DNA of 64,000 bases from the NCBI RefSeq assembly GCF_003574625.1, contig NZ_QNUJ01000003.1, forward strand, positions 186,001 through 250,000, in the 5' to 3' direction. Origin of the DNA: Shinella zoogloeoides (GTDB taxonomy: Bacteria > Pseudomonadota > Alphaproteobacteria > Rhizobiales > Rhizobiaceae). A model generated the notes under the pieces. That model ran no database searches, was not told the origin of the DNA, and was given only the letters and a program-made list of their open reading frames with translations. Every line of letters starts with the position of its first letter. Within the stretch, counting starts at the first letter, position 1. The translations under genes were made by a program, and so were the position numbers. Positions 1 to 64,000 of this stretch are shown piece by piece.

Positions 1-126
1 TCATGACATCGCGAGAATAGCACATCGCCACTTGGCTCCGCATGGGTCTTCCAAATATGCGTAAAAAAAATTTTAGATAATGCGAATAATTCGCCATCTG
101 AAACGTCTTGGTCTGCGGAGGTGGCC

Positions 127-813
127 ATGTTCGTTTCCGAAACAGCGCTATTGGATCCCGTATGCCCGGCCGATCGCGGCGACGATCCGGGGCGGATCGT
201 CATTGTCGCACGGCCGGATTGCCTCGTGGAATGTCTGGCGGAAGCGCTTCGCCGGCGGTTCCAGGATCGCGAAGTGGTTGTCGACGATCATCGGGATACG
301 GGGAACGGGGGTGCCAACCTCATCTTGTACTATCGTCGCGACCCGGTCGAAATCGCCCAAATCGAGCGTGCGAGGCACCCAGCCTTCCGGGTTTCCGTTG
401 CCGTCATCGTGGATGATGCGTCCGGGATCCATCCTTTGCTGGAGGGAATGGCGCGAGAGCGTCAAATCGACGGTATTCTGCAGTTGAACATGCATCTTGG
501 TGTTTTGCTGACCAGCGTGGACCTCCTTCTGAAGGGAGGAGAGTATTTTCCGTCGGCGTTGCTGCATCGCCGTGAGTGCAAGCATGAGGAGCGGGCGACG
601 GGCAGTGAAATCATGATGGATTGTTCCCAGCTGACAGCCCGGGAGACCGATATTCTCCAGTTACTGTGCAAGGGAACGCAGAACAAACTGATAGCCCATC
701 GGCTTCATCTCTCCGAAAATACCGTAAAGACCCATATTCGCAGCATCTACAGGAAGCTGCATGTCACCAACAGGACGGCGGCGGTCATGTCCTATCGCCG
801 CGAGGGCAGATAA
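127..813 (+). CDS. LuxR-type regulator with degenerate receiver domain
   Basis: A 228-residue NarL/FixJ-like protein. Residues about 15-130 look like a receiver fold. The third beta strand reads LILYYRRDP, so the usual phospho-accepting Asp is missing and control by phosphorylation is unlikely. Residues about 160-220 form a GerE/LuxR helix-turn-helix with LTARETDILQLLCKGTQNK followed by SENTVKTHIRSIYRKL. The ATG at 127 is chosen because GGAG lies at 117-120; a GTG at 121 is in frame but too close. It is a paralogue of the regulator at 16855-17571, and the pair brackets the polysaccharide genes, which suggests they control them. The 3' end overlaps the convergent membrane-protein gene by 22 bp. 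Confidence 0.85.
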   Translation: MFVSETALLDPVCPADRGDDPGRIVIVARPDCLVECLAEALRRRFQDREVVVDDHRDTGNGGANLILYYRRDPVEIAQIERARHPAFRVSVAVIVDDASGIHPLLEGMARERQIDGILQLNMHLGVLLTSVDLLLKGGEYFPSALLHRRECKHEERATGSEIMMDCSQLTARETDILQLLCKGTQNKLIAHRLHLSENTVKTHIRSIYRKLHVTNRTAAVMSYRREGR

Positions 814-2579
814 CCGCCCGCCCGCGGCCGGTCGGCCTGCAGCCTGAAAATCCTTGCATTGGGGGAAGCGCGCACGAGATGGAAGCGCGGCGAGGCCAGC
901 AGGATATTCTCCATGCGGTCGAAATCACCCGGCGGCATGCCCGACGCTTGCAGATAGGCCTTCTGGCTTCGGGTCAGGATCAGGAATGCGTCGTTCCAGC
1001 GCGGGTCGGTCATCCAGCGGTAAAACACACCGGCCGGGTCGGTGACGATCTCCCGTCTTGCCGCGTGATCTTCCTCGGAGATCGGCAGATAGGTGAAATT
1101 CTCGTAATTCACGAATTGCGAGGGGTAGCTTCGCGCGCCTTCGACGAGCAGCGTTCCCGGAGGGGCTATCGTGTAGAGCCATTTGGCCGTCGCGACTTCA
1201 TCCCTGGTGAAGCGATACTCGCGGTCCTTGCCATTGTTGGCGAAAAGGAAGCCTGTCGCCGAAAACAGGCAGAGCAGGAAGAGCAGTGGAAAGCTGAGGA
1301 TCGTCCTGCCGGCGGCGGGCGACGGGAAGAAGAGCGCGGCCGCGAAGAAGGCGAGAAACGGGGACGCGAACATATAGACCCGGAACACCGCCTCTCCACC
1401 ATAGGCGACCAGCAGGAGGGGCGCCGGTGCAAGAAGCAGCGCGACGGCGGTATAATCGAAGAATCCGTTCCATAGGCGGCGGAGGCCGCCGGCAACGGCG
1501 AAGAGCGCGATGGTAGCGGTCAGCGCCCGGCCGATCATGATGGCCTGGCCCCGCTCGGCGCTGACCGTCCCGACATTGGCCATTTTACTGGTCGCTTCCG
1601 ACAACGTGCCTATGGCGGCAAGCTCGTCATGAATCCGCTCAATAACGAAGGGGGCCGCGCCCCAGAGCAGCCAGAGCAGCTGGGCGATCAGCGCGAAGAA
1701 AAGATAGACCGGCGAGAGCCGGCGCCCCACCGTCAGCACGCCGATGGAAAGAATGACCAGCAGGGGCGTCAACTGATGCGTTACGACGACGGCGACGATG
1801 AGCACCATGGCGACGGCACTGGCAAGCACTCCGGAAAATCCGCCGGACGGCGAAGGGGCAGCCGTCCGGCGCAAGGGGCCGAGGAACAGACCGAGAAGAA
1901 TGATGTAGAAGAGGAAGGAAAAGCCCTGTGGCGAAAAATAGTCCTGGCCGATCCAGTTGGCTGTAATGAAGAGCCATGCGGCTGTCAGGGGAAGGCGAGG
2001 ATCATCCGTCAACCGGCGTATCAGTTGCAGATAGGCTGCACAGATCGCGAGGTCGAGGGCGGGGGGCGTAAAGCGCAGGATGGGCGCCAGATCGACGGCC
2101 CTCACCCCGAACCGGTCGGCGATCCAGGCCGTGGCCGCGAAGAGGCCGGGCCAGTTGTGATAGGCCGCAAGAAACGGCGCAGTGCGGTCCACGCTGCCGT
2201 GACGCTGGATGTAATCCACGATGCCGAGATGCTTCCAGGCCCAGGAATAGCGCAGCGTGCCGTAAACGATCGGCGGCGTTGCGGCGAGAACGAGGATGAG
2301 AGCGGCAAGGTAAAGAAGCGGCAGCGGGCCGCTCGTGCGTCCTCGGATCATCAGCCAGGAAAAACCTGCCGCGAGCAGGGCGATGGAGAGGTGAAAGATA
2401 GGCGGAACGATCGAAACGAGCCCGAGATCGGTCATCCGGTCCGGGTCGCTCATGCCAAGGGAGCGCGTCCACAGGAAGAGCGCCCCGGCGAGCATGATGG
2501 TAAGGATGATCGTGCCGAGCCGGGCTGGCGCGACCGTTCCGGAGGTCGTCGTGAGGTCCATCTCTGCTGCCTGGCTCAT
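792..2579 (-). CDS. Polytopic membrane protein, possible polysaccharide polymerase or glycosyltransferase
   Basis: A 595-residue inner-membrane protein with about 12 hydrophobic segments and a C-terminal soluble tail of about 150 residues. A large loop contains YHNWPGLFAATAWIADRFG and QDYFSPQGFSF, the type of aromatic loop seen in membrane glycosyltransferases and Wzy-like polymerases. No motif settles which. The start at 2579 is supported by a 4-bp ATGA overlap with the stop of the upstream flippase fusion, so translation is probably coupled. It is the last gene of the minus-strand polysaccharide operon. The island has no other obvious polymerase, so this protein is the best candidate for that role (inference). 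Confidence 0.75.
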   Translation of the reverse strand: MSQAAEMDLTTTSGTVAPARLGTIILTIMLAGALFLWTRSLGMSDPDRMTDLGLVSIVPPIFHLSIALLAAGFSWLMIRGRTSGPLPLLYLAALILVLAATPPIVYGTLRYSWAWKHLGIVDYIQRHGSVDRTAPFLAAYHNWPGLFAATAWIADRFGVRAVDLAPILRFTPPALDLAICAAYLQLIRRLTDDPRLPLTAAWLFITANWIGQDYFSPQGFSFLFYIILLGLFLGPLRRTAAPSPSGGFSGVLASAVAMVLIVAVVVTHQLTPLLVILSIGVLTVGRRLSPVYLFFALIAQLLWLLWGAAPFVIERIHDELAAIGTLSEATSKMANVGTVSAERGQAIMIGRALTATIALFAVAGGLRRLWNGFFDYTAVALLLAPAPLLLVAYGGEAVFRVYMFASPFLAFFAAALFFPSPAAGRTILSFPLLFLLCLFSATGFLFANNGKDREYRFTRDEVATAKWLYTIAPPGTLLVEGARSYPSQFVNYENFTYLPISEEDHAARREIVTDPAGVFYRWMTDPRWNDAFLILTRSQKAYLQASGMPPGDFDRMENILLASPRFHLVRASPNARIFRLQADRPRAGGYLPSRR

Positions 2580-4957
2580 CTTTCCACCCCTTGCGATCTG
2601 ATGAACGTGGAGAGGACAAGGTCGATATTGACCGCCATCCAAAGTGGATTTTCTGCAAAGCGCGGGGACTTTTGGAGGTTGGCCGCAACGTGCCGCCACC
2701 AGGCGAGGCCGCACAGGGCGTGGATGACCTTCGGATCGGTGAAGGCGCCATAGGCGTTGTCCAGCGCGCTGCGGGAGCTTTCCATTGCCTTCTGTTCTTC
2801 GGACGACAGGCGAGGTTCCGACAGCAAGCCTCGCACGGCAAACCCGAATTCCTCCCCGCTCCGCTGCGCCCGCGCCGTCAGAAGCAGGAATATCTCATCC
2901 AACCCCGGAGGGGAGTCGGGGCAGGCCGCTTCCCAGTCTATGATGGCGCTGAACTTTACCTCGGCCTCACCCGGACCGACGAGGAAAAGCAGGTTTCCGG
3001 GTGCGAAATCCCCGTGGCCAAGCCCGAGCGGCATATGCCGACCCGCCCAGAACCTGTGCTGTGCGTCCCGGAAGACCGAAAGCCCGCCGGCACGATCCAC
3101 CAGGAGAGAACGGGAAGGCGCAACCCGTGCGACGTCATCGTCAACCCAGCGGCTCATCCAGCCGTCGTCGAGGTACTGGATTCGCGCCGTGCTTCGATGG
3201 ATCTCGCCGATGGCCTGAATGGCAAGGGCGAGGGCTGGAAAATGCCGGGCCGGGGTTGCCAGCGTCGCCCGTCCGTCTTCGCCGGGAAAAGCGCGTTCAA
3301 CGAGGCTGCAGAACAAGGACGAACGGCTGGCGACAATGCGGCTCGTCGAAAGCCCGATGCCCGCGTTTTGGGCCAGGGCCTCGCTTTGGACGATGTGGCG
3401 GGAAAGGGCCGCTGCTCCTTCCAGCGATGTCGCCTGCTTGAAGATGAAGCATTCGGCTGTGGACGTTTGGAAAGCGGCGGTCCGCACATCGCTTTCGCGG
3501 CGAAATTCCCGGATGCTGCCGGGATCGGGAGTGGCAATACCCTCCTCTGCGCAGAACCGGGCAATGTCGGGAAGGAGAGATGGCCCGGACCGCGCCGCAG
3601 GCAGAAGATGGCCGCGCATCCGAGCCAGCGCGGACAACAGGCGCAGCACAAGCTCCACGCGGCCGGAGGGGTCGAGGCGGCGGAAGAGATCGATCAGCAG
3701 GCCGGCCAGGGTAAGGCAATGGGCAGCGAGCCAGGCGGTTGCCATTCCCGCCGCGCCGTAGGTCGCTGCAAGAGGCGTGCCGACACCCAGAACAACGGCC
3801 AGCGTGACGATCTGCGCAGCAGCGACGGCCTGCGTGCGGCCGTTGGCGCGCGCCAGGGCGAGCATCAGTGTCACCACGCTCCAGGGCAGACAGGAGAGAA
3901 CGAGAAGCCGCAGCATGAGGGAACTCTCGCCGGCATATTGCGTGCCGAGAAGGCGCAGCAGGAGCGGTGCGCCGAGGAAGATGACGGCGACGGCGACGGC
4001 CAGCGGCATCAGCGTGTAGAACAGTGCGTTGATGGCGAGAAGGTGGAATTTCGTGCGGTCGAAGGCGATTTCGGCAAGGAGCGAGATGCCCATGGAACGG
4101 CTGATCAGATAGACGCCGTAAGCGATTTCCCACGAAATGTAATAGACGGCGAGCTCTTTCGAGCCGCCATGGTGCAGCACGATCAGCGGCGCCACGCCCA
4201 TCGCGGTCATGGAGGCGAGCGTTCCGGCATAATCCCAGCCGAAATAACGGGCGAGGGAGCGCCTGTCCGGACGTTCGGCGCCGGTCATGCGATGGCGAGG
4301 CAGGAAGCGGAAGAAGATCAGCCAGTTGACGAGCAGCAACAGCAAGGGCAACGGCAGGACCCAGGCGGCATAGAGCCCCGAGCCGGGAAGCGCCACGCCG
4401 GCAAAAACCACCAGAAGAAGAAGCTTCGCAAGCGAGAACAGGGCATTTTCGATCGGGGCTATGGTAGCCCGGCGCAGTCCTGCCAATACGCTGTCCTGGA
4501 GCGCGAAGAGCGTCCAGACGATGGTGGCGATCACGAATCCGGCCCCGGCCAGCGGCTGATCGTGGAGGAAGGCAAGTTCCGGAACGAAATTCGGGACGAC
4601 CACGACGGCCAGTCCTGACAGCAGGCCGGCGGCTACCGCGGCCAGCCCGTAGGACACCTGCACCAGCCTGCGTGCTCCCATGCCGGCGGCGGGCAGATAG
4701 CGGTTCAGGAGATTGCCGAGGTTGAGCTGGGAAATATTGCCGAGCGTCAGCATGGTGGAAATCATGGCCGCCCCGATACCGACCTGCTCCGGCGTATAAA
4801 GCCTGGCGGCGAGCCCCCAGAAGACGAGGCCCAGCAGCGAGGTCAGCCCGGCGCTGGCAACGAGTGCATAGCCATTGCGCAGGAGCGGGGAGGCGACGAG
4901 AGCCTGCAGCAGCGGCGGGTAGCTCGCAAGGCGGCGGAAAGTGGCAACGGTCATCAT
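2576..4957 (-). CDS. Wzx/MATE-like polysaccharide flippase fused to an APH-like kinase domain
   Basis: A 793-residue two-domain protein. Residues about 1-460 are a polysaccharide flippase-type membrane domain with many transmembrane helices. The first motif region reads FWGLAARLYTPEQVGIGAA, typical of oligosaccharide exporters. Residues about 490-790 are soluble and resemble the aminoglycoside phosphotransferase/choline kinase fold: GLGHGDFAPGNLLF near residue 648 is the catalytic HGDxxxxN loop and IIDWEAA near 673 is the metal-binding motif. The start overlaps the stop of the GH16 gene (ATGATGA). A second ATG three bases on, at 4954, is equally possible. The flippase presumably moves lipid-linked repeat units across the inner membrane. 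The kinase substrate is unknown. Confidence 0.85.
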   Translation of the reverse strand: MMTVATFRRLASYPPLLQALVASPLLRNGYALVASAGLTSLLGLVFWGLAARLYTPEQVGIGAAMISTMLTLGNISQLNLGNLLNRYLPAAGMGARRLVQVSYGLAAVAAGLLSGLAVVVVPNFVPELAFLHDQPLAGAGFVIATIVWTLFALQDSVLAGLRRATIAPIENALFSLAKLLLLVVFAGVALPGSGLYAAWVLPLPLLLLLVNWLIFFRFLPRHRMTGAERPDRRSLARYFGWDYAGTLASMTAMGVAPLIVLHHGGSKELAVYYISWEIAYGVYLISRSMGISLLAEIAFDRTKFHLLAINALFYTLMPLAVAVAVIFLGAPLLLRLLGTQYAGESSLMLRLLVLSCLPWSVVTLMLALARANGRTQAVAAAQIVTLAVVLGVGTPLAATYGAAGMATAWLAAHCLTLAGLLIDLFRRLDPSGRVELVLRLLSALARMRGHLLPAARSGPSLLPDIARFCAEEGIATPDPGSIREFRRESDVRTAAFQTSTAECFIFKQATSLEGAAALSRHIVQSEALAQNAGIGLSTSRIVASRSSLFCSLVERAFPGEDGRATLATPARHFPALALAIQAIGEIHRSTARIQYLDDGWMSRWVDDDVARVAPSRSLLVDRAGGLSVFRDAQHRFWAGRHMPLGLGHGDFAPGNLLFLVGPGEAEVKFSAIIDWEAACPDSPPGLDEIFLLLTARAQRSGEEFGFAVRGLLSEPRLSSEEQKAMESSRSALDNAYGAFTDPKVIHALCGLAWWRHVAANLQKSPRFAENPLWMAVNIDLVLSTFIRSQGVER

Positions 4958-5796
4958 TTCTCGCTCCGTTGCCAGATACGGACGTAGTCGATGAGGTAGC
5001 TGGAGGGGAATTTCGTCCGCTTGCCCGGCGGGCCGGGCCACTCGCCGCCCACGGCGAGATTGAGCAGCAGGTACATGTCCTCGCTGGCGATCGAAGCCGC
5101 GTCGGTCCAGCGCCATACCTCCTTACCGTCGAGGTACCAGACGAGCTTGTCCTTGTCCCAGGTCAGGCCGTAGACGTGCCAGTCCCGCGTGAGGTTCGCC
5201 ACGGTGGCCGTTTTGCCGGGGTCCTGTTCCTTCCCTTTGTCGTCGGTATAGTGATAGTGCATCCGCAGCGAGGTGCCGGAATCGCCGAGCACCTCCATGA
5301 GGTCGATCTCCGGCCGGGATTCACGCGTTTCCGGAAGCAGCCAGATCGCGGACCAGAAGCCCTTTCCCGCCGGCGCCTTGGCCCGAACCTCGACGTGCCC
5401 GTAGCGAAAACGCATGCGGGAAGGACGGGGCAATTCCGCATAGTCGCGCCCCGTCGTTACCATGCCGGACGTATATCTGAACTTGCGGCCCTCGATACCC
5501 GTCGCCTTCTTACGTCGCGCCGTAAGATGGAGCATCCCATCGGAAAGCGAAACGTTTTCAGGCCTGTACCATTGCAATTCCCTGTTGCCGAGATTGGTGC
5601 AGCCATCCTTGTTCCACCAATAGCAGGTCGTCCATTTTCCGCCGTCGAGGGTCTCCGCCTCGAACTCGTCCTGAAAGATCAGGCGCCACTGTCCGTCCGC
5701 GGAAAGCGGAGCGGGATCGGCGGCGAAAGTAGGGTACGAGAGAAAGAAAAGCGGTATGGCAAATCCCAGAAACGCAGCTACTCGGTCAGGGTGCAT
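4954..5796 (-). CDS. Secreted GH16 family endo-beta-glycanase
   Basis: A 280-residue protein with an N-terminal signal peptide (hydrophobic FLGFAIPLFFLSYPTFAA, cleavage near residue 25). It is a glycoside hydrolase family 16 beta-jelly-roll. The catalytic signature is PEIDLMEVLG near residue 150, giving the ExDxxE arrangement of nucleophile, assisting Asp and acid/base, preceded by GFWSAIWLLP. Members include rhizobial ExoK-type enzymes that trim exopolysaccharide. The gene sits between the acyltransferase and the flippase, so the likely role is processing the polysaccharide made by this operon. The start at 5796 gives the signal peptide and overlaps the upstream stop by 11 bp. Substrate linkage cannot be read from the sequence. 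Confidence 0.88.
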   Translation of the reverse strand: MHPDRVAAFLGFAIPLFFLSYPTFAADPAPLSADGQWRLIFQDEFEAETLDGGKWTTCYWWNKDGCTNLGNRELQWYRPENVSLSDGMLHLTARRKKATGIEGRKFRYTSGMVTTGRDYAELPRPSRMRFRYGHVEVRAKAPAGKGFWSAIWLLPETRESRPEIDLMEVLGDSGTSLRMHYHYTDDKGKEQDPGKTATVANLTRDWHVYGLTWDKDKLVWYLDGKEVWRWTDAASIASEDMYLLLNLAVGGEWPGPPGKRTKFPSSYLIDYVRIWQRSEK

Positions 5797-6862
5797 CGCG
5801 GAACCCCAGAATGCGCTTGACGGTCCGGCGGGCAAGGCCATCCAGTCGGGCCAGTGGAAGTGTTTCGTAGCGGTATTCGCAATAGGGAACGGCAACGGCG
5901 CCGAACCGGGATTTGAACTGGGCCAGCGAGGCGGAATTGCCGGTTTCACCCATGTGATAATGGGTGCAGCCGAACCGGCAGGCATCTTCGATTGCCGTTG
6001 CCTGAAGCAGATAGGCGGCCCTGCTTTCGCCGGCCAGCGCTTCGTCCACCGCTCCGCGCGTATAATGGGCCTGCCGCCCCATGAGAACGAGGATGGCGGC
6101 AACGGCCCGCCCATTGAGCCGCGCGACATAGAGGCGGAAACGATCGCCCATTTGCGAGGCCATGGTGATGAATTTTGCCTTTGGGTCGCGGCGTAACCCA
6201 CGCATGCGCGCCAGCACCGCCGGCTCGTGTTGCTTGCGCGCCCAACGCACCAGGGACAGTTGAAGCAGGTGATGGAACTCGTCGATAAGGCCCTCGTGGT
6301 TGCCCACCTCGATTTCCACGCCGCTTTTCTGGGCGCGACGGATATAGGTGCCCGCGTTCGGACGAAAACGGGCCCGCACGGCCAAAAAGCCGCCCGCCAG
6401 ATCGATCACATGGGCGCAACGGTCTATGGCGCTCCAGCCGGGCCGGGCCGCCTGGGCCCAGAGTCCCGCAGTCAGGGGATTGGGTCTGATCTTGAAGCCG
6501 AGGGATGGCAGCGTTTCCAGGTGTTCCAGCACGATGGAGAGCTTGGCTGGCGTCATTTCTCCATCGCTCAGGACCCCGCCGAAGCCCCAGGCGGGCGGCG
6601 GCGACCAAGCGTAGCGCAGCCGGCCTGCTCCCTTGACGAAAAGCGGAAGCACTGCCCGGCTGCCGTCGTCGAACTTGAAGAACTGCGGAAGGGCGCGGAA
6701 ACCGCCCGCGTCAGTTACGGCTCTTGCCCATTCCGGCGATTGACTCGGCAGAGCCGTTCCGTCGCGGCAGAAGAGATCCCGCCAGATCGGCTCACTGGAG
6801 TCCGAGATGGGAGCGGGTTCGACGGTGTAACCTGAGCACGGCACTGTTGTGATGGGGATCAT
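5786..6862 (-). CDS. FemAB/BioF2-like GNAT acyltransferase
   Basis: A 358-residue soluble protein of the Acetyltransf_6 (FemAB/CelD-like) group. The N-terminal half carries SQSPEWARAVTDAGGFRA and a substrate-type lobe. The C-terminal half has LYVARLNGRAVAAILVLMGR and HYHMGETGNSASLAQFKSRFG, typical of the second GNAT lobe where a GNAT fold meets a chain-terminal motif. Such proteins occur in many exopolysaccharide clusters and are thought to add acyl or aminoacyl groups to the glycan. It is the first gene of the minus-strand operon and overlaps the GH16 gene by 11 bp. Donor and acceptor are unknown. Confidence 0.8.
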   Translation of the reverse strand: MIPITTVPCSGYTVEPAPISDSSEPIWRDLFCRDGTALPSQSPEWARAVTDAGGFRALPQFFKFDDGSRAVLPLFVKGAGRLRYAWSPPPAWGFGGVLSDGEMTPAKLSIVLEHLETLPSLGFKIRPNPLTAGLWAQAARPGWSAIDRCAHVIDLAGGFLAVRARFRPNAGTYIRRAQKSGVEIEVGNHEGLIDEFHHLLQLSLVRWARKQHEPAVLARMRGLRRDPKAKFITMASQMGDRFRLYVARLNGRAVAAILVLMGRQAHYTRGAVDEALAGESRAAYLLQATAIEDACRFGCTHYHMGETGNSASLAQFKSRFGAVAVPYCEYRYETLPLARLDGLARRTVKRILGFRDAP

Positions 6863-7014
6863 GCAACTTCTCCAACAATCTGGTTGGGTCAGGCACGATG
6901 AGCGGCGCGATCATAAGACGAACCAAGAATAAAATAAATGGGCTAACCCGTTCCCGGGGTGCATTTCTCTGAATTTATGTTTTACTGGCTGTGAGTTGGT
7001 CCCGGAGGCCGGAA

Positions 7015-8022
7015 ATGTCCGATCCTTTCGTGAAATCCAAAGCTTTGATGGTGGCCGTTACTTTCTGGGCAGTGTCTAGCCTGCCAGCGGCAGGCGCATC
7101 CGCGCGGCTGGAAACCGAGGGGCTAACGGCGCCCGGTGTCGCCACGGCGCTCCATCTCGCTTTTCAGTTGCCGACCGTTCTCGAGGGCGTGGCCTCGCCC
7201 GCCGAGGAAGACGAGGCTGTGCGGCTCGAAATGGCGCGGCTGCGGAGACTCATGGTGAATCTCGGCTATCTCGACGCGGATATCAACGCCGCACATGAGG
7301 ACGGACAGGTGGTCCTCAAGCCCCTTCCCGGAAGACTCTATTCGGTCGGCTCCATCGAACTGAAGGGCGTGCGCCGATCGGATTTCGGCCCCGAGATCGT
7401 CAGTGATCTGGCGGAAACGGTGCGGGATTTCGTCGGGCGTGCGGCGACGGCGGAAGCGTCGGAAACCCTCATCCGGCGCATCATCGAGCGGATTGGCCGA
7501 CAGGATTTTCCTTTGGTTCGCCAGCGGGAACTGACCTGGACACGGGGCGCGGATGGAGTGGCTGCTGCGGTCCTCGACCTGGATACGGGACCGCGACTTC
7601 ACTTCGGCGAGGTGGTTTTCAGGGGGCTGCGCAGGCTGAACGATGCGGATATTCGCCGTGCCGTGCCGTTCCGTCCCGGCGATCGCTATGAGCGGGCACT
7701 CTTCGAAAAGCTGCGTCTCAATCTTTCGGCGTTGAAGACCGTGTCGGATTTTTCGATCGACCTCAAGGATGATGGCGATGGCGGGCTCGGCATGGATGTC
7801 CGGGTGCACGAGGCGCCTCCCGATCTCTCGGTGCTGGCGAATACGGGATGGCCGGCGCTGGTCAGTGGCCTTGCCGCCCTTGCCGCATTGGCCGCAACGC
7901 AACTGGCCGGGCAGGCCGGCGTCTCCCGTAAACGCCTGCGGCCGCTGGTCTGGGTGGCAGGGGCCTGCGTTCTGACATTCGCGGTCACCGTCGTTCCGCG
8001 GCTAGTCGATTTCCTCTCCTGA
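7015..8022 (+). CDS. POTRA-domain protein resembling the TamA/BamA N-terminus, without beta-barrel
   Basis: A 335-residue protein. After a hydrophobic N-terminal segment (KALMVAVTFWAVSSLPAAGA) it has two or three POTRA-like units. The most telling are FGEVVFRGLRRLNDADIRRAVPFRPGDRY and YSVGSIELKGV, which resemble TamA-type outer-membrane assembly proteins. TamA would continue into a barrel of about 300 residues. Here the chain ends with two transmembrane helices (about 280-300 and 312-332) and PRLVDFLS. The ATG at 7015 is preferred over an upstream GTG at 6991 because GGAG lies 9 bp before it. It diverges from the minus-strand polysaccharide operon, suggesting an envelope or export role. Confidence 0.75.
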   Translation: MSDPFVKSKALMVAVTFWAVSSLPAAGASARLETEGLTAPGVATALHLAFQLPTVLEGVASPAEEDEAVRLEMARLRRLMVNLGYLDADINAAHEDGQVVLKPLPGRLYSVGSIELKGVRRSDFGPEIVSDLAETVRDFVGRAATAEASETLIRRIIERIGRQDFPLVRQRELTWTRGADGVAAAVLDLDTGPRLHFGEVVFRGLRRLNDADIRRAVPFRPGDRYERALFEKLRLNLSALKTVSDFSIDLKDDGDGGLGMDVRVHEAPPDLSVLANTGWPALVSGLAALAALAATQLAGQAGVSRKRLRPLVWVAGACVLTFAVTVVPRLVDFLS

Positions 8023-8280
8023 GGACGGGGTGAACGTTCCCATGACGATGGGCCCCTTTACGGGGCGACGCTCTTGGGCGGCTCTCCCGAGAAAGGCATC
8101 GATCCGCTCCTTCACCGTCTGCATGCGGGCGAGGACAGCCGCTTCGGCGCGGCCGATCTTGACCGTTCGCGCGGCTTCCAGCTCCCTGGAAAGCGCGTCC
8201 CATTCTGCCATCAGGCTCATCCACGTCTTCACCTGCTCATCGGCGGACGGGCGCTTTGCGGTGCGGTGTTTCGGCTGCAA
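8002..8280 (-). CDS. Small charged coiled-coil-like protein, unknown function
   Basis: A 92-residue reading frame, rich in Glu, Arg and Ala. The middle (residues about 20-70) is predicted to be a long amphipathic helix: LMAEWDALSRELEAARTVK and VLARMQTVKERIDAFL. The start would be TTG at 8280, preceded by GAGG at 5 bp spacing; an in-frame ATG at 8220 would give a shorter form. It overlaps the 3' end of the convergent POTRA gene by 21 bp. I do not recognise a family. Its third-position GC bias looks coding, but it could be spurious. Confidence 0.45.
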   Translation of the reverse strand: MQPKHRTAKRPSADEQVKTWMSLMAEWDALSRELEAARTVKIGRAEAAVLARMQTVKERIDAFLGRAAQERRPVKGPIVMGTFTPSSGEEID

Positions 8281-8502
8281 GCGAACCTCGCGGATATCCG
8301 GAAAGGGAACCCATACTGGCTCTCTTTCCCATCGGAAGATACGCCCCTTTCATGCGCAAGAAAGGAATAGTTTACAATATGTGAATTCTGTAATAAAAGC
8401 GTCATACAGCGGAAAATTCAAACCATTCACTTCCAGTGTCGAGCTAGGCGATGGAAAGGTGCGCCCTTTCTTTGTCCGGTTCGGATAGGAGCTTGGAGTC
8501 CC
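8281..8502. promoter_or_regulatory. AT-richer intergenic region ahead of the glycosyltransferase operon
   Basis: This gap holds an AT-rich stretch at about 8360-8425, unlike the surrounding GC-rich genes. It is the only sizeable non-coding space upstream of six tightly packed plus-strand genes, so their promoter most likely lies here. No convincing -35/-10 pair could be fixed by eye. Confidence 0.4.
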
Positions 8503-9294
8503 ATGAGTGATCCGGTCCATTCCGCTTTGAGAAGATCAGTGCGCCCGGCAAAGCCGCTCGGCGCCATATCAGTGCCTCGCGTCAGCGTTATAGTGCCGAC
8601 CGTCAACGAGGCCAAAAACCTCCCCCATGTCCTTCCCCGCATCCCGGGCTGGGTCGATGAAGTCATTCTTGTCGACGGCAATTCCGCCGACGGCACCATC
8701 GATGTGGCGCTCGGCCTGATGCCGGGCATCGTCGTGATCGAGCAGCCCCGCCTGGGCAAGGGCGCGGCGCTGGCCGCCGGCTTCGCAGCGGCACGGGGAG
8801 ACATCCTCATCACGCTCGACGCCGATGGCTCGGCCGATCCCGCCGAAATGGCGGGCTTTGTCGGCGCGCTTCTCGCGGGGGCGGATTTCGTCAAGGGATC
8901 GCGCTTCCTGCAAGGGGGCGACACCCGCGACATGGAGTGGTATCGCCGGATCGGCAACTGGGGCCTCCTGCAACTGGTACGCCTTCGCTTCGGCGGCCGG
9001 TTCAGCGATCTTTGCTACGGCTACAACGCCTTCTGGCGTGATGTGTTGCCCCATCTGCGCGTGGAAGGCGCCACCGGTTTCGAGATCGAGACGCACATGA
9101 ACATTCGCGCGCTTCAGGCGGGGCTGGCGGTTGCCGAGCTGCCCAGCCGCGAATATCCGCGCGTCCATGGGGTCAGCAATCTGCGCACCTTCCCCGATGG
9201 CTGGCGGGTGCTCAAGACTATTGCCCGCCTGGGATTGGCCCGCCCTGCGCCGGTGGCCGTCCCCCTCAGGAACCGGTCTTCTCTGACGGGATGA
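8503..9294 (+). CDS. Family 2 glycosyltransferase, DPM1/undecaprenyl-sugar type
   Basis: A 263-residue GT2 enzyme with a GT-A fold. VSVIVPTVNEAKNLPHVLP opens the nucleotide-sugar-binding half, VDGNSADGT is the second-strand Asp motif, and ITLDADGSADP is the metal-binding DxD region. There are no transmembrane helices, so it is cytosolic or peripheral. The fold group includes dolichyl/undecaprenyl-phosphate sugar transferases, but the sugar cannot be assigned. It is the first gene of the plus-strand operon, 6 bp from the next. Confidence 0.9.
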   Translation: MSDPVHSALRRSVRPAKPLGAISVPRVSVIVPTVNEAKNLPHVLPRIPGWVDEVILVDGNSADGTIDVALGLMPGIVVIEQPRLGKGAALAAGFAAARGDILITLDADGSADPAEMAGFVGALLAGADFVKGSRFLQGGDTRDMEWYRRIGNWGLLQLVRLRFGGRFSDLCYGYNAFWRDVLPHLRVEGATGFEIETHMNIRALQAGLAVAELPSREYPRVHGVSNLRTFPDGWRVLKTIARLGLARPAPVAVPLRNRSSLTG

Positions 9295-9300
9295 CTGGCC

Positions 9301-10251
9301 ATGGGCTCGATCGCCGTCGTCATTTGCGCCTATGCCGACGAGCGCCGTGTGCAGCTCGCCGGCGCCGTCCGCTCCGTCCTCGGTCAGACACGACGACCGG
9401 ACCGGATGATCGTGGTCATCGACCACAATGAAAGGCTGCTGGAAGAAACCCGGGCCGCCTTCCCGGCGGCCGAGGTCATTGCCAATGCCGCGGCGCGGGG
9501 GCTTTCGGGCGCCCGCAACACCGGCATTCGGGCCGCGGAAGGCCAGGAGCTCGTCGCCTTTCTCGACGATGATGCCCTGGCGGAGCCCGATTGGCTCGGC
9601 CGCATGGAGCGCCATTACGACGATCCGGCGGTGCTCGGTGTCGGCGGAAAGGTCGTCCCGCTTTGGGAAGAAGGGCGCCCCCGCTGGTTCCCCGAAGAAT
9701 TTCAATGGGTCGTGGGGTGCAGTTATCGGGGGCTGCCCGAGGGGCTGCATCCCATCCGGAACCCGATCGGCTGTAACATGTCCTTCCGCCGGATGGTTTT
9801 CGATACCGTTGGCGGATTTCGCGAAGGCATCGGCCGCACCGGGCAGGATGCTGCCGGCTGCGAGGAGACGGAACTCAGCATCCGCGCACGGCAGACGTTC
9901 CCCGATGGTGTGATCCTTTACGATCCCGAGGCGATCGTGCGTCATCAGGTGGCTGGCGTTCGGGCTCGCTGGGGCTACTTTCGCCGGCGATGCCTTGCCG
10001 AGGGCCGCTCGAAGAGGGCCGTGGCGGCGAGTGTCGGCGCGCGAGACGGCCTTGCGGCGGAAGGCGCCTATGTGACCCGCACCCTGCCGGGAGGCTTTGC
10101 GCGCGGCCTTGCCGATACTGTGGTCCGGCGCGATCCGTCCGGCCTCTTGCGGGCAGCCGGCATCGTGGCAGGGCTGGGTTTCACGGCGGCCGGCTACCTT
10201 TCGGCGCGGTTTTCCTTGGCCGGTCTTTTCCCGGCGGGAGGACGGATATGA
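9301..10251 (+). CDS. Family 2 glycosyltransferase
   Basis: A 316-residue GT2 enzyme. IAVVICAYADERRVQLAGA begins the fold, LSGARNTGIRAA is the loop after the second strand, and VAFLDDDALAEPDWL is the DxD motif. NPIGCNMSFRR and the GCEETELSIRA segment correspond to the acceptor side and the catalytic ED motif. A hydrophobic C-terminus (about 270-310) could bring it to the membrane. It ends in an ATGA overlap with the next glycosyltransferase. Donor and acceptor sugars are unknown. Confidence 0.88.
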   Translation: MGSIAVVICAYADERRVQLAGAVRSVLGQTRRPDRMIVVIDHNERLLEETRAAFPAAEVIANAAARGLSGARNTGIRAAEGQELVAFLDDDALAEPDWLGRMERHYDDPAVLGVGGKVVPLWEEGRPRWFPEEFQWVVGCSYRGLPEGLHPIRNPIGCNMSFRRMVFDTVGGFREGIGRTGQDAAGCEETELSIRARQTFPDGVILYDPEAIVRHQVAGVRARWGYFRRRCLAEGRSKRAVAASVGARDGLAAEGAYVTRTLPGGFARGLADTVVRRDPSGLLRAAGIVAGLGFTAAGYLSARFSLAGLFPAGGRI

Positions 10252-11462
10252 AAGCCGACATGTTCCATCCGGTAAAAATCGTCAGCGTCGATGTTGAGCG
10301 TCCGCTTCCGGCAATCGACCTCAGGCGTCCGGGAAATGTCCCCTATGGCGGGATATTCTGCCTCTTGCGCTGCGGCGTGCGGCCGCTCGCAATTCTCGAA
10401 ATGGAACATCCGGGGCCGGTGATCGAAGCGTCGGATCTGCTGGAAGCGATGGGTTCCGTGCATCCCTTGCCGAGCGCCGGGGAGCCCTCGCAAGGCCCGA
10501 GGGAGCGGGTCTCGGTGGTGATTGCGACCCGCGAACGCGCGGAGAGCCTCGAACGGTGCCTCGTGTCGCTTTTCGACCAGACGCGGGTGCCGGACGAGGT
10601 GATTGTCGTCGACAATGCGCCGGTTTCCGCCGCCACCGCCCGAATGCTCGCGGCACGCTGGAGCGACCGGGTTCGCTACGTGCTCGAGCCCGTGGCGGGA
10701 CTTGGCCGTGCCCACAATGCCGGCATGCGGCATGTCACGGCGGATATCGTGCTCTTCACGGACGATGACGTGGTCCTCGACCGGCACTGGTTGGCCGCCA
10801 TGGCGGCGCCGATGGAGGAGGACGAGGCGGTCGGCTGCGTGACCGGCCTCATTCTGCCGGCCGAACTGGAGACCCGCGCACAGTTCTGGACCGAGCGCCA
10901 CGGCGGTTTCGGCAAGGGGTTGCAGCGCCGTGTCTACGATCTCGATGCAAACCGGCCCGACGGCGTGCTCTTTCCCTTCACCGCCGGCCAGTTCGGTTCG
11001 GGCGCGAACATGGGTTTCCGCGTGAATGCGCTGCGGGCTATCGGCGGTTTCGACGATGCGCTCGGGGCCGGCACGCTGGCGCGCGGCGGCGACGATCTTG
11101 CCGCCTTCTTCTCTGTCGTCAGCGCCGGTTTTCGTCTTGTCTACCAGCCCCAGGGTATCGTCTGGCATTATCATCGCCGCGGCGAGGAGGGCATGCGCCG
11201 GCAGGCCTATTGCTACGGCATGGGGCTGGGCGCCTATCTCACGAAAATCGTCCTGGACGAACCGCGCCGGGCGCTGCGATTGATGGCGGCCTTCCCTGCC
11301 GGGCTACGCCATATGGTCGGGCCGACCTCGGAAAAGACGAACCGCCTGCCGCCCGATTATCCCCGCCGGCTCGTCTGGATGGAGCGGCTCGGCATCCTTG
11401 CCGGTGTGCCGGGTTATCTGCGGGCGCTTGCAAGCGGCCGGGCGGTGGAGAGGAAGGCGTGA
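10248..11462 (+). CDS. Family 2 glycosyltransferase with N-terminal extension
   Basis: A 404-residue protein. The first 90 residues are a separate small region containing YGGIFCLLRCGVRPLAILE. The GT2 catalytic domain starts at about residue 90 with RVSVVIATRERAESLERCL, followed by VDNAPVSAATA and IVLFTDDDVVLDRHWL, the DxD metal site. GANMGFRVNALRAIGGFDDA is the acceptor-side motif. The start at 10248 is fixed by the ATGA overlap with the preceding gene. It is translated with the other two transferases and the deacetylase, so it probably assembles the same repeat unit. Confidence 0.87.
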   Translation: MKADMFHPVKIVSVDVERPLPAIDLRRPGNVPYGGIFCLLRCGVRPLAILEMEHPGPVIEASDLLEAMGSVHPLPSAGEPSQGPRERVSVVIATRERAESLERCLVSLFDQTRVPDEVIVVDNAPVSAATARMLAARWSDRVRYVLEPVAGLGRAHNAGMRHVTADIVLFTDDDVVLDRHWLAAMAAPMEEDEAVGCVTGLILPAELETRAQFWTERHGGFGKGLQRRVYDLDANRPDGVLFPFTAGQFGSGANMGFRVNALRAIGGFDDALGAGTLARGGDDLAAFFSVVSAGFRLVYQPQGIVWHYHRRGEEGMRRQAYCYGMGLGAYLTKIVLDEPRRALRLMAAFPAGLRHMVGPTSEKTNRLPPDYPRRLVWMERLGILAGVPGYLRALASGRAVERKA

Positions 11463-11463
11463 C

Positions 11464-12291
11464 ATGCGACCGGTTCCCATATTGGTCTATCATAGCGTCG
11501 CGACGGACTGCGCACCGGCCTATCGCCGCTGGCTGGTGACCCCGCGCGAATTTGACGGCCAGCTTCGGGCTCTCTCTGCGAGGGGTTATCGTCCGATGAC
11601 GGTGCAGGAACTCGCGATGAGACGGCGTGGCGGTCTTTCCCTGCCGCAGCGGAGTTGTGTCATCACCTTCGATGACGGCCTTGTGGATTTTGCCGAAGGC
11701 GCCATGCCTGTTCTCACGGCGCGCGGCTTTCCCGCGACCCTCTTCGTCGTCTCCGGTCTCGTTGGGGCGACCGCTCGCTGGCTTGCGCCGCTGGGCGAGG
11801 GCGCCCGGCCCATGCTGGACTGGAGGGCGCTCCGTGACCTTCAGGAGGCGGGCGTCGAAATCGGGGCGCATACGGTCAGCCACCCGGAACTGGATACGTT
11901 AAGCCGTGCCCGCGCGCGCCGCGAGATGGCGGACAGCAAGCATGCCCTCGAGGACGGGCTCGGCCGGGCAGTGAAGAGCTTTGCCTATCCGCACGGCTAC
12001 GCCGCGCCGGTGACACGACGGCTTGCGGAGGAAATCGGCTATCTTGCCGCTTGCCGCGTACGTCATGCGCTGAGCAGCGGTACGGAAAATCTCTTTGCGC
12101 TCTCCCGCATCATCGTGACGAGCGATCTGACACCGGAAAGGCTGATCGACCTGATCGAGGGCGGCGAGCTCCCCGTCTCACCGCCTTCCGACAGGCTTGT
12201 CGCGACCGGCTGGCGGGCGGCGCGGCGCATACGGGCCTGGGGCCGCACGCTCCTGCCGGATGGGCTGCATGAGCGTTCGGGGAGGCCGTGA
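11464..12291 (+). CDS. Polysaccharide deacetylase (NodB/CE4 family)
   Basis: A 275-residue carbohydrate esterase family 4 protein. VPILVYHSV near the N-terminus, SCVITFDDGLVDF with the catalytic Asp-Asp pair, and EIGAHTVSHPELDTL with the two metal-binding His residues are the three main NodB motifs. AYPHGYAAP is the fourth. It removes N- or O-acetyl groups from glycans, here probably from a nascent polysaccharide. No clear signal peptide is seen, so action may be cytosolic or by non-classical export. It begins two bases after the upstream stop, and its TGA overlaps the Sel1 start as TGATG. Confidence 0.88.
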   Translation: MRPVPILVYHSVATDCAPAYRRWLVTPREFDGQLRALSARGYRPMTVQELAMRRRGGLSLPQRSCVITFDDGLVDFAEGAMPVLTARGFPATLFVVSGLVGATARWLAPLGEGARPMLDWRALRDLQEAGVEIGAHTVSHPELDTLSRARARREMADSKHALEDGLGRAVKSFAYPHGYAAPVTRRLAEEIGYLAACRVRHALSSGTENLFALSRIIVTSDLTPERLIDLIEGGELPVSPPSDRLVATGWRAARRIRAWGRTLLPDGLHERSGRP

Positions 12292-15200
12292 TGGGAAAGG
12301 GGCTGCGCTTGGGGCTTGCCGCCGCCCTTTTCTGGGCCGTGGCGAGATTTGCCTTCGCGGCGGAAACGGCCGAACCGGCTTTTCAGCCGGCGCTCGGTCG
12401 CACGCTCCTGCAGCTTGCGGATCTCTATGCCGCACGTCAGGTCGATACGGCCGGTGTCGAGAAGCTTTTGGGCGACTACGACCGCATGCTGGACAGTGCA
12501 GGCCCGGATGCGATCCTCGCCGTCTCCTCGCCTCGCCCCGAGCCGGTCGCGACAGACGAAAAACCGGATGGCGACCTTGCGCGCCGGCTCTATGAACGAG
12601 CCGCCGCCTATGGAGAGCATGGCGCCCTTGTCGGGCTCGGCAATCTCTACAGGCGTGGGCAAATAGTGGAGCGGGACGAAGCGAAGGCCTTTGCCGCTTA
12701 TCAGGCGGCGGCTCGCAACGGCGATCCCGAAGGCCAGTTGCGCGCCGCCGAAATGACGATCCGCGGCGAGGGAACCGAACGCAATCTCGCTGCCGGGCTG
12801 TCCGCCTTGCGCGCTTTGGTGGCGACCAGCGACTTGCGCACACTCGATGCCCTCGCTGAACTCTGCCTCAGCGGGCGGGTGCCGGTACAGGCGGACATCG
12901 CCCTCGCGGCCCTGGAAAAAGCCGCCCGTTCCGGATCGCGCGATGCGGAGCTGCAACTGGGCGATTTCTATTCGTCCGGTCTGGCGGTGGCGGCGGATTA
13001 TGCGAAGGCAATCGGCCACTACCGTCGCGCCGTCAAGCAGGGCAGCGCCGTTGCCCGCGTGCAGCTTGCTGAAATGCAGGCGCGTGGGCGCGGAATGGTT
13101 CGTGATGCCGAAAGCGCGCTGAAAGCGTTGAGAGAGTTGTCGGCCGAAGGAGAGGCAACCGCCTCCCTCCTGCTCGGCGATTATTATCGGGATGGGCGGG
13201 TTGTCGCGTCCGACCCGGCGCTCTCCCTGAAATATTATCAGGACGCCGCAAGGCAGGGCAGCACGACGGCGCTCGTGCGGCTGGGGGAAGCACATGCTTC
13301 CGAGCCCGCACTCGCGGCAGGCTTCTATCGTCAGGCGGCGGATCAGGACAATGTGGCCGCGAAGGTGCGGCTGGCAGAAATGAAAGCGGCCGGCCAGGGC
13401 ATGGCCCGGGATGGCCCGGCCGCCTTCGCCGAGTTGGAGGCCCTCGCTGCGGATGGCGAAAGCGGTGCCTCGCTTGCGTTGGGCGACATTTATGCGGCGG
13501 GTGAGGGAACGCCTGTCGAGCCGGTGCGTGCGCTGGACCGCTACCGACAGGCCGCCGAAGAAGGAAGCACCACGGCGCTCACGCGCCTTGGGGACTTCTA
13601 TTCCGACGGTCGCCTGGTTCCGGCCGACTATGGCCGGGCGATCGGCTACTACCGCGATGGCGCGCGGATGGGAAACGCTTCCGCGAAGATTCGGCTTGCC
13701 GAGATGACGGCGCGCGGACAGGGAACCGCGCGTGACGCAGGCGCCGCAAAGGCCACTCTCAATGTACTGGCAGGCATCGAGAAAAACGCATCGGCTGCGA
13801 CGGCTCTCGCTGGCCTTTACGCGGAAGGCGCGCTCGGGGGCGCCAATCCGGAGATGGCCTTTGCCTATTACGATCGCGCGGCATCCCTCGGCGACCTTGC
13901 GGGCAAGGTGCGGCGGGCCGAGTTGCGAATGCTCGGGCAGGGCGTATCAAGGGACGTCGATGCGGGGCGGAGCGAGTTGGAGACACTTTCCGCTGCGGGC
14001 TCGGGCGATGCGGCGCTGGCGCTGGCAGATTTCTATGCGAAGGGCGATACGGGAAGTGCAGACCCGGAACGGGCGCGGACCTATTACTGGCAGGCGGCGG
14101 CGACCGGAAGCATAACAGCCCTCGTACGGCTCGGAGACCTCCATTCTGACGGCAGGCTCGTGCCGACCGATTATGCACATGCGGTGGAATATTACCGTGC
14201 GGCCGCGGACAAGGGCAGTCCTGTCGCTAAAATCCGCCTTGCCGAGATGACGGTACGAGGGCAGGGGACAGCCCGCGATGCGGATGCCGGGAAGGCCGCG
14301 TTGGACGAGCTGGCTGGAGCGGGAGGCGATGCCCATGCCGCCATGATGCTCGGTGATCTCTACATCGAAGGTGCCTTCGGCTCGCCCGATCCGGAAATGG
14401 CGTTTGCCGCCTATGGCCGCGCGGCAGTGCTCGGCGAGGGGGCGGCAAAGGTGCGGCGGGCCGAAATGAAAGCGCTCGGGCAAGGCGTATCCCAGGACGC
14501 GAACGCTGCGCGTGTCGAACTGGAAGCGCTGGCGGCGCAGGGAAGAACGGATGCCGCGTTGACGCTGGCGGACGTCTACGCAAAGGGAGAAGGACTTGGC
14601 ATCGATCCCGAACTCGCCCGACGCTATTATCGGCAGGCCGCAATGGGAGGCAGTGTGACCGCGCTTTCGCGGCTGGGCGATTTCTACTCCGACGGCCGCC
14701 TTGTGCCGGTCGATTATCCCAAGGCGGCAAGCTACTATCGGGAGGCGGCGCAGGACGGCAATGCGACTGCAAAAATCCGTCTTGCGGAAATGACGGCGCG
14801 AGGCCAGGGGATCGTTCGCGACGAGGACGCGGCAAAGGCCGCACTGATGGCGCTGGCAGGTTCCGGAGGCGATGCCCGCGCCGCGATGTCTCTCGGCGAT
14901 CTTTATACGCAGGGGGCTCTGGGCCCCGGCAATGAAACCCAGGCCTTTGCCGCCTATGCGCGGGCCGCAACGCTCGGCAATGCTGCGGCAAAGGTGCGCC
15001 AGGCAGAAATGAAAGTGGCCGGACAAGGCGTCGCGCAGGATGTGAAAGCGGGGCTTGCCGAACTTTCGGCCCTGGCAGGGCAGGGCGCCGCCGACGCGTC
15101 CCTTGCGCTTGGAGATATCTACGCGAAGGGTGAGGGAGTGCCGGTCGATATCGCCAGCGCCCGCAGCCACTATCAGCAGGCAGCGGCCGATGGAAGCATT

Positions 15201-16601
15201 ACGGCACTGCTGCGGCTCGGAGACAGCTACAGGCCGCAGAAGCCGGAGGAGGCTTTCGCCTCCTATCGCGCCGCCGCAGAGGCCGGCAATCTTCAGGCGC
15301 GCCTTCGTGTCGCCGAAATGACGATCCGGGGCGAGGGCACGCGGCGCGATCCGCAGGCCGGTCTTGCCGCCCTTCGGACGCTTGCCAAGGCCGACAATCC
15401 TGCTGTTCTCGAGGAACTCGCCGGTGTTGGCCTTTCCGGTCGCATTCCCCTGCAGACCACCCTCGCGCTTTCGGCGCTGGATCGGGCAAGCGCGCTCGGC
15501 TCGGTCAATGCCCATGTGCAACTCGGCAATCTCTATGCGGACGGCATGGCGGTGAAAGCCGATCCCGCTCTGGCCCTCACGCACTACCGTGAGGCCGCCG
15601 GGCGGGGTAGCGAAGAGGCACAGATCCGTCTGGCGCAAATGATGGCGGCGGGTCAGGGAACACCGCGCAATCTCATCAAGGCACAGGCCGCGTTGAAGGC
15701 GCTCGGAAGTGCCGATGCCCTGCTGGCGCTTGGAGATATGTTCGGCCGGATCGAGGCCGCGCCGCTCGATCCGGCGCTGGCGCTTAAATATTACCGTGCG
15801 GCTGCCGCCGATGGCAGCGTTTCGGCCAGGCTGCGCCTCGCGCAGGGCTATGCCGACGGACGCTTCGGCCGTCGCAATTTCAAGGAGGCGGAAGCGCATT
15901 ATCGTGCCGCCGTCGAGACGGGGAACCGCGGTGCCATGCTGGCCCTTGGCCGCTTCCAGGCTTCACGCCCCTCTGCCCGAACCGCATCGGCGGGTTTTAC
16001 CCGGTTGCGCGATGCGATGGAGGCGAGGGTCGCCGGCGCGCCTTCGGTTCTTGCCGAGGCCCTGTTCTACGGCCGGGGTCGCCAACAGAGCAGCAAGTCC
16101 GCAATGAGCGTCCTTCGCCAGGCCATGGCAGATCACGATGCTGCCGCGACGCTCGACCTGATTGCCGCTTATCGGGATGGCAAACGGGACGGTCGAACCT
16201 TGCTGGTCCGCAAGGACATCGCCAAGGCGAAGACGATTTTGCTGGCATCGCAGGATATGCTGTCCGAACCGGAGAAGGACATCGAGGGCTTCCTCATCGA
16301 CGCGGCAACGGCCAGGCATTCCGCTTTTGCAAAACTCAATACACGCTTCAACGCCCTAACCCAGCCGGAAAAGCGGCAAATCGTCAGCGCGTTACCCAAG
16401 ACGAACGGCAACCTGTTCATCTACATCGTGAAAGCCCGGCTTCGTGAAAAAGGGATTCGGGTTCGACAGTTCGATGGCAGGCTCGATAGGCAGACACAGG
16501 CCGCGCTCATGCGCGAATGCCGGGCCTTCCTACCTGCCAGGCAGTGCCGCAGAGGGCCGTTCTTCCCATCGGTCGTAGAGGCGGTAGCGCAGATGTTTTA
16601 G
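12291..16601 (+). CDS. Very large Sel1-repeat protein of the polysaccharide operon
   Basis: A 1436-residue protein beginning with a hydrophobic signal-like segment (LGLAAALFWAVARFAFAA), so probably periplasmic. Most of the chain is Sel1/TPR-like helical pairs (pattern A-x-x-x-LGDxYxxGxxVxxDxxxAxxYYRxAA). Within it, three tandem super-repeats of 181 residues (543 bp each) run from 13572 to 15200, starting TALTRLGDFYSDGRLV, TALVRLGDLHSDGRLV and TALSRLGDFYSDGRLV. The last 100 residues are non-repetitive with RVRQFDGRLDRQTQAALM, resembling a peptidoglycan-binding-like helix bundle. Such scaffolds (AlgK, ExoR class) assemble polysaccharide export machines or regulate export; the exact role is inferred. 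A GTG at 12288 is also in frame. Confidence 0.88.
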   Translation: MGKGLRLGLAAALFWAVARFAFAAETAEPAFQPALGRTLLQLADLYAARQVDTAGVEKLLGDYDRMLDSAGPDAILAVSSPRPEPVATDEKPDGDLARRLYERAAAYGEHGALVGLGNLYRRGQIVERDEAKAFAAYQAAARNGDPEGQLRAAEMTIRGEGTERNLAAGLSALRALVATSDLRTLDALAELCLSGRVPVQADIALAALEKAARSGSRDAELQLGDFYSSGLAVAADYAKAIGHYRRAVKQGSAVARVQLAEMQARGRGMVRDAESALKALRELSAEGEATASLLLGDYYRDGRVVASDPALSLKYYQDAARQGSTTALVRLGEAHASEPALAAGFYRQAADQDNVAAKVRLAEMKAAGQGMARDGPAAFAELEALAADGESGASLALGDIYAAGEGTPVEPVRALDRYRQAAEEGSTTALTRLGDFYSDGRLVPADYGRAIGYYRDGARMGNASAKIRLAEMTARGQGTARDAGAAKATLNVLAGIEKNASAATALAGLYAEGALGGANPEMAFAYYDRAASLGDLAGKVRRAELRMLGQGVSRDVDAGRSELETLSAAGSGDAALALADFYAKGDTGSADPERARTYYWQAAATGSITALVRLGDLHSDGRLVPTDYAHAVEYYRAAADKGSPVAKIRLAEMTVRGQGTARDADAGKAALDELAGAGGDAHAAMMLGDLYIEGAFGSPDPEMAFAAYGRAAVLGEGAAKVRRAEMKALGQGVSQDANAARVELEALAAQGRTDAALTLADVYAKGEGLGIDPELARRYYRQAAMGGSVTALSRLGDFYSDGRLVPVDYPKAASYYREAAQDGNATAKIRLAEMTARGQGIVRDEDAAKAALMALAGSGGDARAAMSLGDLYTQGALGPGNETQAFAAYARAATLGNAAAKVRQAEMKVAGQGVAQDVKAGLAELSALAGQGAADASLALGDIYAKGEGVPVDIASARSHYQQAAADGSITALLRLGDSYRPQKPEEAFASYRAAAEAGNLQARLRVAEMTIRGEGTRRDPQAGLAALRTLAKADNPAVLEELAGVGLSGRIPLQTTLALSALDRASALGSVNAHVQLGNLYADGMAVKADPALALTHYREAAGRGSEEAQIRLAQMMAAGQGTPRNLIKAQAALKALGSADALLALGDMFGRIEAAPLDPALALKYYRAAAADGSVSARLRLAQGYADGRFGRRNFKEAEAHYRAAVETGNRGAMLALGRFQASRPSARTASAGFTRLRDAMEARVAGAPSVLAEALFYGRGRQQSSKSAMSVLRQAMADHDAAATLDLIAAYRDGKRDGRTLLVRKDIAKAKTILLASQDMLSEPEKDIEGFLIDAATARHSAFAKLNTRFNALTQPEKRQIVSALPKTNGNLFIYIVKARLREKGIRVRQFDGRLDRQTQAALMRECRAFLPARQCRRGPFFPSVVEAVAQMF
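13572..15200 (+). repeat. Three tandem 543-bp in-frame repeats
   Basis: Boundaries at 13572, 14115, 14658 and 15201 are exactly 543 bp apart. Each unit encodes 181 residues, about five Sel1 motifs, starting with TALxRLGD. The copies are diverged at the nucleotide level but align without length change. This points to duplication of a multi-motif block rather than single-motif slippage. Confidence 0.8.
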
Positions 16602-16854
16602 CTCGCTTCGCAACTATTTGGGGAATTTCCTGCCGCCATAGTATTGTTGTGATTGCATTTGCGGCCAAAAGACCCGTTTTCCGATATATTTACGCCGAGC
16701 GAACGATAAGATTTTTGCCGCGGGCATCACCCGAAGTGATTATTTGACGAAAAATTGATTAATACTGTATCATCGAAGAATTAAAAAGCTGGCAGGCGAG
16801 AAAGAAATTCCTGCCATTTGTTTCTCATCTGTATTGCGTTGGTGGGGAAGGGCT
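16602..16854 (+). promoter_or_regulatory. AT-rich intergenic region with candidate promoter
   Basis: This gap separates the Sel1 gene from the second pseudo-receiver regulator. A sigma70-like pair is seen: TTGACG at 16744-16749 and TGTATC at 16766-16771 (16-bp spacing), or TATCAT at 16768-16773 (18 bp). It is markedly AT-richer than its neighbours. No terminator hairpin is obvious after the Sel1 stop. Confidence 0.4.
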
Positions 16855-17571
16855 GTGGGTGAAGCTGTGAGACCGGGGCAGCCGCGACAGCGGCGCGAGG
16901 GCAGCGAACGGCGTCTGATCGTTATAGTGGCGGAGCCGGATTTTCTGATCGAGTGCTTGTCGGAGGCGCTGAAACGCCGCTTTTCCGATCATGAAATCTT
17001 GGTCGATCGGGAGGCGGAAAATCTGCTGCGGACGCATCGGGCGCGCATGGACCTCATGCTGTTTCATGGCAAGGATGCAACCGATATTGCCCGGATTCTG
17101 ACGGATATGGAGGCGGAGACTGCGTCGATTTCCATCGGCATTCTGATTGGGGATTCCGCCGCGCTGGATCCCATTGTGGGCCTTTTGGCCGAGGACAGGC
17201 ATATCGATGGCATTTTACCGCTCGATGTGCGCCTGGACGTGTTTCTGACCGGGGTGGAGCTGCTCATAAAGGGCGGAGAGCATTTTCCCTCCACGTTGCT
17301 GCGTCGGCTGAAATCTCCGGAAAAGGCGGGCATGCCGGTTTCTCCTTCAGCCTCCCCGCTTCCGGCGATGCATGAAGCGCATCTGACGGTGCGTGAGGTC
17401 GAGATACTCGATCTTCTGTGCAAGGGCACGCAAAACAAGCTTATCGCTCACAGTCTGAAGCTCTCGGAAAACACCATCAAGGCGCATGTTCGAAGCATAT
17501 ACAAAAAACTTCGCGTAAAAAACAGGACAGAAGCAGCATTATCTTCTTTCGGAATGGTCAATATAGAGTGA
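16855..17571 (+). CDS. LuxR-type regulator with degenerate receiver domain (paralogue)
   Basis: About 238 residues. The receiver-like part begins RRLIVIVAEPDFLIECLSEA. The phosphorylation strand reads MDLMLFHGKDATD, so no Asp stands at the usual site. The C-terminal helix-turn-helix carries LTVREVEILDLLCKGTQNK and SENTIKAHVRSIYKKLRVK, nearly the same as in the regulator at 127-813. The start is uncertain: GTG at 16855, GTG at 16867 and TTG at 16834 are in frame. It lies immediately downstream of the polysaccharide operon. A phosphorylation-independent role in polysaccharide control is inferred from position and from the pairing with its paralogue. Confidence 0.82.
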   Translation: MGEAVRPGQPRQRREGSERRLIVIVAEPDFLIECLSEALKRRFSDHEILVDREAENLLRTHRARMDLMLFHGKDATDIARILTDMEAETASISIGILIGDSAALDPIVGLLAEDRHIDGILPLDVRLDVFLTGVELLIKGGEHFPSTLLRRLKSPEKAGMPVSPSASPLPAMHEAHLTVREVEILDLLCKGTQNKLIAHSLKLSENTIKAHVRSIYKKLRVKNRTEAALSSFGMVNIE

Positions 17572-18029
17572 TGGGCTAATCCTTTTTTACGACTATCTGT
17601 TATCAAAAGTTGTGATTAGTCTATGATGATCCGGAAGCAAAGTAATTTACGCAGCCGGGTTTCGTCATCTCAAATAACTATCTCAAGGAGAACCTGATTC
17701 CGGTGGAAGGAGACGCTTTGTCCGCTGTAAACCGTCTTCTTCGTGCAAAAACTGCCGTGCATTGGACGTGCATTTGGAGCTGACGTTTCCGGGGAGCGCA
17801 TCCGGGTCCCATATTCGATGAGCAGGGACCTCCATGCGCTCTTCCGGTAACGCCAGTCGAATGAAGAGTGCGCAAGCGGTTGTCATTGAAGACCCAGACG
17901 GTCCGCATGCTGCCGACTTCGTTGCGACGATATGCGTATGAGCGCTCACCTATCGCTGACAGGTACAAAGGGATGTGTGCATCCTTCTTGAGTGTTGGCA
18001 TTGCAACATGCTGTTTTTATGCGGAATTT
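17572..18029. other. 458-bp gap without a convincing gene
   Basis: The first 120 bp are AT-rich (for example CCTTTTTTACGAC after the regulator stop) and could hold the regulator's terminator. The rest contains short minus-strand frames of 88-107 residues with atypical codon use, one with WVFNDNRLRTLHS. That loosely recalls the metal-binding end of TauD-type oxygenases, but the match is too weak for a call. It may be decayed gene remnant or structured non-coding DNA. Confidence 0.3.
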
Positions 18030-18986
18030 TTATTTTTCATTCTGGCCGCGCATGATCTTCTCGACGAAGTAGCGCGGGATCTGGTCGCGCTCGCGGCGGC
18101 GGTAGAACTCCATGCAGAAGGTCACGAAGGCCTTGAAGCGGCGCGAGACGTGGCGGCGGCGGGAATAGATGAGGTTGATCGCCGTCTCCCGCGAGCGCCA
18201 TTCGGGCAGGACCGGCAGCAGGAGATCGCTCTGGCATTCGGTTTCGACGAAGAAACCCGGCAGGTAGGTGATGCCCTGTCCGGCCACGGCGAAATATTTC
18301 AGGGTCCAGTAGTCGTTGGCGATCAGGCTCGACGGCACGAGGATCTCGGTTTCCTCGACGCCCTGGCGGGAGAGATACCAGGGTTGCAGCCGCGTGGTGT
18401 TGCGGAAGAGCAGGCTCCGGTGCCTGGCGAGATCGTCCGTCGTGGCCGGATGGCCGTGCTGTGCGAGATAGTCCGGGCTGGCATAGAGCCCGTAGGAGGC
18501 CGTCGCCAGCCGGCGGCTGACATAATCGACATCGGACGGCTCGCCCCAGTGGAAGATGCCGTCGAGCGCCATGTCGGACACATCGGTGAAGGGCTGGCGC
18601 GCCGAGAGGAAGACCACGTCGAGGATGACCTGCGGATAGGTCTTCTGGAAGGCATAGAGCAGTTCCGACGTGATGGTGGTGCCGAATTCGCCGGTCGAGC
18701 CGACGCGCAGGGTCCCGGCGACCTCCTGATGCATCTCGGCCATCGCGGTCGCGGCATCGTCGCAGCTCGCCTGGATTTTTCGCGCATGGCGAAGCAGTTC
18801 CGAGCCCGCATCCGTCAGATGCAGTTGATGCCCCTCGCGCACGAAGAGTTCGACGCCGAATTCGTCCTCGAGCTGGCGTATGCGGTGGCTGAGGGTCGAT
18901 TTCGGCAGGCGGTGCAACCGCGAGGCGGCCGAAATCGAGCGGGCATCCGCCACCTTCACGAAGCATTCCATCACCGAGAGGTCCAT
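18030..18986 (-). CDS. LysR-family transcriptional regulator
   Basis: A 318-residue LysR protein. The N-terminal winged helix-turn-helix carries ARSISAASRLHRLPKSTLSH and RIRQLEDEFGVELFVREG. The effector domain follows from about residue 90 (TLRVGSTGEFGTTITSELL). It is divergent from the adenine deaminase operon across a 117-bp gap, the usual LysR arrangement. It probably controls purine uptake and deamination, with a purine or related metabolite as inducer (inference). The C-terminus ends in RGQNEK, with low-GC intergenic DNA downstream. Confidence 0.92.
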   Translation of the reverse strand: MDLSVMECFVKVADARSISAASRLHRLPKSTLSHRIRQLEDEFGVELFVREGHQLHLTDAGSELLRHARKIQASCDDAATAMAEMHQEVAGTLRVGSTGEFGTTITSELLYAFQKTYPQVILDVVFLSARQPFTDVSDMALDGIFHWGEPSDVDYVSRRLATASYGLYASPDYLAQHGHPATTDDLARHRSLLFRNTTRLQPWYLSRQGVEETEILVPSSLIANDYWTLKYFAVAGQGITYLPGFFVETECQSDLLLPVLPEWRSRETAINLIYSRRRHVSRRFKAFVTFCMEFYRRRERDQIPRYFVEKIMRGQNEK

Positions 18987-19012
18987 TCTCCCGCCTGCCT
19001 TTCGTTCAAGAA

Positions 19013-19031
19013 ATTGGACGATACGTTCGAT
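19013..19031. promoter_or_regulatory. Imperfect palindrome between the LysR gene and the deaminase operon
   Basis: ATTGGACG-ATA-CGTTCGAT, matching 6 of 8 positions between the arms, lies 27 bp upstream of the LysR start and about 70 bp upstream of the deaminase start. It is a possible LysR binding site; the symmetry is modest. Confidence 0.3.
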
Positions 19032-19103
19032 AATAGCCTGAATTCGGCCAGTTGTTCAAACGGTGCGGGACTGAAATAGTCGGGCCGAAACAGGGAGGTC
19101 TGC

Positions 19104-20906
19104 ATGTCCGACATTCGAGAATTCATTCGCGCCGCATCCGGCGGGGAATCCAAGGCAACCGTTGCCGTGCGGGGCGGCCGGCTGGTCAACGTCGTGTCCG
19201 AGGAAATCTACCAGGCGGATATCGCGATCTACCGCGACCGCATCATCGCCGTCGGCGACATCAGCGAATATATCGGGCCGCAGACCGAGATCATCGACGC
19301 GACCGGCAAATACCTTGCCCCGGGCATGATCGACGGCCACCTCCATGTCGAGTGCTCGAAGCTCTCGCTCACCAGCTTCGCCAAGGCCGTCGTGCCGCTC
19401 GGCACCACCTCGATCGTGACGGGCCTCGACCAGATCATCGTCGTCGGCGGGCCGGATGCAGCGCGCGAATTCCTCGACGAGGTCAAGGAGACGCCGCTCA
19501 AGGTGTTCTGGGGCGCGCCCTGCAAGACGCCCTATACCATGCCGCGCTCCACCGTTGGCCATTACTTCAGCCCGAAGGACCACCGCGACACCCATCACTG
19601 GCCGGAATGCGTCGGCATCTGGGAAACGGTGCGCGAATTCATCCAGGAGGAGGACGAGGACGTCCTGCAGGCCATCGAGATCGGCGCGGCAAGCCGCCTG
19701 CCGGTGCTGGGCTGCTGCCCGATGACCCGCGGCGCACGCCTCAACGGCTACATGCAGTCGGGCGTTCGGGCCGACCACGAGAGCTACACGCCCGAAGAGA
19801 TGCTGGAAAAGCTGCGCGCCGGCATGCACGTCGTCGTGCGTGAATCCTCCATCTCCCACTTCCTCTCCGACAATCTGCGCATCGTCACGGAGATGGGCGT
19901 AAAGGCGCTGCGCCGCATCAGCTTCTGCACCGACGACGTGGTGGCGAGCGATATCCTGTCGCGCGGCCATCTCGACAACATGGTCCGCATGGCCATCGCC
20001 ATGGGCATCTCGCCGATGGCCGCCATCCAGATGGCGACGATCAACGGCGCCGAAGCGCTGCGCATCGACCACAAGGTCGGTTCGATCTCGCCGGGCCGCA
20101 CGGCGGACATCCTGATCGTCAACGACCTGCGCGACTTCCAGATCGAGGCCGTGGTGGCGAACGGCAAGCTCGCCGCCCGCGACGGGCGGATGGCGATCGA
20201 ACTCGTTCCGCCGAAGCGCAGCGCCGGCCTGCTGCAATCGGTCAAGGCGAAGCCCGTCACCGCCGCCGACATCGCCGTGCCTTTCGACGGCACGTCGTCT
20301 TCCGCCAAGGTGCTTGCAATCGCGCTGACGCCGGAGAAGATCTTCGTGCGCACGCGGCGCGACGTCACCCTGCCGGTCGTCGACGGCAAGGTCCTCGCCG
20401 ATGTCAGCCAGAACGTGCAGTACGTGACGGTCGTCGAGCGTTACGGCAAGACGCAGAACCGCCCCGTCGCCTTCGTCTCGGGCTTCAACCTGAAATCCGG
20501 CGCCATCGCCAGCTCCACGGCGCCCGACGACAACAACATCATCTGCATCGGCGCCGATCCGGAAGACATGGCGATCGCCATCAACCACCTCATCGCCAAC
20601 AATGGCGGCCAGGTGGTGGTCGACAAGGGCAAGGTCGTGGAATTCCTGCACCTGCCCATCGGCGGCATCGTCTCCGATATCGATCCTGCGGAGATGGCGG
20701 CGCTGGAAATACGGCTCGACGATGCGGCGCGCGGCCTCGGCTGCGATCTGCCCTGGCCGTTCATGTACATGTTCGTGCTGCAGATCACCGCGATCCCCGA
20801 CTATGCCATCACCGATCTCGGCGTCGTCGATTGCGTCAATCTGCAGATCATTTCGCCGCTCGATCCGGACGGGTCCGCTGCTGCGAAAACGCTTGCGGCG
20901 GAGTAG
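19104..20906 (+). CDS. Adenine deaminase-like amidohydrolase, divergent active site
   Basis: A 600-residue amidohydrolase clearly homologous to adenine deaminase (Ade), with the composite barrel, DGHLHVECS (first HxH metal motif), FCTDDVVASD and the C-terminal Ade domain. Several positions conserved in Ade differ. The DPHEIANV motif is replaced by GLDQIIVVGG, GHAPG by GCCPMT, and the C-terminal AHDSHN region by APDDNN. Metal binding and substrate therefore probably differ from the canonical paralogue at 22419-24206. It is the first gene of an operon with a purine permease; GGGAGG precedes the ATG by a few bases. A related aminopurine or pterin-like substrate is possible, but none can be assigned. 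Confidence 0.82.
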   Translation: MSDIREFIRAASGGESKATVAVRGGRLVNVVSEEIYQADIAIYRDRIIAVGDISEYIGPQTEIIDATGKYLAPGMIDGHLHVECSKLSLTSFAKAVVPLGTTSIVTGLDQIIVVGGPDAAREFLDEVKETPLKVFWGAPCKTPYTMPRSTVGHYFSPKDHRDTHHWPECVGIWETVREFIQEEDEDVLQAIEIGAASRLPVLGCCPMTRGARLNGYMQSGVRADHESYTPEEMLEKLRAGMHVVVRESSISHFLSDNLRIVTEMGVKALRRISFCTDDVVASDILSRGHLDNMVRMAIAMGISPMAAIQMATINGAEALRIDHKVGSISPGRTADILIVNDLRDFQIEAVVANGKLAARDGRMAIELVPPKRSAGLLQSVKAKPVTAADIAVPFDGTSSSAKVLAIALTPEKIFVRTRRDVTLPVVDGKVLADVSQNVQYVTVVERYGKTQNRPVAFVSGFNLKSGAIASSTAPDDNNIICIGADPEDMAIAINHLIANNGGQVVVDKGKVVEFLHLPIGGIVSDIDPAEMAALEIRLDDAARGLGCDLPWPFMYMFVLQITAIPDYAITDLGVVDCVNLQIISPLDPDGSAAAKTLAAE

Positions 20907-20954
20907 GAGAACCGTCAAGGCGGCATCGATGGTGTTCAATAGGGGAGGAACGAC

Positions 20955-22352
20955 ATGAACTATCAATCGAAAGTCGCGGAAGATCCCGCGAGCCGGTCAC
21001 AGTCCCGGCTCGCCGGCACCATCGACCGCCTGTTTGAGGTTACCCGGGGCGGATCGACGATCCGCACGGAAATCATCGCCGCCCTGACCACGTTCCTGGC
21101 GGCGTCCTATGTCATCGTGGTCAATCCGGCGATCCTGCAGAATGCCGGCATTCCCTTTTCGGCGGGCGTGACGGCGACGGTGCTCGTCAGCCTCGTCGGC
21201 AGCTGCGCGATGGGTCTTTACGCGCGCAGCCCCATTCTGGTCGCGCCCGGCATGGGCATCAACGCGCTCTTTGCCTATACGATGGTGATGGGCGCGAACG
21301 TGCCGCTGGAGATCGCGCTCGGCTGCGTCTTCTGGGCGGGCGTGCTCTTCACCATCCTTGCCATGCTGAACCTTCGCACGGCCGTCATCGACGCGATCCC
21401 GAAGGACCTGCGCTACGGCATTGCCTGCGGCATCGGCCTCTTCATCGCGCTGATCGGCTTCGAGAACGCCAAGTTCATCGTGGCGAGCCCCGACACCATC
21501 GTCGCGCTCACCCAGTTCACGCCCGTCACGCTCACCTTCATCGCCGGCTTCATCATTACCGCCGCGCTGGTGATCCGCCGGGTGCCGGGCGCCATGATGG
21601 CGGGCATGATCGTCACCACCGTGCTGGCGATCCCGATCGGCCGCTGGTGGGGCGACGGCAGCGCCTTTGCCGGCACGCCCGACGTGCACACGCTCGTCAA
21701 CTGGAGCGGGCTTCTCGCGGCCCCGGACTTCAGCTTCGTTGGCCGGATCGACCTGGTCGGCGCGCTGCAGATCGCCTATGTGCCCTTTGTCTTCGTCTTC
21801 CTCTTCACCAATTTCGTGGAAGCGCTCTCGACCTTCCTCGGCCTTGCGGAAGCGGCCAACCTGAAGGACGAGAACGGCATGCCGCGCAACGTGAAGGAAT
21901 CGATGCATGTCGATGCCGTCGCGGCCCTCATCTCCGCGCCGCTCGGCACGAGCCCGGCGACCGTCTACCTGGAATCGGGCGCGGGCATCGCGCAGGGCGG
22001 GCGCACCGGCCTCGTCGCCTTCATTGCGGGGCTCTGCTTCCTGCCGTTCCTGTTCCTGTCGCCGCTGCTCTCGCTGGTGCCGGCAATCGCCACGGCGCCG
22101 GTCCTCATCCTGACCGGCCTCTTCATGTCCGAGCCGATGGGGCGGATCAACTGGGGCGACATGGAGGATGCCATTCCGGCCTTCCTCGCCATCGTGCTCA
22201 TCCCGCTGACCTTCTCCATCACGCTCGGCCTGTCGCTCGCCATCATCGGCTTCGTCGTCATGAAGCTGGTACTCGGCAAGGCGCGGGAGGTGCGGCCGGT
22301 CATGTGGTTTGTCGCGGTGCTCGCCGCCATGCTGGTGATGCAGGTTCAATGA
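20955..22352 (+). CDS. NCS2-family purine permease (AzgA/PurP-like)
   Basis: A 465-residue inner-membrane protein with about 13-14 hydrophobic segments. NPAILQNAGIPFSAGVTATV and SPILVAPGMGINALFAYTMV are typical of the AzgA/PurP branch, which imports adenine, guanine and hypoxanthine with protons. AALISAPLGTSPATVYLESG matches the conserved motif around the substrate site. It stands between two Ade-type genes, fitting adenine uptake for deamination. GGGGAGGAACGAC precedes the ATG. Confidence 0.92.
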   Translation: MNYQSKVAEDPASRSQSRLAGTIDRLFEVTRGGSTIRTEIIAALTTFLAASYVIVVNPAILQNAGIPFSAGVTATVLVSLVGSCAMGLYARSPILVAPGMGINALFAYTMVMGANVPLEIALGCVFWAGVLFTILAMLNLRTAVIDAIPKDLRYGIACGIGLFIALIGFENAKFIVASPDTIVALTQFTPVTLTFIAGFIITAALVIRRVPGAMMAGMIVTTVLAIPIGRWWGDGSAFAGTPDVHTLVNWSGLLAAPDFSFVGRIDLVGALQIAYVPFVFVFLFTNFVEALSTFLGLAEAANLKDENGMPRNVKESMHVDAVAALISAPLGTSPATVYLESGAGIAQGGRTGLVAFIAGLCFLPFLFLSPLLSLVPAIATAPVLILTGLFMSEPMGRINWGDMEDAIPAFLAIVLIPLTFSITLGLSLAIIGFVVMKLVLGKAREVRPVMWFVAVLAAMLVMQVQ

Positions 22353-22418
22353 TTATTTGCGGCGGCGCGATGACGTGCCGCCGCATGCATAAACCGGGTT
22401 AGGAAGGAACAGGCGGAA

Positions 22419-24206
22419 ATGCTGCAATCATGGTCTGAAACCGCGCCGCTTCTGGTGGATGTCGCAATGGGGCGCAAGCCCGCGGACCTCGTCATCCGCA
22501 ACGGCCGATGGGTGAACGTCTATTCGGGCGAGATCGTCCCGAATACCGACATCGCGGTTGCCGCCGGGCGCTTCGCCTATGTCGGCCCCGATGCCGGCCA
22601 TACGATCGGCGAGGGGACCAAGGTCGTGGATGCCGGCGGACGTTACCTCGTTCCCGGCCTTTGCGATGCGCATATGCACGTGGAAAGCGGCCTCGTGACG
22701 GTGACGGAATTCGCCCGCGCGGTCGCCCCGCACGGCACGACCACCATGTTCATCGATCCGCACGAGATTGCCAACGTGCTCGGCATGGCGGGCGTGAAGC
22801 TGATGAACGACGAGGCGCAGAGCCTGCCCCTCAACATCTTCGTACAGGTTCCGAGCTGCGTCCCGAGCGCGCCGGGCCTGGAAAATGCCGGCGCGACGCT
22901 GAACGCCGAGGACGTGCGCGAGGCCCTCGCATGGCCGAACATCATCGGCCTCGGCGAGATGATGAATTTCCCGGGCGTTGCCGCGAACGACCCCAAGATG
23001 GTCGCGGAAATCGCCGCGACGCAGAACGCCCGCCTGACGGTCGGCGGTCACTATGCCTCCCCGGACCTCGGCCGGGCCTTCCACGCCTATGCGGCGGGCG
23101 GCCCGGCCGATGACCACGAGGGAACCACCGTGGACGATGCCATCGCGCGCGTCCGCCAGGGCATGCGCGCCATGCTGCGCCTTGGCTCCGCCTGGTTCGA
23201 TGTGGCCGCGCAGGTCAAGGCCATCACCGAACGCGGCGTCGATCCGCGGAACTTCGTGCTCTGCACGGACGACAGCCATTCCGGCACGCTGGTCAATGAC
23301 GGCCACATGAACCGGGTGGTGCGCCATGCGATCGCACAGGGCCTCAGGCCGATCACGGCGATCCAGATGGCGACCCTCAACACGGCGCAGCATTTCGGCG
23401 TCGAACGCGAACTGGGCTCGATTGCCCCCGGCCGCCGCGCCGACCTGATCGTGACCTCGGACCTTGCCGCCCTTCCGGTCGAGATGGTCTTCGCCCGCGG
23501 GCGGCTGCTGGCGGAAGATGGGGCGCTCGTCGCCGACATTCCGGCCTACGACTACCCGGCCAGCGCGAAGAACACGGTCAAGCTCGGCAAGGCGCTGACT
23601 GCCGCGGACTTTGACATCGCAGCCGCCGGCGCCGCGCAGGTGGATGTGCGGGTGATCGGCGTCGTTGAGAACCAGGCGCCAACAAAGGCCTTGCAGCGCA
23701 GCCTGCCGGTCAAGGGCGGCGTGGTCGCGATGGACCGGCCGGGCGATGTCTGCCAGATCGCGCTGGTGGAGCGCCATCGCGGCACGGGCGGCGTGGTGAA
23801 CGCCTTCGTCTCCGGCTTCGGCTACGATACCGATTGCGCCATGGCCTCGACGGTCGCCCATGACAGCCATCACATGATCGTCGTCGGCACCAACAAGGCC
23901 GACATGGCGCAGGCCGCCAATCGCCTTCAGGAAGTCGGCGGCGGCATCGTGCTGATTGCCGGCGGCAAGGAACTTGCGCTGGTCGAGCTTCCCGTCGCCG
24001 GCCTGATGTCGGACGAGCGGGCGGAAGTCGTTGCGGAAAAAGCCAATCGTCTGGTGGAAGGCATGCGCGCCTGCGGCTGCACGCTCAACAACGCCTATAT
24101 GCAGCACTCGCTGCTGGCGCTGGTGGTGATCCCGGAACTGCGCATTTCCGATGTCGGCCTGATCGACGTCACCCGCTTCGAAAAGACGGACGTCATCATT
24201 CGCTAG
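22419..24206 (+). CDS. ade: Adenine deaminase
   Basis: A 595-residue adenine deaminase converting adenine to hypoxanthine and ammonia. Canonical motifs are intact: LCDAHMHVES with the HxH metal pair, IDPHEIANVLGMAG, VGGHYASPDL, FVLCTDDSHSG and the C-terminal STVAHDSHHMIVVGTN. The length matches the family (about 580-600). It is the third gene of the purine operon and contrasts with the altered paralogue at its head. AAGGAACAGGCGG gives the ribosome site. A strong hairpin with a T tract follows the stop. Confidence 0.93.
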   Translation: MLQSWSETAPLLVDVAMGRKPADLVIRNGRWVNVYSGEIVPNTDIAVAAGRFAYVGPDAGHTIGEGTKVVDAGGRYLVPGLCDAHMHVESGLVTVTEFARAVAPHGTTTMFIDPHEIANVLGMAGVKLMNDEAQSLPLNIFVQVPSCVPSAPGLENAGATLNAEDVREALAWPNIIGLGEMMNFPGVAANDPKMVAEIAATQNARLTVGGHYASPDLGRAFHAYAAGGPADDHEGTTVDDAIARVRQGMRAMLRLGSAWFDVAAQVKAITERGVDPRNFVLCTDDSHSGTLVNDGHMNRVVRHAIAQGLRPITAIQMATLNTAQHFGVERELGSIAPGRRADLIVTSDLAALPVEMVFARGRLLAEDGALVADIPAYDYPASAKNTVKLGKALTAADFDIAAAGAAQVDVRVIGVVENQAPTKALQRSLPVKGGVVAMDRPGDVCQIALVERHRGTGGVVNAFVSGFGYDTDCAMASTVAHDSHHMIVVGTNKADMAQAANRLQEVGGGIVLIAGGKELALVELPVAGLMSDERAEVVAEKANRLVEGMRACGCTLNNAYMQHSLLALVVIPELRISDVGLIDVTRFEKTDVIIR

Positions 24207-24220
24207 AATACGCCATTCAT

Positions 24221-24259
24221 GAAAAAGCCCGCCACGACATGGTCGCGGCGGGCTTTTTC
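24221..24259. terminator. Bidirectional rho-independent terminator
   Basis: A perfect 13-bp stem: GAAAAAGCCCGCC at 24221-24233 pairs with GGCGGGCTTTTTC at 24247-24259 around a 13-nt loop. A and T runs on both sides let it stop transcription from the ade operon (plus) and from the chemoreceptor gene (minus), which converge here. Confidence 0.9.
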
Positions 24260-24273
24260 GTTTCAGGAACCGG

Positions 24274-26376
24274 TCAGGCGGCGTATGCCATGCCGGTTCG
24301 CGCGGCCTTCGGCGCTACCGTATTGCCGAGCCTGAACTGGGCGAGCAGTGCGTTGAGCTCGGCGGCCTCGGTCGCAAGACCGTGGCTGGCGGCGGTCTGT
24401 TCCTCCACCATAGCGGCGTTCTGCTGCGTGCCCTGGTCCATCGTGTTGACGGCGGTGTTGATCTCGTTGAGGCCCGTCGACTGCTCGCGCGCGGCGAGAA
24501 CGATGGCATCCACGTGGCTGTTGATCTCCTGCACTTCGCGGACGATGGCTTCCAGCGCCGCGCCCGTCTCGCCGACGAGGGTCACGCCGGAGCGCACCTG
24601 ATCGCCGGAGGTGGTGATGAGCGCCTTGATCTCCTTGGCCGCGTTTGCCGAACGCTGGGCAAGTTCCCGCACTTCCTGTGCCACGACCGCAAAGCCCTTG
24701 CCGGCTTCGCCCGCCCGCGCCGCCTCGACGCCGGCATTCAGCGCGAGAAGGTTGGTCTGGAAGGCGATATCGTCGATGACGCCGATGATGTTGGAGATTT
24801 CGCCCGAGGACTGCTCGATGCCCTCCATGGCCGTGACGGCGCGGCGCACGATCTCGCCGGACTTTTCTGCACCCGTGCGGGCGCGGGCGACGAGAGAGCC
24901 CACTTCTTCCGCCCGGCGTGTGGAATCCTTGACGGTCGTGGTGATCTCTTCCAACGCCGCTGCGGTTTCCTCGACGGAGGCCGCCTGCTGCTCGGTGCGG
25001 CGGGCGAGCTGGTCGGCGGAAGCGCGGATCTCGCTGGCGCCGCCGTCGATGGCCATGGCCTTCTCGCCGACCGTCGACATGGCCTTGTGCAGCCTTGCGA
25101 CGGAATGGTTGAAGTCGTTGCGCAGCCGGTCGAGATCGCCGGCAAACGGCGTGTCGATGCGCGAGGCGAGGTCGCCCTCGGCAAGGCGGCCGAGCGCATC
25201 TGCGACGGTTCCGATCGCGAAATTGACGTTTTTCGCTTCCTCGGCCTTGATCGCTTCGCGCTGCTGGCGCTCCTTCTCGGTGAGCGACTGGTTCTCCTCC
25301 GCCTCGCGGGCGAGGCGGCCGCGCTCGATGATGTTCTCGCGGAACACGGCGACGGCGGCGGCCATCTGGCCGATCTCGTCCGTGCGGTCGGCATCCGGAA
25401 TCTGTTCGGAAACGTCGCCGCGGGCGAGCTTGCTCATCATGCCCGTCATGCGCAGCACCGGCTTGACCACCAGTGCGGACAGAAGCAGCGCGAGAACGCC
25501 GACCATGGCGATGACGCCGACCGCCGTGCCGATGGAGGCGGCGATGCGGAATTCACCGATGCTGGCATAGGCGATGTCGCGGTCGACGATCAGGCAGAGA
25601 TACCAGTTGCCGACCGGCAGGCCCTTGATCGGCATGAAGCTGACGAGGACGGGCTTGTCGCCGAGCCGGGTTTCCATCAGGCCCTTGCCATCGATGGCGG
25701 GCGTCTGGTCCGGAAACACGTCGGTGAGGGACTTGGAGACCAGTGCCACGTCGGGATGCACCAGGACCGTGCCGGCGCTGTTGACGAGGAAGGCCGAGCC
25801 CATGCCGCCGAGCGTGACTTCGTCGACCACGCCGATCAGGCCCTTCAGCGAGAAGTCCGTGCCGGCGACGCCGAGCAGCTTGCCATCGCGCTTGACGGGG
25901 ATGGCGGCGCTGATCACCAGCTGGTTGCTGGCGGCGTCGTTATAGGGATCGGTCAGGAGCGGCGCGTCGAGTGCGACGGCATCCTTGTACCAGCCGCGCT
26001 GGCGCGGATCGTAGCCCTTCGGCATCTCGGCGGGCGGCATGCGGGTGAAGCTGCCGTCGGCCTGGTCGCCGAAATAGATCATGTCGAATTCGTGCGTCAT
26101 CAGCGGGCTGTCGAAACGCTGGAGGAGCTCTTCCTTGCTGGCGGTCCTCGCGGAGGCTTCCGCCGCGGTCTCGGTCAGCATGACGCGGGCGTTCAGCCAG
26201 TTGGCGATGCCCGTCGCGGCCAGCTGGCCGGAGGACTGGATCTGCGATTCCACCCCGCGGGAAATGGCATTGCGCTGGAGATTGTCGATGTAGACCGAGA
26301 AACCGCAGAAGGCGGCGATGACGGCAAGCGATGCCGCCAGCAGTATCTTGGTCATAAGGTTGAGACGCTTGCTCAA
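24274..26376 (-). CDS. Methyl-accepting chemotaxis protein with Cache sensor domain
   Basis: About 700 residues. There are two transmembrane helices (near residues 10-30, and around [16 protein letters not shown]) with a periplasmic Cache domain between them ([20 protein letters not shown] and [12 protein letters not shown]). HAMP and a long cytoplasmic coiled coil follow. The signalling hairpin includes [20 protein letters not shown] and [17 protein letters not shown]. No C-terminal CheR-tethering pentapeptide is seen. TTG at 26376 is chosen because GGGGG lies 6 bp upstream; ATG at 26355 is the alternative. The ligand is unknown; small organic or amino acids are common for Cache domains. Confidence 0.92.
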
Positions 26377-26679
26377 GGAATTCCCCCGTACTCCACCATC
26401 GGCCCGCGCGCCATTCAAGGCTCGCGAGGTCTGGCATGTCGAAAAATGCTGAAAAATCATGCCTTCATGGCGGTGTCGAAGCGAATGCTCCCGGGGCGGG
26501 ACAGTGAAGGGATATCGTTAAAACTCACCTAAAAGGCGAGGTGATAGTTTTCGCCTAGTGCCTCGGGGCGGATGGCGCGCTTTGGCCGGCGGGCGCCCCA
26601 CCCCAGTTGACATTCGCGCCGGCTTCCACCTTCCTCGGCGAACGATTTTCACGTCAAATGTATTTGCAGGATCGCCATC

Positions 26680-27591
26680 ATGACCGCCTCGCCCCTCTTC
26701 CTCGGTTTGCCCTCCAGCCTTGCCGATGGCCGCAGTCCCCGCGCGGTGATCTTCGGGGCCAGCCATGGCAGCACTTATCCCGGCAAGGACAGCACCGGCT
26801 ATGCCACGGCCGCCGACGCCATCCGTGCGGCGAGCCAGACGGATGCCGGCCTTGTGGAGCATTGGGATTTCGATCTCGGCGGCCCGCTGTTCGACGGCCG
26901 GCCGATCTGCTGCGTCGATAGTGGCGACGTACCGACCGTCATGCACGACAATGCGGGGAACCGTGCGAAGATCGAGGTGAAGACCCGCGAGATTCTTGCA
27001 ATGGGGGCCGTGCCGATCCTGCTTGGCGGCGACGATTCCGTGCCTATTCCCTTCCTTGCTGGATTTGCCGATCAGGGGCCGATCTGGATCGTGCAGATCG
27101 ACGCGCATATGGACTGGCGCGACGAGTTGCATGGCGAACGCTACGGCTATTCGAACCCGATGCGGCGGGCGAGCGAAATGGCGCATGTCGCCGGCATGGT
27201 ACAGGTCGGCATGCGCGGCGTCGGCAGCGCGCGCGCCGTCGAGATCGGGGCGGCCCGCCAGTACGGCAGCCGCATCGTGACCGCCCGCGAGGTGCATGCC
27301 GAGGGCGTCGAGGCCGCCCTCAGGCATGTGCCCGAAGGTGCCCGGATCGTGATCACCCTCGATTGCGACGGTCTCGATCCCGCCGTCATGCCGGGCGTCG
27401 CGGCGCGCACACCCGGCGGCCTCACCTATATGCAGGTGATCGACCTGATCGCCGGCCTCGGCAAGCGGGGAAGGATCGCCGGGTTCGATCTTGTCGAACT
27501 CTATCCCCCGGCCGATATCGAGGGCCTGTCGGCACTGACTGCCGCGCGTCTCCTCGTCAATGTCATCGGCGCCATCGTCCGTCAGGCGTGA
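26680..27591 (+). CDS. Agmatinase-like ureohydrolase
   Basis: A 303-residue arginase/agmatinase-family protein that would hydrolyse a guanidino compound to an amine and urea using two Mn ions. IVQIDAHMDWRDE and VITLDCDGLDPAVMPG are the second and third metal motifs with all ligands present. The first motif, normally GGDHS, reads GGDDSVPIP here, so the usual His ligand is Asp. Length and order fit the family. It might be agmatinase or act on another guanidino substrate. It precedes ilvE by 149 bp, but an operon is not certain. Confidence 0.82.
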   Translation: MTASPLFLGLPSSLADGRSPRAVIFGASHGSTYPGKDSTGYATAADAIRAASQTDAGLVEHWDFDLGGPLFDGRPICCVDSGDVPTVMHDNAGNRAKIEVKTREILAMGAVPILLGGDDSVPIPFLAGFADQGPIWIVQIDAHMDWRDELHGERYGYSNPMRRASEMAHVAGMVQVGMRGVGSARAVEIGAARQYGSRIVTAREVHAEGVEAALRHVPEGARIVITLDCDGLDPAVMPGVAARTPGGLTYMQVIDLIAGLGKRGRIAGFDLVELYPPADIEGLSALTAARLLVNVIGAIVRQA

Positions 27592-27740
27592 GAGGGCCGG
27601 AAGGGTGGAAAATCCTTTCGATGCGGCGGACCCGCCGCAACAGAATTGCCGCCACGACATTTTTCGCATGGCAACGTTGAGAAACAGGGCGTAAGAGAGC
27701 ATTTTCGCCATCTTCCGAGAACTGCTGAAAGATCATCTCC

Positions 27741-28838
27741 ATGCAAGCCAACCGTCTTTCCTTCGACGTCAAGCCGAACGCCCATCCCATGGACGAGGCA
27801 AGCCGTCTCAAGGCCTTCGAAAACCTGGGCTTCGGAACGCTGTTTTCCGACCATATGGCCGTCGTGCGGTGGAGCGCGGACAAGGGCTGGCATGGCGCCG
27901 AAATCACGGCGCGCGCGCCGTTCCCGATCGATCCGGCCAGCAGCGTCCTGCACTATGCGCAGGAAATCTTCGAAGGCATGAAGGCATATCGCACGGCGGA
28001 TGGCCGCGCGGTCCTGTTCCGCCCGGAGGAGAACGCGCGCCGCTTCAACGACTCTGCCCGCCGCATGGCGATGCCGGAACTGCCGGAGGCGGACTTCCTC
28101 GCCGCCGTCGAGGCGCTGGTGCGGATCGACGCGAAGTGGATTCCTGAAGGCGAGGGGAGCCTTTACCTGCGTCCCTTCATGTTCGCCAGCGAGACCTTCC
28201 TCGGCGTTCGCCCGTCGAAGGAATATATCTTCTGCGTCATCGCCTCGCCGGTCGGCCCCTATTTCAAGGGCGGCGCAAAGCCGGTGAAGATCTGGGTTTC
28301 CGAGACCTATACCCGCGCGGCCGCCGGCGGCACGGGCGCCGCCAAGTGCGGCGGCAACTATGCCGCAAGCCTCGTCGCGCAGTCGGAAGCGGCGGCGCAG
28401 GGCTGCGACCAGGTCGTATTCCTCGATGCCGCCGAGCATCGCTGGATCGAGGAACTGGGCGGCATGAACGTCTTCTTCGTCATGCAGGACGGTTCGATCA
28501 CGACGCCGCCGCTCGGCGGCACCATCCTTCCCGGCATCACGCGCAAGTCCCTCGTCGCGCTTGCGCGCGAGGAAGGCTTCACCGTCAACGAGGAGCGTTA
28601 TTCCTTCGATCAGTGGAAGGCCGACGTCGAGAGCGGCAAGGTGACGGAAGCCTTCGCCTGCGGCACGGCTGCGGTCGTCGCCGGCATCGGCACGGTCAAG
28701 CATTCCGGCGGCGAGTTCCGGATCGGTAACGGCGAGACCGGCCCGGTCACCGACAAGCTGCGCGAGGCGCTGGTCGGCATCCAGCGCGGCACCCGCGAAG
28801 ACAGGCACCATTGGGTCCGCGCCATCGAAGGCGCGTAA
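27741..28838 (+). CDS. ilvE: Branched-chain amino acid aminotransferase
   Basis: A 365-residue class IV (fold IV) PLP enzyme of the longer BCAT2-type subgroup, interconverting Leu, Ile and Val with their 2-oxo acids. GTGAAKCGGNYAASLVAQ contains the PLP lysine, EELGGMNVFFV is the conserved strand after it, and GTAAVVAGIGTVK is near the C-terminus. ASSVLHYAQEIFEGMKAYR is the N-terminal family motif. Length is normal. A possible upstream ribosome site is weak (ATCATCTCC before the ATG). Confidence 0.92.
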   Translation: MQANRLSFDVKPNAHPMDEASRLKAFENLGFGTLFSDHMAVVRWSADKGWHGAEITARAPFPIDPASSVLHYAQEIFEGMKAYRTADGRAVLFRPEENARRFNDSARRMAMPELPEADFLAAVEALVRIDAKWIPEGEGSLYLRPFMFASETFLGVRPSKEYIFCVIASPVGPYFKGGAKPVKIWVSETYTRAAAGGTGAAKCGGNYAASLVAQSEAAAQGCDQVVFLDAAEHRWIEELGGMNVFFVMQDGSITTPPLGGTILPGITRKSLVALAREEGFTVNEERYSFDQWKADVESGKVTEAFACGTAAVVAGIGTVKHSGGEFRIGNGETGPVTDKLREALVGIQRGTREDRHHWVRAIEGA

Positions 28839-28872
28839 GCCGCCCGCGCGAGTGGCTGCCTAGAGTCTGAAC

Positions 28873-28908
28873 CGGCCCGCCCTCATCGAGCTTCGAAGAG
28901 GCGGGCCG
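28873..28908. terminator. Hairpin between convergent genes
   Basis: A 9-bp perfect stem: CGGCCCGCC at 28873-28881 pairs with GGCGGGCCG at 28900-28908, with an 18-nt loop. It lies between ilvE (plus) and the LuxR gene (minus). No T run follows, so it may be a weak or factor-assisted terminator. Confidence 0.5.
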
Positions 28909-28920
28909 TTCGATTCCGGC

Positions 28921-29796
28921 TCAGATGCGCTGCGACCTGTCGAGGCCGAGCAGCCGTGCCATGAGTTCGATGCGCGAGGAGACGTCCAGCTTCTGATAGG
29001 CGCGTTTGCGGTGCGTCTTCACGGTCTCGGTGCTGACGTCCAGTTCCTCGGCGATTTCCTTCTCCGAAAGGCCGGCGATCAGGGAGCGCATGATCTGCAG
29101 CTCCCGCGCGGAAAGCTCCGCCGAGCCGAGCCGCCGCAGCCCGTTGCGGATCGGGTCGTTGTCGGTTTCCAGATGCTTTATGCGCTTGTCCCAATGCTGT
29201 TTGCAGACGGCCAGCATGGAGGCGTAGATGGGCTCGACGGAAGCGAGGTCGGCCTGGCTGAAGCCGCGGTTGCCGCTGCGATACAGGGCAACCTGCACCG
29301 TGTACTGGTCCGAGAGGCGAAGGGCGAGGTCCATCTCCTTCAGGCGCTTGGGCCAGCCGGCGGTGAGATAGCCGATCTCCTCGCCATCGTCGATCTCCAG
29401 CATCTCCGCGGCCGAGGAGGGTTTGCGAAGCTGCGGGGTGCGCGCGAGCTTCTCCATCAGGTAGAAACCGCTCTTCATCTTGCGGCGATGCATCTGGAAG
29501 AACGGACTGTGCGTGAAGGTGTGCTTCAGGTACGAGCCGAGCACGTCTTCGTGAATTCGTTCGGGCGCAGAGCGGCTGCTGACTTCCACCAGCGTATTGT
29601 CCCGGTAGAGCGAGATCATCGCGAGGTCGAAGGAGATCAGCTCCTGCAGGGTCTCTGTCAGGTGGCGGTCGAATTCGGGCCGCTCTGAAGCCTGGATGAG
29701 GCGCGCCAGCGCGTCGTCCGACCGGCGCGTCGTCGGAGGGCGGACACGCTCGGGGATCGCCAAGCGTGTCGCAGGGGCGTTATCGGACAAGGACAT
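28921..29796 (-). CDS. LuxR-family transcriptional regulator
   Basis: A 291-residue protein with an N-terminal sensor-like region (about 30-200, including MISLYRDNTLVEVSSRSAPE) without clear autoinducer-binding residues. The C-terminal GerE helix-turn-helix has LSARELQIMRSLIAGLSEKE and VSTETVKTHRKRAYQKLDV. GGAGACGTGC precedes the ATG at 29796. It follows the SDR gene by 36 bp on the same strand, making it the last member of the GntR-cupin-SDR operon. The signal is unknown. Confidence 0.87.
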   Translation of the reverse strand: MSLSDNAPATRLAIPERVRPPTTRRSDDALARLIQASERPEFDRHLTETLQELISFDLAMISLYRDNTLVEVSSRSAPERIHEDVLGSYLKHTFTHSPFFQMHRRKMKSGFYLMEKLARTPQLRKPSSAAEMLEIDDGEEIGYLTAGWPKRLKEMDLALRLSDQYTVQVALYRSGNRGFSQADLASVEPIYASMLAVCKQHWDKRIKHLETDNDPIRNGLRRLGSAELSARELQIMRSLIAGLSEKEIAEELDVSTETVKTHRKRAYQKLDVSSRIELMARLLGLDRSQRI

Positions 29797-29832
29797 GCAC
29801 GTCTCCTTATCTCGAACGTCGGTTCGATCGGA

Positions 29833-30588
29833 TCAGCTGATCGAGTAACCGCCGTCCACGGGAATAACGCTTCCGGTAATGAACCCGGCATGGGGGCCGG
29901 CAAGGAAGAGCGCGATGCCGCGCAGATCCTCGGGGCGCCCCCAGCGGGCCATCGGTGTGCGGGAAAGGATCGGCCCGGCGCGTGACGGGTCGTTCTGCAG
30001 GGCGACGGTCAACGGGGTTGCGATCCAGCCCGGCGCGATGGCGTTCACCCGGATGCCCTTGGGGGCATAGGCGATTGCGAGGGACTTCGTCAACTGCGCA
30101 ATGCCGCCCTTGGAGGAGGAATAGCCCGGAACCAGCCCGCCGCCGAAGAAGCTGAGCATCGAGGCGATGTTGATGATCGACCCGCCGGACCTTTCGAGAA
30201 GCGGCGCGGCCGCCTCGCACACGCGCATCGAGCCGTTGAGGTTGATGTCGACGACCTTCTCGAAGACCTCCGCGTCCAGCTCTTCGCCCCGGCGGATGAT
30301 GCCGGCGCAATTGACCACGACGTCGAGGGCCTCGAAGGCGGAGACGAAGCCGCGCACCGCCTCGGTGCTGCGCACGTCGAGGAGGCGGTGGACGATGCCG
30401 GACGCGCTTTCCCGCGCGTCGGCTTCCGCGATTTCACGCTCCGTCGCGCCGGTGGCGACGACATGGGCGCCGGCATCGCGGAAGGCTTCCGCGAGCGCCC
30501 CGCCAATGCCGCCCGTGCCGCCGGTCACCAGGACCGTGCGGCCCTCGAGCCAGCCCGCGGCCCAATCAGCGGATGAACTGGTCGACAT
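29833..30588 (-). CDS. Short-chain dehydrogenase/reductase
   Basis: A 251-residue classical SDR. VLVTGGTGGIGGALAEAFRD is the NAD(P)-binding glycine motif, VVNCAGI the adenine-side strand, and the catalytic Tyr/Lys pair is in GYSSSKGGIAQLTKSLA after IINIASMLSF. ITGSVIPVDGGYSIS is the C-terminal substrate loop typical of gluconate 5-dehydrogenase and 2-deoxygluconate dehydrogenase groups. The start at 30588 is chosen for GGAG upstream; it overlaps the cupin gene by 23 bp, showing coupling. The substrate is not assignable. Confidence 0.9.
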   Translation of the reverse strand: MSTSSSADWAAGWLEGRTVLVTGGTGGIGGALAEAFRDAGAHVVATGATEREIAEADARESASGIVHRLLDVRSTEAVRGFVSAFEALDVVVNCAGIIRRGEELDAEVFEKVVDINLNGSMRVCEAAAPLLERSGGSIINIASMLSFFGGGLVPGYSSSKGGIAQLTKSLAIAYAPKGIRVNAIAPGWIATPLTVALQNDPSRAGPILSRTPMARWGRPEDLRGIALFLAGPHAGFITGSVIPVDGGYSIS

Positions 30589-31063
30589 AATCCGCTCCGA
30601 GCCCGACTTTCTCATAATGCGCACGACACATGTCGATCTTGGTGAAGACGTCCTCGTAGCCGATCTGCTTGTTCTCCTCGTTGAGGTAGACCATGCAGCC
30701 CGAGATGTTGAAGAAGGTGATCATCTCGCCGCAGTCTTCCGGAACGTTCAGCGTGTGGATCTCGCCCGGCGGCTCGTAGACGAAGGAGCCTTCCTCGGCG
30801 ACCCAGTCGTGCTCGAAATAGTGCCACTTGCCCTTCAGCACCATGCCGAAGACCGGGGCAGGATGCAGGTGGCGCGACAGGATGCCCGAGCGCGTGACCT
30901 TGAGCAGGTTGCACCACTGGCCGGTCAGCGTGTTGAGGAACATCGGGCGGAAGAAGACGTTCGGCGCCTGGGGAACCCAGACGCGATCGTCGTCGGGAAT
31001 GGCCTTGAGGGCAATTTCGCTCGGGGCGAGGACATGGGTCGACCCCTTCATGTTTGTATACAC
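30566..31063 (-). CDS. Cupin protein of the 2,4'-dihydroxyacetophenone dioxygenase-like family
   Basis: A 165-residue single-domain cupin. GILSRHLHPAPVFGMVLKGK has the first metal-binding His pair and Glu-equivalent region. EGSFVYEPPGEIHTLNVPE has the second cupin motif with the last His. The segments match my memory of 2,4'-dihydroxyacetophenone dioxygenase-type proteins, which cleave a C-C bond with Fe, but many members have other roles, including isomerases. GTG at 31063 is preceded by GGAG at 7 bp. The downstream SDR overlaps it. Confidence 0.82.
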   Translation of the reverse strand: MYTNMKGSTHVLAPSEIALKAIPDDDRVWVPQAPNVFFRPMFLNTLTGQWCNLLKVTRSGILSRHLHPAPVFGMVLKGKWHYFEHDWVAEEGSFVYEPPGEIHTLNVPEDCGEMITFFNISGCMVYLNEENKQIGYEDVFTKIDMCRAHYEKVGLGADYVDQFIR

Positions 31064-31115
31064 GCGCTTACTCCTTGGTTGGTTCGGTGAGGCCGCATGG
31101 GCTCGGGACTTGGGA

Positions 31116-31823
31116 TCAGCCGACGAGGCCTGCCTCCTTCATGCGGCGGGTGGTGAAGGTGATGGTGGCGGTCATGGCCGCGCGCGCCGCCTCGGGATCG
31201 CGCTGGCGGATCGCCTCGATGATGGCGAGGTGGTTGGAAAGATTGGCCCGGTAGTTTTCCATGTGGTTGGCCGCCACCGAGAACAGGATGCCGAGAATCC
31301 CGTCGATGGCGGAATCGAAGGCTTCGAGAATGGGATTGCCGGTCGCGCTCAGGATGGCGAGGTGGAAGGCCCGGTCGGCCGTGATGGCTGCCGTGGTATC
31401 GCCGGCCGCCGCCGCCGCCTCCATGCGCGCGAAGGCGGTCTCGATGGCGATGATCTGCATCCGGTCCGCCCGCTCGGCAACGAGGGCCGCGGCGGCGGGC
31501 TCGAAGACGAGGCGGGCCTCGTTGATCGCCGACATGAGATCGGCCGCATGGCCGCGGCTCGCCATCACCCAACGCAGGACGTCGCGGTTGAGGACGTTCC
31601 AGCGCGCGCGCTCCGTTACCACGGTCCCGCGGCGCAAGGCCGTCTCCACGACCCCGAGGCTGCCGAGCACGCGGATTGCCTCGCGCACCGTCGAGCGGCC
31701 GACATCGCAAAGCTCCATCAGTTCCGGCTCGGTCGGGATCGTCTGGCCGACGGGATAGTCGCCGCGGGCGATCGCCGTTCCCAGCCAGTCCAACACCTCG
31801 TCCGCGCGCTTTTCCCGGGCCAT
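31116..31823 (-). CDS. GntR-family regulator with FCD ligand-binding domain
   Basis: A 235-residue FadR-type GntR protein. The N-terminal winged helix includes IPTEPELMELCDVGRSTVRE and AIRVLGSLGVVETALRRGT. The FCD domain (about 85-220) is all helical, with DRAFHLAILSATGNPIL carrying metal/ligand residues. AGGA precedes the ATG at 31823. It lies next to a perfect palindrome (31858-31874) and probably binds it to control both its own operon and the divergent ABC operon. Ligands of this class are often organic acids or sugar acids. Confidence 0.9.
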   Translation of the reverse strand: MAREKRADEVLDWLGTAIARGDYPVGQTIPTEPELMELCDVGRSTVREAIRVLGSLGVVETALRRGTVVTERARWNVLNRDVLRWVMASRGHAADLMSAINEARLVFEPAAAALVAERADRMQIIAIETAFARMEAAAAAGDTTAAITADRAFHLAILSATGNPILEAFDSAIDGILGILFSVAANHMENYRANLSNHLAIIEAIRQRDPEAARAAMTATITFTTRRMKEAGLVG

Positions 31824-31857
31824 CCGTCGATCCTGTGAATAATATGATGGCTTCCAG

Positions 31858-31874
31858 TTATCATCAGATGATAA
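31858..31874. promoter_or_regulatory. Perfect 17-bp palindrome, probable GntR/FCD operator
   Basis: TTATCATCAGATGATAA has 8-bp arms around one central base. It sits 35 bp upstream of the GntR gene and about 190 bp upstream of the divergent ABC transporter gene. Size and symmetry suit a FadR-type dimer. Confidence 0.7.
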
Positions 31875-32064
31875 AATCGACAAGTCTGATTGAACGGCTG
31901 TCTTCCTCTTTCCGCGTTTCAGGCGTAAGGGGCCGGCCATGGCAATCATGCGCCGCAACGCTGCCGCCGGCTCACAGGCTTTCGCTCGGCTTGTCCCCCC
32001 GCGAGAGGATATTTGGGCATGCCGGCATCTGGTAGACAGCGGACGTCAATCTCGGGAGGACCCC

Positions 32065-32844
32065 ATGAAACTCAAGTCTCTGCTCGCATCGGCCTTCTTC
32101 GTCGTCGGTGCAACCGTCGCCCATGCCGACAACATCAATGTCGCGACCAACATCGCCAACCCGCCCTTCGAATTCCAGGACGGCGCCGGCACCCTGATGG
32201 GCTTCGAAGTCGACCTCCTGAACCTCGTCGGCGAAAAGCTCGGCAAGACGGTCGAATTCCAGGAAATGCCGTTCCAGAGCCTGTTCGCGGCCGTTCAGTC
32301 GAGCCGCTCGGATATCGCCATCGGCTCCATCACCATCACGCCGAAGCGTCTCGAAGCCGTTTCGTTCACGCAGCCCTTCTACGATGCCAACCAGTGCCTG
32401 ACGGTCGCTTCGGCCAGCGGCATCAAGGGTGTCGAGGGCCTCGAAGGCAAGGCACTCGCCGTCATCACCGGCACGACCGGCGAGATGTGGGCCAATGAGA
32501 ACGAAGGCAAGCTGAAGATCGGCTCGGTCAACCGCTACGACGGCAATCAGGACCCGATGCTGGACATCGCGACGGGCCGTATCGACGGCCTCGTGCACGA
32601 TTGCCCGATCGATGCCTATTACATCAAGGACAAGCCGCAGTTCGCCATCGTCGCGACCATCCCGACGCAGGAACAGTTCGGCCTGATGCTGCCGAAGGGC
32701 AGCCCGCTTCTGGAGCAGGTCGACGGCATCATCACCGACCTGAAGAAGGACGGCAAGCTGGCGGAGCTGCACAAGAAGTGGTTCGGCATCGACGCCGCCG
32801 CCGATTCGAGCACCATTACGGTTCAGCCGATTCCGGGGCGCTAA
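32065..32844 (+). CDS. Polar amino acid-type ABC transporter substrate-binding protein
   Basis: A 259-residue periplasmic protein of SBP family 3. It has a signal peptide (LKSLLASAFFVVGATVAHAD) and the family signature with PPFEFQDGAGTLMGFEVDL then LFAAVQSSRSDIAIGSITIT. GGGAGGA precedes the ATG at 32065. The permease and ATPase follow. Family 3 proteins bind amino acids, opines and related small zwitterions. With the aminotransferase as the fourth gene, an amino compound is likely. Confidence 0.9.
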   Translation: MKLKSLLASAFFVVGATVAHADNINVATNIANPPFEFQDGAGTLMGFEVDLLNLVGEKLGKTVEFQEMPFQSLFAAVQSSRSDIAIGSITITPKRLEAVSFTQPFYDANQCLTVASASGIKGVEGLEGKALAVITGTTGEMWANENEGKLKIGSVNRYDGNQDPMLDIATGRIDGLVHDCPIDAYYIKDKPQFAIVATIPTQEQFGLMLPKGSPLLEQVDGIITDLKKDGKLAELHKKWFGIDAAADSSTITVQPIPGR

Positions 32845-32914
32845 GCCTCCCGTCCACTCCCAATCAACGTTCGGCTTGGATGCGTCCGGGCCGAACACTC
32901 CATCGAGGGATCGC

Positions 32915-33583
32915 ATGGATCTGTTCACGACATTCTTCAACATCGACGTGCTGATCCAGGCGGCGCCGCTGTTGCTCAAGGGCTTCTGGCTGACGGTTCA
33001 GCTCGGCGCGGTGAGCCTTGTGATTTCTCTAGCGCTCGGCCTTCTGCTGGTTCTGGTTCGTCTTTACGCGCCGACCCCGTTGCGCTGGCTGTCCATCTGT
33101 TACATCGACCTGTTCCGCGCGGTTCCGCTGCTGGTGCTGTTGATCCTCGTCTATTATGCCCTGCCGTTCGTCGGCATCCGCCTGTCCTCCTTCTGGGCGG
33201 CGGCGGCGGCGCTTTCGGCGGTCGCCTCGGCCTATATGGCCGAAACCTTCCGCGCCGGCATCGAGGCCGTACCGAAGGGGCAGTTCGAGGCCGCGCAGTC
33301 GCTCGGTTTCGGCTGGCCGCGCATGATGTCCGACATCATCCTGCCGCAGGCGATGCGTCTCGTCGTACCGCCGACCACGGGCGTGTCCATCGGCCTGATC
33401 AAGGATACCGCGCTCGGCTCGGTCGTCGCCATGCCCGACCTTCTCAAGCAGGCAACGCAGACGCAGGCCTTCTACGCCAATCCGTCGCCCCTCGTCGGCG
33501 CCGCGCTGCTGTACCTGATCCTTCTCCTGCCGCTGGTGCGCCTGGTCAGCTTCCTGGAAGCCCGCAAGAAGCCCTCGCGCTGA
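32915..33583 (+). CDS. Polar amino acid-type ABC transporter permease
   Basis: A 222-residue inner-membrane protein with about five transmembrane helices. GFWLTVQLGAVSLVISLALG is the N-terminal HisM/GlnP motif. ETFRAGIEAVPKGQFEAAQS is the EAA loop that contacts the ATPase. As the only permease in the cluster it would work as a homodimer. GAGGGATCGC precedes the ATG at 32915, 70 bp after the binding-protein gene. Confidence 0.92.
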   Translation: MDLFTTFFNIDVLIQAAPLLLKGFWLTVQLGAVSLVISLALGLLLVLVRLYAPTPLRWLSICYIDLFRAVPLLVLLILVYYALPFVGIRLSSFWAAAAALSAVASAYMAETFRAGIEAVPKGQFEAAQSLGFGWPRMMSDIILPQAMRLVVPPTTGVSIGLIKDTALGSVVAMPDLLKQATQTQAFYANPSPLVGAALLYLILLLPLVRLVSFLEARKKPSR

Positions 33584-33617
33584 TGGGTGCGCCCGCAGCC
33601 TTTTCGGAGCAACCGAC

Positions 33618-34391
33618 ATGAGCCAGAATACGCCTGCGCCTTCGAGCGCCGACCCGATCATTGCGATGCGCAATGTCGAAAAGCACTACGGCACCTTCCA
33701 CGCGCTGCAAGGCGTCAACCTCGAAGTCAAGCGCGGCGAGGTGGTCGCCATCATCGGGCCGTCGGGCTCGGGCAAGTCGACGCTGATCCGCTGCATCAAC
33801 CGTCTCGAGACCATCTCCTCCGGCGAGATCGTCGTCGATGGCGTGAAGGTGGAGCAGGGCAAGAACCTTGCGCTGGTGCGCGCCGAAGTCGGCATGGTCT
33901 TCCAGCAGTTCAACCTCTTCCCGCACATGACGGCGCTACGCAACGTCGCCATCGCGCCGATCCGCGTGCGCGGCATCGCCAAGGCGGAAGCCGAAAAGCG
34001 CGCCCGCCAGCTTCTGGAGCGCGTCGGTCTCGGCGCGCATATGGAAAAGTTCCCCGACCAGCTTTCGGGTGGCCAGCAGCAGCGCGTGGCGATTGCCCGC
34101 GCGCTCGCCATGGAACCGGCGGTCCTGCTTTTCGACGAGCCGACCTCGGCGCTCGATCCGGAAATGGTCGGCGAGGTGCTGGACGTCATGCAGAGCCTTG
34201 CGGCAACGGGCGTCACCATGCTCGTCGTGACGCACGAAATGGGCTTTGCCCGCCGCGTAGCGCACCGCGTCGTCTTCATGGAAAGCGGCCAGATCATCGA
34301 GCAGAACGCGCCCGATGCGCTGTTCGACACGCCGCGGACCGAGCGCGCCAAGGCCTTCCTCAGCTCCATCATGCATGGCGCTGCCGGCTGA
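33618..34391 (+). CDS. Polar amino acid-type ABC transporter ATP-binding protein
   Basis: A 257-residue GlnQ/HisP-like ATPase. Walker A is GPSGSGKSTL, the Q loop VFQQFNLFPHMTA, the signature LSGGQQQRVAIARALA, Walker B LLFDEPTSALDPE and the switch His VTHEMGFA. It lies 34 bp downstream of the permease, in the standard order SBP-permease-ATPase. Energises uptake of the substrate bound by the protein at 32065-32844. Confidence 0.94.
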   Translation: MSQNTPAPSSADPIIAMRNVEKHYGTFHALQGVNLEVKRGEVVAIIGPSGSGKSTLIRCINRLETISSGEIVVDGVKVEQGKNLALVRAEVGMVFQQFNLFPHMTALRNVAIAPIRVRGIAKAEAEKRARQLLERVGLGAHMEKFPDQLSGGQQQRVAIARALAMEPAVLLFDEPTSALDPEMVGEVLDVMQSLAATGVTMLVVTHEMGFARRVAHRVVFMESGQIIEQNAPDALFDTPRTERAKAFLSSIMHGAAG

Positions 34392-34421
34392 TTCAAAACG
34401 CATAAACGAAAGTCACGCACG

Positions 34422-35594
34422 ATGATTGACACCGCTGTCGAAGCGCGGCCTGCTGTCCGCGCGCTCTCCAGTTCGCTCATCCGCGAGGTCGCGAATGCCG
34501 CGATGGGGGCATCCAATGTCCTGCCATTCTGGTTCGGCGAATCCGACACGCCCACGCCGCAGTTCATCCGCGATGCGGCGGCGGACTCTCTCCTGAAAGG
34601 CGAGACGTTCTATTCCCAGAACCTCGGCCGGCCCTATCTGCGCGAGGCAATCGCGGCCTACCAGAGTGCGCTTCTCGGCTGCAGCATTTCCGCCGACCGG
34701 GTGATCGCCGTCGGTTCGGGCATGAGCGGCCTGCAGATCGCCCTGCAGCTCGTCCTGTCGCCGGGCGACCGCGTGGTGGCGGTTACGCCGCTCTGGCCGA
34801 ATATCAGCGAGGCGCCGCTCATCCTCGGCGCGAATGTCGAGCGCGTCGCGCTCTCGGTCGATGACGGCCGCTGGTCGCTCGACGTGGACAAGCTGCTTGC
34901 CGCGCTGACGCCGGACACGCGCATGGTCATCATCAATTCGCCCAACAACCCGACGGGCTGGACGATCGATGACGAGAGCATCCGCACCATCCTCGCCCAT
35001 TGCCGCAAGCACGGCATCTGGATCCTCGCCGACGAGGTCTACCAGCGTCTGGTCTACGATGCCGCGCAGTCCTTCGCCCCGTCCTTCCTGCGGCACTATC
35101 AGGAAGGCGACCGGATTCTCGCGGTCAACAGCTTTTCCAAGGCCTGGTCGATGACCGGCTGGCGCGTCGGCTGGATGGTCGTTCCGCACGCGCTGATCGC
35201 GGATGCGACCAAGCTGGTCGAGTACAATTTCTCCTGCATCTTCGAGCCGACCCAGCGGGCTGCGACCGTCGCGATCCGCGAGGGGGAGGGGGAAGTACAG
35301 CGCCTGCGCGCCCATCTCACCAGGACCCGCGCGCTTCTCGTCGAGGGCCTGCGCGGCATGAACCGCGTGAGCGTACCGGAAGCCGGCGGCGCCATGTATG
35401 CGTTCCTTCGCATCGAAGGCTACGAGAATTCGCTGGAGCTGGCGCAGCGGCTGGTGCGGGAAGTGGGCCTCGGTCTTGCACCGGGCGCCGCCTTCGGCGC
35501 AGAGGGCGAGGGCTGGCTGCGCTGGTGCCATGCCGTCTCGGAAGACAAGCTCGTCGACGGCCTCGAGCGCCTCAAGGACTTCCTGCGCAAGTAG
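34422..35594 (+). CDS. Class I/II PLP-dependent aminotransferase
   Basis: A 390-residue fold-I aminotransferase. INSPNNPTGWTID is the Asn-Pro motif, ILADEVYQRLVYD contains the Asp that contacts the pyridine nitrogen, and NSFSKAWSMTGWRVGW contains the PLP lysine. It resembles aspartate/aromatic-type enzymes, but the substrate is unclear. It is the fourth gene of the amino acid-type transport operon, 30 bp after the ATPase, so it probably acts on the imported compound. Confidence 0.9.
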   Translation: MIDTAVEARPAVRALSSSLIREVANAAMGASNVLPFWFGESDTPTPQFIRDAAADSLLKGETFYSQNLGRPYLREAIAAYQSALLGCSISADRVIAVGSGMSGLQIALQLVLSPGDRVVAVTPLWPNISEAPLILGANVERVALSVDDGRWSLDVDKLLAALTPDTRMVIINSPNNPTGWTIDDESIRTILAHCRKHGIWILADEVYQRLVYDAAQSFAPSFLRHYQEGDRILAVNSFSKAWSMTGWRVGWMVVPHALIADATKLVEYNFSCIFEPTQRAATVAIREGEGEVQRLRAHLTRTRALLVEGLRGMNRVSVPEAGGAMYAFLRIEGYENSLELAQRLVREVGLGLAPGAAFGAEGEGWLRWCHAVSEDKLVDGLERLKDFLRK

Positions 35595-35602
35595 GACCAT
35601 GC

Positions 35603-35630
35603 CGCTCCCGGTCCGAACGCACCGGGAGCG
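35603..35630. terminator. Hairpin between convergent aminotransferase and btaB
   Basis: A 10-bp perfect stem: CGCTCCCGGT at 35603-35612 with ACCGGGAGCG at 35621-35630, 8-nt loop. No strong T run follows. It fills the 43-bp gap between converging genes. Confidence 0.5.
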
Positions 35631-35637
35631 TCCGCCT

Positions 35638-36285
35638 TCAATCCTTCCGGATGATGGTGATCCATGAGAAGCCGCGGTGAAGCCGCTTCTCCACGCTGCG
35701 CCCGGCCTGTTCAGCGGCGACGGTGAAGAGATCGGCGCGCGGCGTCACGTGATGCCAGTCGAGCCAGCGGGTCATGGCGCGGCCGAACCAGCGCGGCAGG
35801 CCTTGCATATCGCCGAAATCCGCTATGTGCAGCTCGCCGCCCGGGGCAAGGCGCGTCATCGCCTCCGCCACGACATGCCGCCATTGCGGGATCATCGAGA
35901 CGGCGTAGGAAATGAAGATTCGGTCGTAACCCTTCTCACCGAAGGCCGATTGCGGATCGAAGGCGGCGGCATCGGCCCGCGCCAGCCGGACCCTGTCGCC
36001 AAGGCTGGCGCCCTCGATCGCATCTTCTGCAGCCGCGAGCATTTCCTGCGAAATGTCGATGCCGTGGAAGCGGGCTTCGGGGTAGAGCATCGCGGCCTTC
36101 ACCAGATTGCGGCCCGTGCCGCAGCCGATTTCCAGCACCGCGCCGCCGGGCTTTGGGCGGAGGCCGGCGAGCATCGGGTCGCGGCCGAGCAGGTAATATT
36201 TGCGCGTCGCGTCATAGATGCCGAACCGCCGCTGCCAGCGGTAGATCCGGTCCATCAGCAGGGCGTGGTCGGAGACCGCGCTCAT
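35638..36285 (-). CDS. btaB: Betaine lipid N-methyltransferase BtaB
   Basis: A 215-residue class I SAM methyltransferase. VLEIGCGTGRNLVKA is the SAM-binding motif I, FHGIDISQEMLAAA the acidic loop and YDRIFISYAVSMIP the motif-II region. Its start overlaps the BtaA stop as ATGA. BtaB adds three methyl groups to diacylglyceryl-homoserine, forming the phosphorus-free membrane lipid DGTS, usually under phosphate limitation. Assignment rests mainly on the adjacent BtaA. Confidence 0.88.
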   Translation of the reverse strand: MSAVSDHALLMDRIYRWQRRFGIYDATRKYYLLGRDPMLAGLRPKPGGAVLEIGCGTGRNLVKAAMLYPEARFHGIDISQEMLAAAEDAIEGASLGDRVRLARADAAAFDPQSAFGEKGYDRIFISYAVSMIPQWRHVVAEAMTRLAPGGELHIADFGDMQGLPRWFGRAMTRWLDWHHVTPRADLFTVAAEQAGRSVEKRLHRGFSWITIIRKD

Positions 36286-37583
36286 GCCGCCTGGTCCTTC
36301 AGCACGTAAAGATGGAAGCCGCCATAGATCGACGAGCGGTCCCTCTCGTGCAGGGCGCGCGATTCCGCTTCGTGATAGGCCCATCGGTCGAGAAGCGCAT
36401 TGTCGAGCCGTCCGGGCAGCAGGCTTTCGGCCGGCGCCGTGCGGAAGATGACACGCGCGCCGGGGGCCGCGCTGCGGGTGATCTCGGCCCAGAGGGCATT
36501 AAGCTGCCCGTCCGTCATCCAGTCCTGCGCATCGAGCAGGATGAAGCGGTCGACCGAACCGGCGGGCTTGGCCGCGAGGAATTCCGTCAGCGACGTGTTG
36601 GTGATGGAAATGCGGGAAGCGCGGCTGCGAATAGTCTCGTGATTCTGCCGGGCGAGGTAGGGCGGCAAGGGCGCCCTGTCGCCGGGGCCATAGCCGCGGC
36701 CGAAGGCCTGCCAGGCGAAGTAGTTCTCCGATAGCGGGAAGCCGCAGGCAAGCTTTTCGACCCGCTGGCGCAGGATCGTCGCCATGTCGCCGCCCGCGCC
36801 TGAAAGCGCTTCATATTGCTGCGGCGGAATGCCGAGACCGAAGAGCGAGCTCTTGCGCCCCGTCGCCCAGCGAATGAGCCGCTTGTCGAACAGCGGCGCG
36901 AGGGTCTCGTCGAAGAAGCGCCGCTGGTCTTCCATGGTCCGGGCATCGAGCAATCCGCGCGGATCGGCGCCATAGAGCCGGGCCATCTTGTGGCCGAGCC
37001 CGATGAAGCCGCCGAGAAGCCCGTGGCGATAGAGGCGGCGATGGAAGATGGAGATGCGGCGGCGGCCGGTCACCGTGCGGCCTTCCCAATAGGCGCGGGT
37101 CTCCGCGTCGAGATGGGGTTGCAGATAGGTGCGATAGGCCGCGATGTTCCGCCGGTCGTCGCCACTGCCATAGAAGCGGTAGAAGGTTTCGTAATCCGGC
37201 AGGCGGGCCGCCGCCGCGAGTTTCAGGCGGTTGAAGGCCACATGCGCGGGATTGAGGTCGACCGCCTCGATACGGGCCGGATCGGCGACGAGGTAGGAAA
37301 GTGCGTTGCACCCGCCCGAGGCGATGGTGACGATGCTGTTGCCCGGCGCGATCTGCAGCGCTGCCATGTCCACCTCGGGATCTTCCCAGATCTGCGCATA
37401 GACGAGGCTTCGGAACAGCCGCGAAAAGACATATTCCGACATTCCGGAAGGCGTCAGCAGCGGATTGCGGCGCACGGCGCGATGGAGGCGCTTGGCTGCC
37501 CCGTCCGCGCGCGCTGCTACAGGAGAAGGGATGGCGGAGGTGGCCGTTTCGATCATCGGGGTACGTTTCCCAGGCTGGAACAT
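36282..37583 (-). CDS. btaA: S-adenosylmethionine:diacylglycerol 3-amino-3-carboxypropyltransferase BtaA
   Basis: A 433-residue DUF3419 protein that transfers the aminocarboxypropyl group of SAM to diacylglycerol, the first step of betaine lipid (DGTS) synthesis. SLVYAQIWEDPEVDMAAL is the family hallmark, VTIASGGCNALSYL the SAM motif I-like segment, and VDRFILLDAQDWM a late conserved strand. Length fits rhizobial BtaA. The start at 37583 has GAGAGAG upstream; ATG at 37556 is an alternative. Rhizobial btaAB is controlled by PhoB; no clear Pho box was found in the upstream 220 bp by eye. Confidence 0.92.
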   Translation of the reverse strand: MFQPGKRTPMIETATSAIPSPVAARADGAAKRLHRAVRRNPLLTPSGMSEYVFSRLFRSLVYAQIWEDPEVDMAALQIAPGNSIVTIASGGCNALSYLVADPARIEAVDLNPAHVAFNRLKLAAAARLPDYETFYRFYGSGDDRRNIAAYRTYLQPHLDAETRAYWEGRTVTGRRRISIFHRRLYRHGLLGGFIGLGHKMARLYGADPRGLLDARTMEDQRRFFDETLAPLFDKRLIRWATGRKSSLFGLGIPPQQYEALSGAGGDMATILRQRVEKLACGFPLSENYFAWQAFGRGYGPGDRAPLPPYLARQNHETIRSRASRISITNTSLTEFLAAKPAGSVDRFILLDAQDWMTDGQLNALWAEITRSAAPGARVIFRTAPAESLLPGRLDNALLDRWAYHEAESRALHERDRSSIYGGFHLYVLKDQAA

Positions 37584-37805
37584 CTCTCTCGCCGCGGCCG
37601 GGAGCGATGCATAAGCCTTGCGTGAGGCTTCGCCCGATCGCCCCGATTGCCGAACGACATGGGGCTCGTTTCAGCAGATCGCGATGACACCCGCATGACA
37701 TCCGCGCTTCGGGCCTGGGGATGACGTTGCGTGGAGATAGTGTCGCCCGGCATGCGCCTGTGATATGCCCGCCCCGACTCGACCGACAACAGACGGACGC
37801 ACCCG

Positions 37806-38303
37806 ATGAACGTTGCCTTCTATGCCGATTACATTGCCGACCTGCGGACGCTGTTTACGGATCTCGACAGCCGCCCCGAAGGGTTCCAGACCTTCGACGT
37901 GCGTCTGGAACTGGCCGTGGCCGGCGGCCTCGTCGTCTATGAGACGAAGCGGCGCAAGGGGCAGACGGACAGTCTTTTCTACGGCCGGCCGGCGGCCGCC
38001 AGCGCCAACCAGCAGATGTCCCGCGCGGCGGCGTTTGCCGCCATCGACCGGTTCCTTGCGCTTGGGCAGTTCGTCGCGCTGACCGATGCTGCCTCCGAGA
38101 CGCTGGATGCGCGCTATCCGCACTGCGCCGTCAACTTCTCCTATCGCAAGAAGGGCCAGCCCGCCGCCCGCTCCATGCTCATGGTCTTCGCCGGGTTCAA
38201 CGACGACGGCGATGCCCTGCAATTCGTTTCGAATGCGATGGATCAGGCCGCTTTCGTCGCGGAACGCCCGCACCGCGCGCAGAAGACCTACGAGTGGAAA
38301 TGA
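37806..38303 (+). CDS. Conserved-looking protein of unknown function
   Basis: A 165-residue soluble protein starting MNVAFYADYIADLRTLF, with QTFDVRLELAVAGGLVVYET and HCAVNFSYRKKG in the middle. There are no membrane segments, and composition and codon use are normal for the genome. No family recognised. It stands alone between btaA (divergent) and the diguanylate cyclase (convergent, 6 bp apart). Confidence 0.75.
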   Translation: MNVAFYADYIADLRTLFTDLDSRPEGFQTFDVRLELAVAGGLVVYETKRRKGQTDSLFYGRPAAASANQQMSRAAAFAAIDRFLALGQFVALTDAASETLDARYPHCAVNFSYRKKGQPAARSMLMVFAGFNDDGDALQFVSNAMDQAAFVAERPHRAQKTYEWK

Positions 38304-38309
38304 CGCCGA

Positions 38310-39272
38310 CTATCCTTGTTCCGCCCTTGCCTCTCCGAGATGCCGCCGGGGCTGGATCTCGATGCTGAGCTGGTCGCGGCCACGCATCTTGGCGGCGTAG
38401 AGGGCAAGATCGGCCCTGCGGTAGATGTCGCTCGGCTCCTCGCCGCTTTCCGCCCAGGCAAGCCCGGCGGAGAAAGTGTAGCGGAAGCTCGCCTGGTCCG
38501 GCACGGGGCGGGAATGGCGAACCGCCGCCAGCATGCGCTCGAGGATGGCTTCGGCATCTTCCATCACCGTGTTCGGCAGGATGAGAAGGAATTCCTCGCC
38601 GCCGACCCGGCCGAGGATATCGGTCTTGCGCAGATGGCGCTGCAGGGTGATGGCGAAGTCCTTCAGGACGGCGTCGCCGACGCTGTGGCCGAAGCGGTCG
38701 TTGATATATTTGAAATTGTCGATGTCGAGGACGGCAAGGCACCCGACATCGCGGGCCTCGCCACCGGATGCGCCGACGAGTTCCGCAAGCCGCGCCATCG
38801 CGAAGCGGCGGCTGGGAAGGCCGGTCAGGTCATCCGTGAAGGAGGCCCTGATGGCGAAGTCGCGATCCTGCCGCAGCGTGCGCTCGTCGGTGCGGATGAA
38901 GCTGATGTCGCTCGCGACGCTGAGCATCCAGCCGTTCGGCTGCATCGTCTCCGTCATCCAGAGCCAGCGCCCGTCGTGAAGGTCGGTCTCGAAGGCGCGG
39001 TAGCCCGTCTTGCCGCGCCGTGCCAGCGTGGAGCGCAGCCATGTCTCGAAATCCTGCGTCACGACGATGGTACCACGCCGGGCATGGAAATTCCGCCGCA
39101 TGAGGTCGGGCCAGAGGGGCTGTTCATGGTCATCGATGAACCAGGCGGCGCGAAAGGCCTGGTTTGCAAAGCGCAGGCGGTCCTCCGGGTCGAAGACCGC
39201 AACGAGGGATCCGGCATTCTCCACGAGCTGCGCCAATTGCAGCATGGCTTCCGTGTCGACCAAGGGCTTCAT
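38310..39272 (-). CDS. PAS-GGDEF diguanylate cyclase
   Basis: A 320-residue protein. Residues about 10-130 form a PAS-like sensor (VAVFDPEDRLRFANQAFRAA). Residues about 150-310 form a GGDEF domain with LTGLPSRRFAMARLAEL at its start, RFGHSVGDAVLKDFA, and the active-site loop GRVGGEEFLLILPN. The active site is intact (GGEEF), so it should make cyclic di-GMP. An inhibitory-site RxxD is not evident. There are no transmembrane helices, so the signal is cytosolic. Cyclic di-GMP often controls polysaccharide genes such as those in the left of this window, but no direct link is shown. Confidence 0.9.
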   Translation of the reverse strand: MKPLVDTEAMLQLAQLVENAGSLVAVFDPEDRLRFANQAFRAAWFIDDHEQPLWPDLMRRNFHARRGTIVVTQDFETWLRSTLARRGKTGYRAFETDLHDGRWLWMTETMQPNGWMLSVASDISFIRTDERTLRQDRDFAIRASFTDDLTGLPSRRFAMARLAELVGASGGEARDVGCLAVLDIDNFKYINDRFGHSVGDAVLKDFAITLQRHLRKTDILGRVGGEEFLLILPNTVMEDAEAILERMLAAVRHSRPVPDQASFRYTFSAGLAWAESGEEPSDIYRRADLALYAAKMRGRDQLSIEIQPRRHLGEARAEQG

Positions 39273-39463
39273 GTCCTCAGGATGGCTGTTATCGGAAATC
39301 TAGATGCTACTCTTAAACAAAGCGTTAGACGCATTTGTTGAAAGCGACGCTTCCGTGGGGAGAAGAGCGCCCCGACTTGCTTTTCATCAAAAGGAAGGAG
39401 GAAATTGTGCAGAAACCCATGGGGGAGCGCCGCACCGGTGAAGGCGCGGCGCCGGGTGCCGGC

Positions 39464-39922
39464 TTACTTTCCGGCGTTGTACTTCGCATCGACCTCGTCG
39501 ATCGCCTTGACGTTGCCGGCCGAGCGGCCGTTTTCGTCGAAGGTCTGGGCGAGATAGGCGTCGGCAATGGCTTTTGCGAGTTCCGAGCCGATGACGCGGG
39601 CGCCCATCGTGATGATCTGGGCATTGTTGGAAAGGGCGGCGCGTTCGGCCGAATAGGTGTCGTGCGTCAGCGCGGCGCGGATGCCGGGCACCTTGTTGGC
39701 CGAGATGCAGACGCCGATGCCGGTACCGCAGACGAGGATCGCGCGGTCATATTCCCCGGCGATGACGGCCGAGGCGACGCGGTCGGAGAGATTGGCGTAG
39801 AAAGCGTCCGGGCCGGCATCGGTGCGCGAGATCTCGTGCACCTCGTGGCGGTCCTTCAGGTGGTCGGCGAGGACCTTTGCGAGGCCTTCGCCCGCGCTGT
39901 CACCGGCAATGGCAAGTTTCAT
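39464..39922 (-). CDS. eryI: RpiB-family isomerase, D-erythrulose-4-phosphate isomerase (EryI)
   Basis: A 152-residue RpiB/LacAB-family isomerase. [19 protein letters not shown] starts the Rossmann-like fold, [19 protein letters not shown] is the catalytic Cys loop, and [20 protein letters not shown] the substrate-binding stretch. In rhizobial erythritol loci the RpiB member converts D-erythrulose 4-phosphate to D-erythrose 4-phosphate, which enters the pentose phosphate pathway. It follows the TIM-like gene by 13 bp at the end of the operon, which supports that role over ribose 5-phosphate isomerisation. Confidence 0.87.
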
Positions 39923-39935
39923 GGGAGATCTCCTT

Positions 39936-40706
39936 TCAGATCGTTGCGGCGCAGCGCGCCAGGATGTCGAGATAGCCTTCAACCTTCCAGGCCGAGCGGC
40001 CGATGAAGAGCCCGTCGATATTCGGGCAGGCGATCAGTTCCTCGCAGTTCTGCGGGTTGACCGATCCACCGTAGAGGCAGGGGATGCGACGGCCGAGGAT
40101 GTCTTCCGCCACCTGCGCGATCTCGGCATGGCGCGCATCCGCATAGTCGGCGGTCGCGGGAATGCCCTTCTCGCCGATGGCCCAGACGGGTTCGTAGGCA
40201 AGCAGGATTTCGGCCTGCTTCTGCGCGCCTTCGAGCTTGCCGAAGGCGCCGCGCACCTGCCGCGCCAACACTTCCGCCGCGCGGCCGCTCTCGCGGTCGG
40301 CGAGCGTTTCGCCGATGCAGATCAGCGGCACGAGGCCGTGGCGCACGGCCGCTTCCGTCTTGAGGCCGACCGCCTCGTCCGTCTCGCCGAAATGCTCGCG
40401 GCGCTCGGAATGGCCGAGTTCGACGAGGTCGAGGCCGCAATCCTTCAGCATCACGGGCGAGACCTCGCCCGTCCAGGCGCCTTCGTCGGCCCAATGCATG
40501 TTCTGCGCGCCAACCTTGACGGAGGTGTCGGCGAGCAGCGCCTTGACCTCGCGCACGGCGGTGAAGGGCGGAATGACGAAGCGCTGGATGCGGGCGTTCC
40601 GGTCGCCGTCGGCGGCCTTGAGGCCTTCCGCAAAGGCTTTCGCCTCGGCGAGCGTCTTGTTCATCTTCCAGCTCGTGCCGACCCAGAAGTTCCGGCCTTG
40701 GCTCAT
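39936..40706 (-). CDS. eryH: TIM-barrel triose-phosphate isomerase paralogue, L-erythrulose-1-phosphate isomerase (EryH)
   Basis: A 256-residue triosephosphate isomerase-like enzyme. [20 protein letters not shown] has the N-terminal Lys, [15 protein letters not shown] the electrophilic His, [12 protein letters not shown] the catalytic Glu and YGGSVNPQN the phosphate loop. The ery context marks it as the paralogue (also called tpiB) that isomerises L-erythrulose 1-phosphate to D-erythrulose 4-phosphate. It overlaps the DeoR gene by 4 bp (ATGA). Confidence 0.88.
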
Positions 40707-41479
40707 GTCGTTGTCTCCTTGTGGGCGATGCGCACCACGGTCTTGCGGTCGGCAAGCTCGGCCGTCGTATCGTGGGGCAGGGGGTTGTCGGATATCACTG
40801 TGTCGAATTCGGCAAGGTCGGCGAGGACGTGCAGCGCCGTGTGGCCGAAGCGCCGGCTGTTGACGAGAAGGCATGCCTGGCGGCTGGAGGCCATCATCGC
40901 GCGCTTGGCGCGCACCACCGCCTCGTCCATGTGATAGGCAAGGCGCCCTGAGGCGGCCGGCGCCGAGATGAAGGCGATGTCGGCGCGAAGGCGCGACAGC
41001 GCCTCTTCCGTGACGATGCCGAGATAGGCGTTGAACTTAGCCGAATAGGTGCCGCCGAGCCCGACCAGCGTGACACCGGAAATGCCCTTCGCCCGCTCCA
41101 TGATCGCGGCATTGTTGGTGATGATGGTGATCGGCTTCTTCGAGCACAGCACGTCGCCGAGCACCGAGGCCATCGAGCCGTCATTGATCATGACCGTCAT
41201 GCCCGGCTCGACCAGTTCGGCGGCGGTTTGGGCAAGGGTCAGCTTCACATCCGCTTCCTGCCGTTCGCGGAAGCGGAAGTCGCTTTCGAACTGCGTGCCC
41301 GCATCGATCGTCGCGCCGCCGCGCACCTTGCGCAGCACGCCGGCCCGCTCGAGATCGTCGAGATCGCGGTGGATGGTCATTTTGGAAACGCCGAAGCGCG
41401 CGGCGACTTCGTCGAGCTCGACGGCGCGGCTCTCGACCAGAAGATTGATGATCTCCTGCCTTCGCTCTTCCCGTTTCAC
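40703..41479 (-). CDS. eryR: DeoR-family regulator of the erythritol locus (EryR-like)
   Basis: A 258-residue DeoR/GlpR repressor. The helix-turn-helix is VELDEVAARFGVSKMTIHRD with LDDLERAGVLRKVRGG after it. The sugar-phosphate-sensing C-terminal domain (TVMINDGSMASVLGDVL) is typical. GTG at 41479 follows GGAGGAAGCG. In the upstream gap lies a TCACAAA/TTTGTGA inverted repeat, which could be its operator. The symbol follows the rhizobial locus; the family call is firmer than the symbol. Confidence 0.88.
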   Translation of the reverse strand: MKREERRQEIINLLVESRAVELDEVAARFGVSKMTIHRDLDDLERAGVLRKVRGGATIDAGTQFESDFRFRERQEADVKLTLAQTAAELVEPGMTVMINDGSMASVLGDVLCSKKPITIITNNAAIMERAKGISGVTLVGLGGTYSAKFNAYLGIVTEEALSRLRADIAFISAPAASGRLAYHMDEAVVRAKRAMMASSRQACLLVNSRRFGHTALHVLADLAEFDTVISDNPLPHDTTAELADRKTVVRIAHKETTT

Positions 41480-41518
41480 CCGCTTCCTCCGTGTGTCCGC
41501 AGCTCTATAACATGAATC

Positions 41519-41553
41519 TCACAAATCATAACATTGAATTTGTGATTTTGTGA
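41519..41553. promoter_or_regulatory. TCACAAA/TTTGTGA repeats, candidate DeoR operator
   Basis: TCACAAA at 41519-41525 is inverted with TTTGTGA at 41539-41545 (13-bp spacing), and a second TTTGTGA follows at 41547-41553. This AT-rich stretch lies between eryD and eryR, just upstream of eryR. It could also hold an internal promoter for eryR-eryH-eryI. Confidence 0.6.
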
Positions 41554-41556
41554 TTT

Positions 41557-42501
41557 TCATGCGGAGCTTTGCAGCAGTAGCCGCGCTGTCGCCTCGTCCG
41601 TGATGAGGCCGTGGAGCTTGTGGCTGTGCAGCACGGCGCGGATGGCCTCCGTCTTGGAGGAGCCGCCGGCGATGGCGACGAGGCGGTCGTCGCCGGTTTC
41701 CGAGAAGGAGGCGGCAAGGGTCCGCGCCGTCACCGATGTTTCCAGAATGCGGCCCTTGCCGTCGAAGAAGTGCCCGAGCAGCTCGCCGACGCCGCCGAGG
41801 GCCCGGATCTCCTCCAGCTCGTTCGCCTGCAGCATGCCCGACGTGACGAGATGGGCCTGGTTGTCGACCGTGCCGATGCCGACGAGCTTCAGGTCGGCAT
41901 TGCGGGCAAGGTCGAAGACCTCGCTGACGCCGCGCTGCGACAGCAGCACCTCGCGGTCCTCCTCCGTGTTGGCGAAGAAGGGCACGGGCATCACATAGGC
42001 CTGCGTGCCCGTCTTGGCGGCGATGCGGTGCATGACATCGTATGGATTGGCCGCATAGTTGCGGGTGAGGCCGCCGAGCAGCGAGACGAAGCGCGTGCCG
42101 CTGGCGCTGATGCGGGGCAGGTGATGGACGGCGGCCGAGAGCGTTCTCCCATGGCCGAGGCCGATGACGGCGACTTCGCCGCGCTCGATCTCGCGCCGCA
42201 GGAAATCCGCGCCGACATGGCCGAGCGTCGTCAGCGCCAGCGCGTCGTCATCGACATCGGGCGCCACCTCGCAGTAACCGAGCCCGTAGCGCTCGGAAAG
42301 CGCCACTTCGAGATTGACGCATTCGGCGATATCGCCGTCGATGCTGACCTTGACCACGCCCTCGGCGACCGCCCGCGCGATCAGCCGGTGCGCCTTGACC
42401 GAGGGAATGCCGAGGCGCTTGGCCACGGCGGACTGGGTGAAGCCCCCGATATAGTGCAGCCAGGCGGCGCGGACGGCGAGGGAGTCTTCATTGTCGGTCA
42501 T
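41557..42501 (-). CDS. eryD: SorC-family erythritol regulator EryD
   Basis: A 314-residue SorC/DeoR-like protein. The N-terminal helix-turn-helix is GFTQSAVAKRLGIPSVKAHR, and the C-terminal sugar-binding domain includes VAVIGLGHGRTLSAAVHHL and LVGIGTVDNQAHLV. In rhizobia and Brucella EryD represses the ery operon and is relieved by erythritol or a derivative. It lies 146 bp after eryC, separated by a GAGCATTTCC-type inverted repeat. Confidence 0.9.
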   Translation of the reverse strand: MTDNEDSLAVRAAWLHYIGGFTQSAVAKRLGIPSVKAHRLIARAVAEGVVKVSIDGDIAECVNLEVALSERYGLGYCEVAPDVDDDALALTTLGHVGADFLRREIERGEVAVIGLGHGRTLSAAVHHLPRISASGTRFVSLLGGLTRNYAANPYDVMHRIAAKTGTQAYVMPVPFFANTEEDREVLLSQRGVSEVFDLARNADLKLVGIGTVDNQAHLVTSGMLQANELEEIRALGGVGELLGHFFDGKGRILETSVTARTLAASFSETGDDRLVAIAGGSSKTEAIRAVLHSHKLHGLITDEATARLLLQSSA

Positions 42502-42554
42502 CGGCGATGTCCTGTCCTGCTGTGCAAGAAAAAGCGTTTTTCATATCCCGTCTT

Positions 42555-42594
42555 AGAGCATTTCCGGTGAATTCCGATCCGCCGGAAATGCTCT
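42555..42594. repeat. RIME-like inverted repeat
   Basis: AGAGCATTTCCGG at 42555-42567 and CCGGAAATGCTCT at 42582-42594 form a perfect 13-bp stem with a 14-nt loop. Elements with this GAGCATTTCC core are common intergenic repeats in Rhizobiaceae (recalled). Here it separates eryC from eryD and may affect transcription or mRNA stability. Confidence 0.7.
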
Positions 42595-42647
42595 GGCTTT
42601 TGTTTTAACCGCATCGTGCGATGCCGCGGCAAGCGGCCCGGACGCGG

Positions 42648-43583
42648 TCAGCCCAGCTTGAGGTCGGATGCACCGGTATCGATATGCGGCGCCCAGAAGG
42701 CGATGCTTTCGGCGATCTGGGGAATGACCTGCCGGTCGTTCGGCTCGCGTTCCTTGAAGGAGAGTTCCAGGCAGATCTCGTTGTCGACCGCGCCGCCCTC
42801 GGCGAAGGCCTTCAGCAGCGGTTCCGGCTGGATGCGGCCCCTGGCGTTGAACTCGGCGGTGAAGGGCCGATGGCCGCCCTTGTCCATCAGGCTCTGCTTG
42901 ATGTGGATGATCGGCGAGACCTTCGGCACGGCGCGCGCCCAGGCATAGGGATCGAAATCGTCCGGGTTGCTGGAGGTGACGTCGCCATGGTCGATATCGG
43001 CCATCATCCACATGGGAACGGCCATATCGGCGGCGGTGAGCCGGTCCTGAAGCCTGACGCATTCGGCGATGGTCTCGCCGAATTCGCGGCCGATGCTCAT
43101 CGGCTCCCAGAAGACACAGGAGAGGCCGGCGTCCTTCGCATGCTCCGCCACTTCCGCCCAGCAGTCGATGGCGATGCGGATCAGCTCTTCCCGGCGGGCC
43201 GGGTCGTCATAGTCCTTGTAGGTGAAGATGGCGAACTGCGTTCCGACGGAGGTGCCGCCGAGATCGCCGATAATGTCGGCGAAGGTCTTGAACCAGTCGA
43301 CATAATAGCGGCGCACATCCGCATCCGGATGGCCGAAATGGTTGAGGCGGCCATAGGGGCCGGTCATGCCCGAGGTGACGCGCACGCCGGTGCGCTGGAG
43401 CGCGCGGTCCATCCGGCGGGTCAGCCGGCGGATCGTCGCGGCGTTCCAGCTCGGATTGATGAATTCGTGCGTCAACTGGAGGTCGCGCAGGCGAAGGTCC
43501 CGCGCGACGGTCTCGATCAGGTCGTCGGGATCGGCGAAGCGGTTGACCAGCGGATTGGTGTTGAGCGAAAGCGTCAGCGGCAT
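42648..43583 (-). CDS. eryC: Erythrulose-phosphate isomerase/epimerase EryC
   Basis: A 311-residue sugar isomerase/epimerase of the xylose isomerase-like TIM barrel group. LSLNTNPLVNRFADPDDLIE starts the fold. WEPMSIGREFGETIAECVRL holds a metal-binding Glu. MMADIDHGDVTSSNPDDFDP and SPIIHIKQSLMDKGGH hold further Asp and His ligands. In rhizobial loci EryC acts on 3-keto-L-erythrose 4-phosphate produced by EryB, yielding L-erythrulose 1-phosphate. It lies 8 bp downstream of eryB. Confidence 0.88.
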   Translation of the reverse strand: MPLTLSLNTNPLVNRFADPDDLIETVARDLRLRDLQLTHEFINPSWNAATIRRLTRRMDRALQRTGVRVTSGMTGPYGRLNHFGHPDADVRRYYVDWFKTFADIIGDLGGTSVGTQFAIFTYKDYDDPARREELIRIAIDCWAEVAEHAKDAGLSCVFWEPMSIGREFGETIAECVRLQDRLTAADMAVPMWMMADIDHGDVTSSNPDDFDPYAWARAVPKVSPIIHIKQSLMDKGGHRPFTAEFNARGRIQPEPLLKAFAEGGAVDNEICLELSFKEREPNDRQVIPQIAESIAFWAPHIDTGASDLKLG

Positions 43584-43591
43584 GGTCGTCC

Positions 43592-45103
43592 TCAGGCGGC
43601 GGCAGGGCGGGCGGCGTCGAACCAGTCGGCAAAGGCCGCGCGCTCGGCTTCCGTCAGGTGCAGGTAGTGCTTGGTGCGGCGGTAGAGGATGTCCTCCGCC
43701 GTCTGCGCCCATTCGGTGGCGACGAGATAGCGGGCTTCCGCCTCGTAGAACTGGCCGCCGAAATGCCGGCCGAGCCCGTCGAGGCCGGTCGCGCCGCCGA
43801 CGATGAGCCCGGTGCGCGTGCCGTAGAGGCGGCCGTAATGGTGCACCAGCCTGCGCGGCATCCAGGGATAGGTGTCGCGCAGGCCGTTGGCGAAGGTCTC
43901 GTAGTCGGCGTTCGGCATATCGCCGCCGGGAAGCGGGGCCTTCTCCGTCCAGTCGCCGCCCATATTGGGGAAGATGTGCCCGAGGCGGTGCATGCCGCGC
44001 TCGGCAAGCTCGCGGAAGGTGGTGATCTTGCCGCCGAAGACGTTGAGCAGCGGCGCGCCGCCCGTCTCGTCGAGGTCGAAGACATAGTCGCGGGTGACGG
44101 CTGAGGGATTGCCCTTGCCGTCGTCGAAGAGCGGGCGCACGCCGGAGAAGGAATGCAGCACGTCCTGCCGGCGCAGCTTCTCCTTGAAGTAGCGGTTCAC
44201 CGCCTTCAAGAGGTAGTCGATCTCGGTCTCGTCGGCCGAAACGTCCTCGGCGCGGCCTTCATAGGCGATGTCGGTGGTGCCGATCAGCGCCTTGTCGCCC
44301 TCGTAGGGGTTGATGAAGATGACGCGCTTGTCGTGGTTCTGTACCAGATAGGCGTTGGAGCCCGCCCAGAACTTCGGCACGATGATGTGGCTGCCCTTGA
44401 CGAGGCGCACGTTGCGCGTGGAATTGGAGCCGGCGACGCGGTTGATGACGTCGGATACCCACGGGCCGGCGCAGTTGACGACGCATTTCGCGCGGAAGGC
44501 GCGGGTTTCGCCCGTCAAGCGGCTCTTCGTCTCCACGATCCAGACGCCGTTTTCGCGGCGGGCGGAAACGGCCGGCGAGCGGGTCAGCACCACGGCGCCC
44601 TTTTCCACCGCGCCGAGCGCGTTGAGGGTCACGAGGCGGGCGTCGTCCACCCAGCAGTCGGAATATTCGAAGCCGCGGGTGTACTGGTCGAGGATCGGCG
44701 TGCCCTCGGGATCGCGCGCAAGGTCCAGCGTGCGCGTGCCGGGCAGTTTCCTGCGGCCGCCGAGGTGGTCGTAGAGGAAGAGGCCGAGCCGGACGAGCCA
44801 GGCGGGACGGTCCTGAGGGCTGTGCGGCAGCACGAAGCGCATCGGCCAGATGATGTGCGGGGCGGCGTTGAGCAGCACTTCGCGCTCGATCAGCGCCTCG
44901 CGCACCAGGCGGAATTCGTAATATTCGAGATAGCGCAGGCCGCCGTGCACCAGCTTGCCGGAACGGGAGGAGGTGCCCTCGGCCAGATCGTCCTTCTCGC
45001 AGAGCACGACCTTCAGTCCGCGGCCCGCCGCATCGCGGGCGATGCCGGCGCCGTTGATGCCGCCGCCGATCACGAAGAGGTCAATAAGCTCGGGCTCGTT
45101 CAT
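43592..45103 (-). CDS. eryB: FAD-dependent erythritol-phosphate dehydrogenase EryB (GlpD family)
   Basis: A 503-residue GlpD-like flavoprotein. LFVIGGGINGAGIARDAAGR is the FAD-binding glycine motif, GTSSRSGKLVHGGLRYLEYY the second flavin-contact motif, and AGPWVSDVINR and GTTDIAYEG later conserved segments. Glycerol 3-phosphate dehydrogenases share this fold. Context beside eryA and eryC marks it as the erythritol-phosphate dehydrogenase. It begins 49 bp after the kinase gene. Electron acceptor is presumably the quinone pool. Confidence 0.9.
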   Translation of the reverse strand: MNEPELIDLFVIGGGINGAGIARDAAGRGLKVVLCEKDDLAEGTSSRSGKLVHGGLRYLEYYEFRLVREALIEREVLLNAAPHIIWPMRFVLPHSPQDRPAWLVRLGLFLYDHLGGRRKLPGTRTLDLARDPEGTPILDQYTRGFEYSDCWVDDARLVTLNALGAVEKGAVVLTRSPAVSARRENGVWIVETKSRLTGETRAFRAKCVVNCAGPWVSDVINRVAGSNSTRNVRLVKGSHIIVPKFWAGSNAYLVQNHDKRVIFINPYEGDKALIGTTDIAYEGRAEDVSADETEIDYLLKAVNRYFKEKLRRQDVLHSFSGVRPLFDDGKGNPSAVTRDYVFDLDETGGAPLLNVFGGKITTFRELAERGMHRLGHIFPNMGGDWTEKAPLPGGDMPNADYETFANGLRDTYPWMPRRLVHHYGRLYGTRTGLIVGGATGLDGLGRHFGGQFYEAEARYLVATEWAQTAEDILYRRTKHYLHLTEAERAAFADWFDAARPAAA

Positions 45104-45152
45104 TTGGGTCTCCTTCAGCGCCGGCCGCAGAGGGGGCGCACTCGTCGTTTCG

Positions 45153-46703
45153 TCAGCGCGCGGCCAGGATGTCCCAGGCTGGCGCGATGCCCCGGCGCAC
45201 GGTGGAATAGGCGGCAAAGAGGCGGTTCATGCGTTCGGTGTCTTCGGCTTTCGGCTGCTCGGCCGCGCCGAGCTCGGGCGTCACCCAGTCGGCGATGCAA
45301 TCGTCCATCGTGCGGTAGGCGCCGATGGCGACGGCCGCCATCATCGAGGCGCCGGCGGCGCCCGCCTCCTCACGCGTGCTGACGCGTACCGGCGCGCCGA
45401 GCGCCGCGCCCAGCGTGCCGCGCAGCGAGGCGGACCGGGCAGCGCCGCCGCTGACTCGCAGCTCCGAGGGCAGGGCCCCCATGGCTGCGTAGCAATCGCG
45501 CGTCGCCATGCCGAGGCCTTCCACGACGGCGCGCACGAGATCCGGATAGCGGTGGCGGCTGGCAAGGCCGGTGAAATTGGCGCGGGCACGGGCATTCACG
45601 AAGGGGCCGCGCTCGCCGGCCTCGGAAATATAGGGGTGGTAGAGGATGTTGCCCGGCTTGCTGGCGGCGATCCACTGGTCGACGCGGCCGATCATGTCGT
45701 TGAGGCCGACGGTGACGCCGAATTCGCCGAGAAGGTCAACGCCGAGCTGGAGCAGCCAGTCGAGATTGATCGTCGCGCCCATATTGGTCTGCACCTGGGT
45801 GACGATGCCGGGGATGGGGAGCGCGATGACGTAGCCGGTGCGCTCGGCATTGAGGACGACGTCGGAAACGGCCTTCGCCTGGAGATGCACGCCCGTCGAG
45901 CCGATGGCGGAACAGGCGGCATTGCGGCCTTCGCTGCGCACGCCGGCACCCAGCGCCGTCATGCACATGTCGACATAGCCGAGGCAGACCGGTGTGCCGG
46001 CCCTGAGGCCCGCGGCAGCGGCAGCTTCCGCCGTCAGCGGATGCGTGGTCTCGGTGCCGTCGATCACCTCGGGCAGCAGGTTGCGGCGGTGCGTCAGGCC
46101 GAGGGCGGCGAGCACGTCGTCGTCATAGCGGCGCGTGCGGAAATTGCCGAAGGTGAAGCTCACTTCCGACGGATCGGTGGCGCGCACGCCGGTGAGGTTC
46201 AGATAGAGCCAGTCCTTGCAGTGCATCGCGACTTGCGCGCCGGGGAGCAGTTCCGGGAAATGGCGGTCCATATGGGCAAGCTGCGTGCCCTGCTGGCAGG
46301 TGTTGAGGCCGGTGCCGGTCGCCTCGAAACGCTGGCGGTCGGCGTCGCTCGCGGCAAGCCGCTCGACGGTGGGAGCCGCGCGCGCGTCGAGCCACAGCCA
46401 GGCATCGCCGACGGGACGGTTGCCGGCGCCGACGAGCCAGGTGCCGTCGCCCTGCGCCGTGACGGCGATGGCGGCGGCGCGGGCGGAAAGGTTCTCCACC
46501 TTCTCGCCGAGCCCGCGCAGGGCGCGCGCGCAGTCGAGCCAGGTCTGGTCGAGCGATTGCGTGACGGAGCCGTCGTCGCCGGTGCTGTAGCTGTTGCGCA
46601 CGGAGGCGCTGGCGATCTGGCGACCGGCGAGCGTGAAGGCGACGGCCTTCATGACGGAGGTTCCGGCGTCGATGCCGATGATCAGGTCGGCGGCCTCAGC
46701 CAT
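45153..46703 (-). CDS. eryA: Erythritol kinase EryA (FGGY family)
   Basis: A 516-residue FGGY carbohydrate kinase phosphorylating erythritol with ATP. LIIGIDAGTSVMKAVAFTLAG is the N-terminal phosphate-binding motif shortened here to its core DAGTSVMKA, and LRVSGGAARSASLRGTLGAA holds the C-terminal adenosine motif. HPYISEAGERGPF matches the family signature 2 region. Length is close to Brucella EryA. It is the first gene of the minus-strand ery operon, starting at 46703, with the long regulatory gap upstream. Confidence 0.92.
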   Translation of the reverse strand: MAEAADLIIGIDAGTSVMKAVAFTLAGRQIASASVRNSYSTGDDGSVTQSLDQTWLDCARALRGLGEKVENLSARAAAIAVTAQGDGTWLVGAGNRPVGDAWLWLDARAAPTVERLAASDADRQRFEATGTGLNTCQQGTQLAHMDRHFPELLPGAQVAMHCKDWLYLNLTGVRATDPSEVSFTFGNFRTRRYDDDVLAALGLTHRRNLLPEVIDGTETTHPLTAEAAAAAGLRAGTPVCLGYVDMCMTALGAGVRSEGRNAACSAIGSTGVHLQAKAVSDVVLNAERTGYVIALPIPGIVTQVQTNMGATINLDWLLQLGVDLLGEFGVTVGLNDMIGRVDQWIAASKPGNILYHPYISEAGERGPFVNARARANFTGLASRHRYPDLVRAVVEGLGMATRDCYAAMGALPSELRVSGGAARSASLRGTLGAALGAPVRVSTREEAGAAGASMMAAVAIGAYRTMDDCIADWVTPELGAAEQPKAEDTERMNRLFAAYSTVRRGIAPAWDILAAR

Positions 46704-47345
46704 GGCGTGCGCCTGCCGATGCCGCGACAGTGCGCACCGTCTCGCCTGACGTGAAACAAAGCATTCGATCCTCCCGATCGTCCTTCGCGAAAGCGCGCGT
46801 GGCTGTCCCGCCAGATTGGGTCAAGGGAGCGCCACGGGATAGCCCGGACTTCGCGAAGGAACATATCATAAAGTTACCATATGTCTCGTAAAATTTTTCG
46901 CACAACGAATTATTTTTCAGTTATGCTGGAGAGTAACGGAGGGCTTCCTTGGGCTGTGTGCGGAGGGCCATTCTTGCTGGTCGCCTTCAATCGAGGTCGC
47001 TCGATAAAACATGCCGACCCTTGGGAAAAAGACTCAAGGATCACAACTTATCTTTTAATAGCAGTGTATTGAGGCTTGCATGTCATTCGCTCTCCTGCCG
47101 GGGAGAGCCTAGCTTCCACAGGCGCCTCTCCGGCGTGCTTATGCGCCCGGCGCAACGGGTGGCCGGAGAAAACGAGCTGATCAGTTCCGGTATCCCGCAA
47201 AAAGGCCGATTGACAGCTCGTGTTAATTTAACATATATACTGCGACATATCACACACATATATCGCAACTGCGAGAAAGTGTGCACTGCAGCGCAAGGCG
47301 GAAGAGGAGATCCGGCCGGCGCGTTCATGGGGAGGGCATCATGAC
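46704..47345. promoter_or_regulatory. Divergent erythritol control region
   Basis: A long non-coding stretch between the divergent catabolic and transport operons. It is AT-rich near both ends. Candidate sites include ACATAT (46861-46866) inverted with ATATGT (46879-46884), the palindrome TGTTAATTTAACA at 47221-47233, and an inverted repeat at 47241-47267. No frame inside looks coding. The size leaves room for several regulators and for catabolite control. Confidence 0.6.
47241..47267. promoter_or_regulatory. Inverted repeat, candidate EryD or EryR operator
   Basis: TGCGACATAT (47241-47250) and ATATATCGCA (47258-47267) match at 9 of 10 positions around a 7-nt spacer. It lies about 80 bp before the small frame at 47346 and just after the TGTTAATTTAACA palindrome, a good place to control the transport operon. 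Confidence 0.55.
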
Positions 47346-47483
47346 ATGTTCCGTTTCGAAGGCATCGGCACGCGGCCCTGGCGCCATGGTCGTGTCTTCC
47401 GGCCCGTCGATGTCCCCGGCATCGTGCCGGCGTGCCCGCTGACGCTTTCACCGTTCAACCGCAAGGCCATCCGACATGACTGA
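47346..47483 (+). CDS. Candidate 45-residue small protein upstream of the transporter operon
   Basis: A 45-residue frame starting MFRFEGIGTRPWRHGRVF, with GGAGGG 9 bp upstream (47331-47336) and high GC at third positions like real genes here. Its TGA at 47481-47483 overlaps the ATG of the DUF2291 gene at 47476 by 8 bp, a typical translational-coupling layout. A competing ATG at 47341, with a different 33-residue frame, lies closer to the GGAGGG. I do not recognise the product. It may be a leader that couples translation, or chance. Confidence 0.35.
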   Translation: MFRFEGIGTRPWRHGRVFRPVDVPGIVPACPLTLSPFNRKAIRHD

Positions 47484-48126
47484 CGCCACGCTCTCGAAAT
47501 CGCCCCGGCCCGCCCGCAGCTACCGCTGGATCGGCATCGCCGCCGTCGTCGTGCTGTTGGGAGCCATGGCCTTCGACACGAAAATCGTGCAGATCGGCTC
47601 CGAGGCCGACGTCCAGGTCCAGAAATTCTCGCCCGTGGCCTTCGGTGCCGAGCAGTTCCCGATCATCAAACAGAGCGTCGAGACGCGCGCTGCCGACGCG
47701 GTCGAGCTGTCGCAGGCGATCGCCGCCGACAAGAAGGCCGCCAGCGAGAAATACGGCGTCAACACCTCCACCGGCCCGGTCTTCCCGGTCAAGTTCACCG
47801 GCGTGGTCGGCGAGCGCAAGGCGAACTACAACGTCGTCGCCGTCGAAGGCCTGCCGCCCGAGCTGACGGTGCGGGTCCAGACCGGCCCTGCGCTCAACGG
47901 CACGGACCTGCGCGATGCGACGGGGCAGATCGAGTTCGGCCAGTTCAAGAACCAGATCGAATACCAGGATGCCGGTTCCGCCATCAACAACGAGGTCAAG
48001 AAGGTCGTTCTCGACGGCCTCGATCCGGCGGCGCTTTCCGGCAAGACCGTTTCCGTCATCGGCGTCTTCAAGCTCGTCAATCCGAAGAGCTGGATCGTCA
48101 CGCCCGTGAGGTTCGACGTCCAATGA
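47476..48126 (+). CDS. DUF2291 membrane-anchored protein of a sugar ABC transporter locus
   Basis: A 216-residue protein with one N-terminal transmembrane helix (WIGIAAVVVLLGAMAF) and a periplasmic domain. Conserved segments include GQFKNQIEYQDAGSAINNEV and LSGKTVSVIGVFKLVNP. A paralogue at 60085-60720 is a lipoprotein with the same FKNQIE motif and also sits beside a ribose-type ABC transporter. DUF2291 function is not established; a link to sugar uptake is inferred from repeated co-occurrence. Its ATGA stop overlaps the ATPase start. Confidence 0.82.
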   Translation: MTDATLSKSPRPARSYRWIGIAAVVVLLGAMAFDTKIVQIGSEADVQVQKFSPVAFGAEQFPIIKQSVETRAADAVELSQAIAADKKAASEKYGVNTSTGPVFPVKFTGVVGERKANYNVVAVEGLPPELTVRVQTGPALNGTDLRDATGQIEFGQFKNQIEYQDAGSAINNEVKKVVLDGLDPAALSGKTVSVIGVFKLVNPKSWIVTPVRFDVQ

Positions 48127-49664
48127 GCGCGATCCCCGAAACCGGACAGAAGGGCGAAGTCGTTCTTGCCGCGCGCAACGTGGCGAAATCCTACGGCAGC
48201 GTCCATGCCCTCAAGGGCGTCAATTTCGATATCCATCGCGGGCAGGTGACGACCCTGTTCGGCGAGAACGGCGCCGGCAAGTCGACGCTGATGAAGATCC
48301 TTTCCGGTGTGGTCAGGCCGACATCGGGCGAAATCATTCTCGATGGGGAACCGGTCGTCTTCGCGTCATCCTCCCAAGCACGTGACCGCGGCATCTCCAT
48401 CATCCATCAGGAGCTCAGCCTCGCCCCGAACATGAACGTTCGCGACAACATCTTCATGGGGCGCGAGATCATGACCTCCACCGGCGTGGACTTCGCCGAG
48501 GAAGAGCGCCAGACGCGCCTCCTGATGGAAGAACTCGAAGAGGACATCGATCCTCTGACGCTCGTCGAGGACCTGCGGCTCGGCCAGCAGCAGATCGTCG
48601 AGATCGCGCGCGCCCTTTCGGTCAATTCGCGCATCCTGATCATGGACGAGCCGACCTCGGCGCTGTCGGCCTCCGAGGTCGAGGTGCTGTTCAAGGTCAT
48701 CCGCGACCTGACCGGCCGCGGCGTCTCCATCGTCTATATCTCGCACCACCTCGAAGAGGCTCTGCAGATCACCCACCATGCGGTGGTGTTGCGCGACGGC
48801 ACGATGACGGCCTATGCCGAGCGCAAGGACATCGACCTCGAATGGATCGTCCGCCACATGGTGGGCGATAATTTCGACCTCGGCTCGCCGCCGGCCGGCT
48901 ACCAGATGGGCGATGTCTCGCTCTCCATCGAGGGCCTGACCGTTCCCGATCCGGGTGGCGCCGGCTATTCGGTCGTCGACGGCATGTCGCTGTCGGTGCG
49001 CGCGGGCGAGATCGTCTGCATCTACGGCCTGATGGGTGCCGGGCGCACGGAACTGCTCGAAACCGTCGCGGGCCGCCTGAAATCCACCGCCGGCAAGGTC
49101 GTGCTGAAGGGCCGGGACGTCACCGGCCAGTCGATCGCCGAATGCATCCGCGACGGCCTCGTGCTCGTGCCGGAAGACCGCCAGCGCGACGGACTGGTGC
49201 AGACCATGAGCGTCGGCCGCAACCTCTCGCTCGCCAGCCTCGGCGCCTTCACGCGCGGCCTCTTCACCTCGACGTCACGCGAAGGCGGGCTCGTCGACAG
49301 CGCGATCCGCAAGGTGCATATCAAGACGGACGGCGGCGCGGCCGCCATCGGCTCGCTGTCGGGCGGCAACCAGCAGAAGGTCGTCATCGGCAAGATGCTG
49401 GCGACCGATCCCGAGGTCATCCTGCTCGACGAGCCGAGCCGCGGCATCGACATCGGCGCCAAGGCGGAGGTCTTCAAGCTGCTCGCCGAGCGCGCGAAAC
49501 AGGGGCTCGCCGTGGTCTACACGACCTCGGAAGTCGGTGAATGCCTGAGCATCGCCCATCGCATCATCGTCATGCGGCGCGGCCGCATCTCCGCCGAATT
49601 CGGTCCCGACGCGACCAAAGAACAGATCATGGCCGCCTCCGGCGAAGCCGTGCATGCCCATTAG
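48123..49664 (+). CDS. eryE: Sugar ABC transporter ATP-binding protein, erythritol uptake (EryE-like)
   Basis: A 513-residue double-domain ATPase of the RbsA/MglA class. First domain: Walker A GENGAGKSTL, signature LRLGQQQIVEIARALS, Walker B LIMDEPTSALSASE. Second domain: AGEIVCIYGLMGAGRTEL with degenerate Walker A, LSGGNQQKVVIGKMLA and LLDEPSRGIDIGAKAE. The pattern of one strong and one weak site is normal for the family. Symbol follows the rhizobial eryEFG transporter, inferred from divergence with eryA. Confidence 0.88.
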   Translation: MSAIPETGQKGEVVLAARNVAKSYGSVHALKGVNFDIHRGQVTTLFGENGAGKSTLMKILSGVVRPTSGEIILDGEPVVFASSSQARDRGISIIHQELSLAPNMNVRDNIFMGREIMTSTGVDFAEEERQTRLLMEELEEDIDPLTLVEDLRLGQQQIVEIARALSVNSRILIMDEPTSALSASEVEVLFKVIRDLTGRGVSIVYISHHLEEALQITHHAVVLRDGTMTAYAERKDIDLEWIVRHMVGDNFDLGSPPAGYQMGDVSLSIEGLTVPDPGGAGYSVVDGMSLSVRAGEIVCIYGLMGAGRTELLETVAGRLKSTAGKVVLKGRDVTGQSIAECIRDGLVLVPEDRQRDGLVQTMSVGRNLSLASLGAFTRGLFTSTSREGGLVDSAIRKVHIKTDGGAAAIGSLSGGNQQKVVIGKMLATDPEVILLDEPSRGIDIGAKAEVFKLLAERAKQGLAVVYTTSEVGECLSIAHRIIVMRRGRISAEFGPDATKEQIMAASGEAVHAH

Positions 49665-49677
49665 GAGCGCCGAACCC

Positions 49678-50718
49678 ATGTCAGTCACACCTGCAATCCA
49701 GACGAAGGCAGCGGCAAGCGGCGGCAAGCGCAAGAAGAGCCTGATCGAGCTTCTGTTCGAGGGCCGCGCCTTCTTCGCGCTGATCGCCATCGTCGTCGTC
49801 TTCTCGCTGATGTCGCCGAACTATTTCACGGTCAGCAACTTCCTGATCATGGCCTCGCATGTCGCCATCTTCGGCCTGCTCGCCATCGGCATGCTGCTGG
49901 TCATCCTGAACGGCGGCATCGACCTTTCGGTCGGCTCGACGCTCGGCCTTGCCGGCGTCGTCGCCGGTTTCCTCATGCAGGGCGTGACGCTGCCGCAACT
50001 CGGTATCATCCTCTATCCCTCGGTCTGGGTCGTCGTGGTGCTGACCTGCCTGCTTGGCGCGGTCGTCGGCGCGGTGAACGGCGTGCTCATCGCCTATCTC
50101 AAGGTGCCGGCCTTCGTCGCGACGCTCGGCGTGCTCTATGTCGCCCGCGGCATCGCGCTGCTGATGACCAACGGCCTGACCTACAACAATCTCGGCGGCC
50201 GCCCCGAACTCGGCAATACCGGTTTCGACTGGCTCGGCTTCAACCGCCTTGCGGGCGTTCCGATCGGCGTCCTCGTGCTCCTCGTCTTCGCCATCGCCTG
50301 CCATGTCCTGCTTGCCCGCACGGCCTTCGGCCGCTGGCTCTATTCCTCGGGCGGCAACGAGCGCGCGGCGGAACTGTCGGGCGTGCCGGTCAAGCGCGTG
50401 AAGATCACGGTCTATGTGCTCTCGGGCATCTGCGCGGCCGTCGCCGGCCTCGTCCTCTCCTCGCAGCTCACCTCGGCGGGCCCGACCGCCGGCACCACCT
50501 ACGAACTGACGGCGATCGCCGCCGTCGTCATCGGCGGCGCGGCGCTGACGGGCGGCCGCGGCACGGTCATCGGCACCATGCTCGGTGCCTTCGTGATCGG
50601 CTTCCTCTCCGACGGCCTCGTGATCATCGGCGTCTCGGCCTACTGGCAGACGGTCTTCACCGGCGCCGTCATCGTTACCGCTGTTCTCCTGAACAGCGTC
50701 AAATACGGCCGCCGCTGA
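49678..50718 (+). CDS. eryF: Sugar ABC transporter permease, erythritol uptake (EryF-like)
   Basis: A 346-residue RbsC-type permease with about ten transmembrane helices. NGGIDLSVGSTLGLAGVVAG is the conserved N-terminal half motif; ERAAELSGVPVKRVKITVY and GGAALTGGRGTVIGTMLGA are the coupling and family motifs near the C-terminus. The start at 49678 has GGAG upstream, 13 bp after the ATPase stop. It forms the membrane channel with EryE and EryG. Confidence 0.9.
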   Translation: MSVTPAIQTKAAASGGKRKKSLIELLFEGRAFFALIAIVVVFSLMSPNYFTVSNFLIMASHVAIFGLLAIGMLLVILNGGIDLSVGSTLGLAGVVAGFLMQGVTLPQLGIILYPSVWVVVVLTCLLGAVVGAVNGVLIAYLKVPAFVATLGVLYVARGIALLMTNGLTYNNLGGRPELGNTGFDWLGFNRLAGVPIGVLVLLVFAIACHVLLARTAFGRWLYSSGGNERAAELSGVPVKRVKITVYVLSGICAAVAGLVLSSQLTSAGPTAGTTYELTAIAAVVIGGAALTGGRGTVIGTMLGAFVIGFLSDGLVIIGVSAYWQTVFTGAVIVTAVLLNSVKYGRR

Positions 50719-50744
50719 CCTCAGCGGCGACCGGCACAGACTGA

Positions 50745-50786
50745 CCGCTGCCGGGAGAGGCGGACCATCGAGTGGCCCGGCAGCGG
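50745..50786 (+). promoter_or_regulatory. Intercistronic hairpin before the binding-protein gene
   Basis: CCGCTGCCGGG at 50745-50755 and CCCGGCAGCGG at 50776-50786 form a perfect 11-bp stem with a 20-nt loop, between the permease and binding-protein genes. It has no T tract. Such hairpins commonly stabilise or process mRNA so binding protein is made in excess (inference). Confidence 0.6.
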
Positions 50787-50837
50787 AAAGTATTGCCGAC
50801 AATCGGCACAACCGGACTCAACAAAGGGAGTGAGACC

Positions 50838-51785
50838 ATGTTCAAAAAAGGTATGCGTGTACTCTTCGCGGCAACGGCCGTCATGCCGCTGCTGTTCAGC
50901 TCTGCCTGGGCGGACGGCCTGATCACCGTCATCGTCAACGATCCGTCGAACCCCTACTGGTTCACGGAAGGCGAAGTCGCCAAGAAGACCGCCGAAGGCC
51001 TCGGCTACACGGCCAATGTCGGCGCCCACAAGGGTGACACCAACACCGAGAGCAACCTGATCGACACGGCGATCACCAACAAGTCGGTCGCCATCATCCT
51101 CGACCCGGCGAATGCCGACGGTTCCGTGGGCGCGGTCAAGAAGGCCGTCGCCGCCGGCATCCCGGTCATCCTCGTCAATGCCGAGATCAACCAGGAAGGC
51201 CTCGCCAAGGCGCAGCTCGTCTCGAACAACGCCCAGGGCGCCGCGCTCGGCGCGCAGCAGTGGGTCGAGGCGGTCGGCGACAAGGGCAAGTATGTCGAAC
51301 TCTTCGGCGCTCCCTCCGACAACAACGCCGCGACGCGTTCGAACGGTTACGAAACCGTCCTGACGCAGTACCCTGACCTCGAGAAGGTCGCCAAGGAAGT
51401 GGCTGACTGGGACCGCACCAAGGGCCATGACAAGATGCAGTCCATGCTCCAGGCGAACCCCGACATCATCGGCGTGATCAGCGGCAACGACGAAATGGCC
51501 CTCGGCGCCATCGCCGCGCTCAAGGAAGCCGGCAAGCTCGACCAGGTCAAGGTCGGCGGCTTCGACGGTTCGCCGGATGCAGTTGCCGCCATCAAGGCCG
51601 GTGAATTGCAGTACACCGTCCTCCAGCCGGTCGCCGTGTTCTCGGAAGCGGCCGTCAAGCAGGCCGACAGCGTGATCAAGAACGGCTCCACCGGTGTCGA
51701 TACCGAAAAGCAGCTCTTCGATTGCCTCCTGATCACCAAAGACAATGTCGACAAGTACACCGCTCCCTTCGTCCTGAGCGAGTAA
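50838..51785 (+). CDS. eryG: Sugar ABC transporter substrate-binding protein, erythritol uptake (EryG-like)
   Basis: A 315-residue periplasmic RbsB-family protein. Signal peptide MRVLFAATAVMPLLFSSAWA, then LITVIVNDPSNPYWFTEGEV, the binding-fold start. LVSNNAQGAALGAQQWVEA and GVISGNDEMALGAIAALKEA line the ligand cleft. GGGAGTGAGACC precedes the ATG at 50838. Probable ligand erythritol or a related polyol, by context. Confidence 0.9.
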   Translation: MFKKGMRVLFAATAVMPLLFSSAWADGLITVIVNDPSNPYWFTEGEVAKKTAEGLGYTANVGAHKGDTNTESNLIDTAITNKSVAIILDPANADGSVGAVKKAVAAGIPVILVNAEINQEGLAKAQLVSNNAQGAALGAQQWVEAVGDKGKYVELFGAPSDNNAATRSNGYETVLTQYPDLEKVAKEVADWDRTKGHDKMQSMLQANPDIIGVISGNDEMALGAIAALKEAGKLDQVKVGGFDGSPDAVAAIKAGELQYTVLQPVAVFSEAAVKQADSVIKNGSTGVDTEKQLFDCLLITKDNVDKYTAPFVLSE

Positions 51786-51793
51786 TCGATCCC

Positions 51794-51819
51794 GGGAGCG
51801 CCCGTCCGCGGGCGCTCCC
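51794..51819 (+). terminator. Hairpin terminator after eryG
   Basis: GGGAGCGCCCG at 51794-51804 and CGGGCGCTCCC at 51809-51819 form an 11-bp perfect stem with a TCCG tetraloop, followed by an interrupted T-containing tail (ATTTCGCATT). Position after the last transporter gene fits a terminator. Confidence 0.7.
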
Positions 51820-51903
51820 ATTTCGCATTCCCGGGCTTTTCCGGGCCAGCTTGGCATTTTCCTTGCCGCCCGATACGAGATACGAAACCTCTATCCTCGA
51901 AGC

Positions 51904-52758
51904 ATGGCAGGGCCTCCGGTGAACAAGAAAGTCGACGTTAAGGATTTGCTTTCGGAAGAATTGCCGAGCGACAGCCGGCATGCGCGCCAGCTCGTGCGGC
52001 GCCAGATGATCGCCGAGACGGTGATCGGCGAAGGCTCGATCCGCATCGAGGACCTGACCGAGCGCTTCGGCATCAGCCTCATGACGGCGCACCGCGACGT
52101 CGACGATCTCGTCAGCCGCGGCCTCTTCCGCAAGACGCGCGGCATCGTCTCCGCCGCGCCGACCAGCCTCATCGAATCCTCCGACGCCTACCGTGCCACC
52201 CGGCAGGCGAAGGAGAAGAAGGCGGTCGCGAAGGCCGCCATGCAGTTCGTCGAGCCGGGCCAGGCGATCTTCATGGATGACGCCACGACCGTGCACGAGA
52301 TGACGCGGTTCCTGCCGGCCAAGGTGCCGCTGACGATCATCACCAACTCGCTCGTCCTCATCAACGAGCTGAAGGAGGTGAGCGACCTCAACCTCGTCTG
52401 TCTCGGGGGGCAGTTCTACAATTGGTGCAATGCCTTCATGGGGCACATCACCACCAACGAGATCCGCCGGCTGCGCGCCGACACCGTGTTCATGTCGCTG
52501 TCGGCCATCGTCGACGACGTGGTCTATCACCAGTCGCCCGAGACGGTGGAAACCAAGCGGGCGATGTTCGAAAGCGCGGCGCGGCGCGTGCTTCTGGCGG
52601 ACCACACCAAATTCGAGCGGCGCGCGCTGCATCACTTCGCGACGCTCAAGGAATTCGACGCCGTGATCGTCGACGAGGATATTCCGATCTCCCACCTGTC
52701 GCGCATGCGCTCGAAGGGGATCAACGTGATTGTGGCGGACGGGGAACGGTCCGGCTGA
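51904..52758 (+). CDS. DeoR-family transcriptional regulator
   Basis: A 284-residue DeoR/GlpR protein. The helix-turn-helix is IRIEDLTERFGISLMTAHRD, with LVSRGLFRKTRGIVS as the wing. The effector part has AIFMDDATTVHEMTRFLPAK and HTKFERRALHHFATLKEFDA. It leads the second sugar region and probably represses the kinase-dehydrogenase-DAK genes that follow. Inducer likely a sugar phosphate, as in relatives. ATG at 51904 has no strong ribosome site. Confidence 0.9.
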   Translation: MAGPPVNKKVDVKDLLSEELPSDSRHARQLVRRQMIAETVIGEGSIRIEDLTERFGISLMTAHRDVDDLVSRGLFRKTRGIVSAAPTSLIESSDAYRATRQAKEKKAVAKAAMQFVEPGQAIFMDDATTVHEMTRFLPAKVPLTIITNSLVLINELKEVSDLNLVCLGGQFYNWCNAFMGHITTNEIRRLRADTVFMSLSAIVDDVVYHQSPETVETKRAMFESAARRVLLADHTKFERRALHHFATLKEFDAVIVDEDIPISHLSRMRSKGINVIVADGERSG

Positions 52759-52827
52759 GGGGACCGCCGCCGCGGCTGCCCCGATACCCGGTTCCGTTCC
52801 GCCGTTCGCCCGAGAATGGAGGCATGG

Positions 52828-54354
52828 ATGCCCTGCATCATGGGTATAGACAGCGGCCTGACGGTGACGAAGGCCGTCATTTTCGACGCGGACGGCACGG
52901 CGCTCGCCATCGCCCGCCGGCGCGTTCCCCAGCTCATCCCCGCGCCGCAGCATGTCGAACGCGACATGGACGGCCTGTGGACCGCGACGGCCGAAGCCAT
53001 CCGCGAGGCTATCTCAGCCTGCGGCCGCCCGGCCTCCGATATCGTGGCGATCGCCGCGACCGCCCACGGCGACGGCATCTACCTCCTCGATGAAGACAAA
53101 AGGCCGCTCGGCCCCGCCATCGTCTCGCTCGATACGCGCGCCGGGGCGATTGCCGACGCCTGGAACGAGGGCGAGGTCGGCGCCCACGCGCTGGAGCTGA
53201 CCGGCCAGCGCCCGCATGCCTCGGCACCCTCCGCCATCCTGCGCTGGATCTTCGAGCACCAGCCGGAGCGTTATGCCCGCATCGCCCATTTCATCGCCGC
53301 CAAGGACTGGCTGCGCTTCTGCCTCTGCGGCACCATCGGCACGGACCGCACGGAGGCGAGCACTTCCTTCACGGACGTGACGACGCAGGACTATGCCGAA
53401 AACGCCTTCCGCCTCTTCGGGCTGGATCGCCTCGCCGGACGGCAGCCGCCGATGGCCGCTTCCACCGAGGTCGTCGGCGGCGTGACGGCGGAGACCGCGC
53501 GCCTGACCGGGCTGGTCGAGGGCACGCCCGTCATGGCGGGCCTGCATGACGTCACCGCCTCCGCGCTCGGCATGGGCGGCTATGGCGAAGGCGTGGTGGC
53601 CGTCATCGCCGGCACCTATTCGATCAACGAGACCGTCTCGCCCACACCGAAGGTCGATGGCCGCTGGTTCTGCCGCAACGGCATCCTGCCCGGCGAGTGG
53701 AACAACATGTCCATCTCGCCCGCCTCCACCGCCAATTACGACTGGTTCATCGAGCAGTTCTGCGCCGCCGATGCCCGGCAGGCGGAGGTGGCCGGCGAGA
53801 GCATCCATGCGATCCTCGGCAATGAATTCGAGGCCGCGCGCGAGCGGCCTTCGAGCACTTTCTTCCATCCCTACCTCTTCGGCTCGCCCTTCGGCGGCGC
53901 GTCGAGCGCTGGCTTCTACGGCCTCAATGCCTGGCACGACCGCGGCGACCTCGTCCGCGCGGTGCTGGAAGGCATCGCCTTCAACCACCGCGTCCATGTC
54001 GATGCGCTGCGCGACGGCTTTGCCCCCACCGCCGCGCGCCTGACGGGCGGCGTCTCGCGCAATCCCGCCATGGCCGGCCTCTTCGCCGATATCCTCGGCA
54101 TGCCCGTCACCGCGACGCGCACCGAGGAGGCGGCGGCTTGGGGGGCGGCGCTCTGCGCGGGTGCCGGCGCCGGCCTCTACGCCTCGCCCACCGACGATCC
54201 GCGCGACCTCGCGTCGATCGAGACGACCTACCAGCCGGACCCAGACCGGCAGCGTGCCTATGACGAGAAATACCGGGTCTTCCTCGATCTCGCCGAGGCG
54301 ATGAAACCGCTCTGGCCGACGCTCCGGCGTCTCGGCGGGGCGGCGCAAGTTTAG
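52828..54354 (+). CDS. FGGY-family carbohydrate kinase
   Basis: A 508-residue sugar kinase. MGIDSGLTVTKAVIFDADG is the N-terminal ATP/phosphate motif, ATAHGDGIYLLDED holds the catalytic-region Asp, and RLTGGVSRNPAMAGLFADI the adenosine motif. GGAGG at 5 bp supports ATG 52828. It resembles L-xylulose/3-keto-L-gulonate kinases. It is followed directly by a GlpD-like gene, mirroring eryA-eryB, so the two may phosphorylate and oxidise another polyol. Substrate unknown. Confidence 0.9.
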   Translation: MPCIMGIDSGLTVTKAVIFDADGTALAIARRRVPQLIPAPQHVERDMDGLWTATAEAIREAISACGRPASDIVAIAATAHGDGIYLLDEDKRPLGPAIVSLDTRAGAIADAWNEGEVGAHALELTGQRPHASAPSAILRWIFEHQPERYARIAHFIAAKDWLRFCLCGTIGTDRTEASTSFTDVTTQDYAENAFRLFGLDRLAGRQPPMAASTEVVGGVTAETARLTGLVEGTPVMAGLHDVTASALGMGGYGEGVVAVIAGTYSINETVSPTPKVDGRWFCRNGILPGEWNNMSISPASTANYDWFIEQFCAADARQAEVAGESIHAILGNEFEAARERPSSTFFHPYLFGSPFGGASSAGFYGLNAWHDRGDLVRAVLEGIAFNHRVHVDALRDGFAPTAARLTGGVSRNPAMAGLFADILGMPVTATRTEEAAAWGAALCAGAGAGLYASPTDDPRDLASIETTYQPDPDRQRAYDEKYRVFLDLAEAMKPLWPTLRRLGGAAQV

Positions 54355-54365
54355 GAATGCCGATC

Positions 54366-56039
54366 ATGACAGAAACGACAGCCGGAACCGTCGAGACCTT
54401 CGACGTCATCGTCCTTGGCGCGGGCATCAACGGGGCGGGGCTCTTCCGCGATCTCTGCCTGCAGGGGCTGAAATGCCTGATCGTCGACAAGGCCGACTTC
54501 GGCTCCGGCACCAGCGCCGCCCCCTCGCGCCTCATCCATGGCGGCATCAAGTATCTGGAGACCGGCGAGCTCGGCCTCGTCGCGCAGTCGACGCTGGAGC
54601 GCAACCTCCTCCTGCGCAACGCGCCGCATTGCGTGGAGGCGCTGCCGACCTTCATCCCCTCCTTCTCGCTGACGAAGGGCGCCTTCGCGGCGCTGCGCAC
54701 GCTGCTCGGCTCCACCACCGCCCCGCGCAGCCGCGGCGCGCTCCTCATCAAGATCGGCCTTGCGCTCTACGATCTCTATGGCGCGCGCCATCGCGTCATG
54801 CCGAAGCACCAGTTCTTCTTCCGCCGCAAGGCGCTGGAGGAGATGCCGGCGATCACGCCGCGCATCGTCGCGGGCGGCATCTACTACGACGCCAAGATCA
54901 GCCGGCCCGAACGGCTCGTCTGGGAGCTGGTGCGCGACGGCCTCGACGCCAGCCCTGCCTCCCGCGCCATGAATGATACGACGCTGCTCGGGCAGGAAGA
55001 CGGCGTGCTGCGGCTGCGGGATCCGCGCGGTAGCGAGCGGTTTGCCCGCGCCGGCATCGTCGTCAACGGGGCGGGGCCGTGGATCGATCATGTTAACGAC
55101 ACGCTTGGCGTTCCCGGCAAGCTGATCGGCGGCACCAAGGGCTCGCATATCCTCCTGAGGCACCCGGAGCTGGTAGAAAGCCTGAAAGGCCGCATGATCT
55201 ATTTCGAGGCGGACGACGGCCGCATCTGCCTCGTCTACGATTTCCTCGGCCTCGCGCTCGTCGGCTCGACGGACATCAAGGCGGACAATCCCGATACGGT
55301 GCGCTGCGAAGAGGACGAGATCGACTATTTCCTCGCCAGCCTCCGCTCGCTCCTGCCGGCCCTGCATTTCGGCCGCGAGCAGATCGTCTACACTTATAGC
55401 GGCATCCGCCCGCTGCCGGCCTCCGATGCCAGCCAGCCGGGCCTGATCAGCCGCGACCATTCGGCGCCCGTGGCGGAGCCGGCGGAGGGCCGGCCGTTTT
55501 CCGTCATCTCGCTCGTCGGCGGCAAGTGGACGACGTTCCGCGGCTTTGCCGAGGAGGTGGCCGACACGATCCTTTCCCGCCTCGACCGGAACCGGGCGGT
55601 GAGCACGCAGATGCTGCCGATCGGCGGCGGGCGCGGCTTTCCGGTGGAGGCGGCGGAGCGGCGCGTGTGGATTTCCGGGCGCGCCGCGAAGAGCGGCCTG
55701 CCCGAGGCACGCGTCGAAGCGCTTCTTGCCCGCTACGGGACGATCGCCGATGCCGTTCTCGCGCATATCGAGAAGGTGGGAGATGCGCCGCTCGCCCATG
55801 TCGAAGGCTACGGCCGCGGCGAGATCGACTGGATCGCCCGCAACGAAATGGTCGAACATCTCGCCGACATCGTCATGCGCCGGACGACGCTCGCCATCGA
55901 AGGCAGGCTGACGGCCGAGGGGCTCGACGAGATCGCGGCAGTCGCCGCCGCCGCGCTGGGCTGGGACGAAGGCCGGTGGGAGGACGAGCTTGCGCAGGTC
56001 ACACGACACCTGACGGCATTCAACCGCGTAAACCTTTGA
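54366..56039 (+). CDS. GlpD-family FAD-dependent glycerol-3-phosphate-like dehydrogenase
   Basis: A 557-residue flavoprotein. VIVLGAGINGAGLFRDLCLQ is the FAD motif, GTSAAPSRLIHGGIKYLETG the second, GPWIDHVNDTLG and VGSTDIKADNPDT later ones. The C-terminal DAO_C-like extension (GLPEARVEALLARYGTIADA) is present. ATG 54366 has AGGA at 9 bp; ATG 54357 is closer to the upstream stop. It is likely coupled with the kinase and oxidises its phosphorylated product. It is more distant from EryB, so substrate probably differs. Confidence 0.88.
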   Translation: MTETTAGTVETFDVIVLGAGINGAGLFRDLCLQGLKCLIVDKADFGSGTSAAPSRLIHGGIKYLETGELGLVAQSTLERNLLLRNAPHCVEALPTFIPSFSLTKGAFAALRTLLGSTTAPRSRGALLIKIGLALYDLYGARHRVMPKHQFFFRRKALEEMPAITPRIVAGGIYYDAKISRPERLVWELVRDGLDASPASRAMNDTTLLGQEDGVLRLRDPRGSERFARAGIVVNGAGPWIDHVNDTLGVPGKLIGGTKGSHILLRHPELVESLKGRMIYFEADDGRICLVYDFLGLALVGSTDIKADNPDTVRCEEDEIDYFLASLRSLLPALHFGREQIVYTYSGIRPLPASDASQPGLISRDHSAPVAEPAEGRPFSVISLVGGKWTTFRGFAEEVADTILSRLDRNRAVSTQMLPIGGGRGFPVEAAERRVWISGRAAKSGLPEARVEALLARYGTIADAVLAHIEKVGDAPLAHVEGYGRGEIDWIARNEMVEHLADIVMRRTTLAIEGRLTAEGLDEIAAVAAAALGWDEGRWEDELAQVTRHLTAFNRVNL

Positions 56040-56125
56040 GCGCATTCAGCCGAAGGCATCTTTGCCCTTTTCCCGGTCTGGATCCTGTTGCATCTTCGCG
56101 GCTTGATTGCTTGCAGGAGGCCCCC

Positions 56126-57826
56126 ATGACGAAGATCGTCGATGATCCGGAAACCTTTGCCGCCTCGGCGCTGGCGGGGTTTTCCCGCGTCTATGAGCGC
56201 TACGTCCGGCTGGTGAAGGGGGGCGTGGTTCGCTCGACGGCGGTGCCTTCGGGCAAGGTTTCGGTCATCGTCGGCGGCGGGTCGGGGCATTATCCGGCCT
56301 TTGCGGGCTATGTCGGGCCGGGCATGGCCGACGCGGCGGTTGCCGGTGAGATCTTCGCCTCGCCTTCGACGGCGGCGGTCGCCCGTGTCTGCCGCAATGC
56401 GGACCATGGCGGAGGCATCATTCTCGGCTTCGGCAATTATGCCGGCGACGTACTCAATTTCGGCGTGGCGGCGGAGCGGCTGCGGGCGGAAGGCATCGAT
56501 GTGCGCATCGTCACGGTGACGGACGATGTCGCGAGCGCGCCCGCCGACCGGCACCTGCAGCGCCGCGGCATCGCCGGCGATTTCGTGGTCTTCAAGGTGG
56601 CGGGCGCGGCCGCAGAGGCGGGGCTTGCGATCGACGAGGTCGAGCGCGTGACACGACTTGCCAACAGCCGCACCTTTTCGTTCGGCGTCGCTTTCGGCGG
56701 CTGCACGCTGCCGGGCGCGAAGGACCCGCTCTTCACCGTACCGAAGGGCATGATGGCGCTCGGCCTCGGCATCCACGGCGAGCCCGGCATCCGCGACACC
56801 GACATCGTTCCGGCGCGCGATCTGGCGAGGCTCCTGGTCGAGACCGTCCTGGCGGAGCGCCCGGCCGGCGCGCGTCGCGCCGCCGTGCTGCTGAACGGCC
56901 TCGGCGCGACCAAATACGAGGAGCTCTTCGTGCTCTGGGGCGCGGTCGAAGGCTACCTGCAGGCGGCGGGCGTCGATCCGGTCGCGCCCGAGGTCGGCGA
57001 ATATGTCACCAGCCTCGACATGCAGGGCTGCTCCCTGACGGTGATGTGGCTCGACGAGGAGCTGGAACGCTACTGGCTGGCCCCGTGCGACACGCCCGTC
57101 TTCCGTCGCGGCGAGACTTTCCATACGCAGCCGGCGGCCGTGCGGGATCGTGCGGAAGACGAAGCGCCGACCTTCGGCCCCGCGACGCCCGCCTCGCAGG
57201 AAGGTGCCCGGTGCCTTGCGGGTATCCTCGACGCCATGGTGTCGGCCCTTGGCGAGGCGGAAGCCGAGCTCGGCAGGATCGATGCCTTTGCCGGCGACGG
57301 CGACCACGGCCAAGGCATGCGGCGCGGCGCGACGGCCGCGCGTGAAGCGATCCATCAGGCCGTTGCTGGCGGCGCGGGTGCGAGGAGCGCGCTGGCGGTG
57401 GCAGGCGATGCCTGGGCGGACCGTGCGGGCGGTACGTCGGGCGCGATCTGGGGGCTATTGCTCCGCTCCTGGAGCGGGGCATTCACCGACGACGCGGCCC
57501 CGACAGGGGCGGATATGGTGCGCGGCGCGCGCCTTGCCCTCGACGATGTGATGCGCCTCGGCGGGGCGAAGCCGGGCGACAAGACGCTCGTCGATGCGTT
57601 CGTGCCTTTCGTCGCCGCGCTGGAAGCGGCGAGCGCGGACGGTGCACTGCTGAAAGAGGCCTGGGCCAAGGCAAGCTCTGCCTGCGAAGAGGCGGCGCAG
57701 GCGACGGCGCCGCTTTCCCCACGGCTTGGCCGCGCCCGTCCGCTCGCCGAGCGCAGTATCGGCCATCCCGATGCCGGTGCGGTCTCGCTGGCGCTGATCG
57801 CAAGGACGATTTCGGCCCGATTGTGA
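56126..57826 (+). CDS. Fused DhaK-DhaL kinase, possible L-erythrulose kinase
   Basis: A 566-residue single-chain ATP-dependent dihydroxyacetone kinase family member. Domain 1 (about 1-330): SVIVGGGSGHYPAFAGYVGP, GNYAGDVLNFGVA and GIHGEPGIRDTDI, whose His binds the ketone substrate covalently. Domain 2 (about 365-566): FAGDGDHGQGMRRGATAARE with the Mg-binding Asp residues, and GGTSGAIWGLLL. Family members also include L-erythrulose 1-kinases (LerK). In this tetrose context that activity is plausible, not shown. GGAGGCCCCC precedes the ATG. A terminator follows. Confidence 0.87.
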   Translation: MTKIVDDPETFAASALAGFSRVYERYVRLVKGGVVRSTAVPSGKVSVIVGGGSGHYPAFAGYVGPGMADAAVAGEIFASPSTAAVARVCRNADHGGGIILGFGNYAGDVLNFGVAAERLRAEGIDVRIVTVTDDVASAPADRHLQRRGIAGDFVVFKVAGAAAEAGLAIDEVERVTRLANSRTFSFGVAFGGCTLPGAKDPLFTVPKGMMALGLGIHGEPGIRDTDIVPARDLARLLVETVLAERPAGARRAAVLLNGLGATKYEELFVLWGAVEGYLQAAGVDPVAPEVGEYVTSLDMQGCSLTVMWLDEELERYWLAPCDTPVFRRGETFHTQPAAVRDRAEDEAPTFGPATPASQEGARCLAGILDAMVSALGEAEAELGRIDAFAGDGDHGQGMRRGATAAREAIHQAVAGGAGARSALAVAGDAWADRAGGTSGAIWGLLLRSWSGAFTDDAAPTGADMVRGARLALDDVMRLGGAKPGDKTLVDAFVPFVAALEAASADGALLKEAWAKASSACEEAAQATAPLSPRLGRARPLAERSIGHPDAGAVSLALIARTISARL

Positions 57827-57868
57827 GCGGCTGCCCTTGCCTGAACGCAACATGTTCAGTGTGACATT

Positions 57869-57905
57869 GAGCCGGGCGTCGCGTGACGTCCGGCTCTTTT
57901 TCTTT
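57869..57905 (+). terminator. Rho-independent terminator after the fused kinase
   Basis: GAGCCGGGCGTC at 57869-57880 pairs with GACGTCCGGCTC at 57885-57896 (12 bp, one G-U), tetraloop GCGT, followed by TTTTTCTTTG. Ends the DeoR-kinase-dehydrogenase-DAK unit. Confidence 0.88.
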
Positions 57906-57913
57906 GTTCTGTA

Positions 57914-57937
57914 TGAAACATTATACGAGCTGTTTCA
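57914..57937. promoter_or_regulatory. Inverted repeat TGAAACA-N10-TGTTTCA, candidate operator
   Basis: Perfect 7-bp arms at 57914-57920 and 57931-57937, with a further TGAAAC at 57957-57962. It lies about 90-110 bp before the candidate promoter of the ApnO-like operon. No regulator gene is adjacent on the right; the DeoR protein at 51904 is a candidate. Confidence 0.6.
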
Positions 57938-58025
57938 ATCGCTTGAGTGCCTTCAGTGAAACTGAATTATCAAATAGTGGAAATGAGTATCACCACGCGA
58001 TATCACATATTCAGAGAGATAGTTA

Positions 58026-58054
58026 TTGACATGTTATACCAGTTGAGAAATATA
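58026..58054 (+). promoter_or_regulatory. Candidate sigma70 promoter of the ApnO-like/transport operon
   Basis: TTGACA at 58026-58031 matches the -35 consensus exactly; AATATA at 58049-58054 with 17-bp spacing fits a -10. The downstream gene starts at 58133. The region is AT-rich compared with its surroundings. Confidence 0.6.
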
Positions 58055-58132
58055 GCCTCACGCCGGGTGCCCGGTGGAGGAAATTCCGGCTGACCAACAC
58101 CGTCCGGCCGCATGAATTCAGGGAGGTCTTCG

Positions 58133-58960
58133 ATGACATCGATCGCGCTATTCGGTGCCGGTGGCAAAATGGGGTATCGGCTCGCCAAGAACCTCAAAGG
58201 TTCGCGGTTCGACGTCCGCCATATCGAGGTGAGCGATGCCGGCAAGGCGCGCCTTGCCGACGATCTCGGCCTATCCTGCGTTTCCGCCGATGAAGGTCTC
58301 GCCGGCGCCGATGTCGTCATCCTCGCGGTTCCCGACACGGCGATCGGCAAGGTTGCCAGCGGCATCGTCGACAAGCTGGCGCCCGGCACCATGATCGTCG
58401 TGCTCGATGCGGCCGCACCCTTCGCCGGCCATCTGCCGGAGCGGGCGGATATCACCTATTTCGTCACGCATCCCTGCCATCCGCCGATCTTCAACGACGA
58501 GACGGATCCGGCCGCCAAGCGCGACTTCTTCGGCGGCATCGCCGCCAAGCAGCATATCGTTTCCGCCCTGATGCAGGGCCCGGAAGAGGCCTATGCGCTG
58601 GGCGAGGAGGTCGCGAAGGTCATCTGGGCGCCGGTCATGCGCTCGCACCGCGTGACGGTCGAGCAGATGGCGCTGCTGGAGCCGGGCCTGTCCGAAACCG
58701 TCTGCGCCTCGCTCCTCGTCGTCATGCGCGAAGCCATGGACGAATGCGTGCGCCGCGGCGTCGCCAAGGAAGCCGCCCGTGACTTCCTGCTCGGTCACAT
58801 GAACGTCCTCGGCGCCGTCATTTTCGAGGAGACGCCCGGCGTCTTCTCCGATGCCTGCAACAAGGCGATCGAGTTCGGCAAGCCGGTCCTGATGAAGGAC
58901 GACTGGAAGCGCGTCTTCGAACCTGAAGAAATCGCCGCAAGTATCCAGCGCATCACGTGA
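58133..58960 (+). CDS. NAD-dependent oxidoreductase, 6-phosphogluconate dehydrogenase-like C-terminus (ApnO-like)
   Basis: A 275-residue Rossmann protein. IALFGAGGKMGYRLAKNL is the NAD motif, VVILAVPDTAIGKVASGI the next strand, and YFVTHPCHPPIFNDETDPAA a distinctive catalytic-region stretch. The C-terminal helical part (MALLEPGLSETVCASLLVVM) resembles 6-phosphogluconate dehydrogenases. From memory it resembles ApnO, D-apionate oxidoisomerase, which makes 3-oxo-isoapionate. The MocA-type dehydrogenase and ABC genes downstream support a branched-sugar pathway, but identity needs a database check. ATG 58133 has GGGAGG upstream. Confidence 0.82.
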   Translation: MTSIALFGAGGKMGYRLAKNLKGSRFDVRHIEVSDAGKARLADDLGLSCVSADEGLAGADVVILAVPDTAIGKVASGIVDKLAPGTMIVVLDAAAPFAGHLPERADITYFVTHPCHPPIFNDETDPAAKRDFFGGIAAKQHIVSALMQGPEEAYALGEEVAKVIWAPVMRSHRVTVEQMALLEPGLSETVCASLLVVMREAMDECVRRGVAKEAARDFLLGHMNVLGAVIFEETPGVFSDACNKAIEFGKPVLMKDDWKRVFEPEEIAASIQRIT

Positions 58961-58964
58961 ATAC

Positions 58965-59000
58965 CGGCGGGCTTCGGCCCGCCGCGGGGCGCAATGCCCC
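58965..59000 (+). promoter_or_regulatory. Two tandem intercistronic hairpins
   Basis: CGGCGGGC-TTCG-GCCCGCCG at 58965-58984 (8 bp, UUCG loop), then GGGGC-GCAAT-GCCCC at 58986-59000. They lie between the oxidoreductase and binding-protein genes without a T tract. Probable mRNA-stabilising or attenuating elements, analogous in position to the hairpin before eryG. Confidence 0.6.
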
Positions 59001-59004
59001 ATGA

Positions 59005-60018
<1,014 letters not shown>

Positions 60019-60084
60019 TCTTCGAGGGAGCGGGCGCGGGATGATCGTCATCCCGCGCCTCGCCATATGCCGGAGTACCCATCC

Positions 60085-60720
60085 ATGCGCTTCAAGGCCG
60101 CCGCCGTCATCGTGTTCGCATCAGCCCTCGGGCTCGCGGGCTGCAAGTTCGTCAAGACCGCCGACAAGGACAAGGAGGATCAGGCCGGCGCCTTCGATCC
60201 CGACAAACTTGTCGCCGAGATATGGGATGGCAAGGTCGTGCCCTATCTCGAAAAGCGCGCCGCGCCGCTGCCGGAGGTCCTTTCGGCGACGGCGGCCAAT
60301 GCCGACGAGGCGGGGCGGAAATACGGTTACAAGGCCAGGCAGGGCAACGCGCCCTGGACCTTCATCGCCAAGGTCGATGGGACGATCGTCGCGGAAGAGA
60401 CGAAATCGCGCGCCGGCTATGTCGACGTGGACGTCGACGGTGACGCCAAGGCGGATGTGCGCGTTTCGATCGGCCCGGCCATTCGCGGCACGGCGCTGCG
60501 CGACAGCCTGGATTTCGTGGACTTCAATTCCTTCAAGAACCAGATCGAATGGGCGCAGTTCGGCAAGTCGTTCAACACTTATGTGAACCGCACGCTTCTC
60601 GAAAAGCTGCCGCGCGAGGGACTGACGGGCAAGACGATCAAGGCGACGGGCGCCTATCCGCTGCCGGCCGCCGGCCAGTTGCCGCAGCTCGTTCCCGCCA
60701 CCATCACCATCGGAGGCTGA
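60085..60720 (+). CDS. DUF2291 lipoprotein of the second transporter locus
   Basis: A 211-residue protein with a lipoprotein signal: hydrophobic stretch then GLAGCKF, giving a lipidated Cys near residue 20. The mature part has FVDFNSFKNQIEWAQFGKSF and LTGKTIKATGAYPLPAAGQL, homologous to the DUF2291 protein at 47476-48126. The start at 60085 has GGAG upstream and places the signal at the terminus. Neighbouring a ribose-type transporter again points to a role in uptake. Its stop is 1 bp before the ATPase start. Confidence 0.83.
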   Translation: MRFKAAAVIVFASALGLAGCKFVKTADKDKEDQAGAFDPDKLVAEIWDGKVVPYLEKRAAPLPEVLSATAANADEAGRKYGYKARQGNAPWTFIAKVDGTIVAEETKSRAGYVDVDVDGDAKADVRVSIGPAIRGTALRDSLDFVDFNSFKNQIEWAQFGKSFNTYVNRTLLEKLPREGLTGKTIKATGAYPLPAAGQLPQLVPATITIGG

Positions 60721-60721
60721 C

Positions 60722-62266
60722 ATGAGCGGCATCGACGATGGCGAGGTCATTCTCGAACTGAAGGACATCACGAAGGCCTATTCCGGCATCGTGGCGCTGA
60801 AGAAGGCAAACCTGAAGCTGCGGCGCGGCGCGGTGAATGTGCTGGTGGGCGAGAACGGTGCGGGCAAATCCACCATGATGCGCATCATTGCAGGCGTCGA
60901 GCGGCCGACGCTCGGCGAGATATGGATGGAGGACGAGCGCATCACCCTCGACAGTCCCGCCGATGCGGTGCGCCACGGCATCGGCATCGTCTTCCAGGAG
61001 TTGAACCTCTTCGGCAATCTTTCGGTCGCGGAGAACATCTTCGCCACCCGCGAGATCACCCGTGGCATCCGGGGCATCGATCACAAGGCGCAGGTCGAGA
61101 AGGCGAACGAGTTCCTGAACCGCCTCGAAGCCGGCATCTCGGCCGATACGCTGGCCGAGGACCTGCCGATCGGCCAGCAGCAGCTCGTCGAGATCGCGCG
61201 GGCGGTCTCGCTCGATACTCGCATCCTCATCATGGACGAGCCGACCTCCGCCCTCAGCGCGGCGGAAGTCGATGTGCTCTTCCGGGTCATCGCCGACCTC
61301 AAGGCGCGCGGCGTCGCCATCGTCTATATCTCGCACCGACTGGAAGAGCTGATGCGCATCGGCGACTACATCACGGTGCTGAAGGACGGCCAGATCACCG
61401 GCCATGCTATGGTCAAGGATATCGACACGCGCTGGATCGTGCGCTCGATGATCGGTTCCGACGCCAAGGATTTCGCCAAGCAGGTCGACCATGCGCCGGG
61501 CGCGGAAGTCTTCCGCACGCAGGATATCTGCCTGCCACGCGCACAGGGCGGCTATGCGGTCGATCACGTCTCCATCGGCGTCCGCGCGGGTGAGATTCTC
61601 GGCATCTACGGCCTGATGGGCGCGGGGCGCTCCGAGCTTTTCGAATGCATCATGGGCCGGCACGAACATGCGACCGGCAAGGTCTTCGTCGATGGCAAGG
61701 AATTGAAGGGCCGCGATACGACCCGGCGCATTCGCGAGGGTCTGGCGCTGATCCCGGAGGACCGGCAGCGCGAAGGCCTCGTCCAGTCCATGTCGATTGC
61801 CGACAACCTTTCGATGGCAAGCCTCGGCCAGTTCGTGAGAGGCGGCTTCCATATCGATCTCAAGCTGGAGAAGAAGGCGATCCTCGATGCGATCCGCAAT
61901 CTCTCCATCAAGGCGAAGAACCCGGAACTGGACGTTACCTCCATGTCGGGCGGCAACCAGCAGAAGGTGGTGATCGGCAAGGCGCTGATGACCGGGCCGA
62001 AGGTGCTGCTGATGGACGAGCCGAGCCGCGGCATCGATGTCGGCGCCAAGGCGGATGTCTTCCGCACCATGCGGCGGCTGGCGGGCGAGGGGCTCGCCAT
62101 CCTCTTCTCCACCTCCGACCTCGAGGAGGTCATGGCGCTCTCCGACCGTATCGCCGTCATGAGCAACGGCCGCCTGGTGACGGTGGTGGATCGCAAGGAC
62201 GCTACCGAGGAGATGATCGTCTCGGCCTCCGCGGAGGGACATAAAACCAAAAGGATGCATGCGTGA
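60722..62266 (+). CDS. Ribose-type sugar ABC transporter ATP-binding protein
   Basis: A 514-residue RbsA-class double ATPase. First domain: Walker A GENGAGKSTM, LPIGQQQLVEIARAVS, LIMDEPTSALSAAEVD. Second: AGEILGIYGLMGAGRSELFE, MSGGNQQKVVIGKALM and LLMDEPSRGIDVGAKAD. It is close in architecture to EryE. The gene overlaps the permease start (TGATG). Energises uptake through the permease at 62266. Confidence 0.92.
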   Translation: MSGIDDGEVILELKDITKAYSGIVALKKANLKLRRGAVNVLVGENGAGKSTMMRIIAGVERPTLGEIWMEDERITLDSPADAVRHGIGIVFQELNLFGNLSVAENIFATREITRGIRGIDHKAQVEKANEFLNRLEAGISADTLAEDLPIGQQQLVEIARAVSLDTRILIMDEPTSALSAAEVDVLFRVIADLKARGVAIVYISHRLEELMRIGDYITVLKDGQITGHAMVKDIDTRWIVRSMIGSDAKDFAKQVDHAPGAEVFRTQDICLPRAQGGYAVDHVSIGVRAGEILGIYGLMGAGRSELFECIMGRHEHATGKVFVDGKELKGRDTTRRIREGLALIPEDRQREGLVQSMSIADNLSMASLGQFVRGGFHIDLKLEKKAILDAIRNLSIKAKNPELDVTSMSGGNQQKVVIGKALMTGPKVLLMDEPSRGIDVGAKADVFRTMRRLAGEGLAILFSTSDLEEVMALSDRIAVMSNGRLVTVVDRKDATEEMIVSASAEGHKTKRMHA

Positions 62267-63330
62267 TGACGACAGGAACGCAAACGGCCGCCGAAAACGG
62301 CCTCTCAACCGGATCGGCCCTGCTCACGCTGATGAAGCTGAGGACCTTCATCGCGCTCTTTGCGGTGATCATCTTCTTCTCGATCTTCGCGCCGAACTTC
62401 CTGTCGACCGCGAACATGATCCTGATGTCGAAGCACGCGACGCAGAACGCCTTCCTCGCCATCGGCATGACCTTCGTCATCATCACCGGCGGCATCGACC
62501 TTTCGGTCGGCTCCATCGTCGGCCTCTGCGGCATGATTGCCGGCGGGCTCATCATGTATGGTGTCGCCGTGCCCTTCGGCTACACGGTCTATTTCAACAT
62601 CGTCGAGGTCGCGGTCATCGTCATGGCGGTCGGCGTCCTGATCGGCGCGGTCAACGGCCTGCTGATCACCCGCCTCAATGTCGCGCCCTTCATCGCCACG
62701 CTCGGCACGCTCTATGTGGCGCGCGGCATGGCGCTGCTCTATTCCGACGGCCAGACGCTGCCCAATCTCACCGGCCGTGAAGACCTCGGCAACCAGGGCT
62801 TTTCCTATCTCGGTTCGGGCACGATCCTCGGCCTGCCGGTCTCCGTCTGGATCCTCATCGTCGTCGCACTGGGCGCGGCCTATTTCGCCCGCTTCGTGCC
62901 GCTCGGCCGGCACATCTTCGCCGTCGGCGGCAACGAGCGCGCCTCGCGCATGTCCGGCATCCGCGTCAACCGCGTGAAGATGTTCGTCTACATGTTCTCC
63001 GGCTTCTGCGCGGCCATCGTCGGCCTCGTCATCTCCTCGGAGCTGATGGCCTCGCACCCGGCGACCGGCACGAACCTCGAACTGAACGCCATTGCGGCGG
63101 CCGTCCTCGGTGGTACATCCATGTCGGGCGGGCGCGGCACCATCGGCGGCACGATCATCGGCGCCTTCGTGATCGGCATCCTCTCCGACGGTCTGGTGAT
63201 GATGGGCGTCAGCTCGTTCTGGCAGATGGTGATCAAGGGCCTCGTGATCATCGTGGCCGTGGTGGTCGACCAGGCGCAGCGCCGCCTCCAGCAGCGCGTG
63301 ACCCTGATGCAGATGGCAAAGGCAGGCTGA
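62266..63330 (+). CDS. Ribose-type sugar ABC transporter permease
   Basis: A 354-residue RbsC-type permease with about ten hydrophobic segments. ITGGIDLSVGSIVGLCGMIA and ERASRMSGIRVNRVKMFVY are family motifs, and GGTSMSGGRGTIGGTIIGAF is the C-terminal one. AAGGA at 62251-62255 is 10 bp before ATG 62266; a GTG at 62263 is also in frame. It is followed 2 bp later by the dehydrogenase gene. Confidence 0.92.
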   Translation: MTTGTQTAAENGLSTGSALLTLMKLRTFIALFAVIIFFSIFAPNFLSTANMILMSKHATQNAFLAIGMTFVIITGGIDLSVGSIVGLCGMIAGGLIMYGVAVPFGYTVYFNIVEVAVIVMAVGVLIGAVNGLLITRLNVAPFIATLGTLYVARGMALLYSDGQTLPNLTGREDLGNQGFSYLGSGTILGLPVSVWILIVVALGAAYFARFVPLGRHIFAVGGNERASRMSGIRVNRVKMFVYMFSGFCAAIVGLVISSELMASHPATGTNLELNAIAAAVLGGTSMSGGRGTIGGTIIGAFVIGILSDGLVMMGVSSFWQMVIKGLVIIVAVVVDQAQRRLQQRVTLMQMAKAG

Positions 63331-63332
63331 GC

Positions 63333-64000
63333 ATGGCGAAGTTCAAGGGTGCGCTGATCGGCTGCGGCTTCTTCGCCGTCAACCAGATGCATGGCTGGCG
63401 GGACCTGCCGGATGTGGAGATCGTCGCGATCTGCGACCGCGATCCCGAGCGGCTCAACATCGTCGGAGACCAGTTCGGCGTTGCGAGGCGCTATCGGGCG
63501 GCGGAGGAAATGTTCGCCGATGGCGGCTTCGATTTCGTCGACGTCGCGACGACGGTTGGCAGCCACCGTGCGCTTGTCGAGCTTGCCGCGCGCCATAAGG
63601 TGCCAGCGATCTGCCAGAAGCCGTTCGCGCCGACGCTGGCGGATGCGAAGGCCATGGTCGCCGCCGCCGAGGCGGCCGGTATTCCGCTGATGATCCATGA
63701 GAATTTCCGCTGGCAGACGCCGATCCTCGCGGTCAAGGCGGTGCTGGAGAGCGGCGCGATCGGCACACCCTTCTGGGGTCGCGTCTCGTTCCGTTCGGGC
63801 TTCGACGTCTTTTCCGGTCAGCCCTATCTCGCCAAGGGCAAGCGTTTCGTCATCGAGGATCTCGGCATCCACTCGCTCGATATCGCCCGCTTCCTGTTCG
63901 GCGATGCCGGCCGCATGACGGCCCGCACCAAGCGCATCAATCCGGAGATCGCGGGCGAGGACGTGGCGACCATGCTGCTCGACCACGACAACGGCATCAC
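63333..64000 (+). CDS. Gfo/Idh/MocA-family dehydrogenase, truncated by window end
   Basis: The first 222 residues are present, with no stop before the edge. GALIGCGFFAVNQMHGWRDL is the NAD(P)-binding motif, CQKPFAPTLADAKAMVAAAE contains the EKP-like motif (here QKP), and ENFRWQTPILAVKAVLE and EDLGIHSLDIARFLFGDA are the C-terminal-domain motifs. MocA enzymes oxidise sugars at C1 or C3. In this context a D-apiose 1-dehydrogenase (ApsD-like) is a reasonable guess, inferred from the ApnO-like neighbour. The substrate is unproven. Confidence 0.88.
   Translation, partial: MAKFKGALIGCGFFAVNQMHGWRDLPDVEIVAICDRDPERLNIVGDQFGVARRYRAAEEMFADGGFDFVDVATTVGSHRALVELAARHKVPAICQKPFAPTLADAKAMVAAAEAAGIPLMIHENFRWQTPILAVKAVLESGAIGTPFWGRVSFRSGFDVFSGQPYLAKGKRFVIEDLGIHSLDIARFLFGDAGRMTARTKRINPEIAGEDVATMLLDHDNGI

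Follow-up and report, generated by a model that had tools for sequence, protein, structure and literature searches.

The RuBisCO-like-protein decarboxylation pathway for D-apiose, reportedly described by Carter et al. in 2018, comprises ApsD, ApnL, ApnO, OiaK and OiaX. OiaX acts after an OiaK-type kinase, and its product is directly L-erythrulose 1-phosphate. LerK is a DAK-type kinase, LerI a TIM-type and DerI an RpiB-type isomerase. The same set of five apiose enzymes is described, together with growth on D-apiose, for a Rhodobacteraceae strain (PMC11747546), and a tetritol pathway with LerK, LerI and DerI is described for Mycobacterium smegmatis (PMC10733421). Erythritol (ery) loci of the type eryABCD-R-H-I plus eryEFG are described for Rhizobium and Brucella (PMC3599248).

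We analysed 64,000 nucleotides of the Shinella zoogloeoides genome (the window), and an extension of the same contig past its right edge (L005; L005 position + 62000 = window position). Each of the five enzyme types of the D-apiose pathway has at least a candidate here: OiaX and ApnL score above curated cut-offs, whereas ApsD and ApnO are likened by domain and OiaK by its best model. Here, the pathway adjoins an ery locus that is complete, and the search for enzymes of the final two steps gave no candidates other than EryH and EryI of that locus. That locus resembles the one in PMC3599248 in gene set and divergent layout, but differs from it in a DeoR2-FGGY2-GPD2 block which follows the transporter; in the text and table of that article, as distinct from its gene-map figure, Table 2 lacks a pair of this kind, and 'glycerol' is absent from the main text. 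The likeness to the M. smegmatis pathway, as described in PMC10733421, lies in a DAK-type kinase (likened by family only) and TIM/RpiB isomerases leading to D-erythrose 4-phosphate. None of the genes annotated here was recognised as an EltD-like dehydrogenase. We propose, with a probability of about 0.85, that the island combines a complete erythritol locus with the RuBisCO-like-protein route for D-apiose and that the two would share EryH and EryI.

The erythritol locus

All genes named in an earlier, sequence-only reading of this DNA were recovered as open reading frames (ORFs) with profile matches. The complete ery locus which it described is present, to the left of the interval 51904-64000 to which that reading refers:

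39464..39922, minus strand: eryI/derI, RpiB-type D-erythrulose-4-phosphate isomerase (NF051858, 259.5 bits, cut-off 240; start taken from the family match inside ORF 39464-39982)
39936..40706, minus strand: eryH/lerI, TIM-type isomerase (PF00121, 255 bits; start inferred, ORF 39936-40874)
40703..41479, minus strand: DeoR-type regulator in the eryR position (PF00455, PF08220)
41557..42501, minus strand: eryD, sugar-binding transcriptional regulator (PF04198)
42648..43583, minus strand: eryC, xylose-isomerase-like epimerase of erythrulose 1-phosphate (PF01261, position, orthologues; start inferred, ORF 42648-43712)
43592..45103, minus strand: eryB, G3PDH-family flavoprotein dehydrogenase (PF01266; start inferred, ORF 43592-45217)
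45153..46703, minus strand: eryA, FGGY erythritol kinase (position; FGGY-type matches, none above cut-off)
47476..51785, plus strand: erythritol-type ABC transporter (eryEFG type) with DUF2291 protein, ATPase, permease and binding protein (family matches)

By families and order, EryA, B, C, D, H and I and the transporter thus lie in one place, the order eryI-eryH-deoR-eryD-eryC-eryB-eryA occupying the minus strand from 39464 to 46703 and the transporter the opposite strand. The order from the TIM gene to the transporter is identical on pRL12 of Rhizobium johnstonii 3841. The order from the RpiB gene to the OiaK-like kinase is identical on a complete plasmid of S. zoogloeoides ATCC 19623, so that an assembly artefact is unlikely. 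As EryH also exceeds the cut-off of 293 for NF000722 (triose-phosphate isomerase; 437.4) and EryB that of 352 for NF009906 (glycerol-3-phosphate dehydrogenase; 872.2), both names rest on position and orthologues.

A second kinase and dehydrogenase, and a fused kinase

Four further genes follow the erythritol transporter, of which the first three (51904-56039) went unmentioned in the sequence-only reading:

51904..52758, plus strand: DeoR2 regulator (DeoR-family matches, none above cut-off)
52816..54354, plus strand: FGGY2, second FGGY kinase (no model above cut-off)
54357..56039, plus strand: GPD2, second G3PDH-like dehydrogenase (247.5, below the GlpD cut-off of 360)
56126..57826, plus strand: DAK, fused DhaK-DhaL kinase, proposed erythrulose kinase (NF011049, 749.8 bits, cut-off 492)

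The ORF of DAK, open from 55526, is too long, the family match beginning at residue 201. FGGY2 and EryA share 28% identity, as do GPD2 and EryB. GPD2 (at least 58% identity) occurs in 22 genomes, all of which have EryC, compared with 22 of the 177 other genomes, and it stands beside ery genes in 20 of the 22, the window included. Many ery loci of Rhizobiaceae thus contain FGGY2/GPD2 as an uncharacterised component.

The apiose cluster inside and beyond the window

The sequence-only reading had expected a lactonase and a decarboxylase past the right edge; when the contig was extended rightward, ApnL, OiaX and an OiaK-like kinase appeared within 6 kb:

58112..58960, plus strand: apnO, D-apionate oxidoisomerase-like (PF16896, PGDH_C, 255 bits)
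59032..63330, plus strand: apiose-cluster (second ribose-type) ABC transporter with binding protein, DUF2291 protein, ATPase and permease
63333..64367 (L005:1333-2367), plus strand: apsD, MocA-type D-apiose dehydrogenase-like (PF01408, PF22725)
L005:2364-4229, plus strand: apnL, lactonase (NF049900, 829.8 bits, cut-off 750)
L005:4226-4942, minus strand: GntR regulator (NF003011, 352.3, cut-off 260)
L005:5092-6348, plus strand: oiaX, RuBisCO-like decarboxylase (NF042437, 784.9 bits, cut-off 700; GTG start inferred)
L005:6352-7647, plus strand: oiaK-like kinase (best model NF042436, OiaK, 437.3, missing the cut-off of 700)

The apsD gene crosses the window edge at 64000 and was completed from the same contig; its product has GFO_IDH_MocA domains and no specific model above cut-off. 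Since no protein here matched an NCBIfam model naming ApnO or ApsD, these two names rest on domain, gene order and the literature. The best PDB relatives of the apnO product, 5t57 (451.6 bits) and 3c24 (294.3 bits), are deposited under other names, and a PDB search with ApnL gave no match up to E = 1. A plus-strand ORF over the GntR gene matched no Pfam family and was taken as antisense. We had expected the OiaK-like kinase to pass the OiaK model, which it did not; seven of seven relatives beside OiaX, including one from Shinella and one from Rhizobium rhizogenes, score 432-477 and also miss the cut-off, which is therefore used as evidence in neither direction. Together, ApsD, ApnL, ApnO, the OiaK-like kinase and OiaX would make up the known RuBisCO-like-protein route for D-apiose.

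Proposed operators and regulation

57869..57896, plus strand: hairpin resembling a terminator, with a run of T, in the gap from DAK to apnO (12 pairs, 9 GC)
58025..58049, plus strand: proposed apiose operator upstream of apnO (second-best PWM score, 27.2)
L005:5026-5050: proposed apiose operator before oiaX (best PWM score, 31.2)

The hairpin lies inside the 285 bp gap between DAK and apnO, where one hairpin was found compared with 0.4 expected in shuffles. The operator motif was trained on loci L009-L088, the window excluded, from sites chosen by word ([CT]ATACCAG for ApnO, TATACCAG for OiaX), and its core is thus built in; in about 102 kb scanned with it, the next best score after these two sites was 4.8, and no strong copy was found at the fused DAK gene. 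An earlier search of the contig extension for the apnO-site word TGTTATACCA with at most one mismatch found no copy and is superseded by the PWM scan. As the motif occurs at apiose genes only, the apiose and ery clusters appear to be separately regulated.

Distribution of the isomerases proposed to be shared

Among 199 Rhizobiaceae genomes, EryH (E <= 1e-50) was found in 34 of the 34 with OiaX (at least 60% identity) and in 27 of the 165 others; for EryC the numbers are 29 of the 34 and 15 of the 165. These counts refer to the matches listed per genome, and common descent and genome size confound them. Where EryC is missing from an OiaX genome (five cases, L175-L179), EryH and EryI stand inside or at the edge of the apiose cluster. 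In the comparisons of these loci and of the GPD2, DAK and H4-D48 neighbourhoods, matches below 27-30% identity or 35-40% coverage were dropped. Across the best 80 of 419 OiaX loci, an EryH- or EryI-like gene (at least 50% identity) lies within about 10 kb in 31. Close joining of apiose and ery genes is a minority arrangement: only 7 of the 34 OiaX genomes have OiaX no more than about 35 kb from EryC, although broken contigs hide some.

In an EryH tree of 54 rows, made by a quick method with five long rows, labelled by distance rules (nine rows with neither label) and including near Shinella copies without the window's own EryH, ery-locus and apiose-cluster copies are mixed, with six changes of the apiose label, at least five of them forced by starred branches. 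Contrary to expectation, this tree shows no separate clade of apiose-cluster EryH, and the notion of two stereospecific EryH types was dropped.

Within the genome itself, eryI is the sole RpiB-family gene and eryH one of two TIM genes (both among the matches listed), the other, on contig C3, being presumably TpiA. With EryH and EryI standing in the ery locus, these numbers argue for a shared sink. That EryH and EryI serve both branches, as the sequence-only reading held, is supported by gene content, co-occurrence and the EryC-less apiose clusters.

Proposed pathway and entry point

Gene families and linkages are observed directly; which reactions run, which sugar is transported and where it enters the erythritol route we infer from characterised relatives. 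D-apiose would be taken up by the second ABC transporter and converted by ApsD to the lactone, which ApnL would open to apionate; ApnO would oxidise and rearrange apionate to 3-oxo-isoapionate, the OiaK-like kinase would phosphorylate this, and OiaX would decarboxylate the phosphorylated intermediate to L-erythrulose 1-phosphate. According to PMC10733421, EryC turns D- into L-erythrulose 1-phosphate, and LerI and DerI then lead to erythrose 4-phosphate; apiose would thus enter after EryC, with EryH and then EryI giving D-erythrose 4-phosphate, and erythritol would arrive at the same point via EryA, EryB and EryC. The OiaX genomes without EryC fit this entry. Entry at EryC, with OiaX and EryB making the same isomer, was dropped because it disagrees with the EryC reaction given in that article. 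FGGY2 and GPD2 would act as another kinase and dehydrogenase of polyols, and what they make probably feeds into the same pool.

The apiose branch feeding the ery pathway is thus supported, as first suggested, whereas its proposed course, decarboxylation of 3-oxo-isoapionate to free L-erythrulose followed by phosphorylation by the fused kinase (LerK) on the main line, now seems quite improbable. DAK adjoins apnO, and all 23 genomes with an orthologue of DAK also have EryH (rows below 85% of the fused length excluded). Two of these orthologues (L129, L131) close an operon of PdxA, TTT transporter, sugar phosphate isomerase and DAK which runs into EryH-EryI, DAK, EryH and EryI being adjacent in L129-L131; in a search for a named decarboxylase, no NCBIfam family could be assigned to the sugar phosphate isomerase of these two operons (E <= 1e-10). 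In 9 of the 80 OiaX loci (eight Mesorhizobium, one Rhizobiales), the next gene within 200 bp of OiaK on its strand is a more distantly related DAK gene. Against this, the locus has OiaX and an OiaK-like kinase, and the OiaX product makes LerK unneeded on the main line; the hairpin precedes apnO, and DAK lies outside the operator pair. On a plasmid of Shinella sp. PSBB067, DAK follows GPD2 and no OiaX match was found (plasmid only), and Shinella sp. H4-D48 has the apiose cluster (L014), yet its ery-FGGY2-GPD2 region is without DAK. Most DAK orthologues (13 of 19 loci) belong to a different operon. As the sequence-only reading supposed, DAK probably phosphorylates erythrulose, but it would do so as a side input, most likely filling the same pool from free erythrulose.

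It is unlikely that DAK, FGGY2 and GPD2 act instead on glycerol or dihydroxyacetone, unrelated to tetroses. DAK kinases are named after dihydroxyacetone and RefSeq labels GPD2 glycerol-3-phosphate dehydrogenase/oxidase, but DAK scores below the glycerone kinase equivalog TIGR02361 (373.5, cut-off 574.95) and GPD2 below the GlpD cut-off; such cut-offs do not settle substrates, as EryB itself passes a glycerol-3-phosphate dehydrogenase model. The constant company of GPD2 with EryC argues for tetroses, as do the three DAK-orthologue genomes without EryC, in all of which DAK stands beside EryH-EryI. That the apiose and ery clusters are chance neighbours without common enzymes has very little in its favour as a probability: EryC is absent, more than about 35 kb away or on another contig in the other 27 of the 34 OiaX genomes, and the operator motif is confined to apiose genes, but with no second RpiB-family gene and only the presumed TpiA as other TIM (among the matches listed), the apiose product would, without EryH and EryI, have no known isomerase.

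Beyond the shared-isomerase reading, we tentatively consider, as a doubtful extension, that the locus may be a tetrulose-phosphate hub with four inputs (erythritol, apiose, free erythrulose through DAK, and a second, so far undescribed tetritol route through FGGY2-GPD2) and one EryH-EryI sink. 3-Oxo-isoapionate is a beta-keto acid; DAK might rescue L-erythrulose formed by its spontaneous decarboxylation, and FGGY2-GPD2 might act on threitol, or on erythritol from its other end, and so make L-erythrulose 1-phosphate with no need of EryC. The DAK genes of such islands fall into three lineages in a quick tree, and these might have been independently recruited.

Implications

The chemistry of the apiose pathway is already known; the junction and the three extra genes point to possible further inputs. 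If the proposal is true, a polyol and an uncommon branched sugar from plants would converge on one isomerase pair, and eryH/eryI mutants would lose growth on apiose and erythritol, eryC mutants on erythritol only. FGGY2/GPD2 is a conserved, unexplained pair in rhizobial erythritol loci, including that of R. johnstonii 3841, and the analysis suggests a likely role for the DAK kinase family found on Sinorhizobium meliloti plasmids.

Organization of the island and identity of its genes

In this 5.38 Mb genome, the erythritol (ery) and apiose genes are arranged as follows, with coordinates past the window edge (64000) extrapolated from the same contig:

39464-46703, minus strand: eryI, eryH, a DeoR regulator, eryD, eryC, eryB and eryA, left to right
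47476-51785, plus strand: erythritol-type transporter
51904-57826: second DeoR regulator (DeoR2), second FGGY kinase (FGGY2), second G3PDH-like dehydrogenase (GPD2) and fused DhaK-DhaL kinase (DAK)
58112-64367: apnO, second ribose-type transporter and apsD, whose end lies past the window edge
64364-66229: apnL, past the edge
66226-66942, opposite strand to apnL: GntR regulator, past the edge
67092-68348: oiaX, past the edge
68352-69647: oiaK-like kinase, past the edge

The island genes named in the sequence-only reading were confirmed, and the lactonase and decarboxylase, which it had placed beyond the right edge or elsewhere, are found past that edge on the same contig as apnL (829.8 bits; curated cut-off 750) and oiaX (784.9 bits; cut-off 700). 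A Shinella zoogloeoides plasmid carries the whole island, and its RefSeq record also gives the name oiaX. OiaK is the top model for the oiaK-like kinase at 437 bits, below the cut-off of 700, as are seven kinases beside OiaX elsewhere, one of them in Shinella (432-477 bits). ApnO has a PGDH_C domain and ApsD has MocA domains, both names standing without a specific confirming model. EryB and EryH score above the cut-offs of the glycerol-3-phosphate dehydrogenase and triose-phosphate isomerase (TIM) family models, respectively, and owe their ery names to locus order and orthologues. Beyond the oiaK-like gene, the contig extension (L005:7995-10403, minus strand) holds an ORF of 802 aa in which a PCMT methyltransferase and an erythromycin-esterase-like domain are joined.

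The product of OiaX is L-erythrulose 1-phosphate, according to enzyme nomenclature. Of the interpretation first proposed, the apiose branch with a common end in EryH-EryI was supported, and free L-erythrulose as the main-line product was not. In PMC6302742, a RuBisCO-like protein is described as decarboxylating 3-oxo-isoapionate-4-phosphate. The apiose pathway of the island is already known, and the island is a new instance of it. Its predicted five-enzyme apiose set corresponds to the cluster in PMC11747546, which is accompanied there by growth data.

EryH and EryI as a probable common end

A whole-genome search found one RpiB-family gene, eryI, and two TIM genes, eryH among them, which supports the earlier reading that both isomerases would serve the two branches; their sharing by apiose and erythritol is apparently forced. 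According to PMC10733421, EryC interconverts D- and L-erythrulose 1-phosphate, while LerI converts L-erythrulose 1-phosphate to D-erythrulose 4-phosphate, from which DerI yields D-erythrose 4-phosphate. From its family, position and exchange between contexts, we infer that EryH is LerI. Given this enzyme order, apiose would join the erythritol route downstream of EryC.

OiaX (at least 60% identity) is present in 34 of 199 Rhizobiaceae genomes. EryH (E <= 1e-50) is found in all 34, versus 27 of the 165 others, and EryC in 29 of the 34 versus 15 of 165, in counts that ignore shared ancestry. In the five OiaX genomes without EryC (G029, G038, G128, G155 and G167), the genes for EryH and EryI either belong to the apiose cluster or border on it. 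This distribution fits an apiose entry after EryC.

Frequency of adjoining apiose and ery loci

We surveyed the neighbourhoods of the best 80 of 419 OiaX relatives from a scan of genome contigs; the best named loci among these are mostly from Shinella (about 90% identity). Within about 10 kb, at least 31 of the 80 have an EryH- or EryI-like gene (at least 50% identity) and at least 27 a DAK-like match (at least 30%). In 19 loci, EryH or EryI is present and neither EryA nor EryC accompanies it. As 13 of the 80 loci are incomplete, these counts are lower bounds. The joining of apiose and ery loci is real and is a minority form, since no more than about 35 kb separates OiaX from EryC in 7 of the 34 genomes that have OiaX (G000, the genome studied here, and G075, G157, G050, G153, G113 and G083); contig breaks may hide further cases. 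Among the papers searched, none dealt with apiose, erythritol and rhizobia together, though an earlier description may exist.

The DAK kinase

Genomes with DAK orthologues (at least 60% identity) have EryH in 23 of 23 cases and EryC in 20 of 23, counts that likewise ignore shared ancestry; in the remaining three (G045, G067 and G138), DAK lies beside EryH and EryI. Among 19 orthologue loci outside Shinella (L119-L137, the G011 orthologue being left out), 13 have a sugar phosphate isomerase gene alongside DAK, and 12 of these 13 also have PdxA. Their usual layout is a row resembling an operon, GntR-PdxA-tripartite tricarboxylate transporter-isomerase-DAK, with annotated examples on Sinorhizobium, Shinella and Pararhizobium plasmids; this conserved row is seen at L164:2818-10719 (Sinorhizobium meliloti plasmid p_2), L122-L128 and L161-L163. 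EryH-EryI follow it in two loci (L129 and L131). Because the row ends in EryH-EryI in G045 and G138, it may act on an acid whose breakdown yields erythrulose.

In a quick tree, the Shinella DAK copies behind GPD2 form one starred clade inside this orthologue family. Other DAK lineages stand behind GPD2 in G013 and G116 and, in Mesorhizobium, with OiaX, EryH or EryI; Mesorhizobium ciceri has a split DhaK-DhaL pair immediately downstream of OiaK. This repeated recruitment is the best evidence that DAK kinases near EryH-EryI would form erythrulose phosphates. Hypothetically, a DAK behind OiaK-OiaX would rescue the L-erythrulose that forms when the beta-keto acid decarboxylates spontaneously. In Shinella curvata (L016), several DAK-like matches, together with one that is EryD-like, lie on the opposite strand, 1.9-5.6 kb downstream of OiaK.

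The FGGY2-GPD2 pair

FGGY2 is 28% identical to EryA, and GPD2 28% identical to EryB. GPD2 (at least 58% identity) is present in 22 of the 199 genomes, all of which have EryC, versus 22 of the 177 others; in 20 of its 22 genomes, the window included, it lies alongside ery genes (exceptions: L152 and L154). The DeoR2-FGGY2-GPD2 block also occurs on pRL12 of Rhizobium johnstonii 3841. There, a class II fructose-bisphosphate aldolase gene (L159:15705-16769, opposite strand) adjoins GPD2 where the ery locus ends. PMC3599248 names no such pair in its table or in the text examined. A related pair stands without ery genes, in the stretch shown, in Shinella sp. WSC3-e, adjoining its own ABC transporter, and on a Paracoccus plasmid. 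Two more GPD2-like genes (45-46% identity) in the genome studied here (C1:643176-644768 and C1:706506-708134; L165 and L166) each lie near matches to an FGGY2-like kinase and a sugar ABC transporter, suggesting that it holds more polyol kinase/dehydrogenase pairs.

Regulation

In 77 of the 80 loci, OiaX is preceded by a conserved site around TCATTATACCAG, and 60 ApnO genes have a similar site in front of them; in 65 loci, the sequence ahead of ApnO was 200 bp or longer. A weight matrix built from these loci, with the window excluded from training, gave two strong sites over about 102 kb, before apnO (27.2) and before oiaX (31.2); the next scored 4.8. Since strong sites occur only there, the apiose-site regulon appears, as far as the motif tells, to include neither the DeoR2-FGGY2-GPD2-DAK block nor the ery genes. 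The DAK-apnO gap holds one terminator-like hairpin, weak evidence alone because 0.4 were expected in shuffles. In eight further Shinella loci, this junction is an intergenic stretch of 195-324 bp in which a [CT]ATACCAG site stands 48-88 bp ahead of the ApnO match.

For specialists, the interest of the island lies in the close joining of apiose and ery loci, the apparently forced sharing of EryH and EryI, and the two modules in between.
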